DNA from: Gammaproteobacteria bacterium
Lineage (GTDB): Bacteria; Pseudomonadota; Gammaproteobacteria; Enterobacterales; Alteromonadaceae
Assembly (NCBI GenBank): GCA_018222405.1
Contig: JAAFAI010000024.1
Span: 1-64,000, forward strand
Length of the DNA: 64,000 bases
Direction: 5' to 3'
Shown piece after piece: positions 1 to 64,000 of the stretch. The translations under genes and the position numbers were made by a program. The notes beneath the pieces are model-generated. The model did not search any database, was not told the DNA's origin, and worked only from the letters and a program-made list of their open reading frames with translations. The number at the start of each line of letters is the position of its first letter. Positions within the stretch are counted from its first letter, which is position 1.

Positions 1-10
1 CCCGTAGAAA

Positions 11-50
11 GATCGGTCAACCGATCAGTATAAATTTCTTAACTGATCGG
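11..50. repeat. Overlapping inverted repeats upstream of the halogenases
   Basis: Two overlapping palindromes share one arm. GATCGGT (11-17) pairs with ACCGATC (20-26), and CCGATCAGT (21-29) pairs perfectly with ACTGATCGG (42-50). Only one hairpin can form at a time. It lies about 105 bases before the first halogenase. It could be an operator, an attenuator-like structure, or a terminator of an upstream gene outside the window; the nearest T-run (about 69-76) is too far away for a classical terminator. Confidence 0.45.
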
Positions 51-154
51 CATTACGCATTTGTGGGGCTTTTTTGTTCCAGCCGGTTTGCTTTTCCCTT
101 TAAATTCACTAGAGTCAAAAGCAAACCGATGAAAACATGCCCTGAGGATGATTC

Positions 155-1645
155 ATGCCTGATGCAATTAAAAAAGTAGTCATTGCCGGTGGTGGCACCG
201 CTGGTTGGATGACCGCAGCGCTGCTCAACAAAGTACTGGGTAAAAGTGTCGCCATCGAACTTGTTGAGTCAGAGCAAATTGGTATTGTGGGTGTTGGCGA
301 AGCAACCATCCCACCGATTCAAACCTTTAACCGCTTTTTAGGGATCGACGAAAAGGCCTTCCTGAGGGAAACCCAGGGCACCATTAAGCTGGCCATTAAG
401 TTTGAAAACTGGCGCGTACCTGGCGAAAGCTACTACCACACCTTTGGTGCGCCCGGCACCACCATGGGTTTCTGTAGTTTTCACCATTACTGGCTGAAAG
501 CTAAAGAAGCCGGTTTAGACAAGTCTTTCTGGGACTTTGATCTGAATTATCTTGCCTGCCAACAGGGCAAGTTTAATAAAATTAATACTCAGAATCCGCT
601 CTACGACATGCCTTACGCCTATCACTTCGACTCAGCGCTGTACGGGCAGTTCCTGCGCCGCTTTGCAGAGCAAGGCGGGGTAAAACGCACAGAGGGCATT
701 ATTGAGCATGTTCAGCAAAATACCCAGAGCGGTTTTATCACCGGCTTGCAGCTTACTGATGGACGGCAAATCGAAGGTGATTTGTTTATCGACTGCACCG
801 GTTTAAGCGGCTTGTTGATTCGTAAAACCCTGGGGGTTAATTATGAAGACTGGAGTCACTGGTTGCCCGCCGACTCGGCGCAGGCAGTGCCCAGTGAGCG
901 CTTTGACAAAACCCTGCCCTATACACGCAGTATTGCGCACAGCTGCGGCTGGCAGTGGCGTATTCCACTAACGCACCGTAACGGCAATGGCATTGTTTAC
1001 AGCTCGCAATTTACCACAGATGAACAGGCCAACGAGACCCTGCTCGGTAACCTCGACACTAAAGCGCTGGGCGAACCTCGCACTATCCGCTTTAATACCG
1101 GGCGCACCGACCAGCAATGGTGCAAAAATGTGGTGGCTATTGGCTTATCCAGCGGCTTCCTTGAACCACTGGAATCCACCAGCATTCACCTAATTCAGTC
1201 GGGCATTATCCGGCTGATGAAAATGTTTCCTAATCAGGGCATTTCACCCGCCATGGTTGATATGTATAACGCCGAGTCAAAGGATGAGTTTGAAACCATC
1301 CGCGACTTCATTATTTTGCATTATCACGTTAATGAACGTGATGACAGCGAGTTCTGGCGGGCCATGCGCGAAATGACTATCCCGGACCGGCTTGCGCAAA
1401 AAATCGAGGCATTTAAGGAAACCGCCGCGATTTTCAATGAACAGAATGATATCTTCCGTGATGCCTCCTGGGTTCAGGTGATGATGGGACAAGGTCTGTC
1501 GCCCCGGGATTATCACGCCGCCGTAAACGCCATGGATAGCCAAACCCTGCTCAGCGCCATGCAGCAAATTCAGCAGGCCAAAATGCAGCCGGTAGCTAAG
1601 CTGTTAGGTCATGACGAATTTATTGAGCGGTATACCAGCGCATGA
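155..1645 (+). CDS. Tryptophan halogenase family flavoprotein (first of pair)
   Basis: A 496-residue member of the flavin-dependent halogenase family (Trp_halogenase), cytoplasmic, expected to use FADH2, O2 and halide to halogenate an electron-rich substrate. The N-terminal FAD-binding motif GGGTAGWMT is at residues 12-20. The halogenase signature WQWRIP is at 266-271. The lysine expected to carry the hypohalous intermediate is K78, in TIKLAIKF, and the PLEST motif supplies the catalytic pair E340/S341. All key positions are therefore intact. The stop overlaps the next halogenase start by four bases (ATGA), so the pair is probably translated in tandem. The family members found beside glycan-use genes in marine bacteria have no established substrate. 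Free tryptophan should not be assumed. Confidence 0.9.
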   Translation: MPDAIKKVVIAGGGTAGWMTAALLNKVLGKSVAIELVESEQIGIVGVGEATIPPIQTFNRFLGIDEKAFLRETQGTIKLAIKFENWRVPGESYYHTFGAPGTTMGFCSFHHYWLKAKEAGLDKSFWDFDLNYLACQQGKFNKINTQNPLYDMPYAYHFDSALYGQFLRRFAEQGGVKRTEGIIEHVQQNTQSGFITGLQLTDGRQIEGDLFIDCTGLSGLLIRKTLGVNYEDWSHWLPADSAQAVPSERFDKTLPYTRSIAHSCGWQWRIPLTHRNGNGIVYSSQFTTDEQANETLLGNLDTKALGEPRTIRFNTGRTDQQWCKNVVAIGLSSGFLEPLESTSIHLIQSGIIRLMKMFPNQGISPAMVDMYNAESKDEFETIRDFIILHYHVNERDDSEFWRAMREMTIPDRLAQKIEAFKETAAIFNEQNDIFRDASWVQVMMGQGLSPRDYHAAVNAMDSQTLLSAMQQIQQAKMQPVAKLLGHDEFIERYTSA

Positions 1646-3114
1646 GTACCAAGCCGCTACATGTTGTTATTGCCGGCGGTGGCACGGCAGGCTGGATGAC
1701 CGCCAACCTGTTGGCTAAGCGCTGGTTAAGTCAGCCGGTAACTATCACCCTGGTAGAATCACCGGATATTGGCATTATTGGCGTTGGAGAAGGCTCTACA
1801 CCCACCTTAAAACGCTTCTTCAGTGACATGGGGATTGCTGAGCAGGATTGGATGCCCGCGTGTAATGCCACTTATAAAGTCAGTATTCGTTTTGAAGGCT
1901 GGAGTCCGGGGGCGAACATCCCCGCTTACTCCCACCCATTTATCAGCCAACTCGACACCTTTAGCGAACGTTCCTTTTACGTGAACTGCTTTCACCGGCG
2001 TCTGGGGCAGGATGTTATTACCCGCCCTGATGACTTTTTGTTTAACGGCTGGCTGGCCAAACACCAGCTTAGCCCGGTAACTCCACCGAATTTTCCTTTT
2101 CGCATTGAATACGGCTACCATTTCGACTCAGGCCTCGTTGGCGAGTTTCTGAAACGTCATGCCCAGGGGCTGGGCGTTATGCATAAAGCACTGAATATTA
2201 CCGACGTAGAATGTCACCCCAACGGCGATATTGCCGCGCTACACAGCAAAGAAGGCGAGCGTGTAGAAGGCGACTTTTTTATCGACTGCACCGGCTTTCA
2301 GTCACTACTACTGCAAAAAACCTTAAGGGTTAATTTTAAGTCGTTTAAAGATAACCTGTTTAACGACTCAGCAGTGGTCTGCCCTACTCCGGCACAAACT
2401 AAGCTCCCGGTTGAAACCCGTTCTACGGCGCTATCTGCTGGCTGGGCGTGGCAGATCCCGCTAACTAACCGCACTGGTAATGGCTATGTCTACAGCAGCG
2501 ACTTTATCAGTGATGAGCAGGCCGCCAGTGAACTTTGCCGCCATTTAGGCGTGAATGAAGAGTCTGCAGCATTACGTAAACTCACCATGAACGTTGGTCA
2601 GGTAGAGCGGCACTGGGCTAATAATTGCCTCGCCGTTGGCTTGTCACAGGGGTTTATTGAGCCACTTGAAGCCACGGCGCTGCATCTGGTGCAAACCAGT
2701 GTAGAGATTTTCCTCGATCACGTTGATGAGGGTGGTTTTTCTGAGACACAGTGTAATGCATATAACCAGCTTATCACTGAACGATTCGAGCGAGTGCGTG
2801 ACTATATCGTAGCGCACTACCGCCTGAATACCCGCTCAGATAGCGAATACTGGCTGGCCAATCAGCATAACGAAAACCTGTCTGACTCCTTACTGCATTT
2901 GCTCAATGTCTGGTATCGCCGCGGCGACCTGGGCCAGGAAATTCAGCGTCAGCAGCTCGACTCTCATTTTGGCAATACATCATGGCACTGCTTACTGGCA
3001 GGTTACGGCGCATTCCCGCCGCTGGAAAAGGGGGCTACCGCCACAGATTTGTATAAACAAAATGAACTGGCAGCGTTTTTCGAAGGGTGTTTACTGAATT
3101 TCAAACCGCAATAA
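1642..3114 (+). CDS. Tryptophan halogenase family flavoprotein (second of pair)
   Basis: A 490-residue paralogue of the preceding gene, overlapping it by four bases. It keeps the FAD motif GGGTAGWMT (12-20), the halogenase motif WAWQIP (268-273), the lysine K79 in TYKVSIRF and the glutamate E343. The serine that follows the glutamate in PrnA-like enzymes is alanine here (PLEAT, A344). Whether this changes activity or only substrate positioning cannot be told from sequence. The two proteins are clearly homologous but diverged, so this is an old duplication. They could act on different positions or substrates. No dedicated flavin reductase is visible next to the pair. Confidence 0.88.
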   Translation: MSTKPLHVVIAGGGTAGWMTANLLAKRWLSQPVTITLVESPDIGIIGVGEGSTPTLKRFFSDMGIAEQDWMPACNATYKVSIRFEGWSPGANIPAYSHPFISQLDTFSERSFYVNCFHRRLGQDVITRPDDFLFNGWLAKHQLSPVTPPNFPFRIEYGYHFDSGLVGEFLKRHAQGLGVMHKALNITDVECHPNGDIAALHSKEGERVEGDFFIDCTGFQSLLLQKTLRVNFKSFKDNLFNDSAVVCPTPAQTKLPVETRSTALSAGWAWQIPLTNRTGNGYVYSSDFISDEQAASELCRHLGVNEESAALRKLTMNVGQVERHWANNCLAVGLSQGFIEPLEATALHLVQTSVEIFLDHVDEGGFSETQCNAYNQLITERFERVRDYIVAHYRLNTRSDSEYWLANQHNENLSDSLLHLLNVWYRRGDLGQEIQRQQLDSHFGNTSWHCLLAGYGAFPPLEKGATATDLYKQNELAAFFEGCLLNFKPQ

Positions 3115-3240
3115 ATCCTTTTTGCAGATCTGCCTGCATCATTCGAGCTATGGTTAACTGGTAAACCAATCGAATTCGCTTATATAAACGTACTACACTG
3201 ATAATTTGAATCTTTTTTGTATGTTTAGTAAGGGCAATTG

Positions 3241-3522
3241 ATGTCAGGAGACACACCTCAAGCGAATCAACATGCCGATTCGCTATTACCTGATGAAGAA
3301 GAGCAGGATATTCGTGAGCACCAGAGTTTAAATTCGGTCTCGCTGTATGCGGTAATCCACCGCGAGCGACTGGAAGAACTAAGTCGGCTTTTAATGTCAC
3401 TTTGGTGGTCAGGAATCGCGGCGGGAATTGGCATATCAACCTCAGTACTTGCTGAAGGTATCCTGCACTCCGTATTCGCTGGCTCAGACAACCAGTTTGC
3501 TCACGAGATTGGACCAGGCTGA
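3241..3522 (+). pseudogene. Truncated formate/nitrite transporter (YfdC-like)
   Basis: A 93-codon frame starting at ATG 3241. It resembles only the N-terminus of the YfdC-type branch of the formate/nitrite transporter family: an acidic leader, an ELSRLLMSLWWSGIAAG segment matching the first membrane helix, then VLAEGILHSVF. Family members are about 270-310 residues with six helices. Here the frame stops after one helix with an unrelated tail (EIGPG), only 27 bases before the end of the convergent lacI-family gene. It therefore looks like a 5' remnant left by a deletion or rearrangement. A short expressed peptide is possible but unlikely. Confidence 0.65.
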
Positions 3523-3549
3523 GTAATCCGGCTCGCGCCGGGTGCTAAA

Positions 3550-4569
3550 TCAGATGGTTTCACCCAGTTTAATTTCATAAGGTAGTGACATCGAGGTATT
3601 GTCGCCAGACAACAATAGTTTGGCGGCTTCCATTCCCTTCTCCACACTCGACTGACATACCGTTGCCATGTAAGGGCGGGTCCGGGCGGCTTCTTCAATA
3701 CCGTCAAAACCGGTGATCCGCAGTTCACCGGGAATATCAATGCCCATGGTGAGCGCACACTGCAATAACTCAAGAGCAATAATGTCACTCATACAAAGAA
3801 TTACATCGGGTCGCGGCGAACTTTGCAATACTTCCCTGGCGGCCTGAACCGCATACATACCGGCGTTTTCCGGCAAGTTCCAGATCCAGTCGGTGGCTAC
3901 TTCGATACCGGTTTCTTTTAATGCGCGGCAATACCCGTCCAGACGACGATGGGTAATGGATGACTCAGCGTCGAGCAGCGGGCTATCATAAATACGGCAG
4001 GTGCTGGGCGAATCAATCAGACGCAGTCCGAGGATCGCCGCGCGATCGCCTGGCCTGAGGGCTGCTTTAGCAATTTCGTAGCTGGCTTTTTCGTTATCAA
4101 TGTTAATTGCCGGACGGCCTTCGAGGTTAAAATCTACAGTAACGACTGGTTTACTTTGCTGATTTAACTGAGTGGATAAAGCGCCATTACGCGGCGCGCC
4201 GTAACAAATGAAGCCATCAACAAAATCCACCACATCAGTGATGGTATCGGAGTCACCGGCATATAAAAGGAGGTGCTTCTGATTCTCACGCAGTACGCGT
4301 GATACGCCCTGAATAAAGGTGTTAGCAACCGGATCGGTTACCATGTAGTCGAGGCTGTCGGCCAATACCAGAGCAACGATGTTTGACTGTCCCTTACGCA
4401 GGATCTGGGCTGCGCGATTTGGGCCGGTATAACCAATCTCTTTACAGGCTTCGAGGATCTCGGTGCGCTTACTCGCTGATAACTGATCCGGGCGATTAAA
4501 CGCATTAGAAATAGTCGCTGTAGAAACACCGAGCTGCTTAGCAACATCTTTTAAAGTAAGCTTTTTCAT
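3550..4569 (-). CDS. LacI-family transcriptional regulator
   Basis: A 339-residue LacI/GalR repressor, taking ATG 4569 as start (an upstream in-frame TTG at 4590 would add seven residues that do not fit the family). The N-terminus MKKLTLKDVAKQLGVSTAT is the usual helix-turn-helix, followed by the hinge region and a periplasmic-binding-protein-like sugar-sensing domain ending in RITGFDGIEEA and a C-terminal subdomain. Such proteins usually repress carbohydrate genes. The nearest candidates are the halogenase pair and whatever lies left of the window. The ligand is unknown. Confidence 0.9.
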   Translation of the reverse strand: MKKLTLKDVAKQLGVSTATISNAFNRPDQLSASKRTEILEACKEIGYTGPNRAAQILRKGQSNIVALVLADSLDYMVTDPVANTFIQGVSRVLRENQKHLLLYAGDSDTITDVVDFVDGFICYGAPRNGALSTQLNQQSKPVVTVDFNLEGRPAINIDNEKASYEIAKAALRPGDRAAILGLRLIDSPSTCRIYDSPLLDAESSITHRRLDGYCRALKETGIEVATDWIWNLPENAGMYAVQAAREVLQSSPRPDVILCMSDIIALELLQCALTMGIDIPGELRITGFDGIEEAARTRPYMATVCQSSVEKGMEAAKLLLSGDNTSMSLPYEIKLGETI

Positions 4570-4680
4570 AAAGTTATCAACTATTCCCAACCGAACACAT
4601 TACTGCAATCTTCTTAATGTATCTTAAGACGCACTTAATTTCATTAAGTTTAAAAAAATGTTAAAAATAATTCTAGCATA

Positions 4681-4722
4681 AAACAAAAGGTTAAGCGTTC
4701 TAAATCGTTTAACCTTTTGTTT
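4681..4722 (-). terminator. Long AT-rich hairpin after upp
   Basis: Seventeen-base arms (4681-4697 and 4706-4722) pair with one mismatch around an eight-base loop. Read on the minus strand the hairpin ends in a T-rich TTTTGTTTT tract, so it fits a Rho-independent terminator for upp, whose stop is at 4759. The A-tract on the other side makes it possibly bidirectional. It also lies upstream of the lacI-family start, so an operator role cannot be excluded. Confidence 0.65.
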
Positions 4723-4758
4723 AAGGGAAAGCCAGTTTGGTTCGGGAGGGAAGCTAAC

Positions 4759-5388
4759 TTAGCGGGTACCGAATATTTTGTCGCCAGCATCGCCCAGACC
4801 AGGCAGGATATAGCCTTTTTCATTGAGTCGATCGTCTATGGATGCGGTATAAATATCAACGTCGGGATGCGCAGCTTCTACCGCCGCAATACCCTCTGGC
4901 GCTGCGACCAGAAACAGCCCCATTATTTTTTTACAGCCTTTCTGTTTCAGCAGGTCGATAGTGGCAATAAGCGTACCGCCGGTGGCCAGCATCGGGTCAA
5001 CAATTAGCGCGGTGCGCTTATCGATGTTTTTTACCACCTTGTCAAAATAAGCAACCGGTTGCAGAGTCTCTTCATCACGGTACAACCCCACCACGCTGAT
5101 CTTGGCGTTAGGAATAAGGTTCAGCACGCCGTCGAGCATACCCAGGCCGGCCCGGAGTATAGGCACTACGGTAATTTTTTTGCCTTTGATGCTTTTAACT
5201 TTAAGGCTTTCACCGGTCCAGCCTTTAATGTCGACCAGCTCAACCGGCAAATGGCGTGTAGCTTCGTAGGTTAACAGGTTGCCTACTTCGCCTGCCAGCT
5301 CCCGAAAATCTTTACTGCTGATGGAAGCTTCTCGCATCAGGCCAATTTTATGTTGAATAAGTGGGTGGGTGATTTCATGAATAGCCAT
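4759..5388 (-). CDS. upp: Uracil phosphoribosyltransferase
   Basis: Converts uracil and PRPP to UMP in pyrimidine salvage; a cytosolic enzyme. I chose ATG 5388 ([16 protein letters not shown]), which gives 209 residues, close to the 208 of E. coli Upp. A longer frame from 5445 would start inside the palindrome at 5434-5462 and adds a non-conserved leader. The PRPP-binding signature [18 protein letters not shown] is intact, as is the uracil-binding C-terminal region ending [16 protein letters not shown]. No uracil permease gene lies beside it. The identification is secure. Confidence 0.96.
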
Positions 5389-5433
5389 ATTGAACATGCC
5401 TGTGTGAAAACAATAGTTATGGCTATGGTACGA

Positions 5434-5462
5434 CAAAACACTCACAAATTGTGAGTGTTTTG
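5434..5462 (-). terminator. Palindromic terminator between the 182-aa gene and upp
   Basis: A 29-base palindrome with 14-base arms around one central base (5448). It begins 28 bases beyond the stop of the upstream minus-strand gene (5491) and ends in TTTTG on that strand. It most likely terminates that gene. It overlaps the region where a longer upp start would lie, which supports the shorter upp start. Confidence 0.65.
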
Positions 5463-5490
5463 GGTGCTATGTAAAGGGTTTACCGGTGGT

Positions 5491-6039
5491 TTACTGAATA
5501 GATTCCACCACCTGACTGCTGTGGCGACTAAACATATCACGCACTTTAGACACCGACTGCCCATTTTTCAGGTTGACCACTACGGCATAGTGTTTGGCCT
5601 TAACCGCTTTACGGACCACCTCGATTATCTGCGTGCGATCAGGTCGCAGGCTCAGCAGACCGGCCACAAACAGGCCGATAAAGATACCCGGAGAAATAAC
5701 CGCTATGTAAGTTGCCAGCGGATTTTGCTGAGTGAGCGCCGGTCCGATGCTAACCAGCAGATAGGCGGTAATCAGCCCGACCACCAGCCCTGCTGCGCCA
5801 AGCAACAAGTGCGAATACCACATCATTTTACCCAGCGCCTTGCTATCACCTTCCAGCTTGCGGTTAAAGTCGCTGTCACCAGGTTCAATCAGCGTTACCT
5901 GCTGGGATTCCACATCGGTGCCACGCACCACTTGTTCAATGGCTTTATTCGCATTGAGCTTTGAATCAAAGACTGATGCAACCTGCACCTGCTCCGCATT
6001 CACCAATTTTGTACGATAGTTTTGGTCAGACTCAGACAT
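5491..6039 (-). CDS. Hypothetical membrane protein with two helices
   Basis: A 182-residue protein I cannot name. Residues about 75-95 (SHLLLGAAGLVVGLITAYLLV) and 110-130 (YIAVISPGIFIGLFVAGLLSL) are two hydrophobic helices joined by a short loop. The N-terminal 70 residues are soluble and begin with VASVFDSKLNANKAIEQVV, which resembles the start of glycine-zipper or general-stress-type proteins that bind through a small ferredoxin-like fold. The C-terminus is basic then polar (RDMFSRHSSQVVESIQ). It is probably an inner-membrane protein. It is a single-gene unit with its own terminator. Confidence 0.75.
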   Translation of the reverse strand: MSESDQNYRTKLVNAEQVQVASVFDSKLNANKAIEQVVRGTDVESQQVTLIEPGDSDFNRKLEGDSKALGKMMWYSHLLLGAAGLVVGLITAYLLVSIGPALTQQNPLATYIAVISPGIFIGLFVAGLLSLRPDRTQIIEVVRKAVKAKHYAVVVNLKNGQSVSKVRDMFSRHSSQVVESIQ

Positions 6040-6192
6040 ACTGTACCCCGTCTTTTTTCTTACATTCGATAAACACGATACAATCTTTGCGCCAAGTTAT
6101 AAGCTTCTGTTTTTGCTTAACTAAAGTAAAATGGTTACAGAAAACGGTATAGTGAGTGTGCAATTATGGCAGGTACCCTGAAATATTTTCAG

Positions 6193-6219
6193 CAAAAAAA
6201 CAGGGCGAAAACGCCCTGT
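6193..6219 (-). terminator. Terminator of the lower meta-cleavage operon
   Basis: ACAGGGCG (6200-6207) and CGCCCTGT (6212-6219) form a perfect eight-base stem with an AAAA/TTTT loop, followed on the minus strand by a run of seven T. It lies 59 bases beyond the ferredoxin stop, which ends the dmpC-to-ferredoxin unit. Confidence 0.85.
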
Positions 6220-6277
6220 CAAAAAAGTGTTGATAATGTCCAAATTATCCGCACCTCGTGCTCTTTACTCGAAATAC

Positions 6278-6631
6278 CTATTCTCCGCTCTCACTGGTCG
6301 CCAGCAGGAAGGTTTCTGCTTTAACACATTTGCGCTCAAACTGGCGCTGGCATTTCCCAATTACCCGCAGGGTAATATCAGACAGCGGAAACACCTTACA
6401 GGCCAGCACCACGCCGGCCGCCTGTTCTTCCTCACTCACATGACAGCGGCTCATCTTTTTTGCCGTATACTCACCAGTCTCAATCTGAATTTTGCAGATC
6501 CCACAGCCGCCGCCCCGGCAGCCCACCGGGATCCCTTTACGCCCGAGGCGCGCCATACCATCCAGTAACGACTCACTTGCACGACAGGAGAAACTTTCCT
6601 GGGTGTTCAGAATGTCGATTGTATAGGTCAT
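6278..6631 (-). CDS. Plant-type [2Fe-2S] ferredoxin (DmpQ/XylT-like)
   Basis: A 117-residue ferredoxin with the cluster ligands C38, C43, C46 and C78 (C-x4-C-x2-C-x31-C), the classic plant-type pattern. In meta-cleavage operons a ferredoxin of this kind (XylT, DmpQ) re-reduces the active-site iron of catechol 2,3-dioxygenase after inactivation by substituted catechols. Here it is the last gene of the lower-pathway operon, far from the dioxygenase gene at 18.1 kb, whereas in Pseudomonas dmpQ sits directly before dmpB. It could also donate electrons to another partner. The role is inferred from context. Confidence 0.82.
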   Translation of the reverse strand: MTYTIDILNTQESFSCRASESLLDGMARLGRKGIPVGCRGGGCGICKIQIETGEYTAKKMSRCHVSEEEQAAGVVLACKVFPLSDITLRVIGKCQRQFERKCVKAETFLLATSESGE

Positions 6632-6667
6632 AGTGCTCTCCCCTGCCCCGACGCGCTTTAAAGTTGG

Positions 6668-7087
6668 TTATGCGCCAGCTTGCGCCCTTGCCTCAATTTC
6701 GGCTTTGCGGATTTCCGATGCCAGACTACCGGCGATACTCCAGTTCTCTGGCTCAACGGTATAGCAGTTGCCGCGGATATCCGCTTTATCTACCTTTAGC
6801 GTAGCTGCCAGCATGTCAGTAAACTGTTCTGCAATGGCCTTACGCTGCTCAAGGGAGCGCCCTTTCATTACAATGAACTCAAAGAACGGGGCATTCTTCC
6901 CGCCTTTGCTTACCAGTTTGCCGCCCACACCAATTAAATTAGGCGCGTGCAGATCCACAAACACACGAATGCGGTCAACGGGACTGTCCAGTACCTCAGC
7001 ATAAATCTGCGTTGCCTGTTCAATCACCGACTCAATCTGGCCATCGCTGATATCTTTATCAGCAAGGTGAAATTTTACGATTGGCAT
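6668..7087 (-). CDS. Tautomerase-superfamily protein, second in operon
   Basis: A 139-residue protein starting MPIVKFHL, so that removal of Met exposes the catalytic N-terminal proline of the tautomerase superfamily. It is about twice the length of 4-oxalocrotonate tautomerase and looks like two fused beta-alpha-beta units, as in cis-3-chloroacrylic acid dehalogenase and MIF-like members. The operon already has a short canonical tautomerase at 9841-10074, so this one may have another substrate or help with a methylated ring-cleavage product. It sits between the SDR and the ferredoxin genes. The specific reaction is unknown. Confidence 0.78.
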   Translation of the reverse strand: MPIVKFHLADKDISDGQIESVIEQATQIYAEVLDSPVDRIRVFVDLHAPNLIGVGGKLVSKGGKNAPFFEFIVMKGRSLEQRKAIAEQFTDMLAATLKVDKADIRGNCYTVEPENWSIAGSLASEIRKAEIEARAQAGA

Positions 7088-7128
7088 AGTTGTCCTCCCG
7101 GATAAATCTTTAAACGATTAACGGCTGT

Positions 7129-7881
7129 CTAAGGCAACCCTTTACGACGACCAGAATCGAGCATAATCGTTGAGCCGGTCATGCCAATTGCACGATCATC
7201 CAGCAGATTACACACGGCCCAGCCCACCTGCCCGGCGGTGGTAAACTGGTGCACCGAGGACTCTTCCAGTAACTCTTCGAACACATCATCCACGCTGATG
7301 CCACGCTGTTCAGCACGAGCCGCCGCCACATTACGCAAACGCTCACTGTCGGCAGGGCCTGGCGCAATAGTGTGGGCACTGATGCCGCGACGTCCATAGG
7401 CTAGCGAAAGCTGGCGCATAACGTTAACCAGTGCGGCATTCGCCACACCGGCAGACGCAGCATATTCAGTCGGCTCAAGGCCATAATGCCCACCAATGGC
7501 GACAATGCGGGCGTTGTCGCTAAAGTGTTCATCGGCAGCACGACTCAGACGTAAGATGCCGCCCACTTTAATATTGACCGCATCTACCATGGCAGCTGTG
7601 GGCGCTTTTAGAATGCCCCCGGCAACGGCCACACCAGGGCCATGCACCACCATTTTTACCGGACCGGTAATGGCAGATTTAATCGCCTCGATGGCGCTAT
7701 CCTGACTGATATCGGCCTGCACCACGCTAACGTCGCTAAATTGCTCAGTTAAACTGGCCAGCGAGTCAGCGCTGCGGCCAACGGCCAGCACATGCAGGCC
7801 GTTGTCGATAAGCTGTCGGACGATTTCCACGCCGAAGGTACCGGTTGCACCCACAACAATGGCAAGGTTTTTATCAGGCAT
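7129..7881 (-). CDS. SDR-family protein with incomplete catalytic residues
   Basis: A 250-residue Rossmann-fold protein with the nucleotide motif GATGTFG (11-17). The tyrosine of the SDR active site appears as Y140 in EYAASAGV, but the lysine expected four residues later is alanine (A144), and the usual upstream serine lies in an IGGHYG stretch instead. The usual NNAG motif is replaced by HGPGVA. It may bind NAD(P) without doing standard SDR chemistry, or it may use a shifted set of residues. It is embedded in the lower catechol operon between dmpG and the second tautomerase, so a role in processing a ring-cleavage product or side product is likely but unproven. Confidence 0.75.
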   Translation of the reverse strand: MPDKNLAIVVGATGTFGVEIVRQLIDNGLHVLAVGRSADSLASLTEQFSDVSVVQADISQDSAIEAIKSAITGPVKMVVHGPGVAVAGGILKAPTAAMVDAVNIKVGGILRLSRAADEHFSDNARIVAIGGHYGLEPTEYAASAGVANAALVNVMRQLSLAYGRRGISAHTIAPGPADSERLRNVAAARAEQRGISVDDVFEELLEESSVHQFTTAGQVGWAVCNLLDDRAIGMTGSTIMLDSGRRKGLP

Positions 7882-7892
7882 AATGCACCTTT

Positions 7893-8924
7893 TTAAACAG
7901 CTTCTTTTAACAGGCCTTTCTCTTTGGCCAGCGTCATAGCGGTATCCTGGATCATGTCTTCCTGTCCACCAATCATCTTCTTACGCCCTAGCTCAACCAG
8001 AATATCCCGGGCTGATAAGCCGTATTTCTCAGCCGCCTTTTTGGCATGCAGCAGGAAGGTTGAATAAACCCCGGCATACCCTAACGTCAGCGAGTCACGG
8101 TCGATGCGAACCATGTGGTCCATCATTGGGGTAATGATGTCTTCGGCGATATCCATCAGCTTAAACAGGTCAAGGCCGGTTGGAATGCCCATTCGCTCAA
8201 GCACGGCAGCGAGTACTTCCAGCGGCGTATTACCTGCGCCTGCACCAAGTCCGGCAACAGACGCGTCAATGCGAGTTGCACCGGCTTTAATTGCCGCTAC
8301 CGAATTCGACACGCCCAGCGCCATGTTGTGATGCCCATGGAAACCAATTTCGGTCTCTGGCTTAAGCTCACCGCGCAGGCGGCCAATCACTTCAGTGACA
8401 TCTTCCGGCAGCATAAATCCGGCTGAGTCGGTGATGTACACGGTATTGGCACCATATGACTCCATCAGCAATGCCTGCTCGGTAAGCCCTTGTGGCGTAT
8501 TCAGGTGAGACATCATTAAAAAGCCGGAGGTATCCATGCCTAATTCACGCGCAAAAGCGATGTGCTGGGGTGAGGTGTCAGCTTCGGTGCAATGGGTAGC
8601 AACGTGAACGCTGCGCGCCCCACTGTCGTAGGCCGACTTCAGTTCTTTCATGGTGCCAAGGCCAGGAATAAGCAGCACAGAGATAATGGTTTGTTTTACT
8701 GCCTCTGCTACCGCACTGATGTACTCTTCGTTGCTGGCAAGGGCAAAGCCATGCTGCAGCGAATTTCCGCCTAACCCGGCGCCATGAGTAACCTGAATGT
8801 AGGGTACACCAGCGTCGTCCATCGCTTTTGCGACTTTAACCATTTGTTCTACGCTGATTTGCTCCTTTTTAGCGTGCATACCATCGCGCAGACACATGTC
8901 ATGTAAGATAATGTTTTTGCTCAT
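7893..8924 (-). CDS. dmpG: 4-Hydroxy-2-oxovalerate aldolase
   Basis: Cleaves 4-hydroxy-2-oxovalerate to pyruvate and acetaldehyde in the last steps of catechol meta-cleavage. At 343 residues it has the usual family length, with [16 protein letters not shown] near the N-terminus and the metal-binding [15 protein letters not shown] motif. It forms a channelling complex with the acylating acetaldehyde dehydrogenase, and here the two genes are coupled by a one-base TAATG overlap at 8924. The name follows Pseudomonas dmp nomenclature (MhpE/BphI are equivalents). Confidence 0.95.
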
Positions 8925-9838
8925 TACGCTGCCTCCACCGGGGTTAACGTGATAGTGCCGTTGGCAATTTCTTCGGCAAACATTTCGGCGGTACGGGTAG
9001 CCGCCGCAGTCATAATGTCGAGGTTACCAGCATACTTCGGCAGGTAATCGCCAAGACCAGCGACTTCCATAAACACCGCAACTTTGTTTCCTTCGAAGGT
9101 CGGGCCATTCACCAGCTTGTAGCCGGGCACGTACTTCTGAACCTGTTCAATCATCTTGAGTACAGAGTCGCGTATCGCCACTTCGTCAGGTTCGCCTTCG
9201 GTCAGGCAGTAAATAGTGTTGCGCATAATGATCGGTGGATCAGCGGGGTTGATAATAGCCAGCGCCTTGCCTTTTTTTGCACCGCCCACTTTTTCAATAG
9301 CGCTGGAAGTCGTGAAGGTAAATTCGTCCAGGTTTGCGCGGGTGCCCGCACCAATGGATTTACTCGACAGACTGGCAATAATCTCGGCGTATTCCACGCC
9401 CTGTACCTGCGCCACCGCGTTAACAATAGGGATAGTCGCCTGACCGGCGCAGGAAATCATATTCACATTCATTTCCTGCTTGTCGGCATGCTCTTTCAGG
9501 TTAACCGGCGGTACACAAAGCGGGCCAATTGCCGCCGGGGTGAGGTCAATCATCATCACGCCTTTGGCATTTAATTTTCGGCTGTTCTCCGCGTGTACAT
9601 AAGCACTGGTGGCATCAAAGGCAATCTGAATACCGTCCTCTTCCACGTGTGGAAGCAGTCCATCCACGCCTTCGGCGGTAGTTTTCAGGCCCATTTTTTT
9701 AGCGCGGGCCAGGCCTTCGGATTCCGGGTCGATCCCCACCATCCATACTGGCTCCAGCCATTCGCTGCGCATCACTTTATACATCAAATCGGTACCGATA
9801 TTGCCCGAACCAATTAACGCACATTTAATTTTTTTCAT
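8924..9838 (-). CDS. dmpF: Acetaldehyde dehydrogenase (acylating)
   Basis: Converts acetaldehyde, NAD+ and CoA to acetyl-CoA, the final step of the meta-cleavage route. The 304-residue protein begins with the Rossmann motif [10 protein letters not shown], and the catalytic cysteine is C130 in [12 protein letters not shown]. It overlaps dmpG by one base, which fits the known DmpFG complex in which toxic acetaldehyde passes through a tunnel. The gene order here is tautomerase, dmpF, dmpG. Confidence 0.95.
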
Positions 9839-9840
9839 TG

Positions 9841-10074
9841 CTATTTCCCCTCTGCATTCAGTGGTTGTAGGGCGGCCTGCTGAGCCTGACTACGCTCTTT
9901 CATGGTCATTCCGGATACGAAAAAGTCGTGCTCTCCGTGTTCAGTAATAAGGATGCGTACTGACTCACGCTTAACGCCCAGCGATGCAACAACAGCATCC
10001 GTAATCGCTTTGGCGGCGTTGCATTTTTGTTCTTCCGTTCGCCCTGTCATCAGGTGCATTTCGAGTATTGGCAT
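9841..10074 (-). CDS. dmpI: 4-Oxalocrotonate tautomerase
   Basis: Isomerises 2-hydroxymuconate to 2-oxo-3-hexenedioate. I chose ATG 10074, giving [17 protein letters not shown] with the required proline after Met and 77 residues. A longer frame from 10146 would bury the catalytic proline and cannot be right. The usual enzyme has about 62 residues, so the C-terminus here is extended (about 15 residues after the conserved VSGMTM region). It sits two bases from dmpF and 25 from the decarboxylase gene, consistent with one operon. Confidence 0.9.
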
Positions 10075-10099
10075 GATTGTTCTCCACTCAGGTGCCGGA

Positions 10100-10894
10100 T
10101 TATTCGAAGCGAAGACTAACGCTGCCCAAATCCTGGTAGCGCGCAATCACGTTGTCACCCGGCTTCACCGCCACGGCAGCGGTGATTCCGCCACTCATCA
10201 CAAAACTACCGGCAGGCAGGGTTTCCCCCATGTCATGCAGAATATTGACGACCATCGCAACCGCATCTGCCGGATGCCCCATTACTGCGGCAGACGAACC
10301 CATTTCGACGATTTCGCCGTTAAGTTCCATAGCCACGCCGATACCATCGACTTCAATGTCTTCTACATAACGAGGACGACCGCCCGCCACAAAACGCGCT
10401 GATGAGCTGTTATCTGCAATCACACTGGGTAAATCGAACTTAAAGTTTTCATAGCGTGAATCGATGATTTCGATGGCCGGGATCACAAAGTCGGTTGCGG
10501 CGAGTACTTCGGCGCGCGTGCAGGCCGGGCCGCTCAGGTCGGTTTTGGTCACGAAGGCCACTTCACATTCCACTCTCGGATGCACCAGGTCATGGGTGCT
10601 GATGGCGGTATTTTCCGGACGCGACATGGCGTCGGTAAGAAAGCCAATCGACGGCTTATCCACGCCCATTTGCACCATTTTCGCTTTAGAGGTTAACCCG
10701 GCTTTCCAGCCAATAAGCTTTTCGCCCTGTTCGATAAACCTGGCACGTAAGGCATTTTGCACGGCATAACCGTCTTCAACGGTCATTTCCGGATATTCAT
10801 TAGTGAGCTTAGGAATGTCGTAGGCACGACGCTGAGCGCCTTCAACCCGCTCACTGAAACGGATAATTTGTTCCTGGGTTAAACTGGTTTTCAT
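10100..10894 (-). CDS. dmpH: 4-Oxalocrotonate decarboxylase
   Basis: Decarboxylates 2-oxo-3-hexenedioate to 2-hydroxypenta-2,4-dienoate. This 264-residue member of the FAA-hydrolase-related hydratase/decarboxylase family carries IPAIEIIDSRYENFKFDL, typical of DmpH; the hydratase next door has SRITDWKIKIQDTV instead. The metal ligand cluster VHPRVECEVAF is present. Its start overlaps the hydratase stop by four bases (ATGA), and DmpH and DmpE are known to form a complex, which the coupling supports. Confidence 0.92.
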   Translation of the reverse strand: MKTSLTQEQIIRFSERVEGAQRRAYDIPKLTNEYPEMTVEDGYAVQNALRARFIEQGEKLIGWKAGLTSKAKMVQMGVDKPSIGFLTDAMSRPENTAISTHDLVHPRVECEVAFVTKTDLSGPACTRAEVLAATDFVIPAIEIIDSRYENFKFDLPSVIADNSSSARFVAGGRPRYVEDIEVDGIGVAMELNGEIVEMGSSAAVMGHPADAVAMVVNILHDMGETLPAGSFVMSGGITAAVAVKPGDNVIARYQDLGSVSLRFE

Positions 10895-11688
10895 ACTTTT
10901 GTGCTCCCGGCAAAATTCACTTTACAACCCCCGACACCAGCGATGTAACATTCGAGTTCATCGCCATCGGTTACCGGTACCAGTGCAGACTGTGAGCCAG
11001 ACAGGATCACCTCACCTGCTTTAAATGGAATGCCCAGCTCACCCAACGTATTGGCCAGCCAGGCGACGGCGTTAAACGGCGAGCCTTGTACTGCTGCACC
11101 CACACCGGTGGAGAACAGCTCACCATTTTTGTAGAGCGTCATACCGGCCATGGTGATATCCACTTTGCGGGGATCGGCTTTGAGGTTACTGACCACATAC
11201 ACACCGCAGGAAGCATTGTCGGCCACGGTGTCCTGAATTTTGATTTTCCAGTCGGTGATCCGTGAATCGACAATTTCAAAACACGGGCTGACATAATCGG
11301 TGGCGCGAATAACATCTACCGCGGTAATGCCCGGGCCAATCAGATCTTCTTTAAGCACAATAGCCAGTTCCGCTTCAGCTTTAGGCTGAATCAGCTCGTT
11401 AAGGTCGATTGTTTCGCCTTCCTGATACACCATTTTGTCGGTGAGCTGACCAAAGTCAGGCTGAAACACGCCGAGAAAGTCCTGCACCGCTTTACTGGTG
11501 ACGCCAATCTTTTTACCGACGATTTTCTCGCCGGCGTCGAGACGACGCTGGATATACTGCAGCTGAATTTCATAGGCCTGCTCCAGCGTGATATCCGGGT
11601 ATTGCTCGGTAAACGGCACCAGGGTATTGCGTGACACCATGGCCTCATATAAGTCATTACCCAGTTTTTTAATCTGTGAATTATCCAT
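10891..11688 (-). CDS. dmpE: 2-Oxopent-4-enoate hydratase
   Basis: Adds water to 2-hydroxypenta-2,4-dienoate to give 4-hydroxy-2-oxovalerate. The 265-residue protein has the family metal site IQPKAEAELAIVL and the hydratase signature FEIVDSRITDWKIKIQDT. It is the paralogue of the neighbouring decarboxylase and overlaps it by four bases. It lies 12 bases after dmpC. The closest named match by recalled sequence features is DmpE. Confidence 0.92.
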   Translation of the reverse strand: MDNSQIKKLGNDLYEAMVSRNTLVPFTEQYPDITLEQAYEIQLQYIQRRLDAGEKIVGKKIGVTSKAVQDFLGVFQPDFGQLTDKMVYQEGETIDLNELIQPKAEAELAIVLKEDLIGPGITAVDVIRATDYVSPCFEIVDSRITDWKIKIQDTVADNASCGVYVVSNLKADPRKVDITMAGMTLYKNGELFSTGVGAAVQGSPFNAVAWLANTLGELGIPFKAGEVILSGSQSALVPVTDGDELECYIAGVGGCKVNFAGSTKV

Positions 11689-11700
11689 GCTTTAGCGCTC

Positions 11701-13161
11701 CTATAGCTTCACGCAAACGTTACGCAGCTCAGTGTAGAACTCCAGCGAGTGAACGCCGCCCTCGCGGCCAATACCAGACTGTTTGGTACCACCAAAGGCA
11801 GTGCGTAAATCGCGCAGGAACCAGCTATTTACCCAGCAAATACCCACATCGATTTTGGCCGCCATGCGGTGTGCCCGCGGCAGATCCTTGGTCCAGATAG
11901 TGGTTGCCAGGCCGTAATCGGTGCTGTTAGCCAGGCCAATCACTTCTTCTTCGCTGTCGAAGGGGCGAATGTGACAGCACGGGCCAAAGATTTCTTCTTT
12001 TACAACTGCCGCGTCATCGCTCAGGTCGGTCCAGATAGTTGGCTGGATCCAGTTGCCGCCTTTAAGCGCTTCCGGTACTTCTGGTACGCCACCACCGGTA
12101 ACCACTGTGGCGCCTTCATCCACGGCTTTTTTGTAGTAAGACAGCACTTTATCCTGATGCTCCTTACTGATTAACGGGCCGTAGTTAACGCCTTCGTCAG
12201 TCGGCTTACCGTAATTAACCGCTTCGGCCTTTTCTTTGAGTGCGGCCACGAATTTATCGAAAATCGGGCGTTCAACGTACACTCGCTCGGTACCTAAACA
12301 GACCTGCCCGGAGTTTAAGAAAGACGAGCGGGAGATGCCTTCAATGGCTTTATCAAAGTCGCAGTCGGCGAATACGATACCGGCATTTTTACCGCCCATT
12401 TCAAATGACACATCGCGGGTGCCCTCGGCAGCGGCTTTCATGATGGCGGTCCCGGTGCGGGTTTCACCGGTAAAGGTAATGGCATCCACATCTTTGTGTT
12501 CGGTAAGGAAGGCACCGGCTGAATCCGGACCGAAGCCGTTTACCACGTTATAAACGCCTTTGGGCACGCCTACTTTATTCATTACTTCACCCAGTAATAC
12601 CGACGTCAGCGGCGTTTCTTCAGATGGCTTCACTACCACGGTATTCCCGCAAGCCAGTGCCGGACCGACTTTCCAGGTCATCAGCATGAACGGCGCGTTC
12701 CAAGGGCTGATTACGCCAATCACGCCTTTCGGTGTGCGAACACCGTAGTTCAGCGCGCCTGCGCCATCCGGCGTGTCGAGCATAAAACTCTCGGTGGGGA
12801 CATTTTTGATAGTGTCAGCAAAGATTTTGAAGTTAGCCGCGCCGCGAGGAATAAACACATGGCGCATGACATGAGAAGGCTGACCGGTATCGGCCATTTC
12901 GGCTTCTACAAAATCATCAAAGCGGCGGGTGATTTCATCAGCCACTTCATACAGCATTTCCACCCGCTGATTAGTGGTAAAGGTAGACCACTCACCCTGT
13001 AGCGCAGCTTTAGCCGCTAAAACGGCTTCATTAACGTCACTGCGTCCTGCTTCGGCAATGCTGGCGATAACCTCGCCGGTCACCGGAGATACTTTGTCAA
13101 AACGCTTGCCGTCTCTGGCTGCAACAAACTCTCCGCGAATAAAATTTTCTACTTGGCGCAT
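11701..13161 (-). CDS. dmpC: 2-Hydroxymuconic semialdehyde dehydrogenase
   Basis: NAD-dependent aldehyde dehydrogenase that oxidises the ring-fission product of catechol to 2-hydroxymuconate. The 486-residue protein has N154 in SPWNAPFML, the general base E254 in FEMGGKNAG and the nucleophile C288 in NSGQVCLG, all at normal ALDH positions. It is the first gene of the lower operon, preceded by a 337-base control region with a perfect ATAC-N7-GTAT box. No DmpD hydrolase gene lies in the cluster, so flux from catechol must go through this dehydrogenase branch. Confidence 0.93.
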   Translation of the reverse strand: MRQVENFIRGEFVAARDGKRFDKVSPVTGEVIASIAEAGRSDVNEAVLAAKAALQGEWSTFTTNQRVEMLYEVADEITRRFDDFVEAEMADTGQPSHVMRHVFIPRGAANFKIFADTIKNVPTESFMLDTPDGAGALNYGVRTPKGVIGVISPWNAPFMLMTWKVGPALACGNTVVVKPSEETPLTSVLLGEVMNKVGVPKGVYNVVNGFGPDSAGAFLTEHKDVDAITFTGETRTGTAIMKAAAEGTRDVSFEMGGKNAGIVFADCDFDKAIEGISRSSFLNSGQVCLGTERVYVERPIFDKFVAALKEKAEAVNYGKPTDEGVNYGPLISKEHQDKVLSYYKKAVDEGATVVTGGGVPEVPEALKGGNWIQPTIWTDLSDDAAVVKEEIFGPCCHIRPFDSEEEVIGLANSTDYGLATTIWTKDLPRAHRMAAKIDVGICWVNSWFLRDLRTAFGGTKQSGIGREGGVHSLEFYTELRNVCVKL

Positions 13162-13498
13162 ATCGGACTCTCACTTTAGGCTACGCAAGCCCTTAAATTA
13201 ATATTTACAACTCAATAACACTTAAAGTCAGTGTAAATTCCCAACCCCATACCGTCTAATACCATTTAAAAAACAACTTAATACTTTAAAGGTATAATTA
13301 CATTTCTCTTCCAAGTAGCCCTGCAATCCGCCTTTGGCCACTGAAAACAAAATGCCGCAAGGCGCCTGCCCGGGTGGGCGCAGCACACATTGCGGCACTA
13401 TTTATAACAACCGTCTAAAACAACCACTCATAACAACTAAACAACCATTGATGGTGATAAAGTCTACGCAAATGCGTATCACGTCCCTGTGACACAAG
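13162..13498 (-). promoter_or_regulatory. Control region of the dmpC operon
   Basis: A 337-base gap between the phenol hydroxylase genes and dmpC. It holds the box ATACTTTAAAGGTAT (13281-13295), exactly ATAC-N7-GTAT, which is the recognition pattern of BenM/CatM-type LysR regulators. Two further ATACC half-sites in direct orientation lie at 13249-13253 and 13259-13263, nearer the gene, where a weaker activation site would be expected. A long imperfect hairpin lies at 13353-13397. I could not assign a convincing -35/-10 pair. Confidence 0.7.
13353..13397 (-). terminator. GC-rich hairpin after phenol hydroxylase genes
   Basis: TGCCGCAA (13353-13360) pairs with TTGCGGCA (13390-13397); the GC-rich interior can extend the pairing imperfectly. 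On the minus strand it is followed by TTTTGTTTTC. It lies 102 bases beyond the dmpP stop and upstream of the ATAC box, so it probably separates the upper and lower operons. Confidence 0.6.
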
Positions 13499-14560
13499 TC
13501 AGATATTTTTAAACAGCGGGCTGCGTACCTGCTGGGCATCCGCAGCGGAAATAAACTTCTCAGTATAAATATCCCTTTCAAACAGGCGCCCCTGCATTAA
13601 GGTATTAATGCAGGCATCAATCATCAGCGGTGGTCCACACAAATAAGCCTTATTACCACTGAAGTCGCCATCAAACGCACGCTGAGCGGCTTCGTGGACA
13701 AAACCTACCTCACCCTGCCATTCGCCATCGTCGCCGGCATCAGACAGCGCCGGGATATAGGTAAAGTTGGAATACTTTTCAGCCAGGGCTAAAAACTCGT
13801 CGTGATAATAAAGTTCTTCCCGGGTGCGCTGACCATAGACCAGTGTGATCGGATGCTCACAACCTTCTTCCAGCAGTTCCACGATCATCGAACGAGGACT
13901 GGATAACCCTGAACCACCGGCCATAAAGATCATTGGCATGTCGGCTGATTTTTTAACAAAGAAGCGTCCATAGGGTCCGCTGAAGGAAATTTCATCGCCC
14001 TCTTTCAGCTCATCGTGAATATAGGCCGTACCTACGCCGCCGGGGACTTTACGGATATTCAGCTCAATTACGCCAGGCTCCGCCGGCGTGCTGGCTATCG
14101 AAAAAGCCCGGCTGCCTATGTCGTCCGGTAGGTTCAGATTGATATACTGCCCAGCCTGAAACTCAATACCATCGGCACCTTCTATCTTCAGCCAGATACC
14201 TTTAATGGTGGGGGTTAAATCTTCGATGCGGCTTACCGTGCACTGATAATCCTGCACCGGCAGGTTACGGGAGTCGGGATCTTCCTCAATCTCCGCTTCG
14301 ATCACCAAATCACTTTCCGGGATCGCACAGCACGCCAGGCATTTATTTTCATCGCGCTCAAAATCCATCAAGGCAAAACTGGACGCTTCACCGTGATCGA
14401 CTTCGCCGTCCAGCACGTCAATTTTGCAGGTGGCACACAATCCGTGGCAGCATGCATGGGGCAGGTAAATCCCCGCCCGCAGCGCTGCGTCCAGAATGGT
14501 CTGCTCTTCCTCTACCTCAATGGTTTGTCCCAATGGCTCAATGGTTACTTCAAAGCTCAT
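13499..14560 (-). CDS. dmpP: Phenol hydroxylase reductase component P5
   Basis: Electron-transfer subunit of multicomponent phenol hydroxylase; it passes electrons from NADH through FAD and a [2Fe-2S] centre to the diiron oxygenase. The 353-residue protein has the N-terminal ferredoxin domain with C37, C42, C45 and C77, then an FAD domain (motif RAFSIAS) and an NAD domain beginning FMAGGSGLSSPRS. The domain order is that of DmpP and methane monooxygenase reductase. The gene starts two bases from the dmpO stop. Confidence 0.95.
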   Translation of the reverse strand: MSFEVTIEPLGQTIEVEEEQTILDAALRAGIYLPHACCHGLCATCKIDVLDGEVDHGEASSFALMDFERDENKCLACCAIPESDLVIEAEIEEDPDSRNLPVQDYQCTVSRIEDLTPTIKGIWLKIEGADGIEFQAGQYINLNLPDDIGSRAFSIASTPAEPGVIELNIRKVPGGVGTAYIHDELKEGDEISFSGPYGRFFVKKSADMPMIFMAGGSGLSSPRSMIVELLEEGCEHPITLVYGQRTREELYYHDEFLALAEKYSNFTYIPALSDAGDDGEWQGEVGFVHEAAQRAFDGDFSGNKAYLCGPPLMIDACINTLMQGRLFERDIYTEKFISAADAQQVRSPLFKNI

Positions 14561-14562
14561 GG

Positions 14563-14925
14563 TTATTCTCCCTGAGGCGGAACCAGTGTCGACAAGCCAG
14601 GCGTTTTAAAGCGGAATTGCTCTTTATGCACCAGTCCATTTTCCTTAACTGTTTTATTAAAGTCGGGCGTCCACGGCTCACCGCTTTTAGTCCACTCAAT
14701 AGCGTCCCAGTCAATCTTGTCGAAATCGGGATCCGGCTGCATCAGTGGCTTTAACTGCTGTTCAATAATGTCACCCAGTTTCTGATCCGGCGCACCAAAC
14801 AACATAAAAGGCGCCGCCATCAGCATGTGATGATCCCAGCATGCAAATAACAACTGATGACCATAGTAGTTTTCTACTCTGTCTCGCGACGGGAACTTGT
14901 ACTCGCCATTTGCTACAACTGCCAT
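14563..14925 (-). CDS. dmpO: Phenol hydroxylase subunit P4
   Basis: A 120-residue small subunit of the (alpha-beta-gamma)2 oxygenase component of phenol hydroxylase. The N-terminal half has ENYYGHQLLFACWDHHMLM and FMLFGAPDQKLGDII, features of DmpO/PhlE-type proteins. It lies between dmpN and dmpP with a 75-base spacer before it that contains a stable GC hairpin. The assignment is by position and family resemblance; there is no catalytic residue to point to. Confidence 0.92.
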   Translation of the reverse strand: MAVVANGEYKFPSRDRVENYYGHQLLFACWDHHMLMAAPFMLFGAPDQKLGDIIEQQLKPLMQPDPDFDKIDWDAIEWTKSGEPWTPDFNKTVKENGLVHKEQFRFKTPGLSTLVPPQGE

Positions 14926-14962
14926 AATAATTCTCCTGTTACACCTGCGCTGGCAGGCTTAG

Positions 14963-14985
14963 GCTGCCCGGATTGGCCGGGCAGC
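14963..14985 (-). other. Intra-operon hairpin between dmpN and dmpO
   Basis: GCTGCCCGG (14963-14971) and CCGGGCAGC (14977-14985) form a perfect nine-base stem with a five-base loop and no T-run. It lies within the operon just after the oxygenase large-subunit gene, so an mRNA stability or processing element is more likely than a terminator. Confidence 0.5.
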
Positions 14986-15000
14986 GGTTAAAGACGGTGA

Positions 15001-16515
15001 TTAGTCGGTCGACACCTGCTTGCGCCATTTCTCAAAGTTGGCTTTGTCTTCTGAGCTGGCATATTCGCCCGCTGCCGTAGGCTCAAGGCTCACCCACTCC
15101 ATCCAGGCAGCCAGGTCACCTTTCAGTGGCTCTTGCATCAGGGCAGGCATGGGAAGCCAGGCCTGTACGTACTTCTCAGGTTCCTGTTCAAACACATGCT
15201 GACAACCATCAGAACAGAAGTGATATTTCTCGCCTTCGTAATCAGTCTCACGATGACACAGTTGCGTTGGATCATCCGGCTCGGTGAACAACGTCGGTAA
15301 CTGACAAACCTGACAGAGCTTCGGCAGGCCAAAATTGTTGTACTCACCGCCCGCTTCTTTTTGCGCAATAGCGTATTCCCAGCGCGGCAGATAGTATTTT
15401 TCAAAGGTGGTTGGGTATTTCTCTTTTAACCACTCAATGTCGCTGGCGGTAGGTGTCCAGGAATGGAAGGCCGTACCGAACTTCCACTGATACAGACCCA
15501 GCATAATCTGATGTGAGGTGTGATCGATGGACTTCTCCACGTCATCCCAGTGCATTGGCGGTTTAATGCCGTAACGGGCGAGGTCACGGAAAAGCGCGTT
15601 ACCGTTTTCCACACCATAGATATTCCAGGCTTCACGCCATGACATCACGCGCTTCGGCAGCATGTAGTCCATCATAGCCGCAACCAGTGTCAGCAGGCGG
15701 CAACCGCGCCAGAACCACTTATCAATCCACTTCTGCACAATGGGAATGTTGTCCGGATCCTGCTCCAGCATAAACTTGATACATTCCAGACCCAGGGTCA
15801 TATGACGGGCTTCATCTGACTGGGCTGAGAAACCAAAGGTACAGGTGGCCATATCACCGTTGTAAGCCGCGCCCGACATAAACGGTACAAACAGCAAGTT
15901 GGTCAGGACATATTCAAAGGAGAAACCAATGGCAATCAGGAACTCAAAGGGCCCTGCTGACATGGCATCGTCAAAGAACGAACGGGGTACTGAGTTGTAC
16001 CAGATGCGATCACGCTGACTGGCAAAGTCTTTAAAGCCGTTGTAGAACTTGTTGTAGTTCGACATGGCATGCACCTGGGTCTGCGCATGACGGATTTCGT
16101 CGATGGACTGCATCTGACACGCGACCTGCGGGCCAACGCCGGCAAACTCACGACCAACCCGGGCAAAGCCGCGGTGGGACGCATACTCCGCCGGGCTAAT
16201 GCCCTGCAGGAACAGCTTGATAGCGGTTAAGTAGCGGGCGTCGGTCACATTCAGATGGCCATTATTCTGTGCATGTGCATCAATGATAGCGTAGTACTTA
16301 CGCTCTTTTTCTGCCTGGTATTTCCAGTAGGCATCCATGGTTAAACGGAACGGATCCTCCCACTTCGACCAGTCGTGCACCTTAATGCCTTCGTAATCAA
16401 CATAAGGATAGATTTCTTTCTCGTCGCGATAGCTTGGCTCCCAGGCCAGATCGCGGGTCATTAAGCGATACTTCTCTTTAACGTTGAGTTTCTTTGGGGT
16501 CTTTTTAATATCCAC
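15001..16515 (-). CDS. dmpN: Phenol hydroxylase large (alpha) subunit P3
   Basis: Catalytic subunit that hydroxylates phenol to catechol at a diiron centre. The 504-residue protein has both diiron motifs: E140-x2-H143 in SIDEIRHAQ and E235-x2-H238 in SDEARHMTL. E110 and E201 lie at the positions of the remaining carboxylate ligands known from the methane/toluene monooxygenase family. A C-terminal cysteine-rich segment (CQVCQ, then CSDGCQHVFEQEPEKY) is the YHS-like metal site found in phenol hydroxylases. It is the most diagnostic gene of the cluster. Confidence 0.96.
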   Translation of the reverse strand: MDIKKTPKKLNVKEKYRLMTRDLAWEPSYRDEKEIYPYVDYEGIKVHDWSKWEDPFRLTMDAYWKYQAEKERKYYAIIDAHAQNNGHLNVTDARYLTAIKLFLQGISPAEYASHRGFARVGREFAGVGPQVACQMQSIDEIRHAQTQVHAMSNYNKFYNGFKDFASQRDRIWYNSVPRSFFDDAMSAGPFEFLIAIGFSFEYVLTNLLFVPFMSGAAYNGDMATCTFGFSAQSDEARHMTLGLECIKFMLEQDPDNIPIVQKWIDKWFWRGCRLLTLVAAMMDYMLPKRVMSWREAWNIYGVENGNALFRDLARYGIKPPMHWDDVEKSIDHTSHQIMLGLYQWKFGTAFHSWTPTASDIEWLKEKYPTTFEKYYLPRWEYAIAQKEAGGEYNNFGLPKLCQVCQLPTLFTEPDDPTQLCHRETDYEGEKYHFCSDGCQHVFEQEPEKYVQAWLPMPALMQEPLKGDLAAWMEWVSLEPTAAGEYASSEDKANFEKWRKQVSTD

Positions 16516-16524
16516 GATGGTCTC

Positions 16525-16794
16525 CTAGCTGTTCCAGGTGAGTGTCAGAGCGTCTTCGTCTTCATCGACGTTGCCGCTGAGCGTGATTAGGTTGATGTTG
16601 AGTTCCTGCATATCGAACTCACGGCCAATTTCTTCTTCAATGGTTTCGCGGCGCACCACCAGGCTGCCCTCGGCCTGCACCTTTACCATGGCCGGTTCGT
16701 GCACCACTTCGGCGTCCGGATTATCCTGCTCAATGGCTTCCACAATAGAGCGGGTCTCTTCATTGGCCTGTAAAATGATAAATACTTTAGACAT
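16525..16794 (-). CDS. dmpM: Phenol hydroxylase activator protein P2
   Basis: An 89-residue cofactorless effector protein (MmoB/DmpM family) that binds the oxygenase and is needed for turnover. Recognisable features are VFIILQANEETRSIVEAIE at the N-terminus and IGREFDMQELNINLITLSG near the C-terminus. It lies nine bases from the dmpN start and eight from the dmpL stop, in the normal K-L-M-N-O-P order. Confidence 0.94.
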   Translation of the reverse strand: MSKVFIILQANEETRSIVEAIEQDNPDAEVVHEPAMVKVQAEGSLVVRRETIEEEIGREFDMQELNINLITLSGNVDEDEDALTLTWNS

Positions 16795-16802
16795 GATGCT
16801 TC

Positions 16803-17801
16803 CTACTTAAACAAACCGGCTTTTTTGGCACGCTGTAATAGTTCATCGTGCGCCTCGCTAACCAGTTCATCGGCCTGATTACCTTCTACGGCTAAACCTG
16901 CTACCGGCAATAACACCGAAGTAAAATGATTGGCGGCGGTATCCACCCATTCTTCCAGCACGACTTTATTCTCCGCTGATTCAGCCGCCATGGTTTTGAG
17001 CACTGAGTCCACCCAGCGCTTGGACTCCAGATACCAGTTAGTCATAAACTGGGTGAGGATAGAGATCCCCGAACCGCCCTGTTCCACCAGGTTCTGGTCA
17101 ACAATGCGCTGATACACCAGCGGATAAAGCAAGCCATCAAGCACGAAGTTTTGTTTAATGAACACTTCCACCGGATCGCGCACACACATTAAATCTTCCA
17201 GCGAGCGGCGCAGCGGTTGCCAGGCATCACTGTCCATCCAGTCCTGTTTGGCCGCTTCCAGTGCTTCCACATCGCCAATCATTAACCCAAGGCGCGACAA
17301 ATACTGGGCAATGCCTAGGTTATCCATGGCGTGGTAAACACAAGGTTGGGTAAACACGGTGCCGTAACCGTAGCCACACACCAGGGTATTGTTGATATTG
17401 GCGGCGTAACTAGCGTGGCGCAGGGGGATCAGTAAATTCTGCGCGATGGCCAGCACCGGATCCGGCATGCCTTCAATCAGGTTCAGTGACTCAACCGTTT
17501 TGAAGTTAGACTCCATGGTTTCCTGTTGCTTGGCGCGATTAAGCGTATAAGTGCTGTAATAAAACTGACGGGGATCCTTTAAGTCATACCAGTCGTTCAT
17601 GCGAATTTTGCTCAAATTCGGGTCGTACAGCTCCTGCTCAGGCGCCCAGGTAGGACGATAATGCAGGTTCTCTACGGCCTGCAGATCGTAGCTCGCTTCC
17701 TGATAGCGCGACGGGATTTTCTTATCGCCAAAGCGCTTCTTTAAGTGGGTAAAGGTCTGGTTTTTCTGCTCGATATTGACCGTTTGTACATCTATTTGCA
17801 T
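16803..17801 (-). CDS. dmpL: Phenol hydroxylase beta subunit P1
   Basis: A 332-residue structural (beta) subunit of the oxygenase, a ferritin-like helical protein without its own diiron ligands. FYYSTYTLNRAKQQETMESNF and HASYAANINNTLVCGYG are typical of DmpL/PhlB and the wider toluene monooxygenase beta family. The ATG at 17801 has a good AGAGGA ribosome-binding site. It sits between dmpK and dmpM. Confidence 0.94.
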   Translation of the reverse strand: MQIDVQTVNIEQKNQTFTHLKKRFGDKKIPSRYQEASYDLQAVENLHYRPTWAPEQELYDPNLSKIRMNDWYDLKDPRQFYYSTYTLNRAKQQETMESNFKTVESLNLIEGMPDPVLAIAQNLLIPLRHASYAANINNTLVCGYGYGTVFTQPCVYHAMDNLGIAQYLSRLGLMIGDVEALEAAKQDWMDSDAWQPLRRSLEDLMCVRDPVEVFIKQNFVLDGLLYPLVYQRIVDQNLVEQGGSGISILTQFMTNWYLESKRWVDSVLKTMAAESAENKVVLEEWVDTAANHFTSVLLPVAGLAVEGNQADELVSEAHDELLQRAKKAGLFK

Positions 17802-17826
17802 AACTGTTTCCTCTTAACTCTTATTC

Positions 17827-18108
17827 CTACTCGTCACGAAAATGGTGGGTAGCGTCGTGCAGGCTCCACTGGAAGGCGTTCTTTTCCTCGTCATCACAAG
17901 CCTCTGCCTCGTCATCGAGAAAAATCACCTGTTGCTCTGCACAAAACTTTTCAAAGTCCTGCTGTTTGAGCACCATCTCCAGCGCCACTTCGGGCTGGCC
18001 AACACTGAAATCGAACTCAACAAATCCGTCGTCTCGTTTGCCTGTTACCCGCACGTAATGTAACGAGGTGTCGAACTGCTCTTTCGGCGCTGCAATACTG
18101 TCGTTCAT
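17827..18108 (-). CDS. dmpK: Phenol hydroxylase assembly protein P0
   Basis: A 93-residue protein of the DmpK/PhlA family, which helps assemble the active oxygenase (iron loading) and is needed for growth on phenol but not part of the final enzyme. Features are HYVRVTGKRDDGFVEFDFSVG and the C-terminal WSLHDATHHFRDE. Position as the first hydroxylase gene supports the call. It follows catechol 2,3-dioxygenase by 23 bases, an order unlike Pseudomonas CF600, where the dioxygenase comes after dmpQ. Confidence 0.9.
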   Translation of the reverse strand: MNDSIAAPKEQFDTSLHYVRVTGKRDDGFVEFDFSVGQPEVALEMVLKQQDFEKFCAEQQVIFLDDEAEACDDEEKNAFQWSLHDATHHFRDE

Positions 18109-18131
18109 GATTTGTCCTTATTAGTTTGTTG

Positions 18132-19061
18132 TTAGCTCACTACCGTCAGGAAGCTCTCGTGTAACTTACGCTGCGGATAGTCGAGCCCCTGGGCAAAGTT
18201 GTCCCAGGTCCAGGTAATGGTTTCGTAATCGGGGTAAGGGTGATAACCACCCATAAAGGTCTCAAAGCGGTTACCGGAAGGATCCCAGGCATAAATAGTA
18301 CAGCCGCGGGTAATACCGTGGCGCGTTGGGCCAATATCCACGGCCACTTCGTTCATCGACATAATGTCACCAGCCCGCAGCACACGTTCCCAGCTTTCCA
18401 TTAAGAACGAGGTGTGATGCAGCTTGCCCGGCTCGGGATACTCCACAAAGGCAATGTCGTGAACTTTGTGCGAGCAGGACAGCCAGATACCCGCTTCGGT
18501 TTCGTTGTCTTCGGCAAGCACGCGCTCAACCAGGAAAAAGCCGAGGACGTCTTCAAAAATCGCTTTCACTTTGGCGATGTCTGGTCCGTACAGCAGCATG
18601 TGGTCCAGACGCACCGGCGCGATACCATGCTCACTCTGGGTATACCAGGGCGCCGGGTTGGTCAGGCCCATCCCGTTGCCTACTTTGGTTTTCTCAGCAT
18701 AGAGTTCAAACTCGTGGCCGGAAGGCAGGGTGAAGCGCACGCGCTCGCCGGTTTTCAGCAAGTCACCGGCTTCAAGACGGCGGGTTTCAACGCCATAGGC
18801 GTTTAAGTCTTTCTCAAGTTTATCGAGGGTGGCGGTATCAAGCACTTTAAAGCCGACAAAATCGACACCTGCCTGCTCAGCTTCACGAATAATGTAGCTA
18901 CTGTGATCCTGTTCATCCCAGCATTTAAAATACACCCTTCCCATGTCGTCACGACCGGTCTCGACCAGCCCCATGACATCACCGTAAAACTTAACGGCTT
19001 CATCTAAGTCCAATACCCGTACCGCTACATGTCCTGGACGTAATACACCTGTCATCGCCAT
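18132..19061 (-). CDS. dmpB: Catechol 2,3-dioxygenase (extradiol, type I)
   Basis: Cleaves catechol to 2-hydroxymuconic semialdehyde. The 309-residue two-domain vicinal-oxygen-chelate protein matches XylE/DmpB length (307). Iron ligands by position are H154 in RLDHMLLY, H215 (within KLHHTSF) and E267 in GNRFETFMGGY. It is the first gene after the sigma54-type control region, so it is transcribed ahead of the phenol hydroxylase genes. That order would make the toxic intermediate catechol removable from the start of induction. Identification of the activity is strong. Preference for methylated catechols cannot be read from sequence. Confidence 0.95.
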   Translation of the reverse strand: MAMTGVLRPGHVAVRVLDLDEAVKFYGDVMGLVETGRDDMGRVYFKCWDEQDHSSYIIREAEQAGVDFVGFKVLDTATLDKLEKDLNAYGVETRRLEAGDLLKTGERVRFTLPSGHEFELYAEKTKVGNGMGLTNPAPWYTQSEHGIAPVRLDHMLLYGPDIAKVKAIFEDVLGFFLVERVLAEDNETEAGIWLSCSHKVHDIAFVEYPEPGKLHHTSFLMESWERVLRAGDIMSMNEVAVDIGPTRHGITRGCTIYAWDPSGNRFETFMGGYHPYPDYETITWTWDNFAQGLDYPQRKLHESFLTVVS

Positions 19062-19120
19062 AATTTGTTCTCCACTATGAGCTTCTAAGCGCCCGTGAGC
19101 GCAACAATTTATTAACGTAT

Positions 19121-19137
19121 TACAGGTATCATGCCAA
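19121..19137 (-). promoter_or_regulatory. Possible sigma54 (-24/-12) promoter of dmpB-dmpP
   Basis: The minus strand reads TTGGCATGATACCTGTA, with GG and the -12 element ten bases apart as sigma54 promoters require. The -24 part (TTGGCA) is good. The -12 part has GT where GC is expected, so the match is imperfect. It is the only candidate in the 380-base gap with correct spacing and lies 60 bases upstream of the dmpB start, downstream of two XylR/DmpR-like sites. Confidence 0.5.
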
Positions 19138-19346
19138 CATTACCAAGCCTTGATTTTATTGATATTTTTATATTTTTTTGTAAATTTTAGGCGATTTAAT
19201 TTAACGTTTACAAAACGCATTTGTTAGTTTGATGTTTCAGCCTGACAATTTTGTAAGGCTGTGCAAACCAACAAAATGCAAGGTTGGTTCTTCAGTCCAG
19301 TAGCAGGCGTAAAACGGGAGAATAAATTGTGCTGCAAACTGCGGGG

Positions 19347-19404
19347 TTGTTCATTTGATCAAATCAGAAAGGGATCACCGAAACGAGCTAATCAAATGAT
19401 CAAA
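19347..19404 (-). promoter_or_regulatory. Two XylR/DmpR-type upstream activating sequences
   Basis: TTGTTCATTTGATCAA (19347-19362) and, on the minus strand, TTTGATCATTTGATTA (19389-19404) both resemble the TTGATCAATTGATCAA-type sites bound by XylR and DmpR. Their centres are about 42 bases apart, four helical turns, as in the known promoters. They lie about 210 bases upstream of the possible -24 element, with an AT-rich stretch (about 19150-19200) between that could bend, for example through IHF. Confidence 0.7.
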
Positions 19405-19441
19405 CCCGTTCGGTGGGGTTGGGACTGTTGTAAATCGGTTC

Positions 19442-21166
19442 TCAGCGCGGCTTTTCGTTAACCCGGTATGCCAGTTGCCGGCGGGTGACACCAAGGTATT
19501 GCGCTGCATGAGTAAGATTGCCTTTGGCTTTGCGCACCGCCGCCTCAAACAGTTGCTGTTCATGACTGGCTAAATCAAACTCGCCCTGCTCCAGCAGCTT
19601 ATCGTAAAACTGGGTATCCATTTCCGGCATCGCACTGAGCGGTATAACCTGCCCCTGCTCGTCTACTTCACTGATACGCTCCTGGGTATCGGCTAAATCC
19701 GGCGGATTAACAAATAAGTGCTCAAGCTCAATTAAACCGCCGTCGGTGGCCAGCAGTACACCCCGTTCAATAACGTTTTCCAGCTCGCGCACATTGCCCG
19801 GCCATGCATAGCGTGTCAGCACCTGCATTGCCTGGCCTGACAATCCTGTCAGGCGTTTCTGATAGCTGGCTGAAAAGCGCTCTATCATTGCGTTACATAA
19901 AATCAGAATGTCTGAGCGACGCTCTCGTAATGGCGGTATATTGACCGGATAAGTGGCAATACGGTAGTACAGATCGGCCCGGAACTGACTGTCTTTAATC
20001 GCTTGCTGAAGATCCACATTGGTAGCGGCCACCAGTCGTACATTGACCTTGCGTACCTCATCGTCGCCCAGTCGCTCTACTTCACCGGTTTGTAACACCC
20101 GCAGCAGTTTCACCTGCGCCGACAAGGGTAAATCTCCCAGTTCATCTAAAAACAGGGTACCGCCATCGGCCCGCTCAAAACGACCAGGGCGTGATTCCTG
20201 CGCCCCCGTATAGGCGCCTTTCTTCACACCGAAGAGCTCTGCTTCAATCAGTTCATGGGGAATTGCGCCGCAGTTTACCGCAATAAACGGCTTTTCACTG
20301 CGACCACTATGTTCATGCAGCCAGCGGGCAAAGACCTCTTTACCCACACCGGTTTCGCCTAGCAACAGCACATTAATGGGTGAATCTGCTGCTCGCTTAA
20401 GCAGGTTGAGGGCACTGGTAAATTCAGGCGAGGCGCCCACCAGGCCATCGGTGTCGTACTTAACCTGGCGCTTACCGCGCAGTTGGCTGAGTTCTTTTTC
20501 GATTTCCCGTAATGACGGGCTGAGCGGATCGTCACGAAATAATTCGATGTAGTTCTCATCATCCCAGCAATCTGCAGGCTTGCCCACGATCTTGCAGTGA
20601 TGATCGCCCTTACACATGCATTCGATTTCTTTAAATACAATGAAACGGCGGAAAAAGCGGCTGGTATAACCTGATGCGTAACCCACAATGGTCCAGCAGG
20701 CAGCTTCTTCTGATAAGCCCAGTGACTGTAAATGAGCTTCAGCCTCCCAGGAGTTTTCAACGATGACTTCGCCGAAGAAGCGCCCGGTTTCCCAGTCGAT
20801 TTCGGCTTCGGTGATATGCGAGCGAACATGCCCTTCAAACGCATGCAACTCCGGCCCAATCCGAAACACATCGTAGCTGTTTTTATTATCGGCTAGCTTA
20901 TGCGCCAGGTCGGCATCCTGCTCACCGGCGACAAAACCAATGCGAATAAGCATGCGCTTGGCGGACTCGGCATCCAGGTAATCAAATAACTTGGTGCGCA
21001 TTTCCATCAGCGCTTTAGCATGTAATAGCAACAAACGGCTTTCGCCGAGCCAGATCTTCCCTGTTTCCTGATTAAAACGGAGTTTTGAGCGAAGGTCGAA
21101 ACGATCGACTACCTCTTTTTCTTCCTGCGCTATTTGTTGATCTGCAATCATACTACTGTCCAACAA
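19442..21166 (-). CDS. XylR/DmpR-type sigma54-dependent activator
   Basis: A 574-residue aromatic-responsive activator. The N-terminal 210 residues are the XylR_N and V4R ligand-sensing domains (CMCKGDHHCKIVGKPADCW marks the V4R end). The AAA+ domain has Walker A GETGVGKE, Walker B GGTLFLDELGDL and the sigma54-contact loop as GAYTGA, the common variant of GAFTGA. The C-terminal helix-turn-helix (LTHAAQYLGVTRRQLAYRV) is of the Fis type. It is expected to bind phenols and activate dmpB-dmpP through the two upstream sites 40-100 bases beyond its own stop. The start at 21166 or an ATG five codons later is equally possible. Confidence 0.93.
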   Translation of the reverse strand: MLDSSMIADQQIAQEEKEVVDRFDLRSKLRFNQETGKIWLGESRLLLLHAKALMEMRTKLFDYLDAESAKRMLIRIGFVAGEQDADLAHKLADNKNSYDVFRIGPELHAFEGHVRSHITEAEIDWETGRFFGEVIVENSWEAEAHLQSLGLSEEAACWTIVGYASGYTSRFFRRFIVFKEIECMCKGDHHCKIVGKPADCWDDENYIELFRDDPLSPSLREIEKELSQLRGKRQVKYDTDGLVGASPEFTSALNLLKRAADSPINVLLLGETGVGKEVFARWLHEHSGRSEKPFIAVNCGAIPHELIEAELFGVKKGAYTGAQESRPGRFERADGGTLFLDELGDLPLSAQVKLLRVLQTGEVERLGDDEVRKVNVRLVAATNVDLQQAIKDSQFRADLYYRIATYPVNIPPLRERRSDILILCNAMIERFSASYQKRLTGLSGQAMQVLTRYAWPGNVRELENVIERGVLLATDGGLIELEHLFVNPPDLADTQERISEVDEQGQVIPLSAMPEMDTQFYDKLLEQGEFDLASHEQQLFEAAVRKAKGNLTHAAQYLGVTRRQLAYRVNEKPR

Positions 21167-21278
21167 CAGGGGGGATGGGGGCTTTCATTAGCCCATCATA
21201 CCCCTTTAATCCCAAAAGTGTTAACACTTTACTTACAACATAGTTTCAATTAAGCAAAATACTTACCATAACTGCAGT

Positions 21279-23690
21279 TTATACTTTCGCCGATGTTGGT
21301 TTTATTGGCTGTGGCATTAAAAATCGTGCCAGCGCCGGTAACAGGATCAATGCACCCAACATGTTCCAGATAAACATGAACGCCAGCAATATCCCCATGT
21401 CGGCCTGGAACTTAATCGGTGAGAACACCCAGGTTGCCACAGCAATGCCCAGCGTAATCCCGGTTAACACCACTACTTTGCCGGTAAACAATAAGGCATC
21501 GTAGTAAGCTTCAGACAGCGACAATCCATCCTGTAAACGGGATTTCATCACCGTGAGAATATACAGTGCGTAGTCGACGCCAATGCCTACCCCCAGCGCA
21601 ATAACCGGCAGCGTTGCCACTTTAACCCCGATGTTGAGCCACACCATTAAGGCCTGACACAAAATGGAAGTCAGCATTAGCGGCAGAATGGCACACACCA
21701 CGGCCCGCCAGGAACGGAAGGTAATAAAAGCAAGAATAATTACCGCGCTGTACACATACAGCAGCATTTGCGTATTGGCTTTTTCCACCACGATGTTGGT
21801 CGCCGCTTCAATGCCCGAGTTACCCGCCGCATTAAGGAACTGGAACTTCTCCGTGTTGTTTTCCTTAGCAAAGGTTTCCACTGTCTGCACCACTTCATTG
21901 AGGGTGTCTGATTTGTGATCCTCCAGGTAAGCAAAAATGGTCAGTAAATCACAGTTTTGGTTAAACATTTCCCGGGGAGCGCGGGTAATGATGGCGTTTA
22001 GCATGCCCTGCGAGCGAGGAATGCCGTACCATTTAAGATTACCTTCATTCATACCGGCATTGGCGACTTTGGCCAGTCCTGCCAATGATGAGGTAGTAAC
22101 CACACCCGATAGTTGACGCAATTCCTGCTCTAAGGCATCAACCGCCATAAGGGTATCGTAGTGTGCACAAGCGTACTGCTCTGTCTTAACCATAACCACA
22201 TATACGTCTGAACTGGTAGCATAGTTTGCAGTCATAAAGGCGTTATCAAGATTGTAACGGGAGTCTGGTCGCAGCTCCGGCGCGCCCTGATCGGTATCAC
22301 CAATTTTAACGTTAGCGCTGATCACACTACCGCACACGCCAAGGATCACTGCAACGATAACGGTAACCGTGGCGTACTTTTTACGGGTAAATAAATCTAA
22401 AAATGCCCATAACGGATGTTTGCTATGCGCCACATCAGCCTCATCGCGCAGCTCGGCCTTGATACTGCGTTTAGCCGCAGATTCTGCCACGCCGGTATAA
22501 GACAACAGCACCGGCAATAAAATCAGGTTACTGAAGATTAATACTGCCACGCCAATACTGGCGGTAACCGCTAAGTCCTGTATCACCGGAATATCAATAA
22601 CCATCAGTACCGCAAAGCCCACCGCATCGGAAATAAGCGCAGTGATACCGGCCAGGAACAACCGGCGGAAGGTATAGCGCGCTGCCAGCAGTTTATGAAT
22701 GCCGCGGCCAATATCCTGCATGATACCGTTCATCTTCTGGGCGCCGTGGCTCATGCCAATAGCAAACACCAGAAAGGGTACCAGGATGGAGTAAGGATCC
22801 AGCTCATAACCGAGGGTTGGCAGCAAGCCCAGCAACCACACCACGGCCACTAGTGAACAACTCACCACCAGCAGCGTACTGCGGATACAACGGGTATAAA
22901 TAAACAGCACCACAGTGGCAATACCAATGGTTATGGCAAAGAACACCAGTACCTGTTTAAGGCCGTCAATTAAGTCGCCCACCACCTTGGCAAAACCCGT
23001 GATATGGATCTCAATGCCGTCTTTCTGGTATTTCGCTCTGAGCTCTTCAAGCTTTGCTGAAAAGGCATGGTAATCGAGTTGATTGCCCTCGTGATCCATT
23101 TCCCGCAGTGGCACCAAAATAATACTGGAAGCATAATTTCCCGACACCAGCTGGCCCACCTCGCCTGAACGTTCAACGTTTAAGCGCACCTGATCCAGCG
23201 ATGTCTGCGAGCCGTCGTAATCATCGGGGATCACCGGGCCGCCATCCAGTCCTTCTTCAGTAACGCCGGTCCACCTTACCGAAGGTGTCCAGAGTGACTT
23301 CATAAACGGTCGCTCTACCCCAGGCATCAGAAACAGCTCGTCGTTTAACTCACGCAGCGTCTCCAGATAATCAGCATCGAAGATTGAGCCTTCGGTATTA
23401 TGCACGGCAATACGCAGCGCATTACTGGTGTCAGAAAGCTGCTTACGATTGTCCAGAAAGTTAAGAATGTACGGATGGTTACTGGGGATCATCTTCTGAA
23501 ACGCAGCGCTCAGGGTAAGCTGCGTAGACTGATACCCCAGGATCGCGGTAACCACCAGGCACAGTAAAATAATGATGGGTCTGAAATTAAAAATGGCCCG
23601 TTCCAGGATGCGCCCGGAACTGGTGTCGAAGTCCTCTAAGTGACGAATTAATGTTTCGCCCTGAGTTTTTGACGTAGATTGTGTACTCAT
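21279..23690 (-). CDS. MMPL/RND-family inner-membrane transporter
   Basis: An 803-residue RND protein of the MMPL (HAE-3-like) branch: two halves, each with a large periplasmic loop after the first helix and then five helices. Motifs seen are AIGMSHGAQKMNG in the first half and ALGVGIGVDYALYIL in the second. Such proteins move lipids or other hydrophobic molecules in or out of the inner membrane using the proton gradient. Its start overlaps the YCF48-like stop by one base (TAATG), so production of the two is coupled. No membrane-fusion or TolC-like protein is nearby. The set with DUF1329 and DUF1302 argues for a dedicated route across the envelope. Direction and substrate are unknown. Confidence 0.88.
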   Translation of the reverse strand: MSTQSTSKTQGETLIRHLEDFDTSSGRILERAIFNFRPIIILLCLVVTAILGYQSTQLTLSAAFQKMIPSNHPYILNFLDNRKQLSDTSNALRIAVHNTEGSIFDADYLETLRELNDELFLMPGVERPFMKSLWTPSVRWTGVTEEGLDGGPVIPDDYDGSQTSLDQVRLNVERSGEVGQLVSGNYASSIILVPLREMDHEGNQLDYHAFSAKLEELRAKYQKDGIEIHITGFAKVVGDLIDGLKQVLVFFAITIGIATVVLFIYTRCIRSTLLVVSCSLVAVVWLLGLLPTLGYELDPYSILVPFLVFAIGMSHGAQKMNGIMQDIGRGIHKLLAARYTFRRLFLAGITALISDAVGFAVLMVIDIPVIQDLAVTASIGVAVLIFSNLILLPVLLSYTGVAESAAKRSIKAELRDEADVAHSKHPLWAFLDLFTRKKYATVTVIVAVILGVCGSVISANVKIGDTDQGAPELRPDSRYNLDNAFMTANYATSSDVYVVMVKTEQYACAHYDTLMAVDALEQELRQLSGVVTTSSLAGLAKVANAGMNEGNLKWYGIPRSQGMLNAIITRAPREMFNQNCDLLTIFAYLEDHKSDTLNEVVQTVETFAKENNTEKFQFLNAAGNSGIEAATNIVVEKANTQMLLYVYSAVIILAFITFRSWRAVVCAILPLMLTSILCQALMVWLNIGVKVATLPVIALGVGIGVDYALYILTVMKSRLQDGLSLSEAYYDALLFTGKVVVLTGITLGIAVATWVFSPIKFQADMGILLAFMFIWNMLGALILLPALARFLMPQPIKPTSAKV

Positions 23691-24820
23691 TAGCGCGCTC
23701 CCCCACTCACCAGATTATCTTCACTGACAACGTGGGCACCACGCGCAGTCGACACAGCAAAACCCTGGTTTGCCTGCAGTATGTCGGTGATGCCACCAAA
23801 GGGCGCCTGCCCCATCAGGGTGAAATTTTTGGCTGCGTCCTGACTGACAAATAACTGACCGCTCTGATCGGCCAGCAGTATCTGGCCATCAGTCGTTGTC
23901 AGACCGCTGGTAAGCGTCACTTCAGAACCCAGCTTGACCCGCTTCCAGCGCCCTTTGCCTTTATTCTGACGCCACACGTTACCGCGCAGCCCGTACAGCA
24001 GGCGGGTCCCGTCATCCAGCAACAGGCCATCGAAGAAGCTGCCATAATAAGGCGTATCCAGCTTGGCGAATGTGTCGCCGTTATCGGCAGAGGTAAATAC
24101 CGCGGCCTGTTCACCTAAAATAATCAGTTCATTAACAGAGCGAACCACCTTATAAAGGTGCTTGCCCGCAGGATTGGGCAGTCGCGCAATAATCGAATAC
24201 CAGTTCTCGCCGCCGTCGTTGGTAGCGTAAGCCAGACCATAAGCACCAATTGCCCAGCCGTTAAACTGGTTGGCAAAATACACATCCAGAATGGGTTTAT
24301 CTGCGCCTTCTTTGATCAGGTAACCGGCATTGCGTTTTGCCCGCTCACCGCGCTCATCGCCAGCGGCGATCAACGACTCAGCTTCGGCCATGGCCAGCTC
24401 TGCCGCCTGATAACCGTCCAGCTGCACCTGCCAGGTATTGCCGCCATCGGTGGTGGCTAAAATCACGCCGCTGTGACCCGCCGCCCAGCCATTTAACGGA
24501 TCGCTGAAAGTCACTGCAGTAAGGGTCACCGACACCGGCACCGACTTGGCCTGTGTCCAGCTGTTTCCTTCATCTTCGGATAGCAGGATCACGCCACGCT
24601 CGCCAACCGAAACCAGCTTACTACCGGCCCGGGCAAGGCCTAACTGCAAGGTATTAACACTGGTTTTATTTTGTTTAGCGGGGGCATCCAGAACATCCAC
24701 AAGGGTAGATTCGGCTTCGTTCTCAGTTGTGGCGTGAAGCGGTACACACCACAGCAGAAAAGTGAAGAAAATTGAGGGCAATGCGAAGCCGAACAAGCCA
24801 TCTACGTTCATTCGTTTCAT
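23690..24820 (-). CDS. YCF48/BNR-repeat beta-propeller, exported
   Basis: A 376-residue protein with an N-terminal signal sequence or anchor (LFGFALPSIFFTFLLWCVPL, then A-T-T). The rest is a beta-propeller with Asp-box repeats: SEDEGNSW, TTDGGNTW, TNDGGENW, SADNGDTF and a weaker SQDAAKNF. The relatives of plant HCF136 in non-photosynthetic bacteria have no known role and often neighbour RND transporters. It lies between DUF1329 and the MMPL gene and overlaps the latter by one base, so it is probably a periplasmic partner of that transporter. Confidence 0.85.
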   Translation of the reverse strand: MKRMNVDGLFGFALPSIFFTFLLWCVPLHATTENEAESTLVDVLDAPAKQNKTSVNTLQLGLARAGSKLVSVGERGVILLSEDEGNSWTQAKSVPVSVTLTAVTFSDPLNGWAAGHSGVILATTDGGNTWQVQLDGYQAAELAMAEAESLIAAGDERGERAKRNAGYLIKEGADKPILDVYFANQFNGWAIGAYGLAYATNDGGENWYSIIARLPNPAGKHLYKVVRSVNELIILGEQAAVFTSADNGDTFAKLDTPYYGSFFDGLLLDDGTRLLYGLRGNVWRQNKGKGRWKRVKLGSEVTLTSGLTTTDGQILLADQSGQLFVSQDAAKNFTLMGQAPFGGITDILQANQGFAVSTARGAHVVSEDNLVSGGAR

Positions 24821-24849
24821 GATAACTATCTCTGTTACATCACGGGAGT

Positions 24850-24867
24850 GGCCCGCTTGCGCGGGCC
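24850..24867 (-). other. Intra-operon hairpin between DUF1329 and YCF48 genes
   Basis: GGCCCGC (24850-24856) and GCGGGCC (24861-24867) make a perfect seven-base GC stem with a four-base loop and no T-run. It could modulate expression of the distal genes relative to DUF1329. Confidence 0.45.
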
Positions 24868-24888
24868 TGTACCTTTAAAGCATAGTGG

Positions 24889-26235
24889 TTAGCGTACGGC
24901 GTCAGCCGCAACGGCATCACCGGTAAAGAACGTCTCAGGTTTGGTATCTACCACATAGAAAGCTTCACCATTGAGTGACTGGATCACACTCATAGTTTTG
25001 GCCTGCAGGTTAAATACCGTGGCGGTTTTAATCAGCACCGCGGGAACTGAAGGCACTACAAACGGTGTGACCTGAGTGGTTCTCCACAGATTGCTTTCGG
25101 CGTCGTAACCGTCCATCAGCAGGATCACCCAGGAGTCTTCATCGATATAGTAAGTCCGGGTAGGTACCGCATGACGCTTACCGTCGGCAACCTGTGCTTC
25201 AACTTCCCATACGCGGTGTTTTTCCCAGCGTACGTGTTCCGGGTTTAGGTGAAACTCGGCAATGGCTTCTTCGGCAGAAGGTGCAATAAAGCCGTTGTTG
25301 TTATAAGGCACCAGCATTTCTTTTTTGCCTTTTAACGTCCAGCTGTAGCGATCGATGTGACCGAGCAGGCCCTGTACTTCGTCGAAGTAGTTAGCCCCTG
25401 AGGCAACAAAGTCCGGCGTATCGTAAGCCACGGTAGGCGCACGGCGCACGCGACGCTGCCCTAACAGATACTGCCAGGCTTTACGCGGGCTGTCGGCATC
25501 GATACTGTCGCGGATAACCAGAGACTCACCGGCTTTAAACGGCGGCTCCATGGTATTGAAACGGAACATAGAGTATTCCCCGTTCCAGTCGTCCGCATCA
25601 GCGTCTTCATAGTATGGCGGATACTGGAATGAAATCTCGTTGCGGGTAGCCAGTGTGTGCGAGCCATCGGCGTTTCCCACGATATTTTTAAAGGTGTATT
25701 CGATAGACGGCGCTTCCACCCGTAACAGGAAGTTCCACATTACCTCATTGCCGTTCTCTGGCATGGGGAATGGAATACCGCCAATACAGCCTTCCAGACT
25801 ATAGCCCTGTTCCGCAAGCTTACAGTTTTCTACATTCGCCTTAATCGCATCATAAACCGGCTCTGGCGCCGCTGCCGTGCGATGAGTTGGATACACGTCG
25901 AGATAAAAGGTATCAGGGTACTTTTTCAGCAGTTCGATGGTGCCATCGGTCAGTTGCTCAGCATATTGCTGATAGTTACTGGCATCCACGCGATACAGCG
26001 GCTTCTCGTCTTTGAACAGTCCCAGCGGAATATCACCCGCGTGTTCGCCGGCCACTTTTTCAGTCAAACCGCCGGTCCAGGCCGGGATTGAGCCGTCGGC
26101 ATTGCCGGCCATAGTACCACCCAGCGGATTAAGCTCAGTGCCCAGCTTGCTGACATCAGTGCCAGCTGCAAAAGTGGCGGGAACAACGGCCAGGGTTACA
26201 GCCAGTGTCATTGCGTTACGAATTTGATTAAACAT
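24889..26235 (-). CDS. DUF1329 exported protein
   Basis: A 448-residue DUF1329 protein with a cleavable signal peptide (cut likely after ATFAA, about residue 24). The mature start GTDVSKLGTELNPLGGTMAG and the later GNADGSIPAWTGGL are hallmarks of the family. DUF1329 is thought to have a LolA/LolB-like fold that could shield a hydrophobic ligand in the periplasm; no function is proven. It lies 23 bases after DUF1302 and is transcribed with it, the normal pairing in pseudomonads and other marine gammaproteobacteria. Confidence 0.9.
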   Translation of the reverse strand: MFNQIRNAMTLAVTLAVVPATFAAGTDVSKLGTELNPLGGTMAGNADGSIPAWTGGLTEKVAGEHAGDIPLGLFKDEKPLYRVDASNYQQYAEQLTDGTIELLKKYPDTFYLDVYPTHRTAAAPEPVYDAIKANVENCKLAEQGYSLEGCIGGIPFPMPENGNEVMWNFLLRVEAPSIEYTFKNIVGNADGSHTLATRNEISFQYPPYYEDADADDWNGEYSMFRFNTMEPPFKAGESLVIRDSIDADSPRKAWQYLLGQRRVRRAPTVAYDTPDFVASGANYFDEVQGLLGHIDRYSWTLKGKKEMLVPYNNNGFIAPSAEEAIAEFHLNPEHVRWEKHRVWEVEAQVADGKRHAVPTRTYYIDEDSWVILLMDGYDAESNLWRTTQVTPFVVPSVPAVLIKTATVFNLQAKTMSVIQSLNGEAFYVVDTKPETFFTGDAVAADAVR

Positions 26236-26258
26236 AATAGTTCTCCTGTGCTCGATCG

Positions 26259-27938
26259 TTAGAAGGTGCGCTGAACAGACAGCGAGATGAAGTCACGATC
26301 GCCGTGGAAGTTTTCATAAGAAAGCGTGGGTACCGGCGCGTCATACTGGATCACTGATCCGGCATCGCCCAGATACTTGTTGTAAGTCATGGAGAAGCGC
26401 CACGTGCGGTTGTAGTCGCCTTTTAAGCCCACACTCACGTTACCGCCGTGCTCTGAAGGAAAGAGCACGCCATTGACCGATGAACGGCCCTCAATGCCAA
26501 AACCAAAGCCGATAGGCACCTGCATATCCAGACCCGGCATGACCTGGAAGTAATCCGGCGTAAAGATAAACTGAATGGCACTGGCGTCTTTGGTGGCCAG
26601 CGGATCGAGCTGGTCGGCATTCTCCGAAATATTCAACCGGCGGTTAAAGGCAAACTCACCAATAAAGGTGGCCGCATCCCACAGGCTGTTTTCATTCAAT
26701 ATGGTGATCATCGAGGCATTAAAATGAAAGGTATCACCACGAGGGAAAGCCGAATTGTCGCCGCCATCAGCGGTGGTATTGCCCGGCAGGATAACCGTGT
26801 TACCCGTGGCCACCAGTGACATATCCTGACGCACCGACATTTCTGCCGCGACGTTGGTTTCCCCCACCAGCGTACTGACACTCAGGCCATACACTTTGAT
26901 GTCTTCAGCAAAAACCTGGGCGTAGTCGCCGATACCGCCTTCCTGCACATTGATGCCGGGACGCACATAGAACTGCGGCATTTTGTCGTGGAACTGCGCA
27001 GCGTAGAAGCCAACCTCGTAATCGTTAATTTTGTATCGGGCCTGAAAACCGAACTGACCGGAATCGTCGGCGACGATGTCTTCGCTGCGGTGCACAATCG
27101 CGCCGGGGCCAAGAATAACGGTTTCACCGCCCTTATCGACAAAGTCGGCAAACGCAAAATAACTGCCCGCTGCAGGCAAACGTGACTTACGCCATTCAAA
27201 CTGATAATAGGCAGCCAGGGTCAACTTGGAGTTTACCTGCAACTGAGCAGCGAACTGACCGGTGGGACGGGCGACTTCCTTGAACTCAGACTGGGGAACC
27301 GATAACGCGCGGGCTAAATCCAGCCCGGTCATGGCACCGGCTACCGCGTTTGAACCAAAGAACAGACTCTCACCGTAAAGCTGAGCAAAACGACCGGCTT
27401 TGAGGTTAATTGACTTCTTACCGACGTTAAAACCACCGTATACAAAAGCATCCAGAATTTCGCCATACTGGCCGTGTAAATCCTGTGTCTCCTCGGCAAA
27501 CTCACCGGCCGGTACAGACTGCGTATTGACCAGCGCGCCATCGTAGTAGCCCGGGTTATCATTGCTCTCGTGATAAACCGAGTCGTACCAGGTAGCAGCG
27601 CTGACGCGCAAGCCATAACGACGCTTGTAACGCAGATCAAACTCTGAAAACAGATCCAGACGACTGGAGACCAACCCTTTATCAAAGTTGAGGTCACCAT
27701 CGTTGGTATTAGCCTGCGGACCAATTGATGCGTCAGCCACGTCTCTTTCGGCCGGCGCCACGCGGAACATAGCACTGTATTTAACAGTATTATCCCAACG
27801 AATTCGCAGGTCGCGGTTGCCCGTGTCAATGGTTGCAGCCTGAGATTGCGCAGAGGCCAGAAGGCCCAGGGCAACGGCTGCGGCGAGTGCGTTGCGAGGC
27901 AACTTATTGTTGTTTTGTTTCACCCACACTTCATTCAT
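26259..27938 (-). CDS. DUF1302 outer-membrane beta-barrel
   Basis: A 559-residue exported protein. I chose ATG 27938 because GAGGAGG lies six bases before it; an upstream in-frame ATG at 27962 would add eight residues. A signal peptide ends in ASAQSQA. The mature protein is rich in alternating aromatic strands and ends in SLSVQRTF, the terminal aromatic that marks BAM-inserted barrels. DUF1302 proteins are large porin-like barrels of unknown substrate, often found beside genes for degrading hydrophobic compounds. It is the first gene of the envelope operon and divergent from lysR across a perfect ATAC-N7-GTAT box. Confidence 0.9.
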   Translation of the reverse strand: MNEVWVKQNNNKLPRNALAAAVALGLLASAQSQAATIDTGNRDLRIRWDNTVKYSAMFRVAPAERDVADASIGPQANTNDGDLNFDKGLVSSRLDLFSEFDLRYKRRYGLRVSAATWYDSVYHESNDNPGYYDGALVNTQSVPAGEFAEETQDLHGQYGEILDAFVYGGFNVGKKSINLKAGRFAQLYGESLFFGSNAVAGAMTGLDLARALSVPQSEFKEVARPTGQFAAQLQVNSKLTLAAYYQFEWRKSRLPAAGSYFAFADFVDKGGETVILGPGAIVHRSEDIVADDSGQFGFQARYKINDYEVGFYAAQFHDKMPQFYVRPGINVQEGGIGDYAQVFAEDIKVYGLSVSTLVGETNVAAEMSVRQDMSLVATGNTVILPGNTTADGGDNSAFPRGDTFHFNASMITILNENSLWDAATFIGEFAFNRRLNISENADQLDPLATKDASAIQFIFTPDYFQVMPGLDMQVPIGFGFGIEGRSSVNGVLFPSEHGGNVSVGLKGDYNRTWRFSMTYNKYLGDAGSVIQYDAPVPTLSYENFHGDRDFISLSVQRTF

Positions 27939-28120
27939 AGCGTTCCTCCTCGAATGTTTCACTATGCTGAGTTGCGCGACCCGGATACCTCACCTCACAG
28001 CCTGTTGCGACAGCGAACCTCTGTCGCAGCAAATAGGTTGGATATTGTTAAATCACGCGTTGTGAACGAAATGTATATTTGCTGTTAATTACCTTCCAAT
28101 ACTATTGACGGCCCCAGTTG

Positions 28121-28135
28121 ATACCTTTAAGGTAT
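28121..28135. promoter_or_regulatory. LysR box ATAC-N7-GTAT between lysR and DUF1302
   Basis: ATACCTTTAAGGTAT, a perfect palindrome with seven-base arms around a central T. It fits the BenM/CatM recognition pattern exactly. It lies 30 bases upstream of the lysR-type start, where autoregulation would act, and within the divergent promoter region of the DUF1302 operon. The box upstream of dmpC differs from it, when read on the opposite strand, by one base. Confidence 0.75.
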
Positions 28136-28165
28136 TACCAATTTTATCGAGCCGGGATCCCAGCC

Positions 28166-29071
28166 ATGGATATTCGCCAGATCCGTTACTTTGTTGCCGT
28201 TGCAGAAGAGCGCAATATTGGCCGTGCAGCGAAGCGGTTATTTATCTCTCAGCCACCGCTGACACGGCAGATCCAACAGCTCGAGGAAGAGCTACAGGTA
28301 AAGCTGTTTGAGCGCACCGCTAAAGGCGTAGAGCTGACTTCGGCCGGCCAGTTATTCCTTAATGAATCACGCAATATTCTGAGTTTGATTGAGCAGGCGC
28401 AGGAGCGCACGCAACGGGCAGGCAAAGGCCAGTTGGGCCGACTCGATGTGGCCATTTTTGGCTCCGGAATTCTCAACACTATTCCGGATATTCTCAAGCG
28501 ATTTAAAACCGCCTACCCGGGCGTAAATATTGTTCTGCATCAAATGAGCAAGGCAGAACAAATTGAAGCGCTGCGGCAAAAACGCATTTCAGTGGGCTTT
28601 AACCGTCTGCTTGCGCCCCTGCCTGATATCGATTCCACCATGATTTTGCAGGATAAGCTGATGGTGGCCGTGCGTGATGATCACCCGCTGGCCAGTAAAG
28701 CTCTCATCAACCTTAAAGAGCTGGATAACGAGCCCATTGTGGTCTTCCCTAAAGGTGCACGGCCCAACTTTGTTGACCTGGTCTCTCGGGTATTTCAGGA
28801 GGCTGGGGTGACCATGAATATTACCCAAACGGTCATTGATGCTGTCACCGGTATTGCACTGGTGTCCGGCGGTTTTGGCTTTTGTTTGATCCCCAGTTCT
28901 GCCAGCGTGCTGCAGTTGCCCGGCGTAAAATACATCCCTCTTGGCGGTATACCGGATAACGCCACGGTCGACCTCAGTTGTATTTATTTAAAAGACGACC
29001 ACTCACCATTACTGAGCGCTTTTTTAGCGGTGGTGCACGAGTACAAAAGTCAGTTGAATAATCCGGCGTAA
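28166..29071 (+). CDS. LysR-type regulator, BenM/CatM-like
   Basis: A 301-residue LysR regulator taking ATG 28166 (MDIRQIRYFVAVAEERN); a longer frame from 28118 would run through the operator and is rejected. The winged helix contains NIGRAAKRLFISQPPLTRQI, very like BenM/CatM/CatR. The effector domain has the family features PKGARPNF and VSGGFGFCLIPSS. BenM/CatM regulators sense muconate or benzoate. Here the pathway goes through 2-hydroxymuconate, so a related dicarboxylate may be the inducer. Boxes matching its family's pattern precede its own gene and dmpC. Confidence 0.9.
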   Translation: MDIRQIRYFVAVAEERNIGRAAKRLFISQPPLTRQIQQLEEELQVKLFERTAKGVELTSAGQLFLNESRNILSLIEQAQERTQRAGKGQLGRLDVAIFGSGILNTIPDILKRFKTAYPGVNIVLHQMSKAEQIEALRQKRISVGFNRLLAPLPDIDSTMILQDKLMVAVRDDHPLASKALINLKELDNEPIVVFPKGARPNFVDLVSRVFQEAGVTMNITQTVIDAVTGIALVSGGFGFCLIPSSASVLQLPGVKYIPLGGIPDNATVDLSCIYLKDDHSPLLSAFLAVVHEYKSQLNNPA

Positions 29072-29263
29072 GGTTGCGCCGGCGATAAAGCTGAATCTGG
29101 TGCTCATCGGATGAGCTGACGAATTACCGCTTCCTTACGGTTACTCCCCACTGATAATTTAGTCATTTTATATTACGTATTAATACGTTGCTTAAAATCT
29201 GCGTTCTGCCGTGGCTACTGATTTTTTGTCTCTCCCGACAACTTTGTTGATTGACGAGAATTA

Positions 29264-29302
29264 AAACAAGTGTTTAAATTCACAAAATTCAAACGCCCGT
29301 TT
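29264..29302 (+). promoter_or_regulatory. Two PsrA-like boxes upstream of fadE
   Basis: AAACAAGTGTTT (29264-29275) and AAACGCCCGTTT (29291-29302) both read AAAC-N4-GTTT, the pattern bound by PsrA, a fatty-acid-responsive TetR repressor of beta-oxidation genes in gammaproteobacteria. They lie 56-94 bases before the fadE start. A 14-base palindrome ACGTATTAATACGT is further upstream (about 29175-29188). Confidence 0.6.
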
Positions 29303-29357
29303 AATTCAGCCGTTTAAATCGGGATTTGCCTCATCAAATAAACTCAGGGGATACATT

Positions 29358-31679
29358 ATGCTCTTTTGGATTATTGTCGCGGCGCTGATTTTCGTCCTGT
29401 TTCAGGTAAAATCATTACGCCAACAGTGGGTTACCGGCCCCGCATTTAAACTCTTTAAGAAAGTATTACCACCGCTAAGCCAAACCGAGCGGGAAGCTAT
29501 GGAAGCAGGCTCGGTATGGGTAGAAGGCGATTTATTTTCCGGTAAGCCCAACTGGGAGCGCCTGTACTCCATGGCATTGCCTCAGTTAACCGACGAAGAG
29601 CAGTCGTTTTTAGATAACGAAGTGAATGAACTGATGGGCATGATTGATGATTTCGACGTGATCCACAAAGACAAAGACTTCTCTGAGGACGCCTGGCGCT
29701 ATATGCGGGAAAAAGGTTTTTTCGCTATAATCATACCTAAAGAGTATGGCGGGAAAGCTTTCTCTGCACTGGCGAATTCAACCATCGTATCGAAAATTGC
29801 CAGCCGTTCGGTCAGTGCCGGCGTTACCGTTATGGTACCTAACTCACTGGGCCCCGGTGAACTGCTCAGCCACTATGGCACGCAGCAACAAAAAGATTAC
29901 TGGTTGCCGCGTCTGGCCGACGGTACGGATATTCCCTGCTTTGCGTTAACCGGCCCCGAAGCCGGCTCTGATGCTGGTGGCATCCCGGATACGGGTGTCA
30001 TTACCATGGGTGAATTCGACGGTAAGGAAACCCTTGGTATCCGCCTTAACTGGGACAAACGCTATATTACCCTCGCCCCGGTAGCCACCGTATTAGGACT
30101 GGCATTTAAACTGTACGATCCGGATCAGCTGCTAGGTGATAAGGAAAGCATCGGTATCACCTGTGCGCTGATCCCCACCAGCCACCCGGGTGTGGAAGTT
30201 GGCCAGCGCCACCTGCCGCTCGAGCAGGCCTTTATGAACGGTACTACCCGCGGTAAAGACGTATTTATTCCGATTGACTGGATCATCGGCGGGCCGGATT
30301 ATGCGGGTAAAGGCTGGCGCATGCTGATGGAATGTTTATCAGCTGGCCGTGGTATTTCACTGCCAGCGTTGTCTACCGGTAATGCTCAGCTAAGTGCGCA
30401 AACCACTGCCATTTATGCCAGCATTCGCCAGCAATTTGGTTGCTCGCTTTATGAGTTTGAAGGGGTTCAGGAAGGCCTGGCTCAGCTCTCCGCCAATGCG
30501 TATCAGGCCGAAGCGGTACGTCATCTGACCGCAGGCGCCATCGATTTAGGTCAGAAGCCGGCGGTAGTAACCGCCATTGCGAAATTTCACATGACGGAAG
30601 TTGCCCGCCAGAGTATTAATATTGCCATGGATATTCATGGTGGTAAGGGCATTCAGATGGGCCCGAATAACTATCTGGCGTCGCTGTATATGGCAATGCC
30701 GGTATCCATTACCGTTGAAGGGGCCAATATCCTGACCCGCAGCCTGATGATCTTTGGCCAGGGCGCCACCCGTTGCCATCCATACGTGTTTGACGAAATG
30801 GTGGCAGCCGCCGAACCGGACTTTAAAACCGGTCTGGCACAATTTGAGCCGCTATTGTTCAAACATATAAAGTTTGCGCTGGGTAATGCCTTTGCCGCCT
30901 TTGGCCACGGTTTAACCGGCGCCCGTTTTGCCTCTGCCCCCAGAGACGATGCGAATAAGCGCCATACGCAGCAAATTCAACGTATGAGTAAAGCACTGGC
31001 CATTTGCTCTGACATTGCCATGCTGATGCTCGGCGGTGAGCTCAAAAGACGTGAAATGCTATCTGCCCGCTTAGGCGATGTGTTAAGCGAACTGTATCTG
31101 TCTTCAGCGGTACTGAAGCACTTTTATAGCCGCGGCGCTAACCCTAAAGAGCAACCCATCGTTGATTACCTGATTCAGCAGTCAATGTATAACTGTGAGG
31201 TAGCACTTAAAGGCTATTGCCGCCATATTGCTAACCCGGTAATCGGTACGCTGATCAAGCGTCTGATCTTCCCCTGGGGCAGCGCCTACAACCCACCAAA
31301 GGACACGCTTAAAACCCAGTTGGCGCTTAATCTGTGCCAGGATAAATCACTGCGCGATGCGATTACCCCCATGTGTTATGTGGGTAAGAATGAAGATGAT
31401 GCCGTTGCTGTGCTGAACGAGGCCATGGATGCTATAGACGCACTTGCGCCGTTGGCAGCAAAGGTGAAAGCAGCGCAACAGGCTAAGACCCTGCCACGCA
31501 AAGGTAGTATCTTCCAATTACGCGACAAAGCGCTGGCTGAGCAGGTAATTACCCAGGCCGAGGCCGAGCAGATCGCGGCAGCAGACGAGTTGCGTAAAAA
31601 GGTCGTTAACGTTGACGAATTCGACTTTGACCTTGCCCAGAGTAAAGACGAGGACGTGAAAGTGAGTGATGCTGCCTGA
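29358..31679 (+). CDS. fadE: Acyl-CoA dehydrogenase, FadE type
   Basis: A 773-residue FadE-type enzyme for the first oxidation step of fatty-acid beta-oxidation; E. coli FadE has 814 residues. The N-terminus is a membrane helix (LFWIIVAALIFVLFQV). The acyl-CoA dehydrogenase core includes FALTGPEAGSDAGGIPD and the C-terminal flavin-binding DIHGGKGIQMGPNN. The long C-terminal extension (DUF1974) is present. The gene stands alone, with PsrA-like boxes upstream and a strong terminator downstream. It is unrelated in function to the phenol cluster except that both feed acetyl-CoA. Confidence 0.93.
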   Translation: MLFWIIVAALIFVLFQVKSLRQQWVTGPAFKLFKKVLPPLSQTEREAMEAGSVWVEGDLFSGKPNWERLYSMALPQLTDEEQSFLDNEVNELMGMIDDFDVIHKDKDFSEDAWRYMREKGFFAIIIPKEYGGKAFSALANSTIVSKIASRSVSAGVTVMVPNSLGPGELLSHYGTQQQKDYWLPRLADGTDIPCFALTGPEAGSDAGGIPDTGVITMGEFDGKETLGIRLNWDKRYITLAPVATVLGLAFKLYDPDQLLGDKESIGITCALIPTSHPGVEVGQRHLPLEQAFMNGTTRGKDVFIPIDWIIGGPDYAGKGWRMLMECLSAGRGISLPALSTGNAQLSAQTTAIYASIRQQFGCSLYEFEGVQEGLAQLSANAYQAEAVRHLTAGAIDLGQKPAVVTAIAKFHMTEVARQSINIAMDIHGGKGIQMGPNNYLASLYMAMPVSITVEGANILTRSLMIFGQGATRCHPYVFDEMVAAAEPDFKTGLAQFEPLLFKHIKFALGNAFAAFGHGLTGARFASAPRDDANKRHTQQIQRMSKALAICSDIAMLMLGGELKRREMLSARLGDVLSELYLSSAVLKHFYSRGANPKEQPIVDYLIQQSMYNCEVALKGYCRHIANPVIGTLIKRLIFPWGSAYNPPKDTLKTQLALNLCQDKSLRDAITPMCYVGKNEDDAVAVLNEAMDAIDALAPLAAKVKAAQQAKTLPRKGSIFQLRDKALAEQVITQAEAEQIAAADELRKKVVNVDEFDFDLAQSKDEDVKVSDAA

Positions 31680-31708
31680 GGTATTAAGCAGTAGCACGTA
31701 AGTTTGAA

Positions 31709-31733
31709 ACGGCGCCGGCAGGCGCCGTTTTTT
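31709..31733 (+). terminator. fadE terminator
   Basis: ACGGCGCC (31709-31716) and GGCGCCGT (31721-31728) pair perfectly with a GGCA loop, followed by six T. It begins 30 bases after the fadE stop and meets the end of the convergent EAL gene. Confidence 0.88.
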
Positions 31734-33984
31734 AATTAAAGAGAGTAACGGCTTCACTGGCCGGTACGGGTCGGGCAAATAGATAGCCCTGCAGGTAATC
31801 ACAGCCATACTGATGCAAAAGCTCACGCTGAACATCGGTTTCCACGCCCTCGGCAATCACTTTAAGCCCAAGGTTATGCGCCAGCTGACAAATGGTTAAC
31901 ACTATCGCCTGCTGTTTAGGCGCATCCACCATCTGGCTGACGAAAGAACGGTCAATTTTTACCTTGTCCACCGGAAAAGCACTCAGGTAAGCAAGCGACG
32001 AATAACCGGTCCCAAAATCATCAATCGACAGACTCACGCCGAGCGCCCGCAGTTCAACCAGCACGGCACTGGCCAATTGATGATTGTCCATAATAGATGT
32101 TTCGGTGAGCTCCAGCTCAATTAACGAAGCCGGAATATCGTAGTCACGCAAGCGACGCGCTATAGACTCAGCAAACCCCGGTTGTAAAAACTGACGGGCA
32201 GAAATATTAATCGCAATTTGTACCTGCCGGCCTTCTTCATACCATGCTCTGGCCTGATTAAACGCACTGTCGAGAACCCATTCCCCAAGCACCAGAATTA
32301 AGCCACTGCGTTCAGCAATGGGAATAAACTCGCCGGGCGAGATAAATTCACCGTTATCAATCCAACGCAACAGACATTCACAACTTTGCACTCTGCCATT
32401 GCTCAGCTGTTGCTTGGGCTGATAGTAAAGAGTCAGTTCATCATGTTCTAACGCCTGCTCGAGACGGCGTGTAATGGTCAGTCTGCGCTGATGGTAAGCG
32501 CCGTCATCGGCATTAAAGTAGTGCACTGCCTGATTATTTTTCAGGGCGATTTCCACCGCGATGTTGGTATGTAGCAACAAAGTATTGTAATCCACACTGT
32601 GCACCGGATAGTCACTGACACCAAAAGTCACATGGAAGCGCATTGCCCCCAGGGGGGTATCGATAGTATCGGCCAGTTTAGTGCGTAACATATTCAGCAA
32701 TGAGGCCAGACGATGCGCCGGCCCCTGAGTTTTTACCAGCACCATAAAACAGGCATCGGCCACGTGAAATAAACACACATCATCCGACTCACTGTTTACG
32801 CTGGCATACTGCTGCACACTGCTTTGTAAAAAATAGCCTACCGAATAGATACAAGCCAGCGCATCTGCCAGGCCGAAATTTTCACTAAGCAACTTAAAGT
32901 CCGTTACATCAATCATCACCGCATTAAAGGTTTGCTGTTGCGCTATCCACTGATTGGCGGTTTTTTCAAGATAACTGCGATTGCCTATGCCGGTGACCGG
33001 ATGATGATACGCCTGATACTCCAAAGCCTGCTCAGCACGGTGACGCTGAGTGATATCCCGCACATGCAAATCATAGGTTTGATGCTCTGCTATCCAGTGG
33101 CTCTGAATGGCATAAAACCGCTGCCCTATCTCCAGCACCGTCTGGGCGCAGAGTTCCCCACCACTGCTGGCCAGTGACAGCGCTTCAGACAAGGGGGCCG
33201 GAAAACTGGCCATGGAATGCTGACTTGTCGGGTACAGTTGGGCTATCAGGTCATCCGCTGCCGGGTTGGCGTACAAAAGTTTGCCTTTCGCATCAATTCT
33301 GATCACCGGATTCGGGTTTCTTTTCGGAAACAGTGCCAACGTCTCGTTTTCGGTACTAAGGCTGATATACCTGGCTGCGTAGCGGCCCAGATAAAAGCTT
33401 ATAGCCGCAATACCTAACGAAAATAACGCCACTACCCATACGGTAATTTCCAGCAGTTGAATGATAGACAGATAGCCATTGTTCACCGACCGGTTGGTGG
33501 CCATTTCTATTTCTTTAAGTAAGGGGAGCGCGGCACGGCGATGCTGACTAATTTGCTCAAGCTGGGAACGTGACAAATTCCATTGGGTTTGCGAAGACAT
33601 CAGGTTTTTATGCAGCGCTTCTGCCACCTCTGAAGCTGCTTTCAAGTGGGTAGAGACGTCAGTTATAGTTGCGGTAAAGCGACCAGCGCCGGCCATTTCA
33701 TTGAGGATACTATTAAGCTGATTAAAGTTTTCTGAGTATCCCACTTCGTACAAAGAAGACTCTTCGGTGGCGTAGTACTCATACAGCAAGCGTTCCTGCT
33801 CACTGAGTAACATGCCGATTTGCTGAACCTGACTAAAAATAGCCAGATCGGTTTCCATATATTGACGCGCTTTACTCTGCACGCTGGCGGCCAGTCCATA
33901 TACGCCAACGGCCAGCAATACTCCGAGCAACACAATCGCCAGGTAAACCTGTCGTGTTCGCGATACGAGTTTGTTATTGTGCAT
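31732..33984 (-). CDS. Membrane c-di-GMP phosphodiesterase with degenerate GGDEF
   Basis: A 750-residue protein. Two membrane helices (about 12-33 and 180-203) bracket a helical periplasmic sensor. A PAS-like domain (about 225-320) and a GGDEF domain (about 330-490) follow, then an EAL domain to the end. The GGDEF signature is lost: the segment reads LFHVADACFMVLV, so it cannot make c-di-GMP. The EAL domain keeps YYQPKQQL, the E of ECLLRW, DDFGTGYSSLAYL, KIDRSFV and EGVET, so it should hydrolyse c-di-GMP. The degenerate GGDEF may bind GTP or act as an allosteric arm. The signal sensed is unknown. Confidence 0.9.
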   Translation of the reverse strand: MHNNKLVSRTRQVYLAIVLLGVLLAVGVYGLAASVQSKARQYMETDLAIFSQVQQIGMLLSEQERLLYEYYATEESSLYEVGYSENFNQLNSILNEMAGAGRFTATITDVSTHLKAASEVAEALHKNLMSSQTQWNLSRSQLEQISQHRRAALPLLKEIEMATNRSVNNGYLSIIQLLEITVWVVALFSLGIAAISFYLGRYAARYISLSTENETLALFPKRNPNPVIRIDAKGKLLYANPAADDLIAQLYPTSQHSMASFPAPLSEALSLASSGGELCAQTVLEIGQRFYAIQSHWIAEHQTYDLHVRDITQRHRAEQALEYQAYHHPVTGIGNRSYLEKTANQWIAQQQTFNAVMIDVTDFKLLSENFGLADALACIYSVGYFLQSSVQQYASVNSESDDVCLFHVADACFMVLVKTQGPAHRLASLLNMLRTKLADTIDTPLGAMRFHVTFGVSDYPVHSVDYNTLLLHTNIAVEIALKNNQAVHYFNADDGAYHQRRLTITRRLEQALEHDELTLYYQPKQQLSNGRVQSCECLLRWIDNGEFISPGEFIPIAERSGLILVLGEWVLDSAFNQARAWYEEGRQVQIAINISARQFLQPGFAESIARRLRDYDIPASLIELELTETSIMDNHQLASAVLVELRALGVSLSIDDFGTGYSSLAYLSAFPVDKVKIDRSFVSQMVDAPKQQAIVLTICQLAHNLGLKVIAEGVETDVQRELLHQYGCDYLQGYLFARPVPASEAVTLFN

Positions 33985-34115
33985 ATCAGCAGTTCCCTTT
34001 CAGTCCTTTGCTTTATAGACCTTTGATTAATGTTTAAACTTTCATCCGTGGTGGAGTAATCTATCTTTAGTAAAGAGGCGTAATAACTAGTTGATTTAGC
34101 AAGGCAGGAGCATGT

Positions 34116-35357
34116 GTGGAAAAGATAAATGAAATTACCGAAGTCGTAGAAAGTTTTCTTAAGCGCGAGTCCTCAGCCGGCATTCTGCTGATGATTGCTA
34201 CTGCGTTGGCATTAGTGGTAGCCAATACCCCGCTCGACCTCTACTACGACAAACTGGTTTCCATGCCAGTGATCATTGCCGCCGGTGATTTCAGAATCGA
34301 TAAACCTTTGCTGCTGTGGATTAACGATGGCCTGATGGCCGTGTTTTTCTTTCATGTCGGGCTGGAGCTCAAACGTGAAGTTTGCGAGGGCGAACTGGCT
34401 AATCCCAAAAATATAGTTCTTCCTGCCAGCGGCGCGATAGGTGGCATGATCATTCCGGCACTGATTTATGTTGGTATTAACTGGGGTAACCCCGCGGCCA
34501 TGTCTGGCTGGGCGATTCCTGCCGCTACCGATATTGCCTTTGCCCTGGGGGTAATGGCCCTGCTCGGCAAACGGGTGCCTGCCAGCCTGAAAGTATTTCT
34601 GGTTACCCTGGCGATCATCGATGACATCGGCGCTATTGTGATCATTGCATTATTTTATACCGAGAACATCACCGAGGTCGCTTTAATGATTGCCGCGGTG
34701 TGTTTTTTGATTTTATGGATCATGAACAAACGTAACGTGGTGGACTTACCAGGTTATATTATCGTTGGCGTGGTGCTCTGGGTGGCCCTGTTGAAATCCG
34801 GTGTGCATGCGACACTGGCGGGCGTGTTACTGGCGGCCTTTATTCCTATGCGGGAAAAAAATAACCCGGATAATTCACCAGTCGTGCGGTTAGAGCACGA
34901 GCTCAATTCCGCGGTGAGCTTTGCGATTATCCCCATTTTTGCCTTTGCCAACGCGGGTATCAACTTCAGTAATATTGCGCCAGAAGGCATCTTTCACCCG
35001 GTGACCTGGGGGATATTCTTAGGCCTGGTAATCGGTAAACAGGTGGGCGTGTTTGCCTTCTGCTGGCTTATTGTCAAGCTTGGCCTCGCGTCATTGCCTT
35101 CTGATCTTAACTTTAAACATATCTATGGTTGCTCGCTGCTGTGCGGCGTTGGCTTTACCATGAGTTTGTTTATTGGCGGGCTGGCATTTCAGGAAACCGG
35201 CATCAATCAGATCTTTGATGAACGGGTGGGCATACTCGCCGGCTCAGCAGTGTCTGCTGTGGTGGGCTTTATAGTGCTTTACATTGTCGGCAAGCCGATA
35301 CATCGCACCGAAGAAGAATTACCCACGGTAGAGCAAAGCCCGGATCAGGCTAAATAA
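34116..35357 (+). CDS. nhaA: Na+/H+ antiporter NhaA
   Basis: An inner-membrane sodium/proton antiporter of 413 residues with about twelve helices. The start is GTG 34116, with AGGAG five bases upstream; the ATG four bases before it opens a seven-codon frame and is not the start. The ion-binding region is intact: PAATDIAFALGV and VTLAIIDDIGAIVII contain the conserved aspartates (E. coli D133, D163 and D164). It fits life in salt water. It is a single gene, convergent with the LysR gene 15 bases away. Confidence 0.95.
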   Translation: MEKINEITEVVESFLKRESSAGILLMIATALALVVANTPLDLYYDKLVSMPVIIAAGDFRIDKPLLLWINDGLMAVFFFHVGLELKREVCEGELANPKNIVLPASGAIGGMIIPALIYVGINWGNPAAMSGWAIPAATDIAFALGVMALLGKRVPASLKVFLVTLAIIDDIGAIVIIALFYTENITEVALMIAAVCFLILWIMNKRNVVDLPGYIIVGVVLWVALLKSGVHATLAGVLLAAFIPMREKNNPDNSPVVRLEHELNSAVSFAIIPIFAFANAGINFSNIAPEGIFHPVTWGIFLGLVIGKQVGVFAFCWLIVKLGLASLPSDLNFKHIYGCSLLCGVGFTMSLFIGGLAFQETGINQIFDERVGILAGSAVSAVVGFIVLYIVGKPIHRTEEELPTVEQSPDQAK

Positions 35358-35372
35358 CTTTACCGAACCGAC

Positions 35373-36263
35373 TTAGAAGTGCTGCTGAACATATTGGTAA
35401 ACATAATCTCTTAAGCATTTTGCCCGTTGACTCAGCAGCTTGCCGCCCGGCCAGAGCAGAAAGATATCCCTGACCTCTCCGCCCCACTCAGGGAGAACTC
35501 TTATTAGCTCACCGCCAGCCAGCTCATCTTTCACTTCGGTGAGCGGCGCCAGGGCTATGCCCTGCGCATCGCGAACGAAATACTTCACCATTAAAGGATC
35601 GTTTACCTGAGCCCGGCATTGAGGATAGAGGGTAAATGTCTGGCCGTTCGTTTCGTTATGCAGTTGCCATTTTGGGCGCATACTCAGGCCAATTAATTCA
35701 TGCTCCGATAACGCAGCGGGAGTATCCGGCATGCCGTAACGGGCAATATAGTCTTCGCTGGCTACCAGCACGTTTTCAATCTGACCCAGACGACGCTGAT
35801 ACAAGGATGAATCATCCTGTCTGCCGATGCGGATAGCCAGGTCCGCCTGAGTCTCGATCATATCCATGGGATGATTGCTTAAGTGCAGTTCAAGTTCTAT
35901 TTTTGGATAATCCCGGGTAAAGGCGGTCCACATTGGCCCTAGTATCCCATGGGAAATATTCACCGGCGCAAGCACCTTTAATTTCCCCTCCAGCTTTTGT
36001 GATTCATCACTGAACTGCTGCCGGGCCGCCTCAAATCGCTCTACCAACTCCGCGTAAGCATCAAAATAAGCTTCTCCGTCCTGGGTCAACACGCACTTTC
36101 TCGCAGACCGGTGAAGTAGCTTTACACCCAGCGCATGCTCCAGCTTTTGTAATCTGCGCGTCACTGTTGCCGGCGGCAACCCTGCATAGCGCGCGGCGCC
36201 AGCCAGATTACCGTGCTTTACCACCTGCACAAAGAGTGCAATATCGTCGAGAGATGATTTCAT
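35373..36263 (-). CDS. LysR-family regulator, CrgA/DmlR-like group
   Basis: A 296-residue LysR protein. The N-terminal winged helix is LAGAARYAGLPPATVTRRL, the P-P-A-T-V-T-R form of the large group often annotated DmlR or CrgA. The effector domain contains DLAIRIGRQDDSSLYQRRLG, again typical of that group. It is divergent from the DUF2798 gene across 109 bases, so that small membrane protein may be its target. The effector is unknown. Confidence 0.88.
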   Translation of the reverse strand: MKSSLDDIALFVQVVKHGNLAGAARYAGLPPATVTRRLQKLEHALGVKLLHRSARKCVLTQDGEAYFDAYAELVERFEAARQQFSDESQKLEGKLKVLAPVNISHGILGPMWTAFTRDYPKIELELHLSNHPMDMIETQADLAIRIGRQDDSSLYQRRLGQIENVLVASEDYIARYGMPDTPAALSEHELIGLSMRPKWQLHNETNGQTFTLYPQCRAQVNDPLMVKYFVRDAQGIALAPLTEVKDELAGGELIRVLPEWGGEVRDIFLLWPGGKLLSQRAKCLRDYVYQYVQQHF

Positions 36264-36372
36264 TTTGGTAATTTAAGATTAATAAATTAAGCATTTATAC
36301 CATTATTGTAACGCATTACACTTAATTGCTGAGTAATTTTACTAATCCCGATCACTACAGGAACCCATTAAT

Positions 36373-36615
36373 ATGATCCATCCTCGTTTTGCCCCTGTTG
36401 TCTTCGCCCTGTTTATGGCATTTTTTATGTCAGGGATCATGTCGCTGGTCGTCACCACTATCAATATCGGCCTGGTCGATGATCTGTTGTTACGCTGGCT
36501 CGTTTCATGGCCGATGACATTCGCCATTGCCTTCCCTACCATCATGGTTGTCGCCCCCATGGTAAAACGCATTGTTGGCCGTTTGATCATGCAGGAAGTG
36601 CCGGCAGAAGAATAA
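36373..36615 (+). CDS. DUF2798 small membrane protein
   Basis: An 80-residue protein with two hydrophobic segments (FAPVVFALFMAFFMSGIMSLV and the later WPMTFAIAFPTIMVVAPMV), ending in a short charged tail. The pattern PMTFAIAFPTIMVVAPMVKRIV is typical of DUF2798, whose function is unknown. It is divergent from the LysR gene and followed directly by its own terminator. Confidence 0.85.
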   Translation: MIHPRFAPVVFALFMAFFMSGIMSLVVTTINIGLVDDLLLRWLVSWPMTFAIAFPTIMVVAPMVKRIVGRLIMQEVPAEE

Positions 36616-36638
36616 AGCCTTTTACCTCAAAAAAAGAA

Positions 36639-36662
36639 CACCGCCTGGTGCGGTGATTTTTT
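36639..36662 (+). terminator. Terminator of the DUF2798 gene
   Basis: CACCGC (36639-36644) and GCGGTG (36650-36655) form a six-base stem followed by ATTTTTT. It begins 24 bases after the stop codon. Confidence 0.8.
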
Positions 36663-36670
36663 AGGCCAAA

Positions 36671-36696
36671 AAAAAGCCTCCATCCGGAGGCTTTTT
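36671..36696 (-). terminator. Terminator of the M1 aminopeptidase gene
   Basis: GCCTCC (36676-36681) and GGAGGC (36686-36691) pair with a four-base loop, flanked by A and T runs on both sides, so it can stop transcription in both directions. It lies 18 bases beyond the minus-strand stop at 36714. Confidence 0.88.
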
Positions 36697-36713
36697 GGTA
36701 ACTGCTGGTGGGT

Positions 36714-39284
36714 TTACAGTCCGTTCAGGAACGCATCAAATTTGCTCTGATAGGTTTCTTTCAGGCGCAGGCACTGATTAGACTCATCCATCATAATATC
36801 GTAGCTACGTGCCATTCCTTCGTGCTGGTCTTTGATTGGACCGTAAAATTCAATGGCCAGTGCCAGATTATCGGCATCACAGGTGGTAGCGATAAATTCT
36901 GGCATACGCGATACATGATAATCAGGCATTTTCTCAAGAACAGCCTCAGCATTATCAGACAACCAGGCGTAATAAGGCGTTTGGTCGTCCAGATTACGTC
37001 TCACGCTGCCCAGCATGCTAATGGTATTGGCCGGCGTTACATTATCGGTCAGCGCCAGATCGAGCAACTTGTTGATCATTGCCGGATCTTCATACCCCAT
37101 GGAGTACAGCAGTGTGTTTTTCACGTTGGGTAATTTGCTGTCGGCAAATACTTTCATAATGCGATCAAACCAGGCAGGGTCGGCATCCGGCCCCATGGTC
37201 GTTACGCTCAGTGCGGTTCTGGCTATGCCGTTTGGCATACTGCCGGTATCGGCCAGGTACTGCTCAGCCAGCGCTTTGCTTTTCTTAACCAGCTCTTCGT
37301 TATAGCTGTGACGGCCCAGTAAACTAAACAACTGAGTACGCAGTCTGATAACGCTTTCATCATCATCATCCGACTGATTCAGCGTGAGCTTCTCCAGCAG
37401 CGGCATGTATTTTTCGTTGAGCAGCTCGGCAAATTGCGCTTCGTTGTCATCATTGACCAGATACAGGAAGCCAGCCAGCGTGCCCACCGATGCCCGAATA
37501 ACCACCGGATCTTCATCCGCGGCCATGGCATTCAGTACTTTCATCACGCTGTCGATGCCTGCTTCACCACTGTTTAACAGTGCCTGCATGTTATACAGCA
37601 CATTTTTCTTTTCACGGTTATTCAGCACATCCAAATCAGCCAGCAGGTTGTCCATCTGCGCAGCCGGAATATTCCAGCGGAAATAGCCGGTAGCATTGTC
37701 GTTAGGGAACACCCACTCCGCTTCAGCCAGCTGTGGTAAACGGGTAGACTTTTTATCGACAAAAACAATCTCACGGTGGATCTTGCCGTCTTTTTTGTAA
37801 CTGATGTTCAGCGGTACGGCCCAGGTTTGCTCTTTCACGTCGGCACCGGCCAGGTGGAAGCGTTTTTGTGCAATAGTGCCATCGCTGTCGATGTCCAGCA
37901 GCGGGTAGCCCGGCTGTTCAAGGTAGGCTTTCATCATTTTGCTCAGGTTGAAGTCTGATACTTCATCCAGAGCTGCCCATAAATCATCGGCCTGTGTATT
38001 GCCCCAGGCATGCTTTTTCATGTAAGCCTGAACGCCTTGCCGGAAGTTTTCCGTACCAATCAGCGACTCAATCATTTGCAGGATCGATTCACCCTTAGAG
38101 TAGTTAAGGCCCAGACCGTCCATAACATCCGGCTGGCTGCGAACAATCTTCTTAACCGGCTTAACCGTAGGGCTGGCATCGGCACCAAAAGCACCTTCCT
38201 GAATGATGCGATCCTTAAAGTTCAGTTCCGGGTAAAGTTCCATCATCACGTAGCTGGCCATCCACGAGGCAAAAGCTTCGTTCAGCCATAAGTCATCCCA
38301 CCAGGCCATGGTTACCAGGTTGCCGTACCATTGGTGAGCAAGCTCGTGGGCTACCACATTTAACGGTGCAGAACGCTCAGCCAGACCCGGCTCGTCTTCG
38401 AGCAATAAAAGGCTGTCGCGATAAGTGATCAGGCCGGCGTTTTCCATGGCGCCGTGGGTAAAGTTAGGTACCGCCACAAAATCCAGCTTACGGTACGGGT
38501 AATCAATCCCGAAGAAGTTCTCCAGTGATTCGAGAATTTCTGGTGTGTGCTTTACAATAAATTTGGTTTTATCGGCGTAACCTTTCGGCACATACAGCTT
38601 GCCAGGCACTGACAGGCCTTCCATTTCCACACTATCGAACGGACCTACCGTATAAGCTATAAGGTAAGTTGGCATAGGCTTGGTTTTCATAAAGGTAACG
38701 GTTTGCATCCCGTCTTCTACCGTGCGCTTCTCCACCGGTGTATTTGACGCCACAACCTGTTTTTCCGGTGTGGTGATGGTCATTTGGTAAGGGATTTTAA
38801 ACGCCGGCTCATCAAAGCTCGGGAATGCCTTACGCGCATGCATGTCTTCAAACTGCGTGAAGATGTAGTTACGGCCTTCGAAGCTCGACAGGTACATGCC
38901 GTCTGAAGAGGTATTAACCTTACCTTCAAAACTAATGGCCAGCTCATAAGTACCTACCGGAACGGTAGCAGAGCTGTGGCCCCAATTGATGTTGTAATCG
39001 CCTTCGGTAATACGAAGCGGATAAATACGGTTGCCCTGACGAAGTTCGGCATTGGTAACCTGAATATCCATTTGATAAAAACCGACTTTGGTCACCGGTT
39101 CGGTAATATTTAGCTCGATAACCGTTTCCCCGGAATAATCAGGCTGGTCGGGGTCGATATTCAGATGAATTTGTTGAAAAGTTGGCTTGACGGCGCCAGG
39201 TAGCCGATAGTCCACATCTTCTGCCAAGGCAACATTTGCCACCAGCATGAACATGCAGGAGACCCAGGATAAGAGTCTTTTCAT
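36714..39284 (-). CDS. Exported M1 zinc aminopeptidase
   Basis: An 856-residue M1-family aminopeptidase with a signal peptide (ending ANVALAED, about residue 22), so periplasmic or exported. The exopeptidase motif appears as HGAMENAG. The zinc site is HELAHQW with the third ligand in LWLNEAFASW, 18 residues on. The C-terminal ERAP1-like helical domain is present, so it resembles the mammalian aminopeptidase N/ERAP branch rather than cytosolic PepN. It would release amino acids from peptides. It is the first of three exported peptidases in this window. Confidence 0.93.
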   Translation of the reverse strand: MKRLLSWVSCMFMLVANVALAEDVDYRLPGAVKPTFQQIHLNIDPDQPDYSGETVIELNITEPVTKVGFYQMDIQVTNAELRQGNRIYPLRITEGDYNINWGHSSATVPVGTYELAISFEGKVNTSSDGMYLSSFEGRNYIFTQFEDMHARKAFPSFDEPAFKIPYQMTITTPEKQVVASNTPVEKRTVEDGMQTVTFMKTKPMPTYLIAYTVGPFDSVEMEGLSVPGKLYVPKGYADKTKFIVKHTPEILESLENFFGIDYPYRKLDFVAVPNFTHGAMENAGLITYRDSLLLLEDEPGLAERSAPLNVVAHELAHQWYGNLVTMAWWDDLWLNEAFASWMASYVMMELYPELNFKDRIIQEGAFGADASPTVKPVKKIVRSQPDVMDGLGLNYSKGESILQMIESLIGTENFRQGVQAYMKKHAWGNTQADDLWAALDEVSDFNLSKMMKAYLEQPGYPLLDIDSDGTIAQKRFHLAGADVKEQTWAVPLNISYKKDGKIHREIVFVDKKSTRLPQLAEAEWVFPNDNATGYFRWNIPAAQMDNLLADLDVLNNREKKNVLYNMQALLNSGEAGIDSVMKVLNAMAADEDPVVIRASVGTLAGFLYLVNDDNEAQFAELLNEKYMPLLEKLTLNQSDDDDESVIRLRTQLFSLLGRHSYNEELVKKSKALAEQYLADTGSMPNGIARTALSVTTMGPDADPAWFDRIMKVFADSKLPNVKNTLLYSMGYEDPAMINKLLDLALTDNVTPANTISMLGSVRRNLDDQTPYYAWLSDNAEAVLEKMPDYHVSRMPEFIATTCDADNLALAIEFYGPIKDQHEGMARSYDIMMDESNQCLRLKETYQSKFDAFLNGL

Positions 39285-39696
39285 GAACGAGTCCTCACTG
39301 TCGTTGGAGTTTAGAGTTTTTTATTATTTGGTGCTGAAATAACCGGGAGATAGTAACATTTATTGTTACTAAGATTTAGCCGATAAAGTGTAACCAACTG
39401 TTGTTCACTGTAAACTGAACCTTATAACTGGTTGGTTCACCGTTTTGCTGTATTTTTAACCACCCATCCTCACTGCGTGGCAATTACGGTAAAGTAACTC
39501 TGGCAGTCGAGTCATGCTTTAATAATTCTTCCCGGGCTCACTCTCCGCCCTGCTCGCAAAGCTGTTATCAGCCTCTGAGTGCCACTATCATTAACAAAGT
39601 ATTATCCATTGAAAATAAAATTTTATTAGTTTCTATGATCCCCACATGTACACCAAACGTTAAAGGTTTGTAAATTTATCTGTAGCAACGGAGATT
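39285..39696. other. Divergent intergenic region with two inverted repeats
   Basis: A 412-base gap between the divergent M1 and CHRD genes. TAGTAACA (39351-39358) and TGTTACTA (39364-39371) form a perfect 21-base operator-like palindrome about 70 bases upstream of the M1 start. A nested structure follows: AACCAAC (39392-39398) pairs with GTTGGTT (39431-39437), and GTTCA (39403-39407) with TGAAC (39416-39420). The rest holds nothing I can name. The regulator is unknown. Confidence 0.5.
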
Positions 39697-41973
39697 ATGA
39701 TGAAGTACAGAGGGCTCGCAATCATTGCTTGTACCGCACTGCTAACCGCGTGTATGGACGATGACGATAAAACAGAAGAAACTCCACCTCCCCCACCCAC
39801 CTTCAGTGCCAGTACTACCATTGAGATTGACTTAACCGGAAAACAACAGGTTCCGGCGAACATGTCTGCGCAAATGGCTTCAGCCACCGTTGAGCTTGAC
39901 GAAACGCTGGGCTTAATGCGTGCGTCGGTGGACGTGAGTAATGTGGAAGGTGTGCAGGCAATTCACATTCACGATGGTGACATCGGGCGTAACGGAGAAG
40001 TGGCCTTCGAATTTACCGAAGGGTCAACGGCCGGTACCTATACCCTGGATGAAACCAGTGTCAGCAGTGAGTTGATCAATGACTTACTGGAAGGTGAATG
40101 GTACATCAACGTACATACCGACACTTTCGAAGACGGCGAACTGCGTGGCCAGATTGTGACCGACGATATGGCAGTAGTTACTTTTATGCTCGACGGTCAG
40201 CAGGAAGTTCCTGCGGTGACTACCCTGGCCGATGGCTATGGTTATGCGCTGGTGTCAACGGCAACCTACGATTTGGATCTGGTAGTGTACACAGAAGATG
40301 TCGAGGCAACGGCAGCGCACATCCACACCGGTCGGGTTGGTAATAACGGTGATGTGCTGGTGGCCCTTGAGCAGTCGATGGAAGATACCAGCATGTGGAT
40401 GACACCGGAAGATACCATGATTAACGAGGAAATTTTTGGTGTTCTGGCATCAGGTGGTCACTATGTTAATGTCCATTCCGATGCCTTCCCGAATGGTGAA
40501 ATCCGCGGCCAGATCCTTACCGATAACTTTGCCCTCGCCACTTTTGCACTGAGTGGTGAACAAGAAGTACCTGTAGTCGATACCGCCGCCTATGGAAGCG
40601 GCTATGCGTTGGTGGATACCTCTTCTTACGCCATAGAGCTAACCGTTGTTACCGAAGGTGTAGACGATGCCACAGCGGCGCACATTCACACAGGCCGGGT
40701 AGGCATGAACGGTGATGTACTGGTTGCGCTTGAGCAATCGGCAGACGACATGGGTAAGTGGGTAACTCCAGACGATCTTGCTATAGATGCTGCCACGTTT
40801 GAGGTGCTGGCATCAGGCGGCCACTACGTTAACGTACATACTCCGGCTAACGGCAGCGGCGAGTTAAGAGGCCAGATATTAACCAGCAACTTCGCCCTGG
40901 CAACATTCGGCCTGAGTGGCGATCAACAGGTGCCAGTGGCGTCAACCAGCGCCATGGGGAATGGCTATGCGTTGGTGAACACTTCAACATTCGACCTCGA
41001 ACTGGTCATCGATACCACCGGCGTAGATAACGCAACCGGTGCTCATATCCATACCGGAGACATTGGTACAAATGGTGACGTATTAGTTGCATTGGAACAA
41101 TCCACGAGCGATCCGGGCATGTGGATGACACCTGCCGATACCGCCATTAATGCAGATATTCTGGCCGTACTTGCCGGCGGTGGCCATTACGTTAACGTTC
41201 ACACTCCGGCCTTCCCTGACGGGGAAATTCGTGGCCAGATTGTCACGCCTCAATACGTCATAGCTACCTTCGGGTTGAGCGGTGCTCAGGAAGTCCCGGC
41301 GGTCACTACAATGGCCTCAGGTAACGGTTATGCGTTGGTCAATTCGCTCACCTATGACCTGGATTTAGTGGTTCACACCGATGGTGTGGATGATGCCACC
41401 GCAGCGCATATTCATACCGGACGTGTGGGTATGAACGGTGACGTACTGGTTGCACTTGAGCAGTCTGCTGATGATGCTGGCATGTGGATGACAGCCGACG
41501 ACGCCATGCTGACGCCGGCGATCTTCGAGGTACTAGCCTCAGGAGGTCATTACGTGAATGTTCATACACCGGCTAACCCAGGCGGTGAACTTCGTGGCCA
41601 AATCCTTACCGACAACTTTGTGATGGTCGCATTTGGATTAAGCGGAGATCAGGAAACCCACGCGGTTACCACCACGGCCACAGGCAGCGGTTATGCGCTG
41701 GTAAATACTGATGACTACAGCCTGGAATTGCAGGTGGTTACCAGTGGCGTAGCCGACGCAACAGCCGCGCACATTCACACCGGTGCAGCTGGCACTGATG
41801 GACCAGTGCTGTTAGGCCTTGAGCAGGACGGTGATGATGTGAACCGCTGGATGGCACCCGCTAACGCAATGCTTGATGCTACGATCTTTGGCGTTCTGGC
41901 TACGGGCGGCCATTATGTAAATGTGCACACGCCAGCGTACCCTAACGGCGAGCTGCGAGGTCAGATTCAGTAA
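39697..41973 (+). CDS. Lipoprotein of six CHRD domains
   Basis: A 758-residue predicted lipoprotein: the signal ends in the lipobox LLTAC with C19. A low-complexity acidic then proline-rich linker (DDDDK, TPPPPP) leads to six CHRD repeats of about 120 residues. Each repeat runs LSGDQEVPAV, then a strand pair, AHIHTGRVG, NGDVLVALEQ and GGHYVNVHTPA, and ends GELRGQI. The first repeat is the most diverged. CHRD domains occur in metazoan chordin and in many bacterial surface proteins; the bacterial function is unknown. With no asp at +2 after the cysteine it is likely sent to the outer membrane. It is a single-gene unit. Confidence 0.88.
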   Translation: MMKYRGLAIIACTALLTACMDDDDKTEETPPPPPTFSASTTIEIDLTGKQQVPANMSAQMASATVELDETLGLMRASVDVSNVEGVQAIHIHDGDIGRNGEVAFEFTEGSTAGTYTLDETSVSSELINDLLEGEWYINVHTDTFEDGELRGQIVTDDMAVVTFMLDGQQEVPAVTTLADGYGYALVSTATYDLDLVVYTEDVEATAAHIHTGRVGNNGDVLVALEQSMEDTSMWMTPEDTMINEEIFGVLASGGHYVNVHSDAFPNGEIRGQILTDNFALATFALSGEQEVPVVDTAAYGSGYALVDTSSYAIELTVVTEGVDDATAAHIHTGRVGMNGDVLVALEQSADDMGKWVTPDDLAIDAATFEVLASGGHYVNVHTPANGSGELRGQILTSNFALATFGLSGDQQVPVASTSAMGNGYALVNTSTFDLELVIDTTGVDNATGAHIHTGDIGTNGDVLVALEQSTSDPGMWMTPADTAINADILAVLAGGGHYVNVHTPAFPDGEIRGQIVTPQYVIATFGLSGAQEVPAVTTMASGNGYALVNSLTYDLDLVVHTDGVDDATAAHIHTGRVGMNGDVLVALEQSADDAGMWMTADDAMLTPAIFEVLASGGHYVNVHTPANPGGELRGQILTDNFVMVAFGLSGDQETHAVTTTATGSGYALVNTDDYSLELQVVTSGVADATAAHIHTGAAGTDGPVLLGLEQDGDDVNRWMAPANAMLDATIFGVLATGGHYVNVHTPAYPNGELRGQIQ
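40190..41972 (+). repeat. Five tandem CHRD-coding repeats of about 355-360 bases
   Basis: Repeats two to six are recognisable at DNA level through recurring segments coding AHIHTG, GGHYVNVH and ELRGQI (or EIRGQI). Identity varies; the block coding GRVGMNGDVLVALEQSADD occurs in both repeat three and repeat five. This indicates past internal duplication or gene conversion, and makes this stretch a likely place for copy-number change. Confidence 0.75.
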
Positions 41974-42000
41974 TCTCACCTACCAGCAAACATAACTTCG

Positions 42001-42026
42001 AAGGGGCGCTACAAGCGCCCCTTTTT
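42001..42026 (+). terminator. Terminator of the CHRD gene
   Basis: AAGGGGCGCT (42001-42010) and AGCGCCCCTT (42014-42023) form a perfect ten-base stem with an ACA loop and a trailing T-run. It can work in both directions, serving the convergent esterase gene as well. Confidence 0.88.
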
Positions 42027-42036
42027 ACTAAACGCT

Positions 42037-42939
42037 TTATTGGGCTTTTACCCAATCGAGCACACCGGCAAACCAGTCCACCTGATGGCGCATGCCAAAG
42101 CCATGTCCCCCCTTTTCCAGCAATAACATGCGCACCGCCACGTTTTGCTCCCGCAAGGCTGCGTAATACTCCAGAGCATTATCAACCACCACCACACTGT
42201 CGTCGTTAGCATGAACGATGTAGGCCGGCGGTGTTTGCTCAGTAGCCTGTAATTCATTGGAATAAGCAGTTACTAAAGCAGCGTCGGGCTGTTCACCCAA
42301 CAGCAGATTACGAGAGCCCTCATGGGTAATATTTGCCTGCATACTGATCACCGGATAGATCAGAATTTGAAAAGCGGGCCTGAGCACTTCAGGGGCATAA
42401 CTGTCAATCACAGGCTGCGCAAAATGCGTCGCGCCGGTTGCTGCCAGATGTCCGCCGGCAGAAAAGCCCATCACGCCAAACTGACTCTGGTTAAGCTGCC
42501 ATTGTTTGCCGCCTTGTTGAAGCCGGTAAAAGGCCTGTTGCAAATCCTGCAGTGGCCCTTGATGGGGCACTTTCATGGTGGCGGGGTTGGGCATCCGATA
42601 CCATAAAACCGCCGCCGCAATACCATTTTCAGCAAACCGCTCAGCCACTTCCTGGCCTTCCTTAATGGAAGACACGCCAAAATAGCCACCGCCCGGACAG
42701 ATAATAACTGTTTTCTCAACTGACTTATTTTCAGGAAGGTAAAGAGTAAGTGAAGGCTTACTTATCGCGGTGATAAAACGGTCATTAAAGCGCTCATCAA
42801 AAAGCTTTCCCTCATTGCTGGTGTCGATAGCACCGGGTATGCCTTGCGGATAGAGTTCAAGGTCGAGTTTGCGAATGGCTGATTGCGCGGAAAAACTCAC
42901 TACCAGCAACAAGCTGGTTACCAGTGTAGATAGTTTCAC
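42037..42939 (-). CDS. Exported alpha/beta-hydrolase, acetyl-xylan-esterase-like
   Basis: A 300-residue alpha/beta-hydrolase with a signal peptide (ending SFSAQSA). The nucleophile is the serine in GFSAGGHLA, the acid is probably the D in ANDDSVVVV and the base the H in GGHGFGM. The oxyanion-loop motif CPGGGYFGVS is typical of esterases that deacetylate plant or algal polysaccharides. It would fit a glycan-degrading lifestyle together with the GH43 gene at the window end, but it is not linked to it here. The substrate is inferred only at family level. Confidence 0.82.
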   Translation of the reverse strand: MKLSTLVTSLLLVVSFSAQSAIRKLDLELYPQGIPGAIDTSNEGKLFDERFNDRFITAISKPSLTLYLPENKSVEKTVIICPGGGYFGVSSIKEGQEVAERFAENGIAAAVLWYRMPNPATMKVPHQGPLQDLQQAFYRLQQGGKQWQLNQSQFGVMGFSAGGHLAATGATHFAQPVIDSYAPEVLRPAFQILIYPVISMQANITHEGSRNLLLGEQPDAALVTAYSNELQATEQTPPAYIVHANDDSVVVVDNALEYYAALREQNVAVRMLLLEKGGHGFGMRHQVDWFAGVLDWVKAQ

Positions 42940-43013
42940 GGTTTATTCCCCTGTTATTTTGTATGATAAATTAACATAAAACAAACAATAAAACAGTGCC
43001 GGCGGTCGGCTGA

Positions 43014-43049
43014 AGAACAAAATTGCGCGAGGCGGCTGAGGCCTCGCGC
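43014..43049 (-). terminator. Terminator of the second M1 gene
   Basis: GCGCGAGGC (43025-43033) and GCCTCGCGC (43041-43049) form a perfect nine-base stem; the minus strand continues AATTTTGTT. It lies 16 bases beyond the stop at 43065. Confidence 0.78.
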
Positions 43050-43064
43050 TTGCGGTGGCAGAGG

Positions 43065-44954
43065 TTAGTTTACAAAGCCTTCGTTGGCTTTAATGGTGAG
43101 CGGATGATAGCCCGGCTTAGCTTCGGCAAAAGCTTTCTGAGCAAAAGCTTTACCCTGCGGGGTTTTCGACAATTCACGGTACAAGGGTTTAACCAGCTTG
43201 TTGCGACCGATAGAGACCAGGTAGTCGTAGAGTCTGTCATAGGCCGGCTGGTACTCATTGTGCACGGCAATCATCAGCCAGCTGTGGGCTATCTCGTTAT
43301 TGCTGCTGGCGGTAAGACCAAAGGCATCATCCAGTTCTGCGAGTTGCTCATCAGACAACGCCTCAGGCATGTTATTTAAGAAATACAACCACTGGTGAAC
43401 GGTCCATTGGGCAGTATCAATACTGGTGGCCGATTTTTCGCCCGACAACCAGTCCTGACGTGCCTGATCGACAATCGAGAAAGCATCTGAGGTTGGCATT
43501 GGCGCATCGGCCGGAATGCCTGGTTTGAAGATCCACTGATCAATACGCTCGCTGTCGAGTTTATCCGGGTACTCGGCTAACAGTGTATCGTTGAGATAAG
43601 CGATAAACTCATCGGTAGTGATGCTCTTAAAGGCAAAGTGCTTAAAGTAATTCAACAGGAACTGATCGAAGTTTTCACGCCCGACCTTTTGTTCCAGCTC
43701 GCGTAAAAACAGCGCGCCTTTTTCATAGGGAATATCTGAGAACACATCGTCCGGATTACGGCCGCGTAAATCTATCGCCAGGATCTGATCATTCGCTGGC
43801 AACGCAGCGATATCTTCCTGCAAATCCTGATAGCCCAACACAGCTTCCATACGGTAACGGTCGTGACCATAGATCATTTCCATAATGCGGTAGGTCAGAT
43901 AGGTGGTGAAACCTTCATTCAGCCACAGATCTCGCCAGGTTGCATTGGTGACAGTGTTCCCCGACCAGCTGTGAGCCAGTTCGTGGGCAATCAGTGATAC
44001 CAGACTTTTGTCACCGGCAATTACGGTTGGCGTGATAAACGACAGGCGAGGATTCTCCATCCCGCCGAAAGGAAATGAAGGCGGCAGGATCAGCAGATCG
44101 TAGCGGTCCCAGCCATAAGGGCCGTAGGTTTCTTCGGTAGCTTCCAGCATGCTTTCGGTATCGGCAAATTCTTCTGCCGCGGCGTCCAGTAATGCCGGTT
44201 CAGCGTAAACCCCGGTGCGCTCACCCATAGGTTTAAACTGCAAATCACCAATAGCCAGTGCAATCAGATAAGACGGTACCGGCTGCGGCATGGTGAAATC
44301 GTACTCGCCGTCACGCTCGGTGTCGGGATCGTTGGCCGCGCTCATTACAGCCAGTAGCGCCTCGGGCGTGTGAATGGTGGCATTGTAAGTCACCCGAACC
44401 TGTGGCGAGTCCTGTAACGGAATAAAGCTACGAGCATGAACCGCCTGGGCCTGAGTAAACAAAAACGGGTGCTGTTTACCTGCCGTCTGTGACGGTGTAA
44501 GCCACTGTACCCCGGATGCCTGTGGCGAGGTAGCGTATTCAATAGCCACCGTATTGCCCTGCTCCGGCAGGTCAATTTCCAGTGCTGCGCCCAGTTCCGG
44601 ATCCGCAGGTTGTAGCTGGTAATCCAGCGTTTCACCGTTGGCGGTCACGCTCTGAATGCTGAGGTCACGGGTATCCACTATCAGCGTATCTGCCTGGGCA
44701 GTCTGTTTCTGATAAGTCAGCGTGGCACTGCCGCTTAATACGCTGGCAGCAAAGTCAGCCGTGAGATCCAAATCCAGATGAGTCACGGTGACTTCGGCAG
44801 GATTAGAAAAGGAGTGGTAATCCACCCCGGCCTGAATACCGCTGTTATCAGCAGCAGTTGCTTCGGCCGCGGGCACTGAACTGTCGGTTTCAGGCGCCGG
44901 TGAACAAGCGGTGAATAAAGGAATGGTGGTAAGTAACCATGCGAGATTCTTCAT
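43065..44954 (-). CDS. M1-family peptidase lipoprotein (LTA4-hydrolase-like)
   Basis: A 629-residue M1 metallopeptidase with a lipobox (FTAC17), so a lipoprotein. It has GGMENPRLSF in place of the aminopeptidase GAMEN motif, the zinc site HELAHSW and LWLNEGFTTYL carrying the third ligand. The C-terminal armadillo-like domain is that of leukotriene A4 hydrolase relatives (aminopeptidase B/LTA4H branch), which favour small N-terminal residues in bacteria. It is a separate unit from the other M1 gene at 36.7 kb and of a different subfamily. Confidence 0.9.
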   Translation of the reverse strand: MKNLAWLLTTIPLFTACSPAPETDSSVPAAEATAADNSGIQAGVDYHSFSNPAEVTVTHLDLDLTADFAASVLSGSATLTYQKQTAQADTLIVDTRDLSIQSVTANGETLDYQLQPADPELGAALEIDLPEQGNTVAIEYATSPQASGVQWLTPSQTAGKQHPFLFTQAQAVHARSFIPLQDSPQVRVTYNATIHTPEALLAVMSAANDPDTERDGEYDFTMPQPVPSYLIALAIGDLQFKPMGERTGVYAEPALLDAAAEEFADTESMLEATEETYGPYGWDRYDLLILPPSFPFGGMENPRLSFITPTVIAGDKSLVSLIAHELAHSWSGNTVTNATWRDLWLNEGFTTYLTYRIMEMIYGHDRYRMEAVLGYQDLQEDIAALPANDQILAIDLRGRNPDDVFSDIPYEKGALFLRELEQKVGRENFDQFLLNYFKHFAFKSITTDEFIAYLNDTLLAEYPDKLDSERIDQWIFKPGIPADAPMPTSDAFSIVDQARQDWLSGEKSATSIDTAQWTVHQWLYFLNNMPEALSDEQLAELDDAFGLTASSNNEIAHSWLMIAVHNEYQPAYDRLYDYLVSIGRNKLVKPLYRELSKTPQGKAFAQKAFAEAKPGYHPLTIKANEGFVN

Positions 44955-45089
44955 TGTCGTCCTGTTGTTATTATGATGATTTACGTCTGCGTTATAGTAG
45001 CGAAATCACGACCAGCTTGCATCTGCAAACCGACCAAACACAGGCGCCAGCGCCGAATATCATACCCGGCACCAGCTTAATGAAGTCGG

Positions 45090-46769
45090 TCAGAGTCTGA
45101 ACTGACCCACCAGCTTTTCAAGCCGGTCGGTTTTATCATTCAGAATTTTACAGCCCTGCTTATTATCCGATGAGGCCTGAGCCAGCTGGCCGGTATGTTC
45201 ATTCACCTCGTTCACCCGCACGCTGATATCTGCCGAGACTTCGCTTTGCTCATGAGCGGCCGCGGCAATTTCGGCATTCATCTGGTTAATCGTCTGGGTG
45301 GCGGTAATTATTGCCTGCAGCGCTTCACGGGTAGCTTCTACCTTTTGCTGTGTCTCCTGACTTTTATCCAGGCTGCTTTGCATGGTTTCCAGCGCCGATT
45401 GCGAACCACTCTGTAGCCGCTGGATCATATCCTGAATTTGCTCGGTACTATCCTGAGTCTTGCTGGCCAGACTGCGCACCTCATCGGCAACCACCGCAAA
45501 TCCGCGTCCCTGCTCGCCGGCACGAGCTGCCTCGATGGCGGCATTAAGGGCCAGCAGATTAGTCTGCGCTGCAATGTTTTCAATCACATGCAGCAAATTA
45601 ACGATGCCGTCTACATCGCCCCCAACGCGCTGCACTACCTTGCTGGCACGGCTAATTTCTTCGGCCAGCTGATTCATACTGCTAACCGTTTCGTCCACTG
45701 TTTTATCGGCCAGTTCACTTTGCTGCTCAGCCTGCTGCGCTGCCTCAGCCGCAGCCGAAGCATGTTGGGTGACATTTTGCGACGAGTGAGAAAGTTCGGT
45801 AACCGCCGTAGCAATCTGATCGGTATTACTTTGTTGCTCTTCGGCAATAACGTTAAGGTCTGACGCGCGCCCATCCAGGTGCGTGGTTTCCTCTTCAATG
45901 TCTTTGGTCACGTCTCTTATCATGCACATCATCTGATGCAAATTGGCCAGCAACTGGTTGACATTGTCAGCCAGCCTGCCCATTTCGAACTGATCATCAA
46001 CCACTACCTTACGAGTAAGGTCACCGTTGCCCTGAGCCAGTATTTTAATTGACGAATTCACCTCATCCAGTGGCCGGATAATGCTGCGACGAACCAGTAA
46101 CCCAATCACAAAAGATACTGCGCCGAGCAGAATACAACTGACAATGAGTAGCGTCATCAGATGATTCCGACTGCGATAAACGGCATCTTCTATAACCGCC
46201 AGCTCACGGTCGACTTCATCGATATAAAAACCGGTACCAATCATTAATTGCCAGTCAGGAAAGTATGCTGAATAGGATAACTTGGGATGCGGTTCACGCT
46301 CACCAGGCTTAGGGAAGTGATAAGTGACATAGTGATTTCCCGTGGCCAGGCCATTCTTCTTACCCGCCTCGACGAGTTCTCTTATCAGATAAACACCATT
46401 ACTGTCCTGCAGATCCCAAAAGCTTTCGCCAATTCGATCCGGACTCTGACCATTTAATACCCGTATTCCCTCATCGGTATAACCAAATATATAGCCGGAC
46501 TCTCCAAACTGGAACCGTCGCAGTAAGCTTGCCGCTTCCTCCATGCTACCGCCGTTTTCATAAATGGGTTTCACCAGACTGACAGCCATTTCGAGCAGGG
46601 CTTTTACTTCTTTCTCGCGATCGTTAATCATTACTTCGCGACTGCTAATCAGCCGGTCCTGCGCTTGCTGATTTACCTGAAACACCGAAAAGAAGGTCAT
46701 CACACCTCCCAGGATCAGCACAGGCACAATGGAAATGAGCAACAACTTTTGCTTAATTGACAGGTTCAC
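45090..46769 (-). CDS. Methyl-accepting chemotaxis protein with Cache sensor
   Basis: A 559-residue chemoreceptor: a first membrane helix (about 8-30), a periplasmic single Cache domain (about 40-190; [14 protein letters not shown] and [16 protein letters not shown] are typical of sCache_2), a second helix (about 200-225), HAMP (about 220-275) and a cytoplasmic signalling domain. The hairpin tip reads [29 protein letters not shown] when split across the usual conserved core. It should bind a small organic ligand and control CheA. The ligand is unknown. There are no che genes in the window. Confidence 0.92.
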
Positions 46770-47022
46770 GGGCTACTCCAGATACATAAACTTAATCGCA
46801 TATACTCAACTAAAGTATGAGCTATCCCTGCCCAAAAGCAATTATATTCATCATTCGAAGTAATTATAGTGTAAATTTTATGCTATATAGGTGTTGCCAG
46901 GAGGGAGTGAGGAAAACTTTCGAAGAAAACAGGACAAGACAGGACTTTCGGTTGGCCAAATAAACAAGGCATTACACACTACGTAATGCCATGAAAGAAA
47001 AAACAAATTAAAACTAAAAGCG

Positions 47023-47274
47023 TTAGTGACTAGTCACGCCGCTATAGCGCAGTTTGGGGATCACTAACTCAGGGGCCACCGGCGCAGGAAAATCGGCGCT
47101 GGAGTCGAGGATCAGTGAACTACCATCACCGAACTCATACTGAGTTAAATTCCTGGATAAAGACTTACAACTTTTACAGGTTCTGAAGCAGTGAAGCCAA
47201 AGATGCCCTTTTTCTACCATCAGGGCCTCATCGGCCTTCGAGGGTAACTTCGATTTTATTGCATGCACTGTCAT
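47023..47274 (-). CDS. Hypothetical small protein with a Cys motif
   Basis: An 83-residue frame with a GGAG ribosome-binding site six bases before ATG 47274, in a 719-base stretch between the chemoreceptor and SDR genes. It contains LHCFRTCKSCKSLSRNL, with three cysteines spaced C-x3-C-x2-C that could bind a metal, then a hydrophobic-poor C-terminal half (PAPVAPELVIPKL). I do not recognise a family. Expression is uncertain; the start signal and lack of a competing frame favour a real gene. Confidence 0.5.
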   Translation of the reverse strand: MTVHAIKSKLPSKADEALMVEKGHLWLHCFRTCKSCKSLSRNLTQYEFGDGSSLILDSSADFPAPVAPELVIPKLRYSGVTSH

Positions 47275-47487
47275 AGGTAACTCCGTCGCTATGTCTTTCG
47301 CAATACGGCAACCGAAAGAATAAATGTAGGGTATGAGGTTAAGAATAAAACGGGCCAGCCTCCGTAAACCGGCAAAGCATAACGACTCGCTTTATCTAAA
47401 CTAAAGTATAGCAGGCGCAACTGATTAAAATTTGATCCACATCTATTTATTTGTGCCCTTGGGTTTATGACCGCGAAAAGCTTAAGA

Positions 47488-48297
47488 TTATTCTTCGTCA
47501 CTGGAGGGAGGCCGGGCTGACGACCCCGCCAGAATCCCACCGTCTATGGTCAGCTCAGTACCGGTGACATATTTTGACTCATCACAGGCAAGATAAACTG
47601 CAGCAAAGGCCACATCTTCTGGCGTTCCCATGTGTTGCAGGGGAATGTCTGCAGCGATAGCGGCAATGGCTTGTTGGCGTGCTTCGCCTTCACCGAGCAT
47701 CGCCTCCCAGATGGGCGTCAGGATTGCCCCGGGATGAATGGAATTACACCGAATAGGGTAGCTTTTTTCGGCGCAGTAAAGCGCAACTGATTTAGTGTGA
47801 TTTCTCACTGCCGCCTTACTTGATGCGTAAGCTGCTGCCGCCGGGATCCCCACCATGCCTGAACGGGAGGAAATGTTAACGATACTGGCTGCCGGACTAT
47901 GCTTCATTAAGCCTATGGCGTATTTACAGCCCAGCGCAACGCCATCCAGATTAACGCGATGCACGGCATGCCAACTGTCTAAGTTAAAATGTTCAGGATC
48001 AAACGGGCCGGGATGGCTCATAAAGCCGGTAATTCCCGCATTATTCACCAGAATATCGAGTCTGCCGAACTTGTTACCCACGTGCTCGGAGATCGCCGAC
48101 CATGCTGCCTCAGAACCCACATCCAGCGGCAAAAATTGCGCTGAGTCACCAATATCACTGGCAACCTGCTGGCCGGCCTGTTCGTCTACATCGGTAACAA
48201 TTACCACAGCTCCCTGTCGGGCAAACTCTTCAGCGATTGCCTGACCAATCCCTCTGGCAGCGCCGGTCACTAATGCTATTTTGTTGGTTAAACGCAT
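47488..48297 (-). CDS. Short-chain dehydrogenase/reductase
   Basis: A 269-residue classical SDR with all expected residues: the cofactor motif TGAARGIG, NNAG, a serine in VNISSRSG and the Y-x3-K pair in AYASSKAAV. An acidic residue at the end of the second strand (VTDVDEQAG) favours NAD over NADP. It is most like the cyclohexanol or 3-alpha/3-beta-hydroxysteroid dehydrogenase group, but the substrate cannot be fixed. A phosphatase-like gene lies 22 bases upstream on the same strand, so they may share a transcript. A decayed cupin gene is further upstream. Confidence 0.9.
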   Translation of the reverse strand: MRLTNKIALVTGAARGIGQAIAEEFARQGAVVIVTDVDEQAGQQVASDIGDSAQFLPLDVGSEAAWSAISEHVGNKFGRLDILVNNAGITGFMSHPGPFDPEHFNLDSWHAVHRVNLDGVALGCKYAIGLMKHSPAASIVNISSRSGMVGIPAAAAYASSKAAVRNHTKSVALYCAEKSYPIRCNSIHPGAILTPIWEAMLGEGEARQQAIAAIAADIPLQHMGTPEDVAFAAVYLACDESKYVTGTELTIDGGILAGSSARPPSSDEE

Positions 48298-48319
48298 CCT
48301 TGCCTCCTAAAAATTTTAA

Positions 48320-48874
48320 CTATTTACCCGAAAACGACTCCGCCTGGTAATGCTGCTTTACCTTATCGATAAATTGCTGCCAGGTTTCATTAGGCTGCCA
48401 GATAGCCAGCATGTCTTCCCGCGCCGCGGCTTCGTCTTCCTGCAGGCGGATAACGCGATATAAATAGGTAAATACCGCGCCCCGCCAGTTTAACTTGCAG
48501 TGTGTTAATGTAACGCCCTGTTGGGCCGGGCTTTCCATAAACGCCACGTAGTCGACAAAATTGGCCACCGTCGGGTTTTCCCATTCCACCTGAATATTGT
48601 GATAATCCATGCCCAGGTCGCTGACTATGGTTTGTTCCTCATCCCTGTCTCCGGGGATAAGATCGATAACGCGGGTGACGCCGAGAGATTTAAACGTTTC
48701 AAAATGGGCAGTATCAGGTAACCCGGAGCTCATCATCTGCGGTGTATTGACCTGATAATTTTTAAGGCTGGCCAATGGCTGTTCGTCTGCGCCAGCGGCA
48801 AACGCCATAATGCAGGCTAACCCTAGCAGCCATGCGCAAACTGTCCTGCCTGCCTTATTCCTGTCTTTATTCAT
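48320..48874 (-). CDS. Exported protein-tyrosine-phosphatase-like protein
   Basis: A 184-residue protein with a signal peptide (ending AFAAGAD). The core resembles the small cysteine phosphatase fold: SLGVTRVIDLIP and the putative catalytic loop THCKLNWRGAVFTYLYR. The loop has C126 and R131, that is C-x4-R rather than the C-x5-R of true tyrosine phosphatases. Related exported proteins with this shorter loop are widespread and uncharacterised, so hydrolysis is not assured. It precedes the SDR gene by 22 bases. Confidence 0.75.
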   Translation of the reverse strand: MNKDRNKAGRTVCAWLLGLACIMAFAAGADEQPLASLKNYQVNTPQMMSSGLPDTAHFETFKSLGVTRVIDLIPGDRDEEQTIVSDLGMDYHNIQVEWENPTVANFVDYVAFMESPAQQGVTLTHCKLNWRGAVFTYLYRVIRLQEDEAAAREDMLAIWQPNETWQQFIDKVKQHYQAESFSGK

Positions 48875-49418
48875 TAGCTGTTCCTTTTTGCAGCAAACCT
48901 GCTGTTATCCAATGCCAGTATAAAGAACAGCCGGTAAACTGCAATCAAACTGCCTGGCGCTTAACCGCCAATCGCCTGAGCCTGACGCGTGCGTCTAGCA
49001 AGCGCGGTGGCCATCTGGACCGCGGCGATACACAGCACAATTGCACCAAATAATATCTCCCGCGCGCATTTCGTTTTTCTTTCCACCCTCACACCAGGTC
49101 CAGCAAACACCTGAGGTTGCTATCAGAGTTTGCCCCAGCGGATGCATATGCCAGTTGGCTGTGGCTCCAGGTTCGAAGTTAACACTCGCTGCCGGTTACT
49201 TGCCTAAACGTATGCCCATGAACCCTAAGTAAATTTTGTTGCAAAATTGCAACATTTACCGGCCAGGCCTATTTGATTACTTACAATAATTTAAACTAAA
49301 GCATTGATAAACATACGTCTTACCGGTATGGCACAGCGCTTGATAGAGCATAATGGCACTATACTTATGAAAAAATGAAAAAATGTTCAATGCCATGCAT
49401 TGATGTAGGAGTCGAAAA
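48875..49418. other. Gene-poor gap holding the cupin remnant
   Basis: A 544-base stretch between the phosphatase-like gene and the DUF4382 gene. Apart from the decayed cupin (48995-49219) nothing convincing is seen. The last 130 bases before 49419 are AT-rich and probably hold the promoter of the DUF4382 gene. Confidence 0.5.
48995..49219 (-). pseudogene. Decayed cupin gene
   Basis: Read on the minus strand, one frame between 49195 and 48995 codes for ASVNFEPGATANWHMHPLG followed by QTLIATSGVCWTWCEGG and MRAGDIIWC. This is the centre of a single-domain cupin of the kind often annotated as carboxymuconolactone-decarboxylase-associated or quercetinase-like, including the metal-binding H-x-H (WHMHPLGQT). 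A stop codon (49196-49198) cuts off the N-terminal part, the region after DIIWC no longer matches, and the frame ends at 48995. It is a remnant too short and broken to be expressed as a cupin. Confidence 0.7.
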
Positions 49419-50393
49419 ATGAAAAAGCCGTTAAACTTCGTTTCAGACGCTTTAAAAAAGCAAACCACGAGAACACTTTCTGTTGTTGCCCTGTCGTCCG
49501 CCATGGTCGCCTGTGGCGGTGGTGGCAGTGATAATCCTACCCCTGAGCCAGACACAGCTTCTTTCAGCCTTGCCGTATCAGATGCCCCGGTAGATCAGGC
49601 TAACGCTGTTGTAGTGTATTTTAATACTGTGGAGCTTATTGGTCCGGATGGTCCGATTACCTTCGATGTGCGTGATGAGAACAACGACCCGCAGGCCATC
49701 GATCTGCTCAATTATCAGGGCGAAGCCTTTGTTACCATTGTGGATGCCACCGAAATCCCCACCGGGACTTACACCCAGTTGCGCCTTGAGGTCACCGAAG
49801 ACTCTTACATTGAAATGGACAGCGGCACCTTTGAACTCAAAGTGCCCAGCAACGAGCTGAAGCTCGACGGCATTGAAGCCCTGCCGGGTGTAGAAGCCGC
49901 TTATACCGTAGAATTTGATTTGCGTAAGAGCCTGGTAGACCCGGTGGGTCAGCCTAACACTATATTCTTAAAACCCCGTGGCGTGCGGTTAGTTGCAAAC
50001 GACTCAGTGGGCACCTTACTCGGCACGGTTTCACCGGCGTTAATTGAAAGCGCGGCTTGTGCCGAAAAGATAGATATGAACAGCGGTAATGCCGTTTACG
50101 TATATGAAGGCGACACGCTGGACGAAACGCTGCTGGGCGATGATGCCGACGAGCCAGCCAATGCCGATGAGATCTCGCCCTACACTGTGGCTAACGTCAA
50201 TTACAATGAAGAAAGTGAGAGCTATGAATTTGTTGCTGGCTATCTGCCTGCCGGCCCTTATACGGTAGGCTTCAGCTGCCTGGCGTTGAACGACGAGCCG
50301 GAAACAGATGAGAATGCCGAGGTATTCAGCTTCCAGGCCGTGGTCGAGACATCGGTAACAGCAACCGAACAAACCACTATCGACATTCAGTAA
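49419..50393 (+). CDS. DUF4382 lipoprotein
   Basis: A 324-residue lipoprotein: the signal ends at MVACGGGG with a cysteine at about residue 32, then a short linker. The DUF4382 domain starts at SFSLAVSDAPVDQANAVVV, typical of the family, and has the later LKPRGVRLVAND strand. The C-terminal 120 residues form a second beta-rich region with an acidic patch (DDADEPANADE). DUF4382 lipoproteins are common on the outer surface of marine gammaproteobacteria; their function is unknown. It is a single gene, ending just before the convergent histidine kinase. Confidence 0.88.
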   Translation: MKKPLNFVSDALKKQTTRTLSVVALSSAMVACGGGGSDNPTPEPDTASFSLAVSDAPVDQANAVVVYFNTVELIGPDGPITFDVRDENNDPQAIDLLNYQGEAFVTIVDATEIPTGTYTQLRLEVTEDSYIEMDSGTFELKVPSNELKLDGIEALPGVEAAYTVEFDLRKSLVDPVGQPNTIFLKPRGVRLVANDSVGTLLGTVSPALIESAACAEKIDMNSGNAVYVYEGDTLDETLLGDDADEPANADEISPYTVANVNYNEESESYEFVAGYLPAGPYTVGFSCLALNDEPETDENAEVFSFQAVVETSVTATEQTTIDIQ

Positions 50394-50421
50394 TCCTCAG
50401 GCGGGCAACGGACTGCCCGAT

Positions 50422-53148
50422 TCACTCTGTCTCCGCAGTAAGATATTGCGCCAGTACGGCATTCAGTTGCCCAACGTCTACTGGCTTCGACAAATAACCA
50501 TCAAAGCCCTCTTCATGGTATAGCTGAACATCGGCAGCCATGGCATTGGCGGTTACTGCGATTACCGGCAAGTCCGGGTGATGGCGTTTAATTTTTTTAC
50601 AGGCCTCAACGCCATCCATAACCGGCATCTGAATATCCATCAACACCAAATCCGGGCATTTTTTATTCACAAACTCAACAGCCTCCAGGCCGTTTTCAGC
50701 AAAAAACAGGGTAGCTCTGGTGTCTGCCAGCATGGCTTCCATCACCGAGCGATTAATTTCATTATCTTCGGCTACCAGGATAATAGCGTGGCTTAAATCA
50801 GGTTCTTTGTCATTCGTATCCGGCTCAGCGTCAAGCACGTCTCCGGCAGCCTTAACTACTGGCAGGGTAACAATAAACTTCGAGCCCTCCCCCGGGGTAC
50901 TGACCACCCGGATCTTGCCGCGCATTAAGTGCACCAGTGACTGGGTGATGGCCATTCCCAGCCCGGTACCACCATATTTACGGGTGGTGGAGGAATCGGC
51001 CTGCTCAAAGCGATCAAACAATCGGTCCAGAGCATCTTTGGTCATGCCCTCACCGGTATCGGTAATACTGAACAGTAACTCATCACTGGCGGTGTTGCGG
51101 ACCGAGATAGTGACTTTTCCCTGCTCGGTGAATTTTATGGCGTTAGTACCAATGTTCAGAAGCACCTGCCGTATTCTCACCGCATCACCAATCCAGACAT
51201 CATGATTTGCCTGATTCTCAAAGATCAACGCAACGGGTTTATTACCTGCTAACATCGACATATCTGATTGCAGTCCATCAAGCATGGTCGACAAACTAAA
51301 ACGATGAGGGTCAATACTTATCTTACCCGCTTCGATTTTAGAGAAGTCGAGGATATCGTTAATAATCCGACTCAGATTGCGGGTGGAGTAAATTGCCTTG
51401 TCCAACAAACCACTGTGTTGCTCCCCCGCATCCGAGCGGCGAATCAGTTGCAAAGCACCATAAATACCGTTTAACGGCGTGCGGATCTCATGACTCATAT
51501 TGGCCAGGAAGCTCGACTTGGCCTCATTGGCCTGCTCTGCCTGAAGTCGTGCTTCTTTTAATTCCTGCTCGCGTTTTAGCTGCGGGGTGAGATCGTAAGC
51601 AATCCCCAGGAAACCAAAAAGTTTGCCTTCTTCATCGAATAAACTGGTGGCACTCAGTCGTACCGGCACCCTGGAACCATCTTTGCGCACATAGGTCCAG
51701 TTGTTGATGTCTGTGTTGCCGTCTATCACTTTTTCCACGAACACATCGAAGCCGGGTTCAATCGGGCGACCGAGTTCTTCGGAAAGCTCGGCGGACCGGG
51801 CTTCCATCTCTTCATATAAGTGAAAAACGGCGGGGGTTTGCTTACCAATCATTTCTTCGGCGCGATAGCCAATCAGCTTTTCTGCTGCCGGGTTAAACGC
51901 GGTAATCAGTCCCTCATTGTCGGTAGCAATCAGCGCATAACCCGCGCTCTCCAGGATCCGCCGCTGTAAGATATTCGCCTGGGCTATCTCATAGGTACGG
52001 GCGGCTACCTCGCCTTCCAGCTTTTCGTTGTTTAACTCCAGAGCGCGCTGATTGGCCTCGGCCAGCTCACGCTCGTATCGTTTTGCATCAGCGCGGCGGC
52101 TTAACACAATGTGCAGGCTGAAAATCACCAGTGCCAGACTGGTGACAATGGCCAGCGTATTATTGAACGCCTGTTGTCTGGAGGGTAAACGCAAACCATC
52201 AATAAAGGCCTGGTTTGGGGTTAGCGATAAACGCCAGTCACGGCCGAACAGTTGTAAAGTTTGCTGAATTTTCAAGGCGTCAAGACTGCCATCCTGATGA
52301 CGCCCGAAGAACGTCAGGGCATCGCCGGCAGAGATATCATCGATGGTAAGCATCACGTCATCGCGTAAACCACTTACCGAGGATAACACTTCATCGATCA
52401 GCAGCGGTGCATAGCTCCAGCCCACCAACGCTTCCATCCGCGCATCATCCCCCTCAGGCACGTTCAGTGTGTTGTACACCGGCTGCATAATTAAGAAGCC
52501 CTGCAAGCGCTTTTTGTTTGCCTGCACCAGGGTGATGGGCGCCGTTAACTGAGTAGAATTGGATTTTGCCGCTTTCTCCGCAGAGCGCCGACGCATGGTT
52601 TCAGAGCCAATATCCAGCCCGATTGCCTGCAGGTTTGCGTGCTCGGGCATTATGTATTGGATGATAAAATAACTTTTGGTATGAGGCGTTAACGTACGCA
52701 GTTCAAATTGCTTATCCGGCCTGTCAAGCCTGGCCCTGGCCATGAATTCGGCAAAGTCTGCTACCTCGACCCTGCGAATAAAACCAAACCCCCGGGCGCC
52801 CGGGTATTGCTGACTGTAATTCTGGCTTCTGGCATAGGTTTGCACATAATCGTAATGCAGGTCATCTATACCTACTGCCACAATCGATGCTTTTAAGCTC
52901 GCTAGCCCGTACGCATAAAGTGATACCCGATCATTAACCGCTTCGCTGATTTGCGCCAGACGCCGTTCCAGGGCATCGGTGATCAGCTGGCCTCGCTGCG
53001 CTTCGTAACTTTTACCCACTTCGGTGGCATAGAGGTAGCCGATAATTAAGACAATCAGTGGTAACCACACAGACCTGCCGATACTGCTCTGGATGGATGC
53101 ACGCCTTAAGTCTTTCACCGACATCAATTTATACTCAAAAAAATTCAA
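50422..53148 (-). CDS. CHASE-PAS hybrid sensor histidine kinase
   Basis: A 908-residue hybrid kinase. Membrane helices at about 28-43 and 331-350 flank a periplasmic CHASE domain (about 75-310). A PAS domain (about 395-515) is followed by the dimerisation helix with the phospho-accepting H553 in FLANMSHEIRTPLNG. The ATPase domain has the N, G1 and G2 boxes (NIGTNAIKF, DTGEGM, GGTGLGMAI). A receiver domain with the phospho-acceptor D838 (LVLMDIQMPVMDG) closes the protein. No histidine phosphotransfer or response regulator gene is nearby, so the output partner is elsewhere. CHASE domains sense small extracellular molecules; the ligand is unknown. Confidence 0.92.
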   Translation of the reverse strand: MNFFEYKLMSVKDLRRASIQSSIGRSVWLPLIVLIIGYLYATEVGKSYEAQRGQLITDALERRLAQISEAVNDRVSLYAYGLASLKASIVAVGIDDLHYDYVQTYARSQNYSQQYPGARGFGFIRRVEVADFAEFMARARLDRPDKQFELRTLTPHTKSYFIIQYIMPEHANLQAIGLDIGSETMRRRSAEKAAKSNSTQLTAPITLVQANKKRLQGFLIMQPVYNTLNVPEGDDARMEALVGWSYAPLLIDEVLSSVSGLRDDVMLTIDDISAGDALTFFGRHQDGSLDALKIQQTLQLFGRDWRLSLTPNQAFIDGLRLPSRQQAFNNTLAIVTSLALVIFSLHIVLSRRADAKRYERELAEANQRALELNNEKLEGEVAARTYEIAQANILQRRILESAGYALIATDNEGLITAFNPAAEKLIGYRAEEMIGKQTPAVFHLYEEMEARSAELSEELGRPIEPGFDVFVEKVIDGNTDINNWTYVRKDGSRVPVRLSATSLFDEEGKLFGFLGIAYDLTPQLKREQELKEARLQAEQANEAKSSFLANMSHEIRTPLNGIYGALQLIRRSDAGEQHSGLLDKAIYSTRNLSRIINDILDFSKIEAGKISIDPHRFSLSTMLDGLQSDMSMLAGNKPVALIFENQANHDVWIGDAVRIRQVLLNIGTNAIKFTEQGKVTISVRNTASDELLFSITDTGEGMTKDALDRLFDRFEQADSSTTRKYGGTGLGMAITQSLVHLMRGKIRVVSTPGEGSKFIVTLPVVKAAGDVLDAEPDTNDKEPDLSHAIILVAEDNEINRSVMEAMLADTRATLFFAENGLEAVEFVNKKCPDLVLMDIQMPVMDGVEACKKIKRHHPDLPVIAVTANAMAADVQLYHEEGFDGYLSKPVDVGQLNAVLAQYLTAETE

Positions 53149-53235
53149 AACTCAGGATGCACCAGTATACAAAACCAGCTCTGAAAATATGCACCGTTCC
53201 TCTGATTAATTATATAAGCGATCTGAATCCCTGCC

Positions 53236-53263
53236 TAAAAAAACCATGATCCAGAGGATCATG
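53236..53263 (-). terminator. Distal terminator upstream of the hybrid kinase
   Basis: CATGATCC (53245-53252) and GGATCATG (53256-53263) pair perfectly with an AGA loop. On the minus strand the hairpin is followed by GGTTTTTTT, so it blocks read-through from the M3 peptidase into the kinase gene. Confidence 0.8.
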
Positions 53264-53455
53264 CTTTTAGTGTGCTGAATTTGACCGCAGCCTGGCTGTG
53301 ATATCTGTTAGAAAATATTCAGTTGAATACTTCGAGTTTCCTGTTCAGCTACCAGTTAATCATTAGGCCGATATTACCCGGGCATTGACTATGGAAGCTT
53401 GCATGAATAATTGGCTATCATAAGTCAAAGATTTGCCGGTATTTTATTATTAAGG

Positions 53456-53492
53456 AAAAAATAGTAAGCAGTCACTCTCAGCGAATGACTGC
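53456..53492 (-). terminator. Terminator of the M3 peptidase gene
   Basis: GCAGTCA (53468-53474) and TGACTGC (53486-53492) form a seven-base stem. The minus strand continues TTACTATTTTTTCC. It lies 14 bases beyond the stop codon. Confidence 0.7.
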
Positions 53493-53505
53493 CTGAAAGG
53501 AGGAA

Positions 53506-55680
53506 TTAATCGATTTTCTGTTTCAGACCGCGGCGAATAAGCAAAGCATCAGTGCTTGGCTCACGGCCACGGAAGGCCTTGTAAGACTCCATCGGCGGGC
53601 GTGAATTGCCGACTGACAGGATATGTTTACGGTACTTCATACCATTCTCAAGCGTCAGTCCACCATTGTCCTGAACAAAAGCAAAAGCATCGGCTGCGAG
53701 TATTTCACTCCACATATAAGCGTAGTAACCTGCCGAGTAACCGCCCCCCATGGAATGGGCAAAAAATGCTGACTTATAGCGAGGTGGTACATAACTGAGA
53801 GCGGCGCCATGTTTAGCCAAAGCCTCATTCTCAAATGCTGTGATGTCTTCAGGCACACTGTCGGCAGACAGGGTATGCCACTCCATATCGAGTAGCGCTG
53901 CAGCCATGTACTCCAACGTATCATAGCCCATATTAAAGGTGCGCGAACGGATTACTCTTTCCAGCAACTCAGCAGGAATAGGCTCGCCGGTCTGATAATG
54001 TTTTGCGTAATTGGCTATCACTTCAGGATATGCCGCCCAGTCTTCCTGGAAGGTCGATGGAAACTCAACAAAATCCCGCGATACCGACGTACCTGCCAGT
54101 GATGGATAGGTCACATCGGAGAACATGCCATGCAAGCCATGTCCTAGTTCGTGGAACATGGTGGTAACATTGTCATAACTTACCAGCGTAGGTTCACCTT
54201 CCGGCGCCTTCTGGATATTCATCACATTGACCACCACCGGCTTTTGTTCGAGTAATTTAGACTGGCCAACAAAAGAGCTCATCCATGCGCCGCCACGTTT
54301 GCCTTTACGGGCAAAATAATCGGCGTAAAAAATCGCCAGGCTCTTACCGTCCACATCGAATAACTCATAAGCTTCAACATCGGGATGGTAAACCGGCAGA
54401 TCAGGGCGTGGCTCAAACCGGATACCGAATAAACGGTTCATGGTAAAGAACACACCGTCTTTTAACACCCGGTTAAATTCAAAGAATTGCTTCACCTCAT
54501 TTTCGTCGAGGTCGTAACGTGCCTGACGGACTTTTTCGGCATAATAAGCCCAGTCCCAGGGCTGCACTGTGAAATCATTTCCTTGTGCATCAATGATCTG
54601 CTGGATATCTGCCGCTTCTTTTTTTACATTTTCAACTACTGCGGGCACCATACTGCCAAGCATATCGAACACCGCTTCCGGCGTGCCTGCCATCTGTGGC
54701 TCAAGGCTGTAACTGGCCCAGTTTTCGTAACCCAGAAGCGTCGCTTTTTGCGCACGTAACTCTGCCAGACGCTTGATAATTTCGGTGTTATCGAATTCAC
54801 CGGATTGCGCTCTGTAAGCCGAAGCTTCCCATACACGCTGTCTTAACGCACGATTCTCCAACGACGCCAGAACAGGCTGACGAGTGGTATTGGTAATACT
54901 GATTAGGTATTTACCCTCGTGGCCGGCCGCGGATGCTGCCTCGGCAGCGGTTTTGATTTGGCTCTCGGATAAGCCGGCCAGTTCCGCTTCGTCTTCCACT
55001 ACTACCGCAATGTTTGAGGATTCAGCCAACAGGTTTTGGGAAAACTGGGTAGTCAGCGTTGAATGCTCTTCATTGATCTTACGAATTTTTGCCTTATCGC
55101 TGTCATTTAACGTTGCACCGGCTCGCACAAAACGCGTGTAGGTTTGTTCCAGTAAGCGCAGGGACTCCGCATCCAGATTCAGCGTATCGCGCTGGTTGTA
55201 AAGCGCTTCAACACGCTCAAACAAGGCACTGTTAAGATTAATATTATCGGCATGAGCGGCCAGTTTAGGAGCCAGCTGCTTTTGCAACTCGCGGCGCTCT
55301 GGCGTGCTATCGGTGCCAACCAGGTTAAAAAACACCCGGCTCGCCCGGGTAAGTAGTGCACCGCTTTTCTCCATAGCAACCAGCGTATTTTCAAAAGTTG
55401 CCGGTGCAGTATTTTGAGCTATGGCATCTATTTCCGCGGCCTGTTCTGCCATGCCCTGCTCGAAAGCCGGCATAAAATGCACATCATCAATTATCCGGAA
55501 GTCAGGCGCTCCATAGGTAAGTGAACTCTCTGTCATAAACGGGTTATCCTGGTGTTGTGCTGCGGCCATCTGGTCGGTGGGCGCCTTAGCGGAAGCACCG
55601 GTCTGAGTCTGCGCTTCCTGCGAACAGCCTGCCATAAAAAGAGCAGTAAAAACTGCTGCTGCCGTTACTGTTTTTTTCAT
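53506..55680 (-). CDS. M3-family peptidyl-dipeptidase lipoprotein
   Basis: A 724-residue member of the M3 metallopeptidases (Dcp/OpdA type). The signal ends in the lipobox MAGC19, so it is a lipoprotein, whereas E. coli Dcp is largely periplasmic. The zinc site is HELGHGLHGM, in the family form HExGH, with the third ligand further on in the SRDFVEFPSTFQEDW region. It releases dipeptides from the C-terminus of oligopeptides. The protein is the third exported peptidase of the window. The gene is flanked by its own terminator. Confidence 0.93.
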   Translation of the reverse strand: MKKTVTAAAVFTALFMAGCSQEAQTQTGASAKAPTDQMAAAQHQDNPFMTESSLTYGAPDFRIIDDVHFMPAFEQGMAEQAAEIDAIAQNTAPATFENTLVAMEKSGALLTRASRVFFNLVGTDSTPERRELQKQLAPKLAAHADNINLNSALFERVEALYNQRDTLNLDAESLRLLEQTYTRFVRAGATLNDSDKAKIRKINEEHSTLTTQFSQNLLAESSNIAVVVEDEAELAGLSESQIKTAAEAASAAGHEGKYLISITNTTRQPVLASLENRALRQRVWEASAYRAQSGEFDNTEIIKRLAELRAQKATLLGYENWASYSLEPQMAGTPEAVFDMLGSMVPAVVENVKKEAADIQQIIDAQGNDFTVQPWDWAYYAEKVRQARYDLDENEVKQFFEFNRVLKDGVFFTMNRLFGIRFEPRPDLPVYHPDVEAYELFDVDGKSLAIFYADYFARKGKRGGAWMSSFVGQSKLLEQKPVVVNVMNIQKAPEGEPTLVSYDNVTTMFHELGHGLHGMFSDVTYPSLAGTSVSRDFVEFPSTFQEDWAAYPEVIANYAKHYQTGEPIPAELLERVIRSRTFNMGYDTLEYMAAALLDMEWHTLSADSVPEDITAFENEALAKHGAALSYVPPRYKSAFFAHSMGGGYSAGYYAYMWSEILAADAFAFVQDNGGLTLENGMKYRKHILSVGNSRPPMESYKAFRGREPSTDALLIRRGLKQKID

Positions 55681-55953
55681 TATTGTTCCTACTTCTTTGC
55701 TGTTTACTTTTAAATTCTGTCAGCTAATAGTAAACAGGCAGCAATGTGCCGTCGACGCGGGTCATCTCATAACCGGCAGGGATCATCGTGAAAATGAGCG
55801 CACACGTAACCGCAACAGTGTCTTTAACAGTTGTCAGAACTGGCTGACCGTTAAACCTGCGACATAAATCGGTCAATCACCGCCAACGGGTATTTAAACT
55901 CTTAATCCAGCGGACTATCATTCGCTTCTTAGCTATTTACGAAGGATATTTTT

Positions 55954-56361
55954 GTGAGTCAGGCAACTGTTAAGTTACTTCAGGATTACTACGCTGCTTT
56001 TAATAAGCAGGATATGGACACCTTTTTGTCGCTGCTCACTGATGATGTTATTCATGACATCAATCAGGGCGCTCGCGAAGTAGGTAAGAATGCCTTTGTG
56101 GCGTTTATGAAGCGCATGAACAAAAATTACAGAGAAACCATTGTAGATATTGAGATAATGACCAATACCGCTGGCGATCGCGCCGCAGTAGAATTTACTG
56201 TATTAGGCGAATACCTGGCCACCGATGAGGGTTTACCCGAAGCAAACGGGCAAACTTATAAGCTGCCGGCCGGTGCGTTTTTTGCTATTCGCGATGGCCT
56301 GGTTGCGCGGGTAACAAACTATTACAACCTTGAAGACTGGATAGCACAGGTTTCGGCTTGA
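55954..56361 (+). CDS. SnoaL/NTF2-like protein, ketosteroid-isomerase-related
   Basis: A 135-residue single-domain cone-shaped SnoaL-like protein starting at GTG 55954 (VSQATVKLLQDYYAAFN, with AAGGA upstream). DVIHDINQGAREVGKNAFVAFM and the later GAFFAIRDGLVARVTNYYNLEDW are typical. It probably binds a small molecule. It is the first of a three-gene unit with a GNAT acetyltransferase and a nitrilase-family amidase; the three are close together and codirectional. Confidence 0.87.
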   Translation: MSQATVKLLQDYYAAFNKQDMDTFLSLLTDDVIHDINQGAREVGKNAFVAFMKRMNKNYRETIVDIEIMTNTAGDRAAVEFTVLGEYLATDEGLPEANGQTYKLPAGAFFAIRDGLVARVTNYYNLEDWIAQVSA

Positions 56362-56380
56362 TTGCTACACAACACTCATT

Positions 56381-56971
56381 ATGCTTACCTTTAAATGTTT
56401 ATCCGGTGCAGCGCTCCATCAATATATAGAAGAGCTCGCCCAACTGCGGATGCGGGTGTTTCGCGACTTTCCCTATTTGTATGATGGCGATGCCGCTTAC
56501 GAAGCCCGATACCTGAGCACCTACATTGAAGCGCCCGACAGTATTATTGTACTGGCACTCGACGGCGATAAAGCCGTAGGCGCATCTACCGGTGTACCGC
56601 TGAAACATGAAACTACGGAAGTAAAGCAGCCTTTTGTTGAGGCCGGGTTTGATACTGAACGCATATTTTATTGTGGCGAGTCGGTGCTGCTGCCACAATA
56701 TCGTGGTCAGGGCGCGGGCGTTGCCTTTTTTGAATACCGTGAGGCGCACGCCAGGTCCATCACAGGCATTACCCACTCATGCTTTTGTGCGGTTCAGCGC
56801 CCGGCCGATCACCCGGCTCGCCCGGCAGATTTTCAGCCGCTTGATACATTCTGGCAGCATCGCGGCTATCAGAAATGTGCCGACCTGACCACCACCTTCA
56901 GCTGGAAGGAAGTGGGTGAATCTGAGGAATCTTCCAAACCCATGACATTCTGGATGAAAGCACTCACTTAG
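56381..56971 (+). CDS. GNAT-family acetyltransferase
   Basis: A 196-residue N-acetyltransferase. The acetyl-CoA pyrophosphate-binding motif is LPQYRGQGAGVAFFEYREAH; the beta-strand before it is RIFYCGESVLL. It lies 19 bases after the SnoaL-like gene and eight bases before the amidase gene, so the three are one operon. The acceptor is unknown. Acetylation and an amidase in one unit suggest modification and breakdown of an amine or amide compound; that is inference. Confidence 0.88.
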   Translation: MLTFKCLSGAALHQYIEELAQLRMRVFRDFPYLYDGDAAYEARYLSTYIEAPDSIIVLALDGDKAVGASTGVPLKHETTEVKQPFVEAGFDTERIFYCGESVLLPQYRGQGAGVAFFEYREAHARSITGITHSCFCAVQRPADHPARPADFQPLDTFWQHRGYQKCADLTTTFSWKEVGESEESSKPMTFWMKALT

Positions 56972-56979
56972 GAGTAGCA

Positions 56980-57855
56980 ATGCATACATTTAAACTGGCC
57001 TCGGCTCAGTATGACATCGGTTTTTTTGAACACTGGGATGAGTTTGCCAGAAAGCTTGATGACTGGGTAAGCCGCGCGGCCAGACAAGGTGCCAGACTGC
57101 TGGTTTTTCCCGAGTATGGCAGCATGGAGCTCACTTCCCTGTTTGGTGAAGCGGTGTATAGTGATTTAGCTAAGCAACTGCACGCTATGCAAAGCCTGTT
57201 GCCTCGTTGGACTGACCTGCATAAATCGTTAGCGGTTCAATACGACGTGCATATTCTGGCCAGTTCTTTTCCTACCGCGCAGGAGGATGGCCGTTTTGTT
57301 AATCGCGCCAACCTGTTCGGCCCTGAGGGTCTGCTCGGCTATCAGGATAAGCTCATCATGACCCGGTTTGAGAACGAACAATGGCACATCAGCCCGGGCA
57401 CCGACATAAAAGTAATTGATACAACGCTTGGCCGGATCGGCATTCACATTTGTTACGACTCGGAGTTTCCCATGATCGCCAACCATCAGGTAGCGGCAGG
57501 CGCCGATTTGTTGCTGGTCCCCAGTTGTACGGATACTCAGGCGGGCTTCCACCGCGTTCGCATCGGTTGTCAGGCCCGCGCATTAGAGAATCAGTGCTAT
57601 GTAGTTCAGTCGCCTACGGTTGGCGATGCCAACTGGTCGCCAGCCGTCGATGCTAACACCGGCCGCGCCAGCATTTATAGCCCGGTTGATTATGGCTTTC
57701 CGGCAAACGGGATTTTAGCCGAGGGTGAAAACAGCGACCCAGCCTGGGTGTATGCCACCGTCGACCTGGGAGAAATCGCCCGAATTCGTAGTGAGGGGCA
57801 GGTATTTAATTACCGCGACTGGCCCAAACAGTTCGACTTAAAGGCACCCCGGTAA
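56980..57855 (+). CDS. Carbon-nitrogen hydrolase (nitrilase superfamily)
   Basis: A 291-residue amidase of the nitrilase superfamily with the full Glu-Lys-Cys triad: E in LVFPEYGSMEL, K in LGYQDKLIMTRFE and C in IGIHICYDSEFP. Closest in type are the omega-amidase or N-carbamoylputrescine amidase branches, but the substrate is not determined. It ends the SnoaL-GNAT-amidase unit and meets the convergent adenylate cyclase gene 23 bases on. Confidence 0.9.
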   Translation: MHTFKLASAQYDIGFFEHWDEFARKLDDWVSRAARQGARLLVFPEYGSMELTSLFGEAVYSDLAKQLHAMQSLLPRWTDLHKSLAVQYDVHILASSFPTAQEDGRFVNRANLFGPEGLLGYQDKLIMTRFENEQWHISPGTDIKVIDTTLGRIGIHICYDSEFPMIANHQVAAGADLLLVPSCTDTQAGFHRVRIGCQARALENQCYVVQSPTVGDANWSPAVDANTGRASIYSPVDYGFPANGILAEGENSDPAWVYATVDLGEIARIRSEGQVFNYRDWPKQFDLKAPR

Positions 57856-57878
57856 AAAGAAACGTTCTAATTACACGG

Positions 57879-59858
57879 TTACCAATAATTGAGCAACTCA
57901 AAGTCCTGCTCTGCGGCATCGATGAAAGCCTGATAAATACGTTTGCGCTGCGAACTTTCCGGCACAAAAATGTAGCAAGGCGGACGAGGAACAGACTCCT
58001 GCAACTCAAACCACAACTTATCCAGCGATTCTTTTCCGGGCACCACGTAAGTCTCACCCCATGTGGTGGTATAGATAACGGTTACTTCATCCACGGTGGG
58101 CTTGAGGCGACTGGAGGTAAAATTGACCACTGCCATACAGGCCTTTATTTGCATCGGGCTTAACAGGGCTTCCCTTGGAATGGCATTCACCCGCACCGGG
58201 CCGAAGATCTTGCCAAAATGCTTGATCAGGGCATGGATGTCGCTGTCGGTAACAGGGTCAGTATCGTAATCGAGTAACACTGTGGTGCTGATATCGATGA
58301 CGCGATTACATACGCACCACAAGATGAGTCTGACTGGCGACTCGGCCACACTAATGCGGGCTTTTTCCTGATTCTTACCCAGCACGCCAAGCTGATCGTC
58401 GTAATAGGCTGCCCAGACTTGCTGACCATTTTTGCGTCGGTGCTGTTTAATGGTTATCACCGGGCAAAATACCTTGTCGTCGAAGCCGATGCGTAAAAAC
58501 TCCAGCTTGTGCTCTTTTTTAGAGTAAAACGTGTCGAGTCGACGACCCAATACGGCCATATCTTCGCGACTGACCGACTGATTATCCATTTGCAACTGCG
58601 AGGACATGCGCCGGTAGCAATAAATTAAGAAACGGTGAATTTTGCGGCTCAACTGGACTAACTCGGTGAGCGACCAGTTATGGGAATTATCCAGATGCCG
58701 AATCTGACTTTTGGTCCAGCCCCACTGTTTAACCAGGCCAGCAATAATGCGCCGTTTAAAAGTAATATCACTTTCTGCCACGGGCTGGCTGAGCTGGCAA
58801 TTGCACTTAATATAAAGGCACTGCTGTAGCAGCAAAACGGTTTCCGACTCGTTAACCGCCTGATAATGGCTCAGCAGTTGATCAAACATTAAAGCATAGG
58901 GATCAATATTGGCCACGTTGCCTGGCGCTTCATCGCCATGATGGACTCGTTTTTTCAGCAGATTACATAACGGCTGCTCGTTCTCCAGATTCTCCAGAAA
59001 CACTTCCAGCTTGGCCATTTTTAAGACTGATTTAAATGGTGAATCGATAGCTTTACCCAACTGCCAGATTGCAGCGCCAAACAGTTCCTTGATATCCAGC
59101 TTGTCGAGATGGCCCAGATCCATAAACCAGTTGGGATCCGGTGAGCCGCCCTCTTCCAGAGCATTCAGCAGCGAATAATACTGCTGTTCAGTAGTCGAAT
59201 CGGGCGTTAACCACCAGAACGGTGCCTTACCTGCCACCACGATATTAGTGGTATAAAACTCGGATTTTAAGAACACGGCCTGAGCGGAGCCAGCGCTTTC
59301 TCCTTCGGCTACGCCAAAATCATTGTTTCTGACTTTTTCAATATCCGACAGGAAAAAATGGACTTCGATGTCATAACAATTCATCGCCCAGCCTTCAACA
59401 GCGTGGAGTTTGCGTTGCATGGCATCCAGGGACGCTTGACTCAATTTATCGCCATCCACGCAAACCCAGTAATCAAAGTCAGACTTCTCCGATTGCGCGA
59501 TGGTGCCAATACTGCCCATTAATACCAAAGCGTCGATGGCTCGCTGGCGGGGCCAGACAGACTTGATATCGTCAAATAAGTCTTGATGCTGAGGAAAAAT
59601 AGTAAACAGCGCGTCTTTTATTTCGTCACGAAAACTGAAGTTATTCAGGCCGTAAAACAGGTCTGCGTCGGCATCAACATAACCGGGGAGGTCAGGGTGA
59701 TTAACGTGCAACAAAAAGGGGATGACATGAAAAAGCGGCCGGCGTTCTGGCGGCAATAAGGCCTGCGCCCGCTCGATACGGGCCTTATTATAACGAAGTA
59801 CCCGCAACAACCGAATTGTCAGGTTTTGCTGAATTGTAAGCGATGGCTGTGAACTCAT
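57879..59858 (-). CDS. cyaA: Class I adenylate cyclase, short form
   Basis: Makes cAMP from ATP. The nucleotidyltransferase-type active site is LMGSIGTIAQSEKSDFDYW, with G115-S116 and the metal-binding D127 and D129, all intact. The N-terminal half matches the class I catalytic domain, and the C-terminal half continues as the regulatory region to LNYW. At 659 residues it is about 190 shorter than E. coli CyaA (848) and lacks part of the C-terminal regulatory domain. It may be a second cyclase or the lineage's normal form. It is a single-gene unit. Confidence 0.85.
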   Translation of the reverse strand: MSSQPSLTIQQNLTIRLLRVLRYNKARIERAQALLPPERRPLFHVIPFLLHVNHPDLPGYVDADADLFYGLNNFSFRDEIKDALFTIFPQHQDLFDDIKSVWPRQRAIDALVLMGSIGTIAQSEKSDFDYWVCVDGDKLSQASLDAMQRKLHAVEGWAMNCYDIEVHFFLSDIEKVRNNDFGVAEGESAGSAQAVFLKSEFYTTNIVVAGKAPFWWLTPDSTTEQQYYSLLNALEEGGSPDPNWFMDLGHLDKLDIKELFGAAIWQLGKAIDSPFKSVLKMAKLEVFLENLENEQPLCNLLKKRVHHGDEAPGNVANIDPYALMFDQLLSHYQAVNESETVLLLQQCLYIKCNCQLSQPVAESDITFKRRIIAGLVKQWGWTKSQIRHLDNSHNWSLTELVQLSRKIHRFLIYCYRRMSSQLQMDNQSVSREDMAVLGRRLDTFYSKKEHKLEFLRIGFDDKVFCPVITIKQHRRKNGQQVWAAYYDDQLGVLGKNQEKARISVAESPVRLILWCVCNRVIDISTTVLLDYDTDPVTDSDIHALIKHFGKIFGPVRVNAIPREALLSPMQIKACMAVVNFTSSRLKPTVDEVTVIYTTTWGETYVVPGKESLDKLWFELQESVPRPPCYIFVPESSQRKRIYQAFIDAAEQDFELLNYW

Positions 59859-60136
59859 TGCACCACATTTATCCTTAAATACTCGTTAAAGGATAGTCAT
59901 TTTATTCCAGTCTGCAGTACTCAGCCAAAATAATCTGTTTCTAGCTGAGCCCTCAATACTACGAGTTTCATTCTGTTATACCCTGCTCAAATAGTTGACG
60001 CCAGCGTTACCGACATAAATATTGATGCATATTCTTTATTGATTTCTTTCGATGATTCAAGCAATCAATTTATTAGATTTTAAAATGCAGTCCTAATCGA
60101 TAATAATTCTCAATAACAACTTCAGGAGAGTTTGAT

Positions 60137-60358
60137 ATGAAAAAAACTATTACTTTCGCCATTCTGCATTTCACGGTCGCTTTTACTGTGGCTTACCTGC
60201 TTACAGGGAGTTTATTGATTGGTGGCGCTATGGCATTGGTTGAGCCATTGATTAACACGGTCGCGTTTTATTTCCATGAAAAATGGTGGACGTGGAAGAC
60301 CAGCAAACAAACCACAAGCACCTTTACTGGCTCTGTCATGAACTCTGCCGTGCTTTAG
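60137..60358 (+). CDS. DUF2061 small membrane protein
   Basis: A 73-residue protein with two helices (ITFAILHFTVAFTVAYLLTG and LLIGGAMALVEPLINTVAFYF), then HEKWW, which is the family hallmark of DUF2061. A good AGGAG ribosome-binding site precedes the ATG. Function unknown; it is often found near membrane or envelope genes. Confidence 0.88.
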   Translation: MKKTITFAILHFTVAFTVAYLLTGSLLIGGAMALVEPLINTVAFYFHEKWWTWKTSKQTTSTFTGSVMNSAVL

Positions 60359-60512
60359 CCTGACGCCCAAATTCAGGCGTTATTTTATAACGCCCTTCTT
60401 CCTTTTAGTGCTATATAGCACCGCAATCACTGACCCGCTTTCGAGTACCTCACCACATCAACCGGCATTAAATACTGCCTGATAATGCAGAAATTACTCA
60501 GAGCACCACGTC

Positions 60513-60539
60513 ATAGCCGGCGCATAGTGCGCCGGCTAT
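60513..60539 (-). terminator. Strong hairpin after katG
   Basis: ATAGCCGGCGCA (60513-60524) and TGCGCCGGCTAT (60528-60539) form a perfect twelve-base stem with a TAG loop. It lies 47 bases beyond the katG stop. There is no T-run, so it is either a non-canonical terminator or an mRNA-stabilising structure. Confidence 0.55.
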
Positions 60540-60586
60540 ACTGATTACAGAATAAACGGGCAAGCAACAAAGCCTGCCATCAATGT

Positions 60587-63051
<2,465 letters not shown>

Positions 63052-64000
63052 TTAGTAGAGTTCAAACACCGGTTTGCCTTCGGCATCAAACTTTACTTCC
63101 ATCACACGGGCGTGACGGTTGGGATCGTACAGTGGATCCTGTTTGATTTCTTCCAGCGGGCGAGTGTCGGTTTTCGGTACCACAGACGGATCGCCAACGG
63201 CATGCTCGTAATCCCGGGCATGATAAACACATAAAGGGGTTATATCATCTTCAGCTACGGTGAAACAGTTATGGCCGGGGCCATAGATTTTCTTGTCGTA
63301 GTCGGTTTGCAACACGGGATGTCTGGTTTTAGTCCATGAATTGCGATCCAGCAGATCGGCGTTTTCATCAGCTTCCATATAGCCCATGCAGTAGCAGGCG
63401 CCAGTGGCACTGGCCGAGAATGCGATAAAGATTTTGCCATTATGTTTAAGCACAGCCGGGCCTTCGTTTACCCAAAAATCAACCCGCTCCCAGTCGTAGT
63501 CCGGAGTAGTGAGCATAAACTGCGTGGTTTTAAGTTTAATGGGCGATTCCATTTCAGCCAGATACAAGTTAGACGCGGCGAACTGTCCGCCGGTTTTCTC
63601 AGCCCAACAAAAATAACGCTTACCATTATTTTCAAATACCGTGGCGTCGAGAGAGAAGTCGATAAAGGATTTCTCATCCCCATCGGCGGCTTGCATCATG
63701 CCCAGCTCCACCCACTCGTCATTAAGCGGATCCTGGCCTGTACACTCGAGCACGTAAGGACGTAACGCCCAGATATCTTCTTCTTCGCTGGCGGCAAAAT
63801 AGATGTACCACTTGCCGTCGAGATAGTGGATTTCAGGCGCCCAGATGTGGCGGCTCATAGGGCCGCTTTCGTGCTTAAACCACACATCAAACGTTTCGGC
63901 GTCCTGTAAGCCTTCAATGGTCGCAGCCTTTCTTAACTCAATGCGATCGTAGGTGGGCACCGAGCCGGTAAAATAATAAAAACCGTCGCTGTGTTTGTAC
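63052..64000 (-). CDS. GH43-like glycoside hydrolase, cut by window end
   Basis: The C-terminal 316 codons of a five-bladed propeller glycosidase; the frame stays open to the right edge (YKHSDGFYYFTGSVPTYDRI before the first internal valine), so the start is outside. Motifs are RHIWAPEIHYLDGKWYIYF, the Y-F-C-W-A-E strand and GPGHNCFTV, all typical of family 43 arabinanases or xylosidases. The conserved aspartate of the first blade would lie outside the window. It probably releases arabinose or xylose from plant or algal polymers. Neighbours that are also glycan-related (LacI, halogenases, esterase) lie elsewhere in the window. Confidence 0.85.
   Translation of the reverse strand, partial: YKHSDGFYYFTGSVPTYDRIELRKAATIEGLQDAETFDVWFKHESGPMSRHIWAPEIHYLDGKWYIYFAASEEEDIWALRPYVLECTGQDPLNDEWVELGMMQAADGDEKSFIDFSLDATVFENNGKRYFCWAEKTGGQFAASNLYLAEMESPIKLKTTQFMLTTPDYDWERVDFWVNEGPAVLKHNGKIFIAFSASATGACYCMGYMEADENADLLDRNSWTKTRHPVLQTDYDKKIYGPGHNCFTVAEDDITPLCVYHARDYEHAVGDPSVVPKTDTRPLEEIKQDPLYDPNRHARVMEVKFDAEGKPVFELY

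Follow-up and report, generated by a model that had tools for sequence, protein, structure and literature searches.

A four-gene envelope cassette of the AmeABCD type beside a phenol degradation cluster and its proposed role as a shuttle for hydrophobic molecules

It is still an open question how Gram-negative bacteria pass hydrophobic substrates through their envelope while degrading them. Four genes beside a phenol degradation cluster in the 64-kb stretch of DNA analyzed here (the window, 64,000 nucleotides) bear on it. Two of the encoded families, DUF1302 and DUF1329, are still listed as being of "unknown function" in Pfam, though the literature ties both to a four-part envelope machine. 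In their order on the minus strand, the genes are:

26259 to 27938, minus strand: DUF1302 outer-membrane barrel (AmeA-like), 559 aa, Sec signal peptide judged by eye, PF06980 at 392 bits
24889 to 26235, minus strand: DUF1329 periplasmic carrier of predicted LolA/LolB fold (AmeB-like), 448 aa, PF07044 at 412 bits
23690 to 24820, minus strand: YCF48-like beta-propeller, probably periplasmic (AmeC-like), 376 aa, PF14870 at 73 bits
21279 to 23690, minus strand: MMPL RND permease, putatively of the HAE3 family (AmeD-like), 803 aa, PF03176 at 91 bits

They are followed on the same strand by:

19442 to 21166, minus strand: MobR/DmpR-like sigma-54 activator (PF06505 XylR_N, V4R and Sigma54_activat; MobR at 560 bits, below cut-off)
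6668 to 19061, minus strand: phenol hydroxylase, catechol 2,3-dioxygenase and meta pathway (Pfam and NCBIfam profiles)

All four cassette proteins score above the curated Pfam cut-offs. The DUF1302 gene starts with the ATG at 27938, which is preceded by AGGAGG, and the genes are separated by 23 and 68 bases and then, between the YCF48-like and MMPL genes, overlap by one base. Coordinates and Pfam matches confirm the initial annotation, which had described four tightly spaced genes, the last two overlapping by one base, directly upstream of an aromatic activator and phenol genes: the longest activator frame begins 112 bases behind the cassette, and catechol 2,3-dioxygenase, the phenol hydroxylase subunits and the meta pathway follow it.

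The same annotation had taken this to be an undescribed system, which it is not. AmeABCD, a cassette that matches the one in the window in all four parts and in gene order and has a deletion phenotype, has been characterized in Castellaniella defragrans 65Phen (Puentes-Cala and Harder, 2018; PMC6394551). It comprises a DUF1302 barrel, a DUF1329 protein of the LolA superfamily, a COG4447 protein (photosystem II assembly factor-like) and an HAE3 RND permease, the likeness being one of gene composition and order taken from the description in that paper. Both cassettes lie in a catabolic island, that of ameABCD being a monoterpene island whereas the window cassette is accompanied by the phenol meta pathway and a LysR box. 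The ameABCD genes are induced by substrate, and their deletion reduced tolerance to and growth on limonene while growth on perillyl alcohol was normal (PMC6394551). The mutant grew poorly on limonene as sole carbon source and like the wild type when acetate was added and limonene did not exceed 5 mM, a pattern that uptake and efflux explain equally well; above 5 mM, limonene inhibited the mutant even with acetate, which favors a role in tolerance over inward transport (PMC6394551). A slight increase of Nile Red accumulation in the mutant supports a shuttle, but against it stand the restriction of this difference to conditions with CCCP and efflux curves that hardly differed between mutant and wild type; the authors interpret their data as efflux (PMC6394551).

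Related gene sets are described elsewhere. In the passages of PMC10866462 (Foldy) used here, the four families form a co-fitness set in Pseudomonas putida, where PP_0765, PP_0766, PP_2018 and PP_2019 are jointly needed for the use of Tween 20; they comprise DUF1302 and DUF1329 together with a periplasmic protein and a transporter of the efflux type. According to the same passages, predicted contacts are weak between barrel and carrier and between carrier and permease and strong between PP_2018 and PP_2019; this set differs from the window cassette in occupying two loci, as judged by gene numbers, and in being tied to fatty-acid ester use, and PP_2018 is not named YCF48-like there. A "nanopod" cluster of the benzene degrader ORM2a holds DUF1329, YCF48-related and MMPL genes together with a porin-like protein and, additionally, genes for a universal stress protein and a hypothetical protein, and is expressed during benzene degradation, its authors leaving the direction open (PMC13101534, 2026); it differs in that ORM2a is a strict anaerobe and in that the porin-like protein is not called DUF1302. 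In Zoogloea oleivorans, DUF1302 and DUF1329 are drawn inside the dmp cluster, and the figure legend as far as ORF 17 lists no YCF48 or MMPL gene (PMC7012976). A deletion phenotype on phenanthrene for the DUF1329 gene DelCs14_1722, claimed in PMC13101534 with citation of PMC3958437, was set aside as evidence, neither "1722" nor "DUF" being found in the main text of PMC3958437, whose relevant passages concern a phnL mutant and an S-layer mutant. Kinship with AupAB-type alkane uptake was rejected, AupA being FadL-like and DUF1302, MmpL, RND and LolB being absent from the main text of the AupA paper. A literature search for DUF1302 together with MMPL returned no paper, so the link is easily missed by those words.

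The co-occurrence of the four families, a survey of which had been suggested in the initial annotation, was strongly borne out. Full-length DUF1329 and an AmeD-like permease were found in the same 22 of 143 gammaproteobacterial genomes (genera), against 3.4 expected, and all four families together in 20 of the 143 genera. This survey is independent of the choice of DUF1329 that underlies a second set, 72 loci from genome_contigs, 60 of which hold all four genes in the order of the window, an arrangement thus beyond chance. The four-gene set is a true unit. The genome of the window holds a second, core cassette (C11) at a fixed chromosomal place. In all 34 of its loci, this core cassette of the Alteromonadales (C11, Shewanella, Ferrimonas and relatives) agrees with the window cassette in gene content and order; it lies between an M1 peptidase and NAD-glutamate dehydrogenase / pyrD, the full order being kept in 33 of 34. 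Its permease is about 45% identical to that of the window cassette, which is an extra, catabolic copy and kin to cassettes of Azoarcus, Zavarzinia and Pseudomonas. Across loci, cassettes stand beside several different catabolic pathways.

An AmeD-like permease is present in 113 of 118 family members, which points to a role wider than aromatics and counts against a shuttle specific for them. Together with the core place outside any catabolic cluster, this near-universality agrees with the idea of a cassette that transports fatty acids or membrane lipids, its catabolic copies tuning the outer membrane in the presence of aromatics. The predicted LolA/LolB fold of the carrier, the hopanoid and trehalose monomycolate cargoes of those HAE3/MMPL relatives for which a cargo is known, and the Tween 20 phenotype reported in the P. 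putida passages would suit it as well. We nevertheless consider it quite unlikely, because the location in different catabolic clusters and the box shared with dmpC (see below) better fit a pathway substrate.

Structure models bear out the "LolB-like carrier" and "outer-membrane barrel" predicted earlier. The AlphaFold2 model of the DUF1302 protein (pLDDT 76.5) was nearest to OprD/Occ channels, BenF-like porin and AlgE (Z about 21); DUF1302 was its sole Pfam family, and it did not fall into the family of FadL (toluene transporter). The presence of uptake channels such as OpdK and BenF-like porin among the nearest folds speaks for a barrel that takes up aromatics, but they tie with the exporter AlgE, so transport direction is not readable from this fold search. 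The DUF1329 model (pLDDT 87.7) matched LolA3 with Z 21.6 and a LolA mutant with bound lipoprotein with Z 8.6 over residues of about 160 to 446, and the YCF48-like protein matched solved Ycf48/HCF136 chains with E values of 5e-12 to 8e-11. No MFP adaptor or TolC-type outer-membrane factor was matched in Pfam (E<=0.001) by any of the four proteins, and an HAE1 tripartite pump of the AcrAB-TolC type was rejected on this ground.

The top NCBIfam match of the permease was TIGR00921 (HAE3) with 157 bits (cut-off 351.9), and scores for the HpnN hopanoid transporter models were far below their cut-offs (60.5 versus 751.85 and 19.1 versus 1100). Its hydropathy indicates RND topology with two large loops. 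Residues S314, H315 and Q318 of TM4 and D706-Y707 of TM10 are identical in 79 of 79 cassette permeases (per-position counts, as the near-invariant list counts gap columns too), the relay Asp of TM4 being replaced by His even at 25% identity. The passages of PMC11481577 used here describe the proton relay of MmpL3 as Asp-Tyr dyads in TM4 and TM10. The cassette permease resembles proton-driven MmpL3 in the TM10 Asp-Tyr pair and differs from its two-dyad relay in having Ser-His in TM4; without the TM4 Asp, ordinary proton antiport is not to be assumed. This substitution argues against a proton-driven shuttle and would agree with inward transport.

Regulation may link the cassette with the lower pathway. 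The features concerned are:

28118 to 29071, plus strand: divergent LysR regulator of the BenM/CatM/AlsR kind (PF03466/PF00126)
28121 to 28135, minus strand: predicted LysR operator ATACCTTAAAGGTAT, ATAC-N7-GTAT, 183 bases before the DUF1302 gene
13281 to 13295, minus strand: second predicted LysR operator ATACCTTTAAAGTAT, ATAC-N7-GTAT, 120 bases before dmpC (11701-13161)

Both boxes match in sequence the motif ATAC-N7-GTAT, which we take to be the BenM/CatM-type LysR operator consensus. The motif occurs four times in the window versus 0.54 expected, and exact matches to a longer operator consensus are found in the window only at 28121-28135 and 13281-13295, so that the LysR box previously noted as common to the cassette and dmpC stands. 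NCBIfam scores of the regulator were 238 (AlsR), 179 (BenM) and 175 bits (CatM), all below cut-off, and its gene probably starts near 28166, because the profiles begin at residue 17. Among the 60 ordered loci, 18 have a divergent LysR gene next to the cassette whose product is more than 50% identical to this regulator. The motif precedes 23 of 30 catabolic-type cassettes and none of the 35 other cassettes tested; nine of the 23 are close loci from Alteromonadaceae, and L023 and L024, both among the 23, are a duplicated pair. In this count, L011 was scored as a miss, its mechanical ORF start lying too far upstream of its box at 8118; L066 and L067 were counted as catabolic despite having no YCF48 and MMPL genes; L063, L068 and L069 were put in the core set solely since their DUF1302 proteins are less than 32% identical; and L027 and L030 were left out. 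Of the 35 non-catabolic loci, 32 lie at the core place, and no LysR box was detected at any of these 32. In the Zavarzinia loci L011 and L013 the box is also found before dmpC. No operator was found within 600 bases upstream of 13 plasmid cassettes (those with a set start, of 14), and therefore the box belongs to the branch of the window.

When the link was viewed from the phenol side, 10 genomes that encode a close phenol hydroxylase were sampled: four carry DUF1329 on the contig of the hydroxylase and no more than 16 kb away, two have it solely on another contig, three have none at E<=1e-10, and one is too fragmented to judge. An obligate link was therefore rejected, phenol being generally usable without the cassette; the three genomes in which DUF1329 was not found at this cut-off also count against the shuttle reading. 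Phenol is small and polar, and a pump for it is not needed. Nine genomes were searched at a looser cut-off, E<=1e-200 being too strict for divergent cassettes, and the genome with short contigs (G302) was left out of the chance estimate. Over the nine judged genomes, 0.13 nearby DUF1329 genes were expected by chance (P of about 2e-6 when the window genome is counted and 8e-5 when it is left out, the 16 kb limit having been set after the places were seen). In three further genomes divergent cassettes, with permeases about 25% identical, adjoin phenol hydroxylases; since three of the four nearby cassettes are divergent, the pairing probably arose more than once. An optional cassette might merely travel with phenol genes and have no part in phenol use, but this is very improbable in view of the chance estimate, the probable repeated pairing and the operator conserved before catabolic-type cassettes.

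Given the composition and order of AmeABCD, the co-occurrence, the LolA/LolB and porin-like folds, the RND topology with its TM10 Asp-Tyr pair, the dmpC-shared operator kept in related loci, and the published ameABCD and P. putida phenotypes, there is good support for a route that takes hydrophobic molecules across the envelope in connection with aromatic catabolism, and the cassette is probably a shuttle. The initial annotation, which had proposed such a route for hydrophobic or aromatic molecules, is upheld in part; import of substrate, which it also proposed, is possible only, and the AmeABCD authors favor efflux. We tentatively prefer the reading in which the cassette is a catabolic paralogue of AmeABCD, a four-part shuttle that most likely clears hydrophobic aromatics outward; for a shuttle as such, we would give the outward direction only a slight preference over the inward one. 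A proton-driven shuttle would handle hydrophobic or amphiphilic small molecules: the RND permease would pick the molecule up in the inner membrane or the periplasm, DUF1329 with its LolA fold would ferry it across the periplasm with the YCF48-like propeller helping in docking, and the DUF1302 barrel would let it through or into the outer membrane, as a carrier relay in this presumed order rather than a sealed TolC-type duct. The BenM/CatM-like LysR protein would turn the cassette on with the lower meta pathway, so that it would be active while catechols from phenol or alkylphenols are degraded, and its most likely job would be the clearing of hydrophobic aromatic substrate or side-products, as proposed for AmeABCD.

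The same machine might run inward, the barrel taking up hydrophobic aromatics and passing them via the carrier to the permease and on to the inner membrane or cytoplasm, much as NPC2 hands cholesterol to NPC1. Besides the ambiguous growth pattern and the TM4 substitution, its presence in catabolic clusters of several pathways, the operator common to the lower pathway and the need for the P. putida homologues on Tween 20, as given in the passages used, would suit this. We regard it as possible but doubtful; to our knowledge inward transport has been proven for no RND protein of bacteria, which counts against it, and such a direction, if true, would be unusual for the superfamily. More specifically, and unlikely in our view, the AmeD lineage may form a branch of RND proteins whose proton relay has been rebuilt and which supply a LolA-like carrier and a porin-like barrel, its catabolic copies serving energized inward uptake, recruited to phenol pathways more than once and in one case LysR-wired. 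The operator pattern, the divergent cassettes that accompany phenol hydroxylases in three additional genomes and the TM4 Asp-to-His permease signature are new, and the locus is tractable, with a core and a catabolic copy in one genome, a predicted operator and the conserved His315 of the permease.

Other sites were also recorded. No -24/-12 match was found before the DUF1302 gene, and sigma-54 control of the cassette was rejected; the scan says little, because its 15 matches in the window were fewer than the 24 expected. The MobR/DmpR-like activator perhaps has its own promoter, with a candidate site at 21224-21195, a weak one as only 3 sigma-70 promoter-like sites occur in 20900-28400 versus 7.6 in shuffles; terminator-like sites there (12 versus 8.1 in shuffles) gave nothing usable. 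A LysR-like box with two mismatches lies at 24869-24883 between the DUF1329 and YCF48-like genes. An ATAC-N7-GTAT box at 29733 lies inside the coding sequence of fadE and is kept in relatives, which may reflect protein conservation, and the fourth such box in the window is at 54896.

The positions, spacing and overlap that the initial annotation gave for the four cassette genes are correct, and the locus is arranged as follows.

27938 (start ATG), minus strand: DUF1302 gene, first of the cassette
After DUF1302 down to 21279, minus strand: DUF1329, YCF48-like and MMPL permease genes
Downstream of the cassette to 6668, minus strand: MobR-like activator, catechol 2,3-dioxygenase, phenol hydroxylase and meta pathway
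From 28118, start probably near 28166, opposite direction to the cassette: LysR gene

The DUF1329 protein shares 99% identity with one from an Alteromonadaceae MAG and 97% with that of Alteromonas oceani, pointing to an Alteromonas-like host. Elsewhere in the window, a gene at 39697-41973 encodes a protein of 758 aa that contains six stretches of CHRD domain.

The proposal that this was an undescribed system is wrong, as AmeABCD, consisting of DUF1302, DUF1329, a COG4447 protein and an HAE3 permease, has already been published, and passages of that paper describe poor growth on limonene after its deletion (Puentes-Cala and Harder, PMC6394551). Passages from other papers report a transposon mutant in ameB (PMC4109377), co-fitness of the P. 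putida counterparts on Tween 20 (PMC10866462) and, in a 2026 benzene study, a similar proposal for benzene, the direction of which its authors leave unknown (PMC13101534). DUF1302 and DUF1329 proteins also appear in the nanopod/vesicle protein list in passages on a phenanthrene degrader (PMC3110197). The 2026 study credits a DUF1329 deletion to a 2014 study (PMC3958437), the relevant passages of which concern phnL and S-layer mutants; judging from these passages, the 2014 study may have been credited in error, or the gene may go by a different name there. The locus adds a new phenol-linked member to the AmeABCD-type systems, and the new, testable detail that it provides concerns its control and the relay of its permease.

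Co-occurrence of the four families was surveyed in 143 gammaproteobacterial genomes, one per genus (full-length DUF1329, >100 bits; AmeD-like permease, E<=1e-60; YCF48, E<=1e-5; DUF1302, E<=1e-10). Full-length DUF1329 and the AmeD-like permease were each found in 22 genomes, and these were the identical 22 (expected 3.4; p 2e-26, with kinship ignored), so that the co-occurrence anticipated by the initial annotation is borne out. YCF48 and DUF1302 were each present in 21 of these 22, all four families together occurred in 20 of the 143, and outside the 22, DUF1302 was found in 14 genomes and YCF48 in 6 at the same thresholds. In 18 cassettes from 17 genomes, DUF1302, DUF1329 and the permease span 5.6 to 7.0 kb (a measure that leaves YCF48 aside). 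The four genes are a unit. The window gene order recurs in 60 of 72 genomic loci retrieved by DUF1329, a set that, being picked via this gene, shows its company and not its frequency; in the other 12, a part is lost, moved or missing by this search, or a contig end cuts the locus. The permease matched 61 plasmid records, of which 14 were examined: nine carry the four genes in window order (the third gene of L081 bears only the label hypothetical), four (L085, L087, L088, L089) have them scattered or differently ordered, and in L086 the permease alone is annotated as a cassette member. In two Pseudomonas cassettes (L015, L022), DUF1302 is flanked by two DUF1329 genes, a duplicated carrier.

A second cassette of the window genome (L102, contig C11) lies between an M1 peptidase gene and those for an NAD-glutamate dehydrogenase and PyrD. 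Such core cassettes (L102, L033-L061, L071-L075) occupy a fixed chromosomal place in Alteromonadales: all 34 loci from Shewanella, Ferrimonas, Parashewanella, Psychrosphaera and Alteromonas contain the four genes, the dehydrogenase and PyrD, and 33 of the 34 keep the complete order including the peptidase, which is absent from the available stretch of L051. An AmeD-like permease (E<=1e-150), counted by presence regardless of place, occurs in 113 of 118 genomes of the family. That the core copy is nearly universal argues for a general task with hydrophobes or lipids as the origin of the catabolic copies. With the core counterpart in its own genome, the window permease shares about 45% identity, compared with 67-75% for the permeases of Azoarcus, Zavarzinia, Pseudomonas and Hydrocarboniphaga loci. 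In a permease tree of 60 of 79 sequences (19 core rows omitted by hand; short search with SH-aLRT; some plasmid rows long-branched), a branch with support 100 separates the core rows from the rest, and 20 phenol-hydroxylase-linked rows require one change against 16 core rows, with ungrouped rows interspersed (support 100). By these identities and the tree, the window copy is an extra one, which on the tree was probably acquired together with the phenol genes.

The box ATAC-N7-GTAT, the BenM/CatM operator consensus, has four matches in the window against an expected 0.54; one precedes the cassette and another dmpC, and two Zavarzinia loci likewise have a box in front of dmpC. In a scan reaching from 450 bases upstream of the mechanical DUF1302 start to 200 bases downstream of it, the box was present at 23 of 30 catabolic-type genomic cassettes (0.18 expected by shuffling), or 14 of 21 without nine Alteromonadaceae loci; in the same range it was found at 0 of 35 other cassettes (0.48 expected), of which 32 occupy the core place, and no box lies upstream of 13 plasmid cassettes adjoining other genes. 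A LysR gene product >50% identical is encoded divergently from the cassette in 18 of 60 ordered loci. Joint control of the cassette and the lower pathway is therefore probable.

In a reverse search with a phenol hydroxylase subunit (E<=1e-120) of 303 class and 118 family genomes, hits were obtained in nine and two, respectively, making 10 distinct genomes, and in four of them (the window genome, G091, G120 and G355) DUF1329 lies <=16 kb away on the same contig (0.13 expected by chance from nine judgeable genomes, the 16 kb limit having been chosen after the fact). The cassettes of G091, G120 and G355 are divergent, their permeases being 24-26% identical to that of the window. These three four-gene cassettes (L116, L117 and L118), all from Gammaproteobacteria, stand beside phenol hydroxylase or meta-pathway genes; Pfam confirmed DUF1302 in L116 and L117, a genome search supplied it for L118 (G120, contig C44), and L116 has the order YCF48-MMPL-DUF1302-DUF1329. 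As the three phenol-linked cassettes are of divergent kind, this suggests that such cassettes entered phenol clusters more than once. Phenol genes are not the sole catabolic company of such cassettes: by existing annotation or Pfam, neighbors of other cassettes include hydroxyquinol dioxygenases, 4-hydroxybenzoate monooxygenase, benzaldehyde dehydrogenase, aldoxime dehydratase, nitrilase-type genes and a reductive dehalogenase domain gene, and dmpG and acetaldehyde dehydrogenase genes adjoin another; some plasmid cassettes have no clear catabolic neighbor in the surroundings examined.

The modeled DUF1329 protein (27 sequences, pLDDT 87.7) displays a LolA/LolB fold in its C-terminal part (about residues 160-446), matching LolA3 (Z 21.6, rmsd 2.5 over 236 residues), a solved DUF1329 protein (Z 19.1) and a LolA mutant with bound lipoprotein (Z 8.6). 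The DUF1302 model, weaker than that of DUF1329 (27 sequences, pLDDT 76.5), is a barrel closest to OprD/Occ channels and AlgE (OccK2, Z 21.3, rmsd 3.4 over 306 residues; BenF-like porin, Z 21.3; AlgE, Z 20.9), and the propeller matches Ycf48. This anatomy says a relay of permease, soluble lipid-type carrier and porin-like barrel; neither an adaptor nor a TolC-type duct is found among the cassette genes. Published work backs a role with hydrophobic substrates. The route for hydrophobic molecules proposed by the initial annotation is reasonable. Efflux is the published reading of the AmeABCD data (PMC6394551). Uptake fits the published growth data nearly as well, since passages of the same paper state that growth of the mutant is rescued by acetate and unaffected on perillyl alcohol, and the dye data, as given there, are weak; for these reasons the outward direction is favored only slightly over the inward one.

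The window permease can be aligned with MmpL3 in the region of the TM10 Asp-Tyr pair. Its TM4 reads Ser-His-x-x-Gln, in contrast to the Asp found there in the genome's other MMPL protein (contig C24). According to passages of PMC11481577, MmpL3 has Asp-Tyr dyads in TM4 and TM10 alike. Ser314, His315 and Gln318, as well as Asp706 and Tyr707, are present in 79/79 cassette permeases; the three divergent permeases retain SHG(V/I)Q, and all five residues are invariant in a 19-row alignment that includes them. Residues 508 and 580 of the window permease (P0001; gene 21279-23690) are second-large-loop cysteines in 78/79 cassette permeases and perhaps form a disulfide. A three-gene look-alike near a MesX gene in the same genome (L103, C24:70000-88000; 7989-12727 and 5440-6417) encodes a 455-aa protein that matches DUF1302 weakly and has no Pfam family when scanned singly, a LolA_like (PF17131) protein and an MMPL/sterol-sensing permease with the ordinary TM4 Asp, and it seems to be a parallel version of the cassette architecture.
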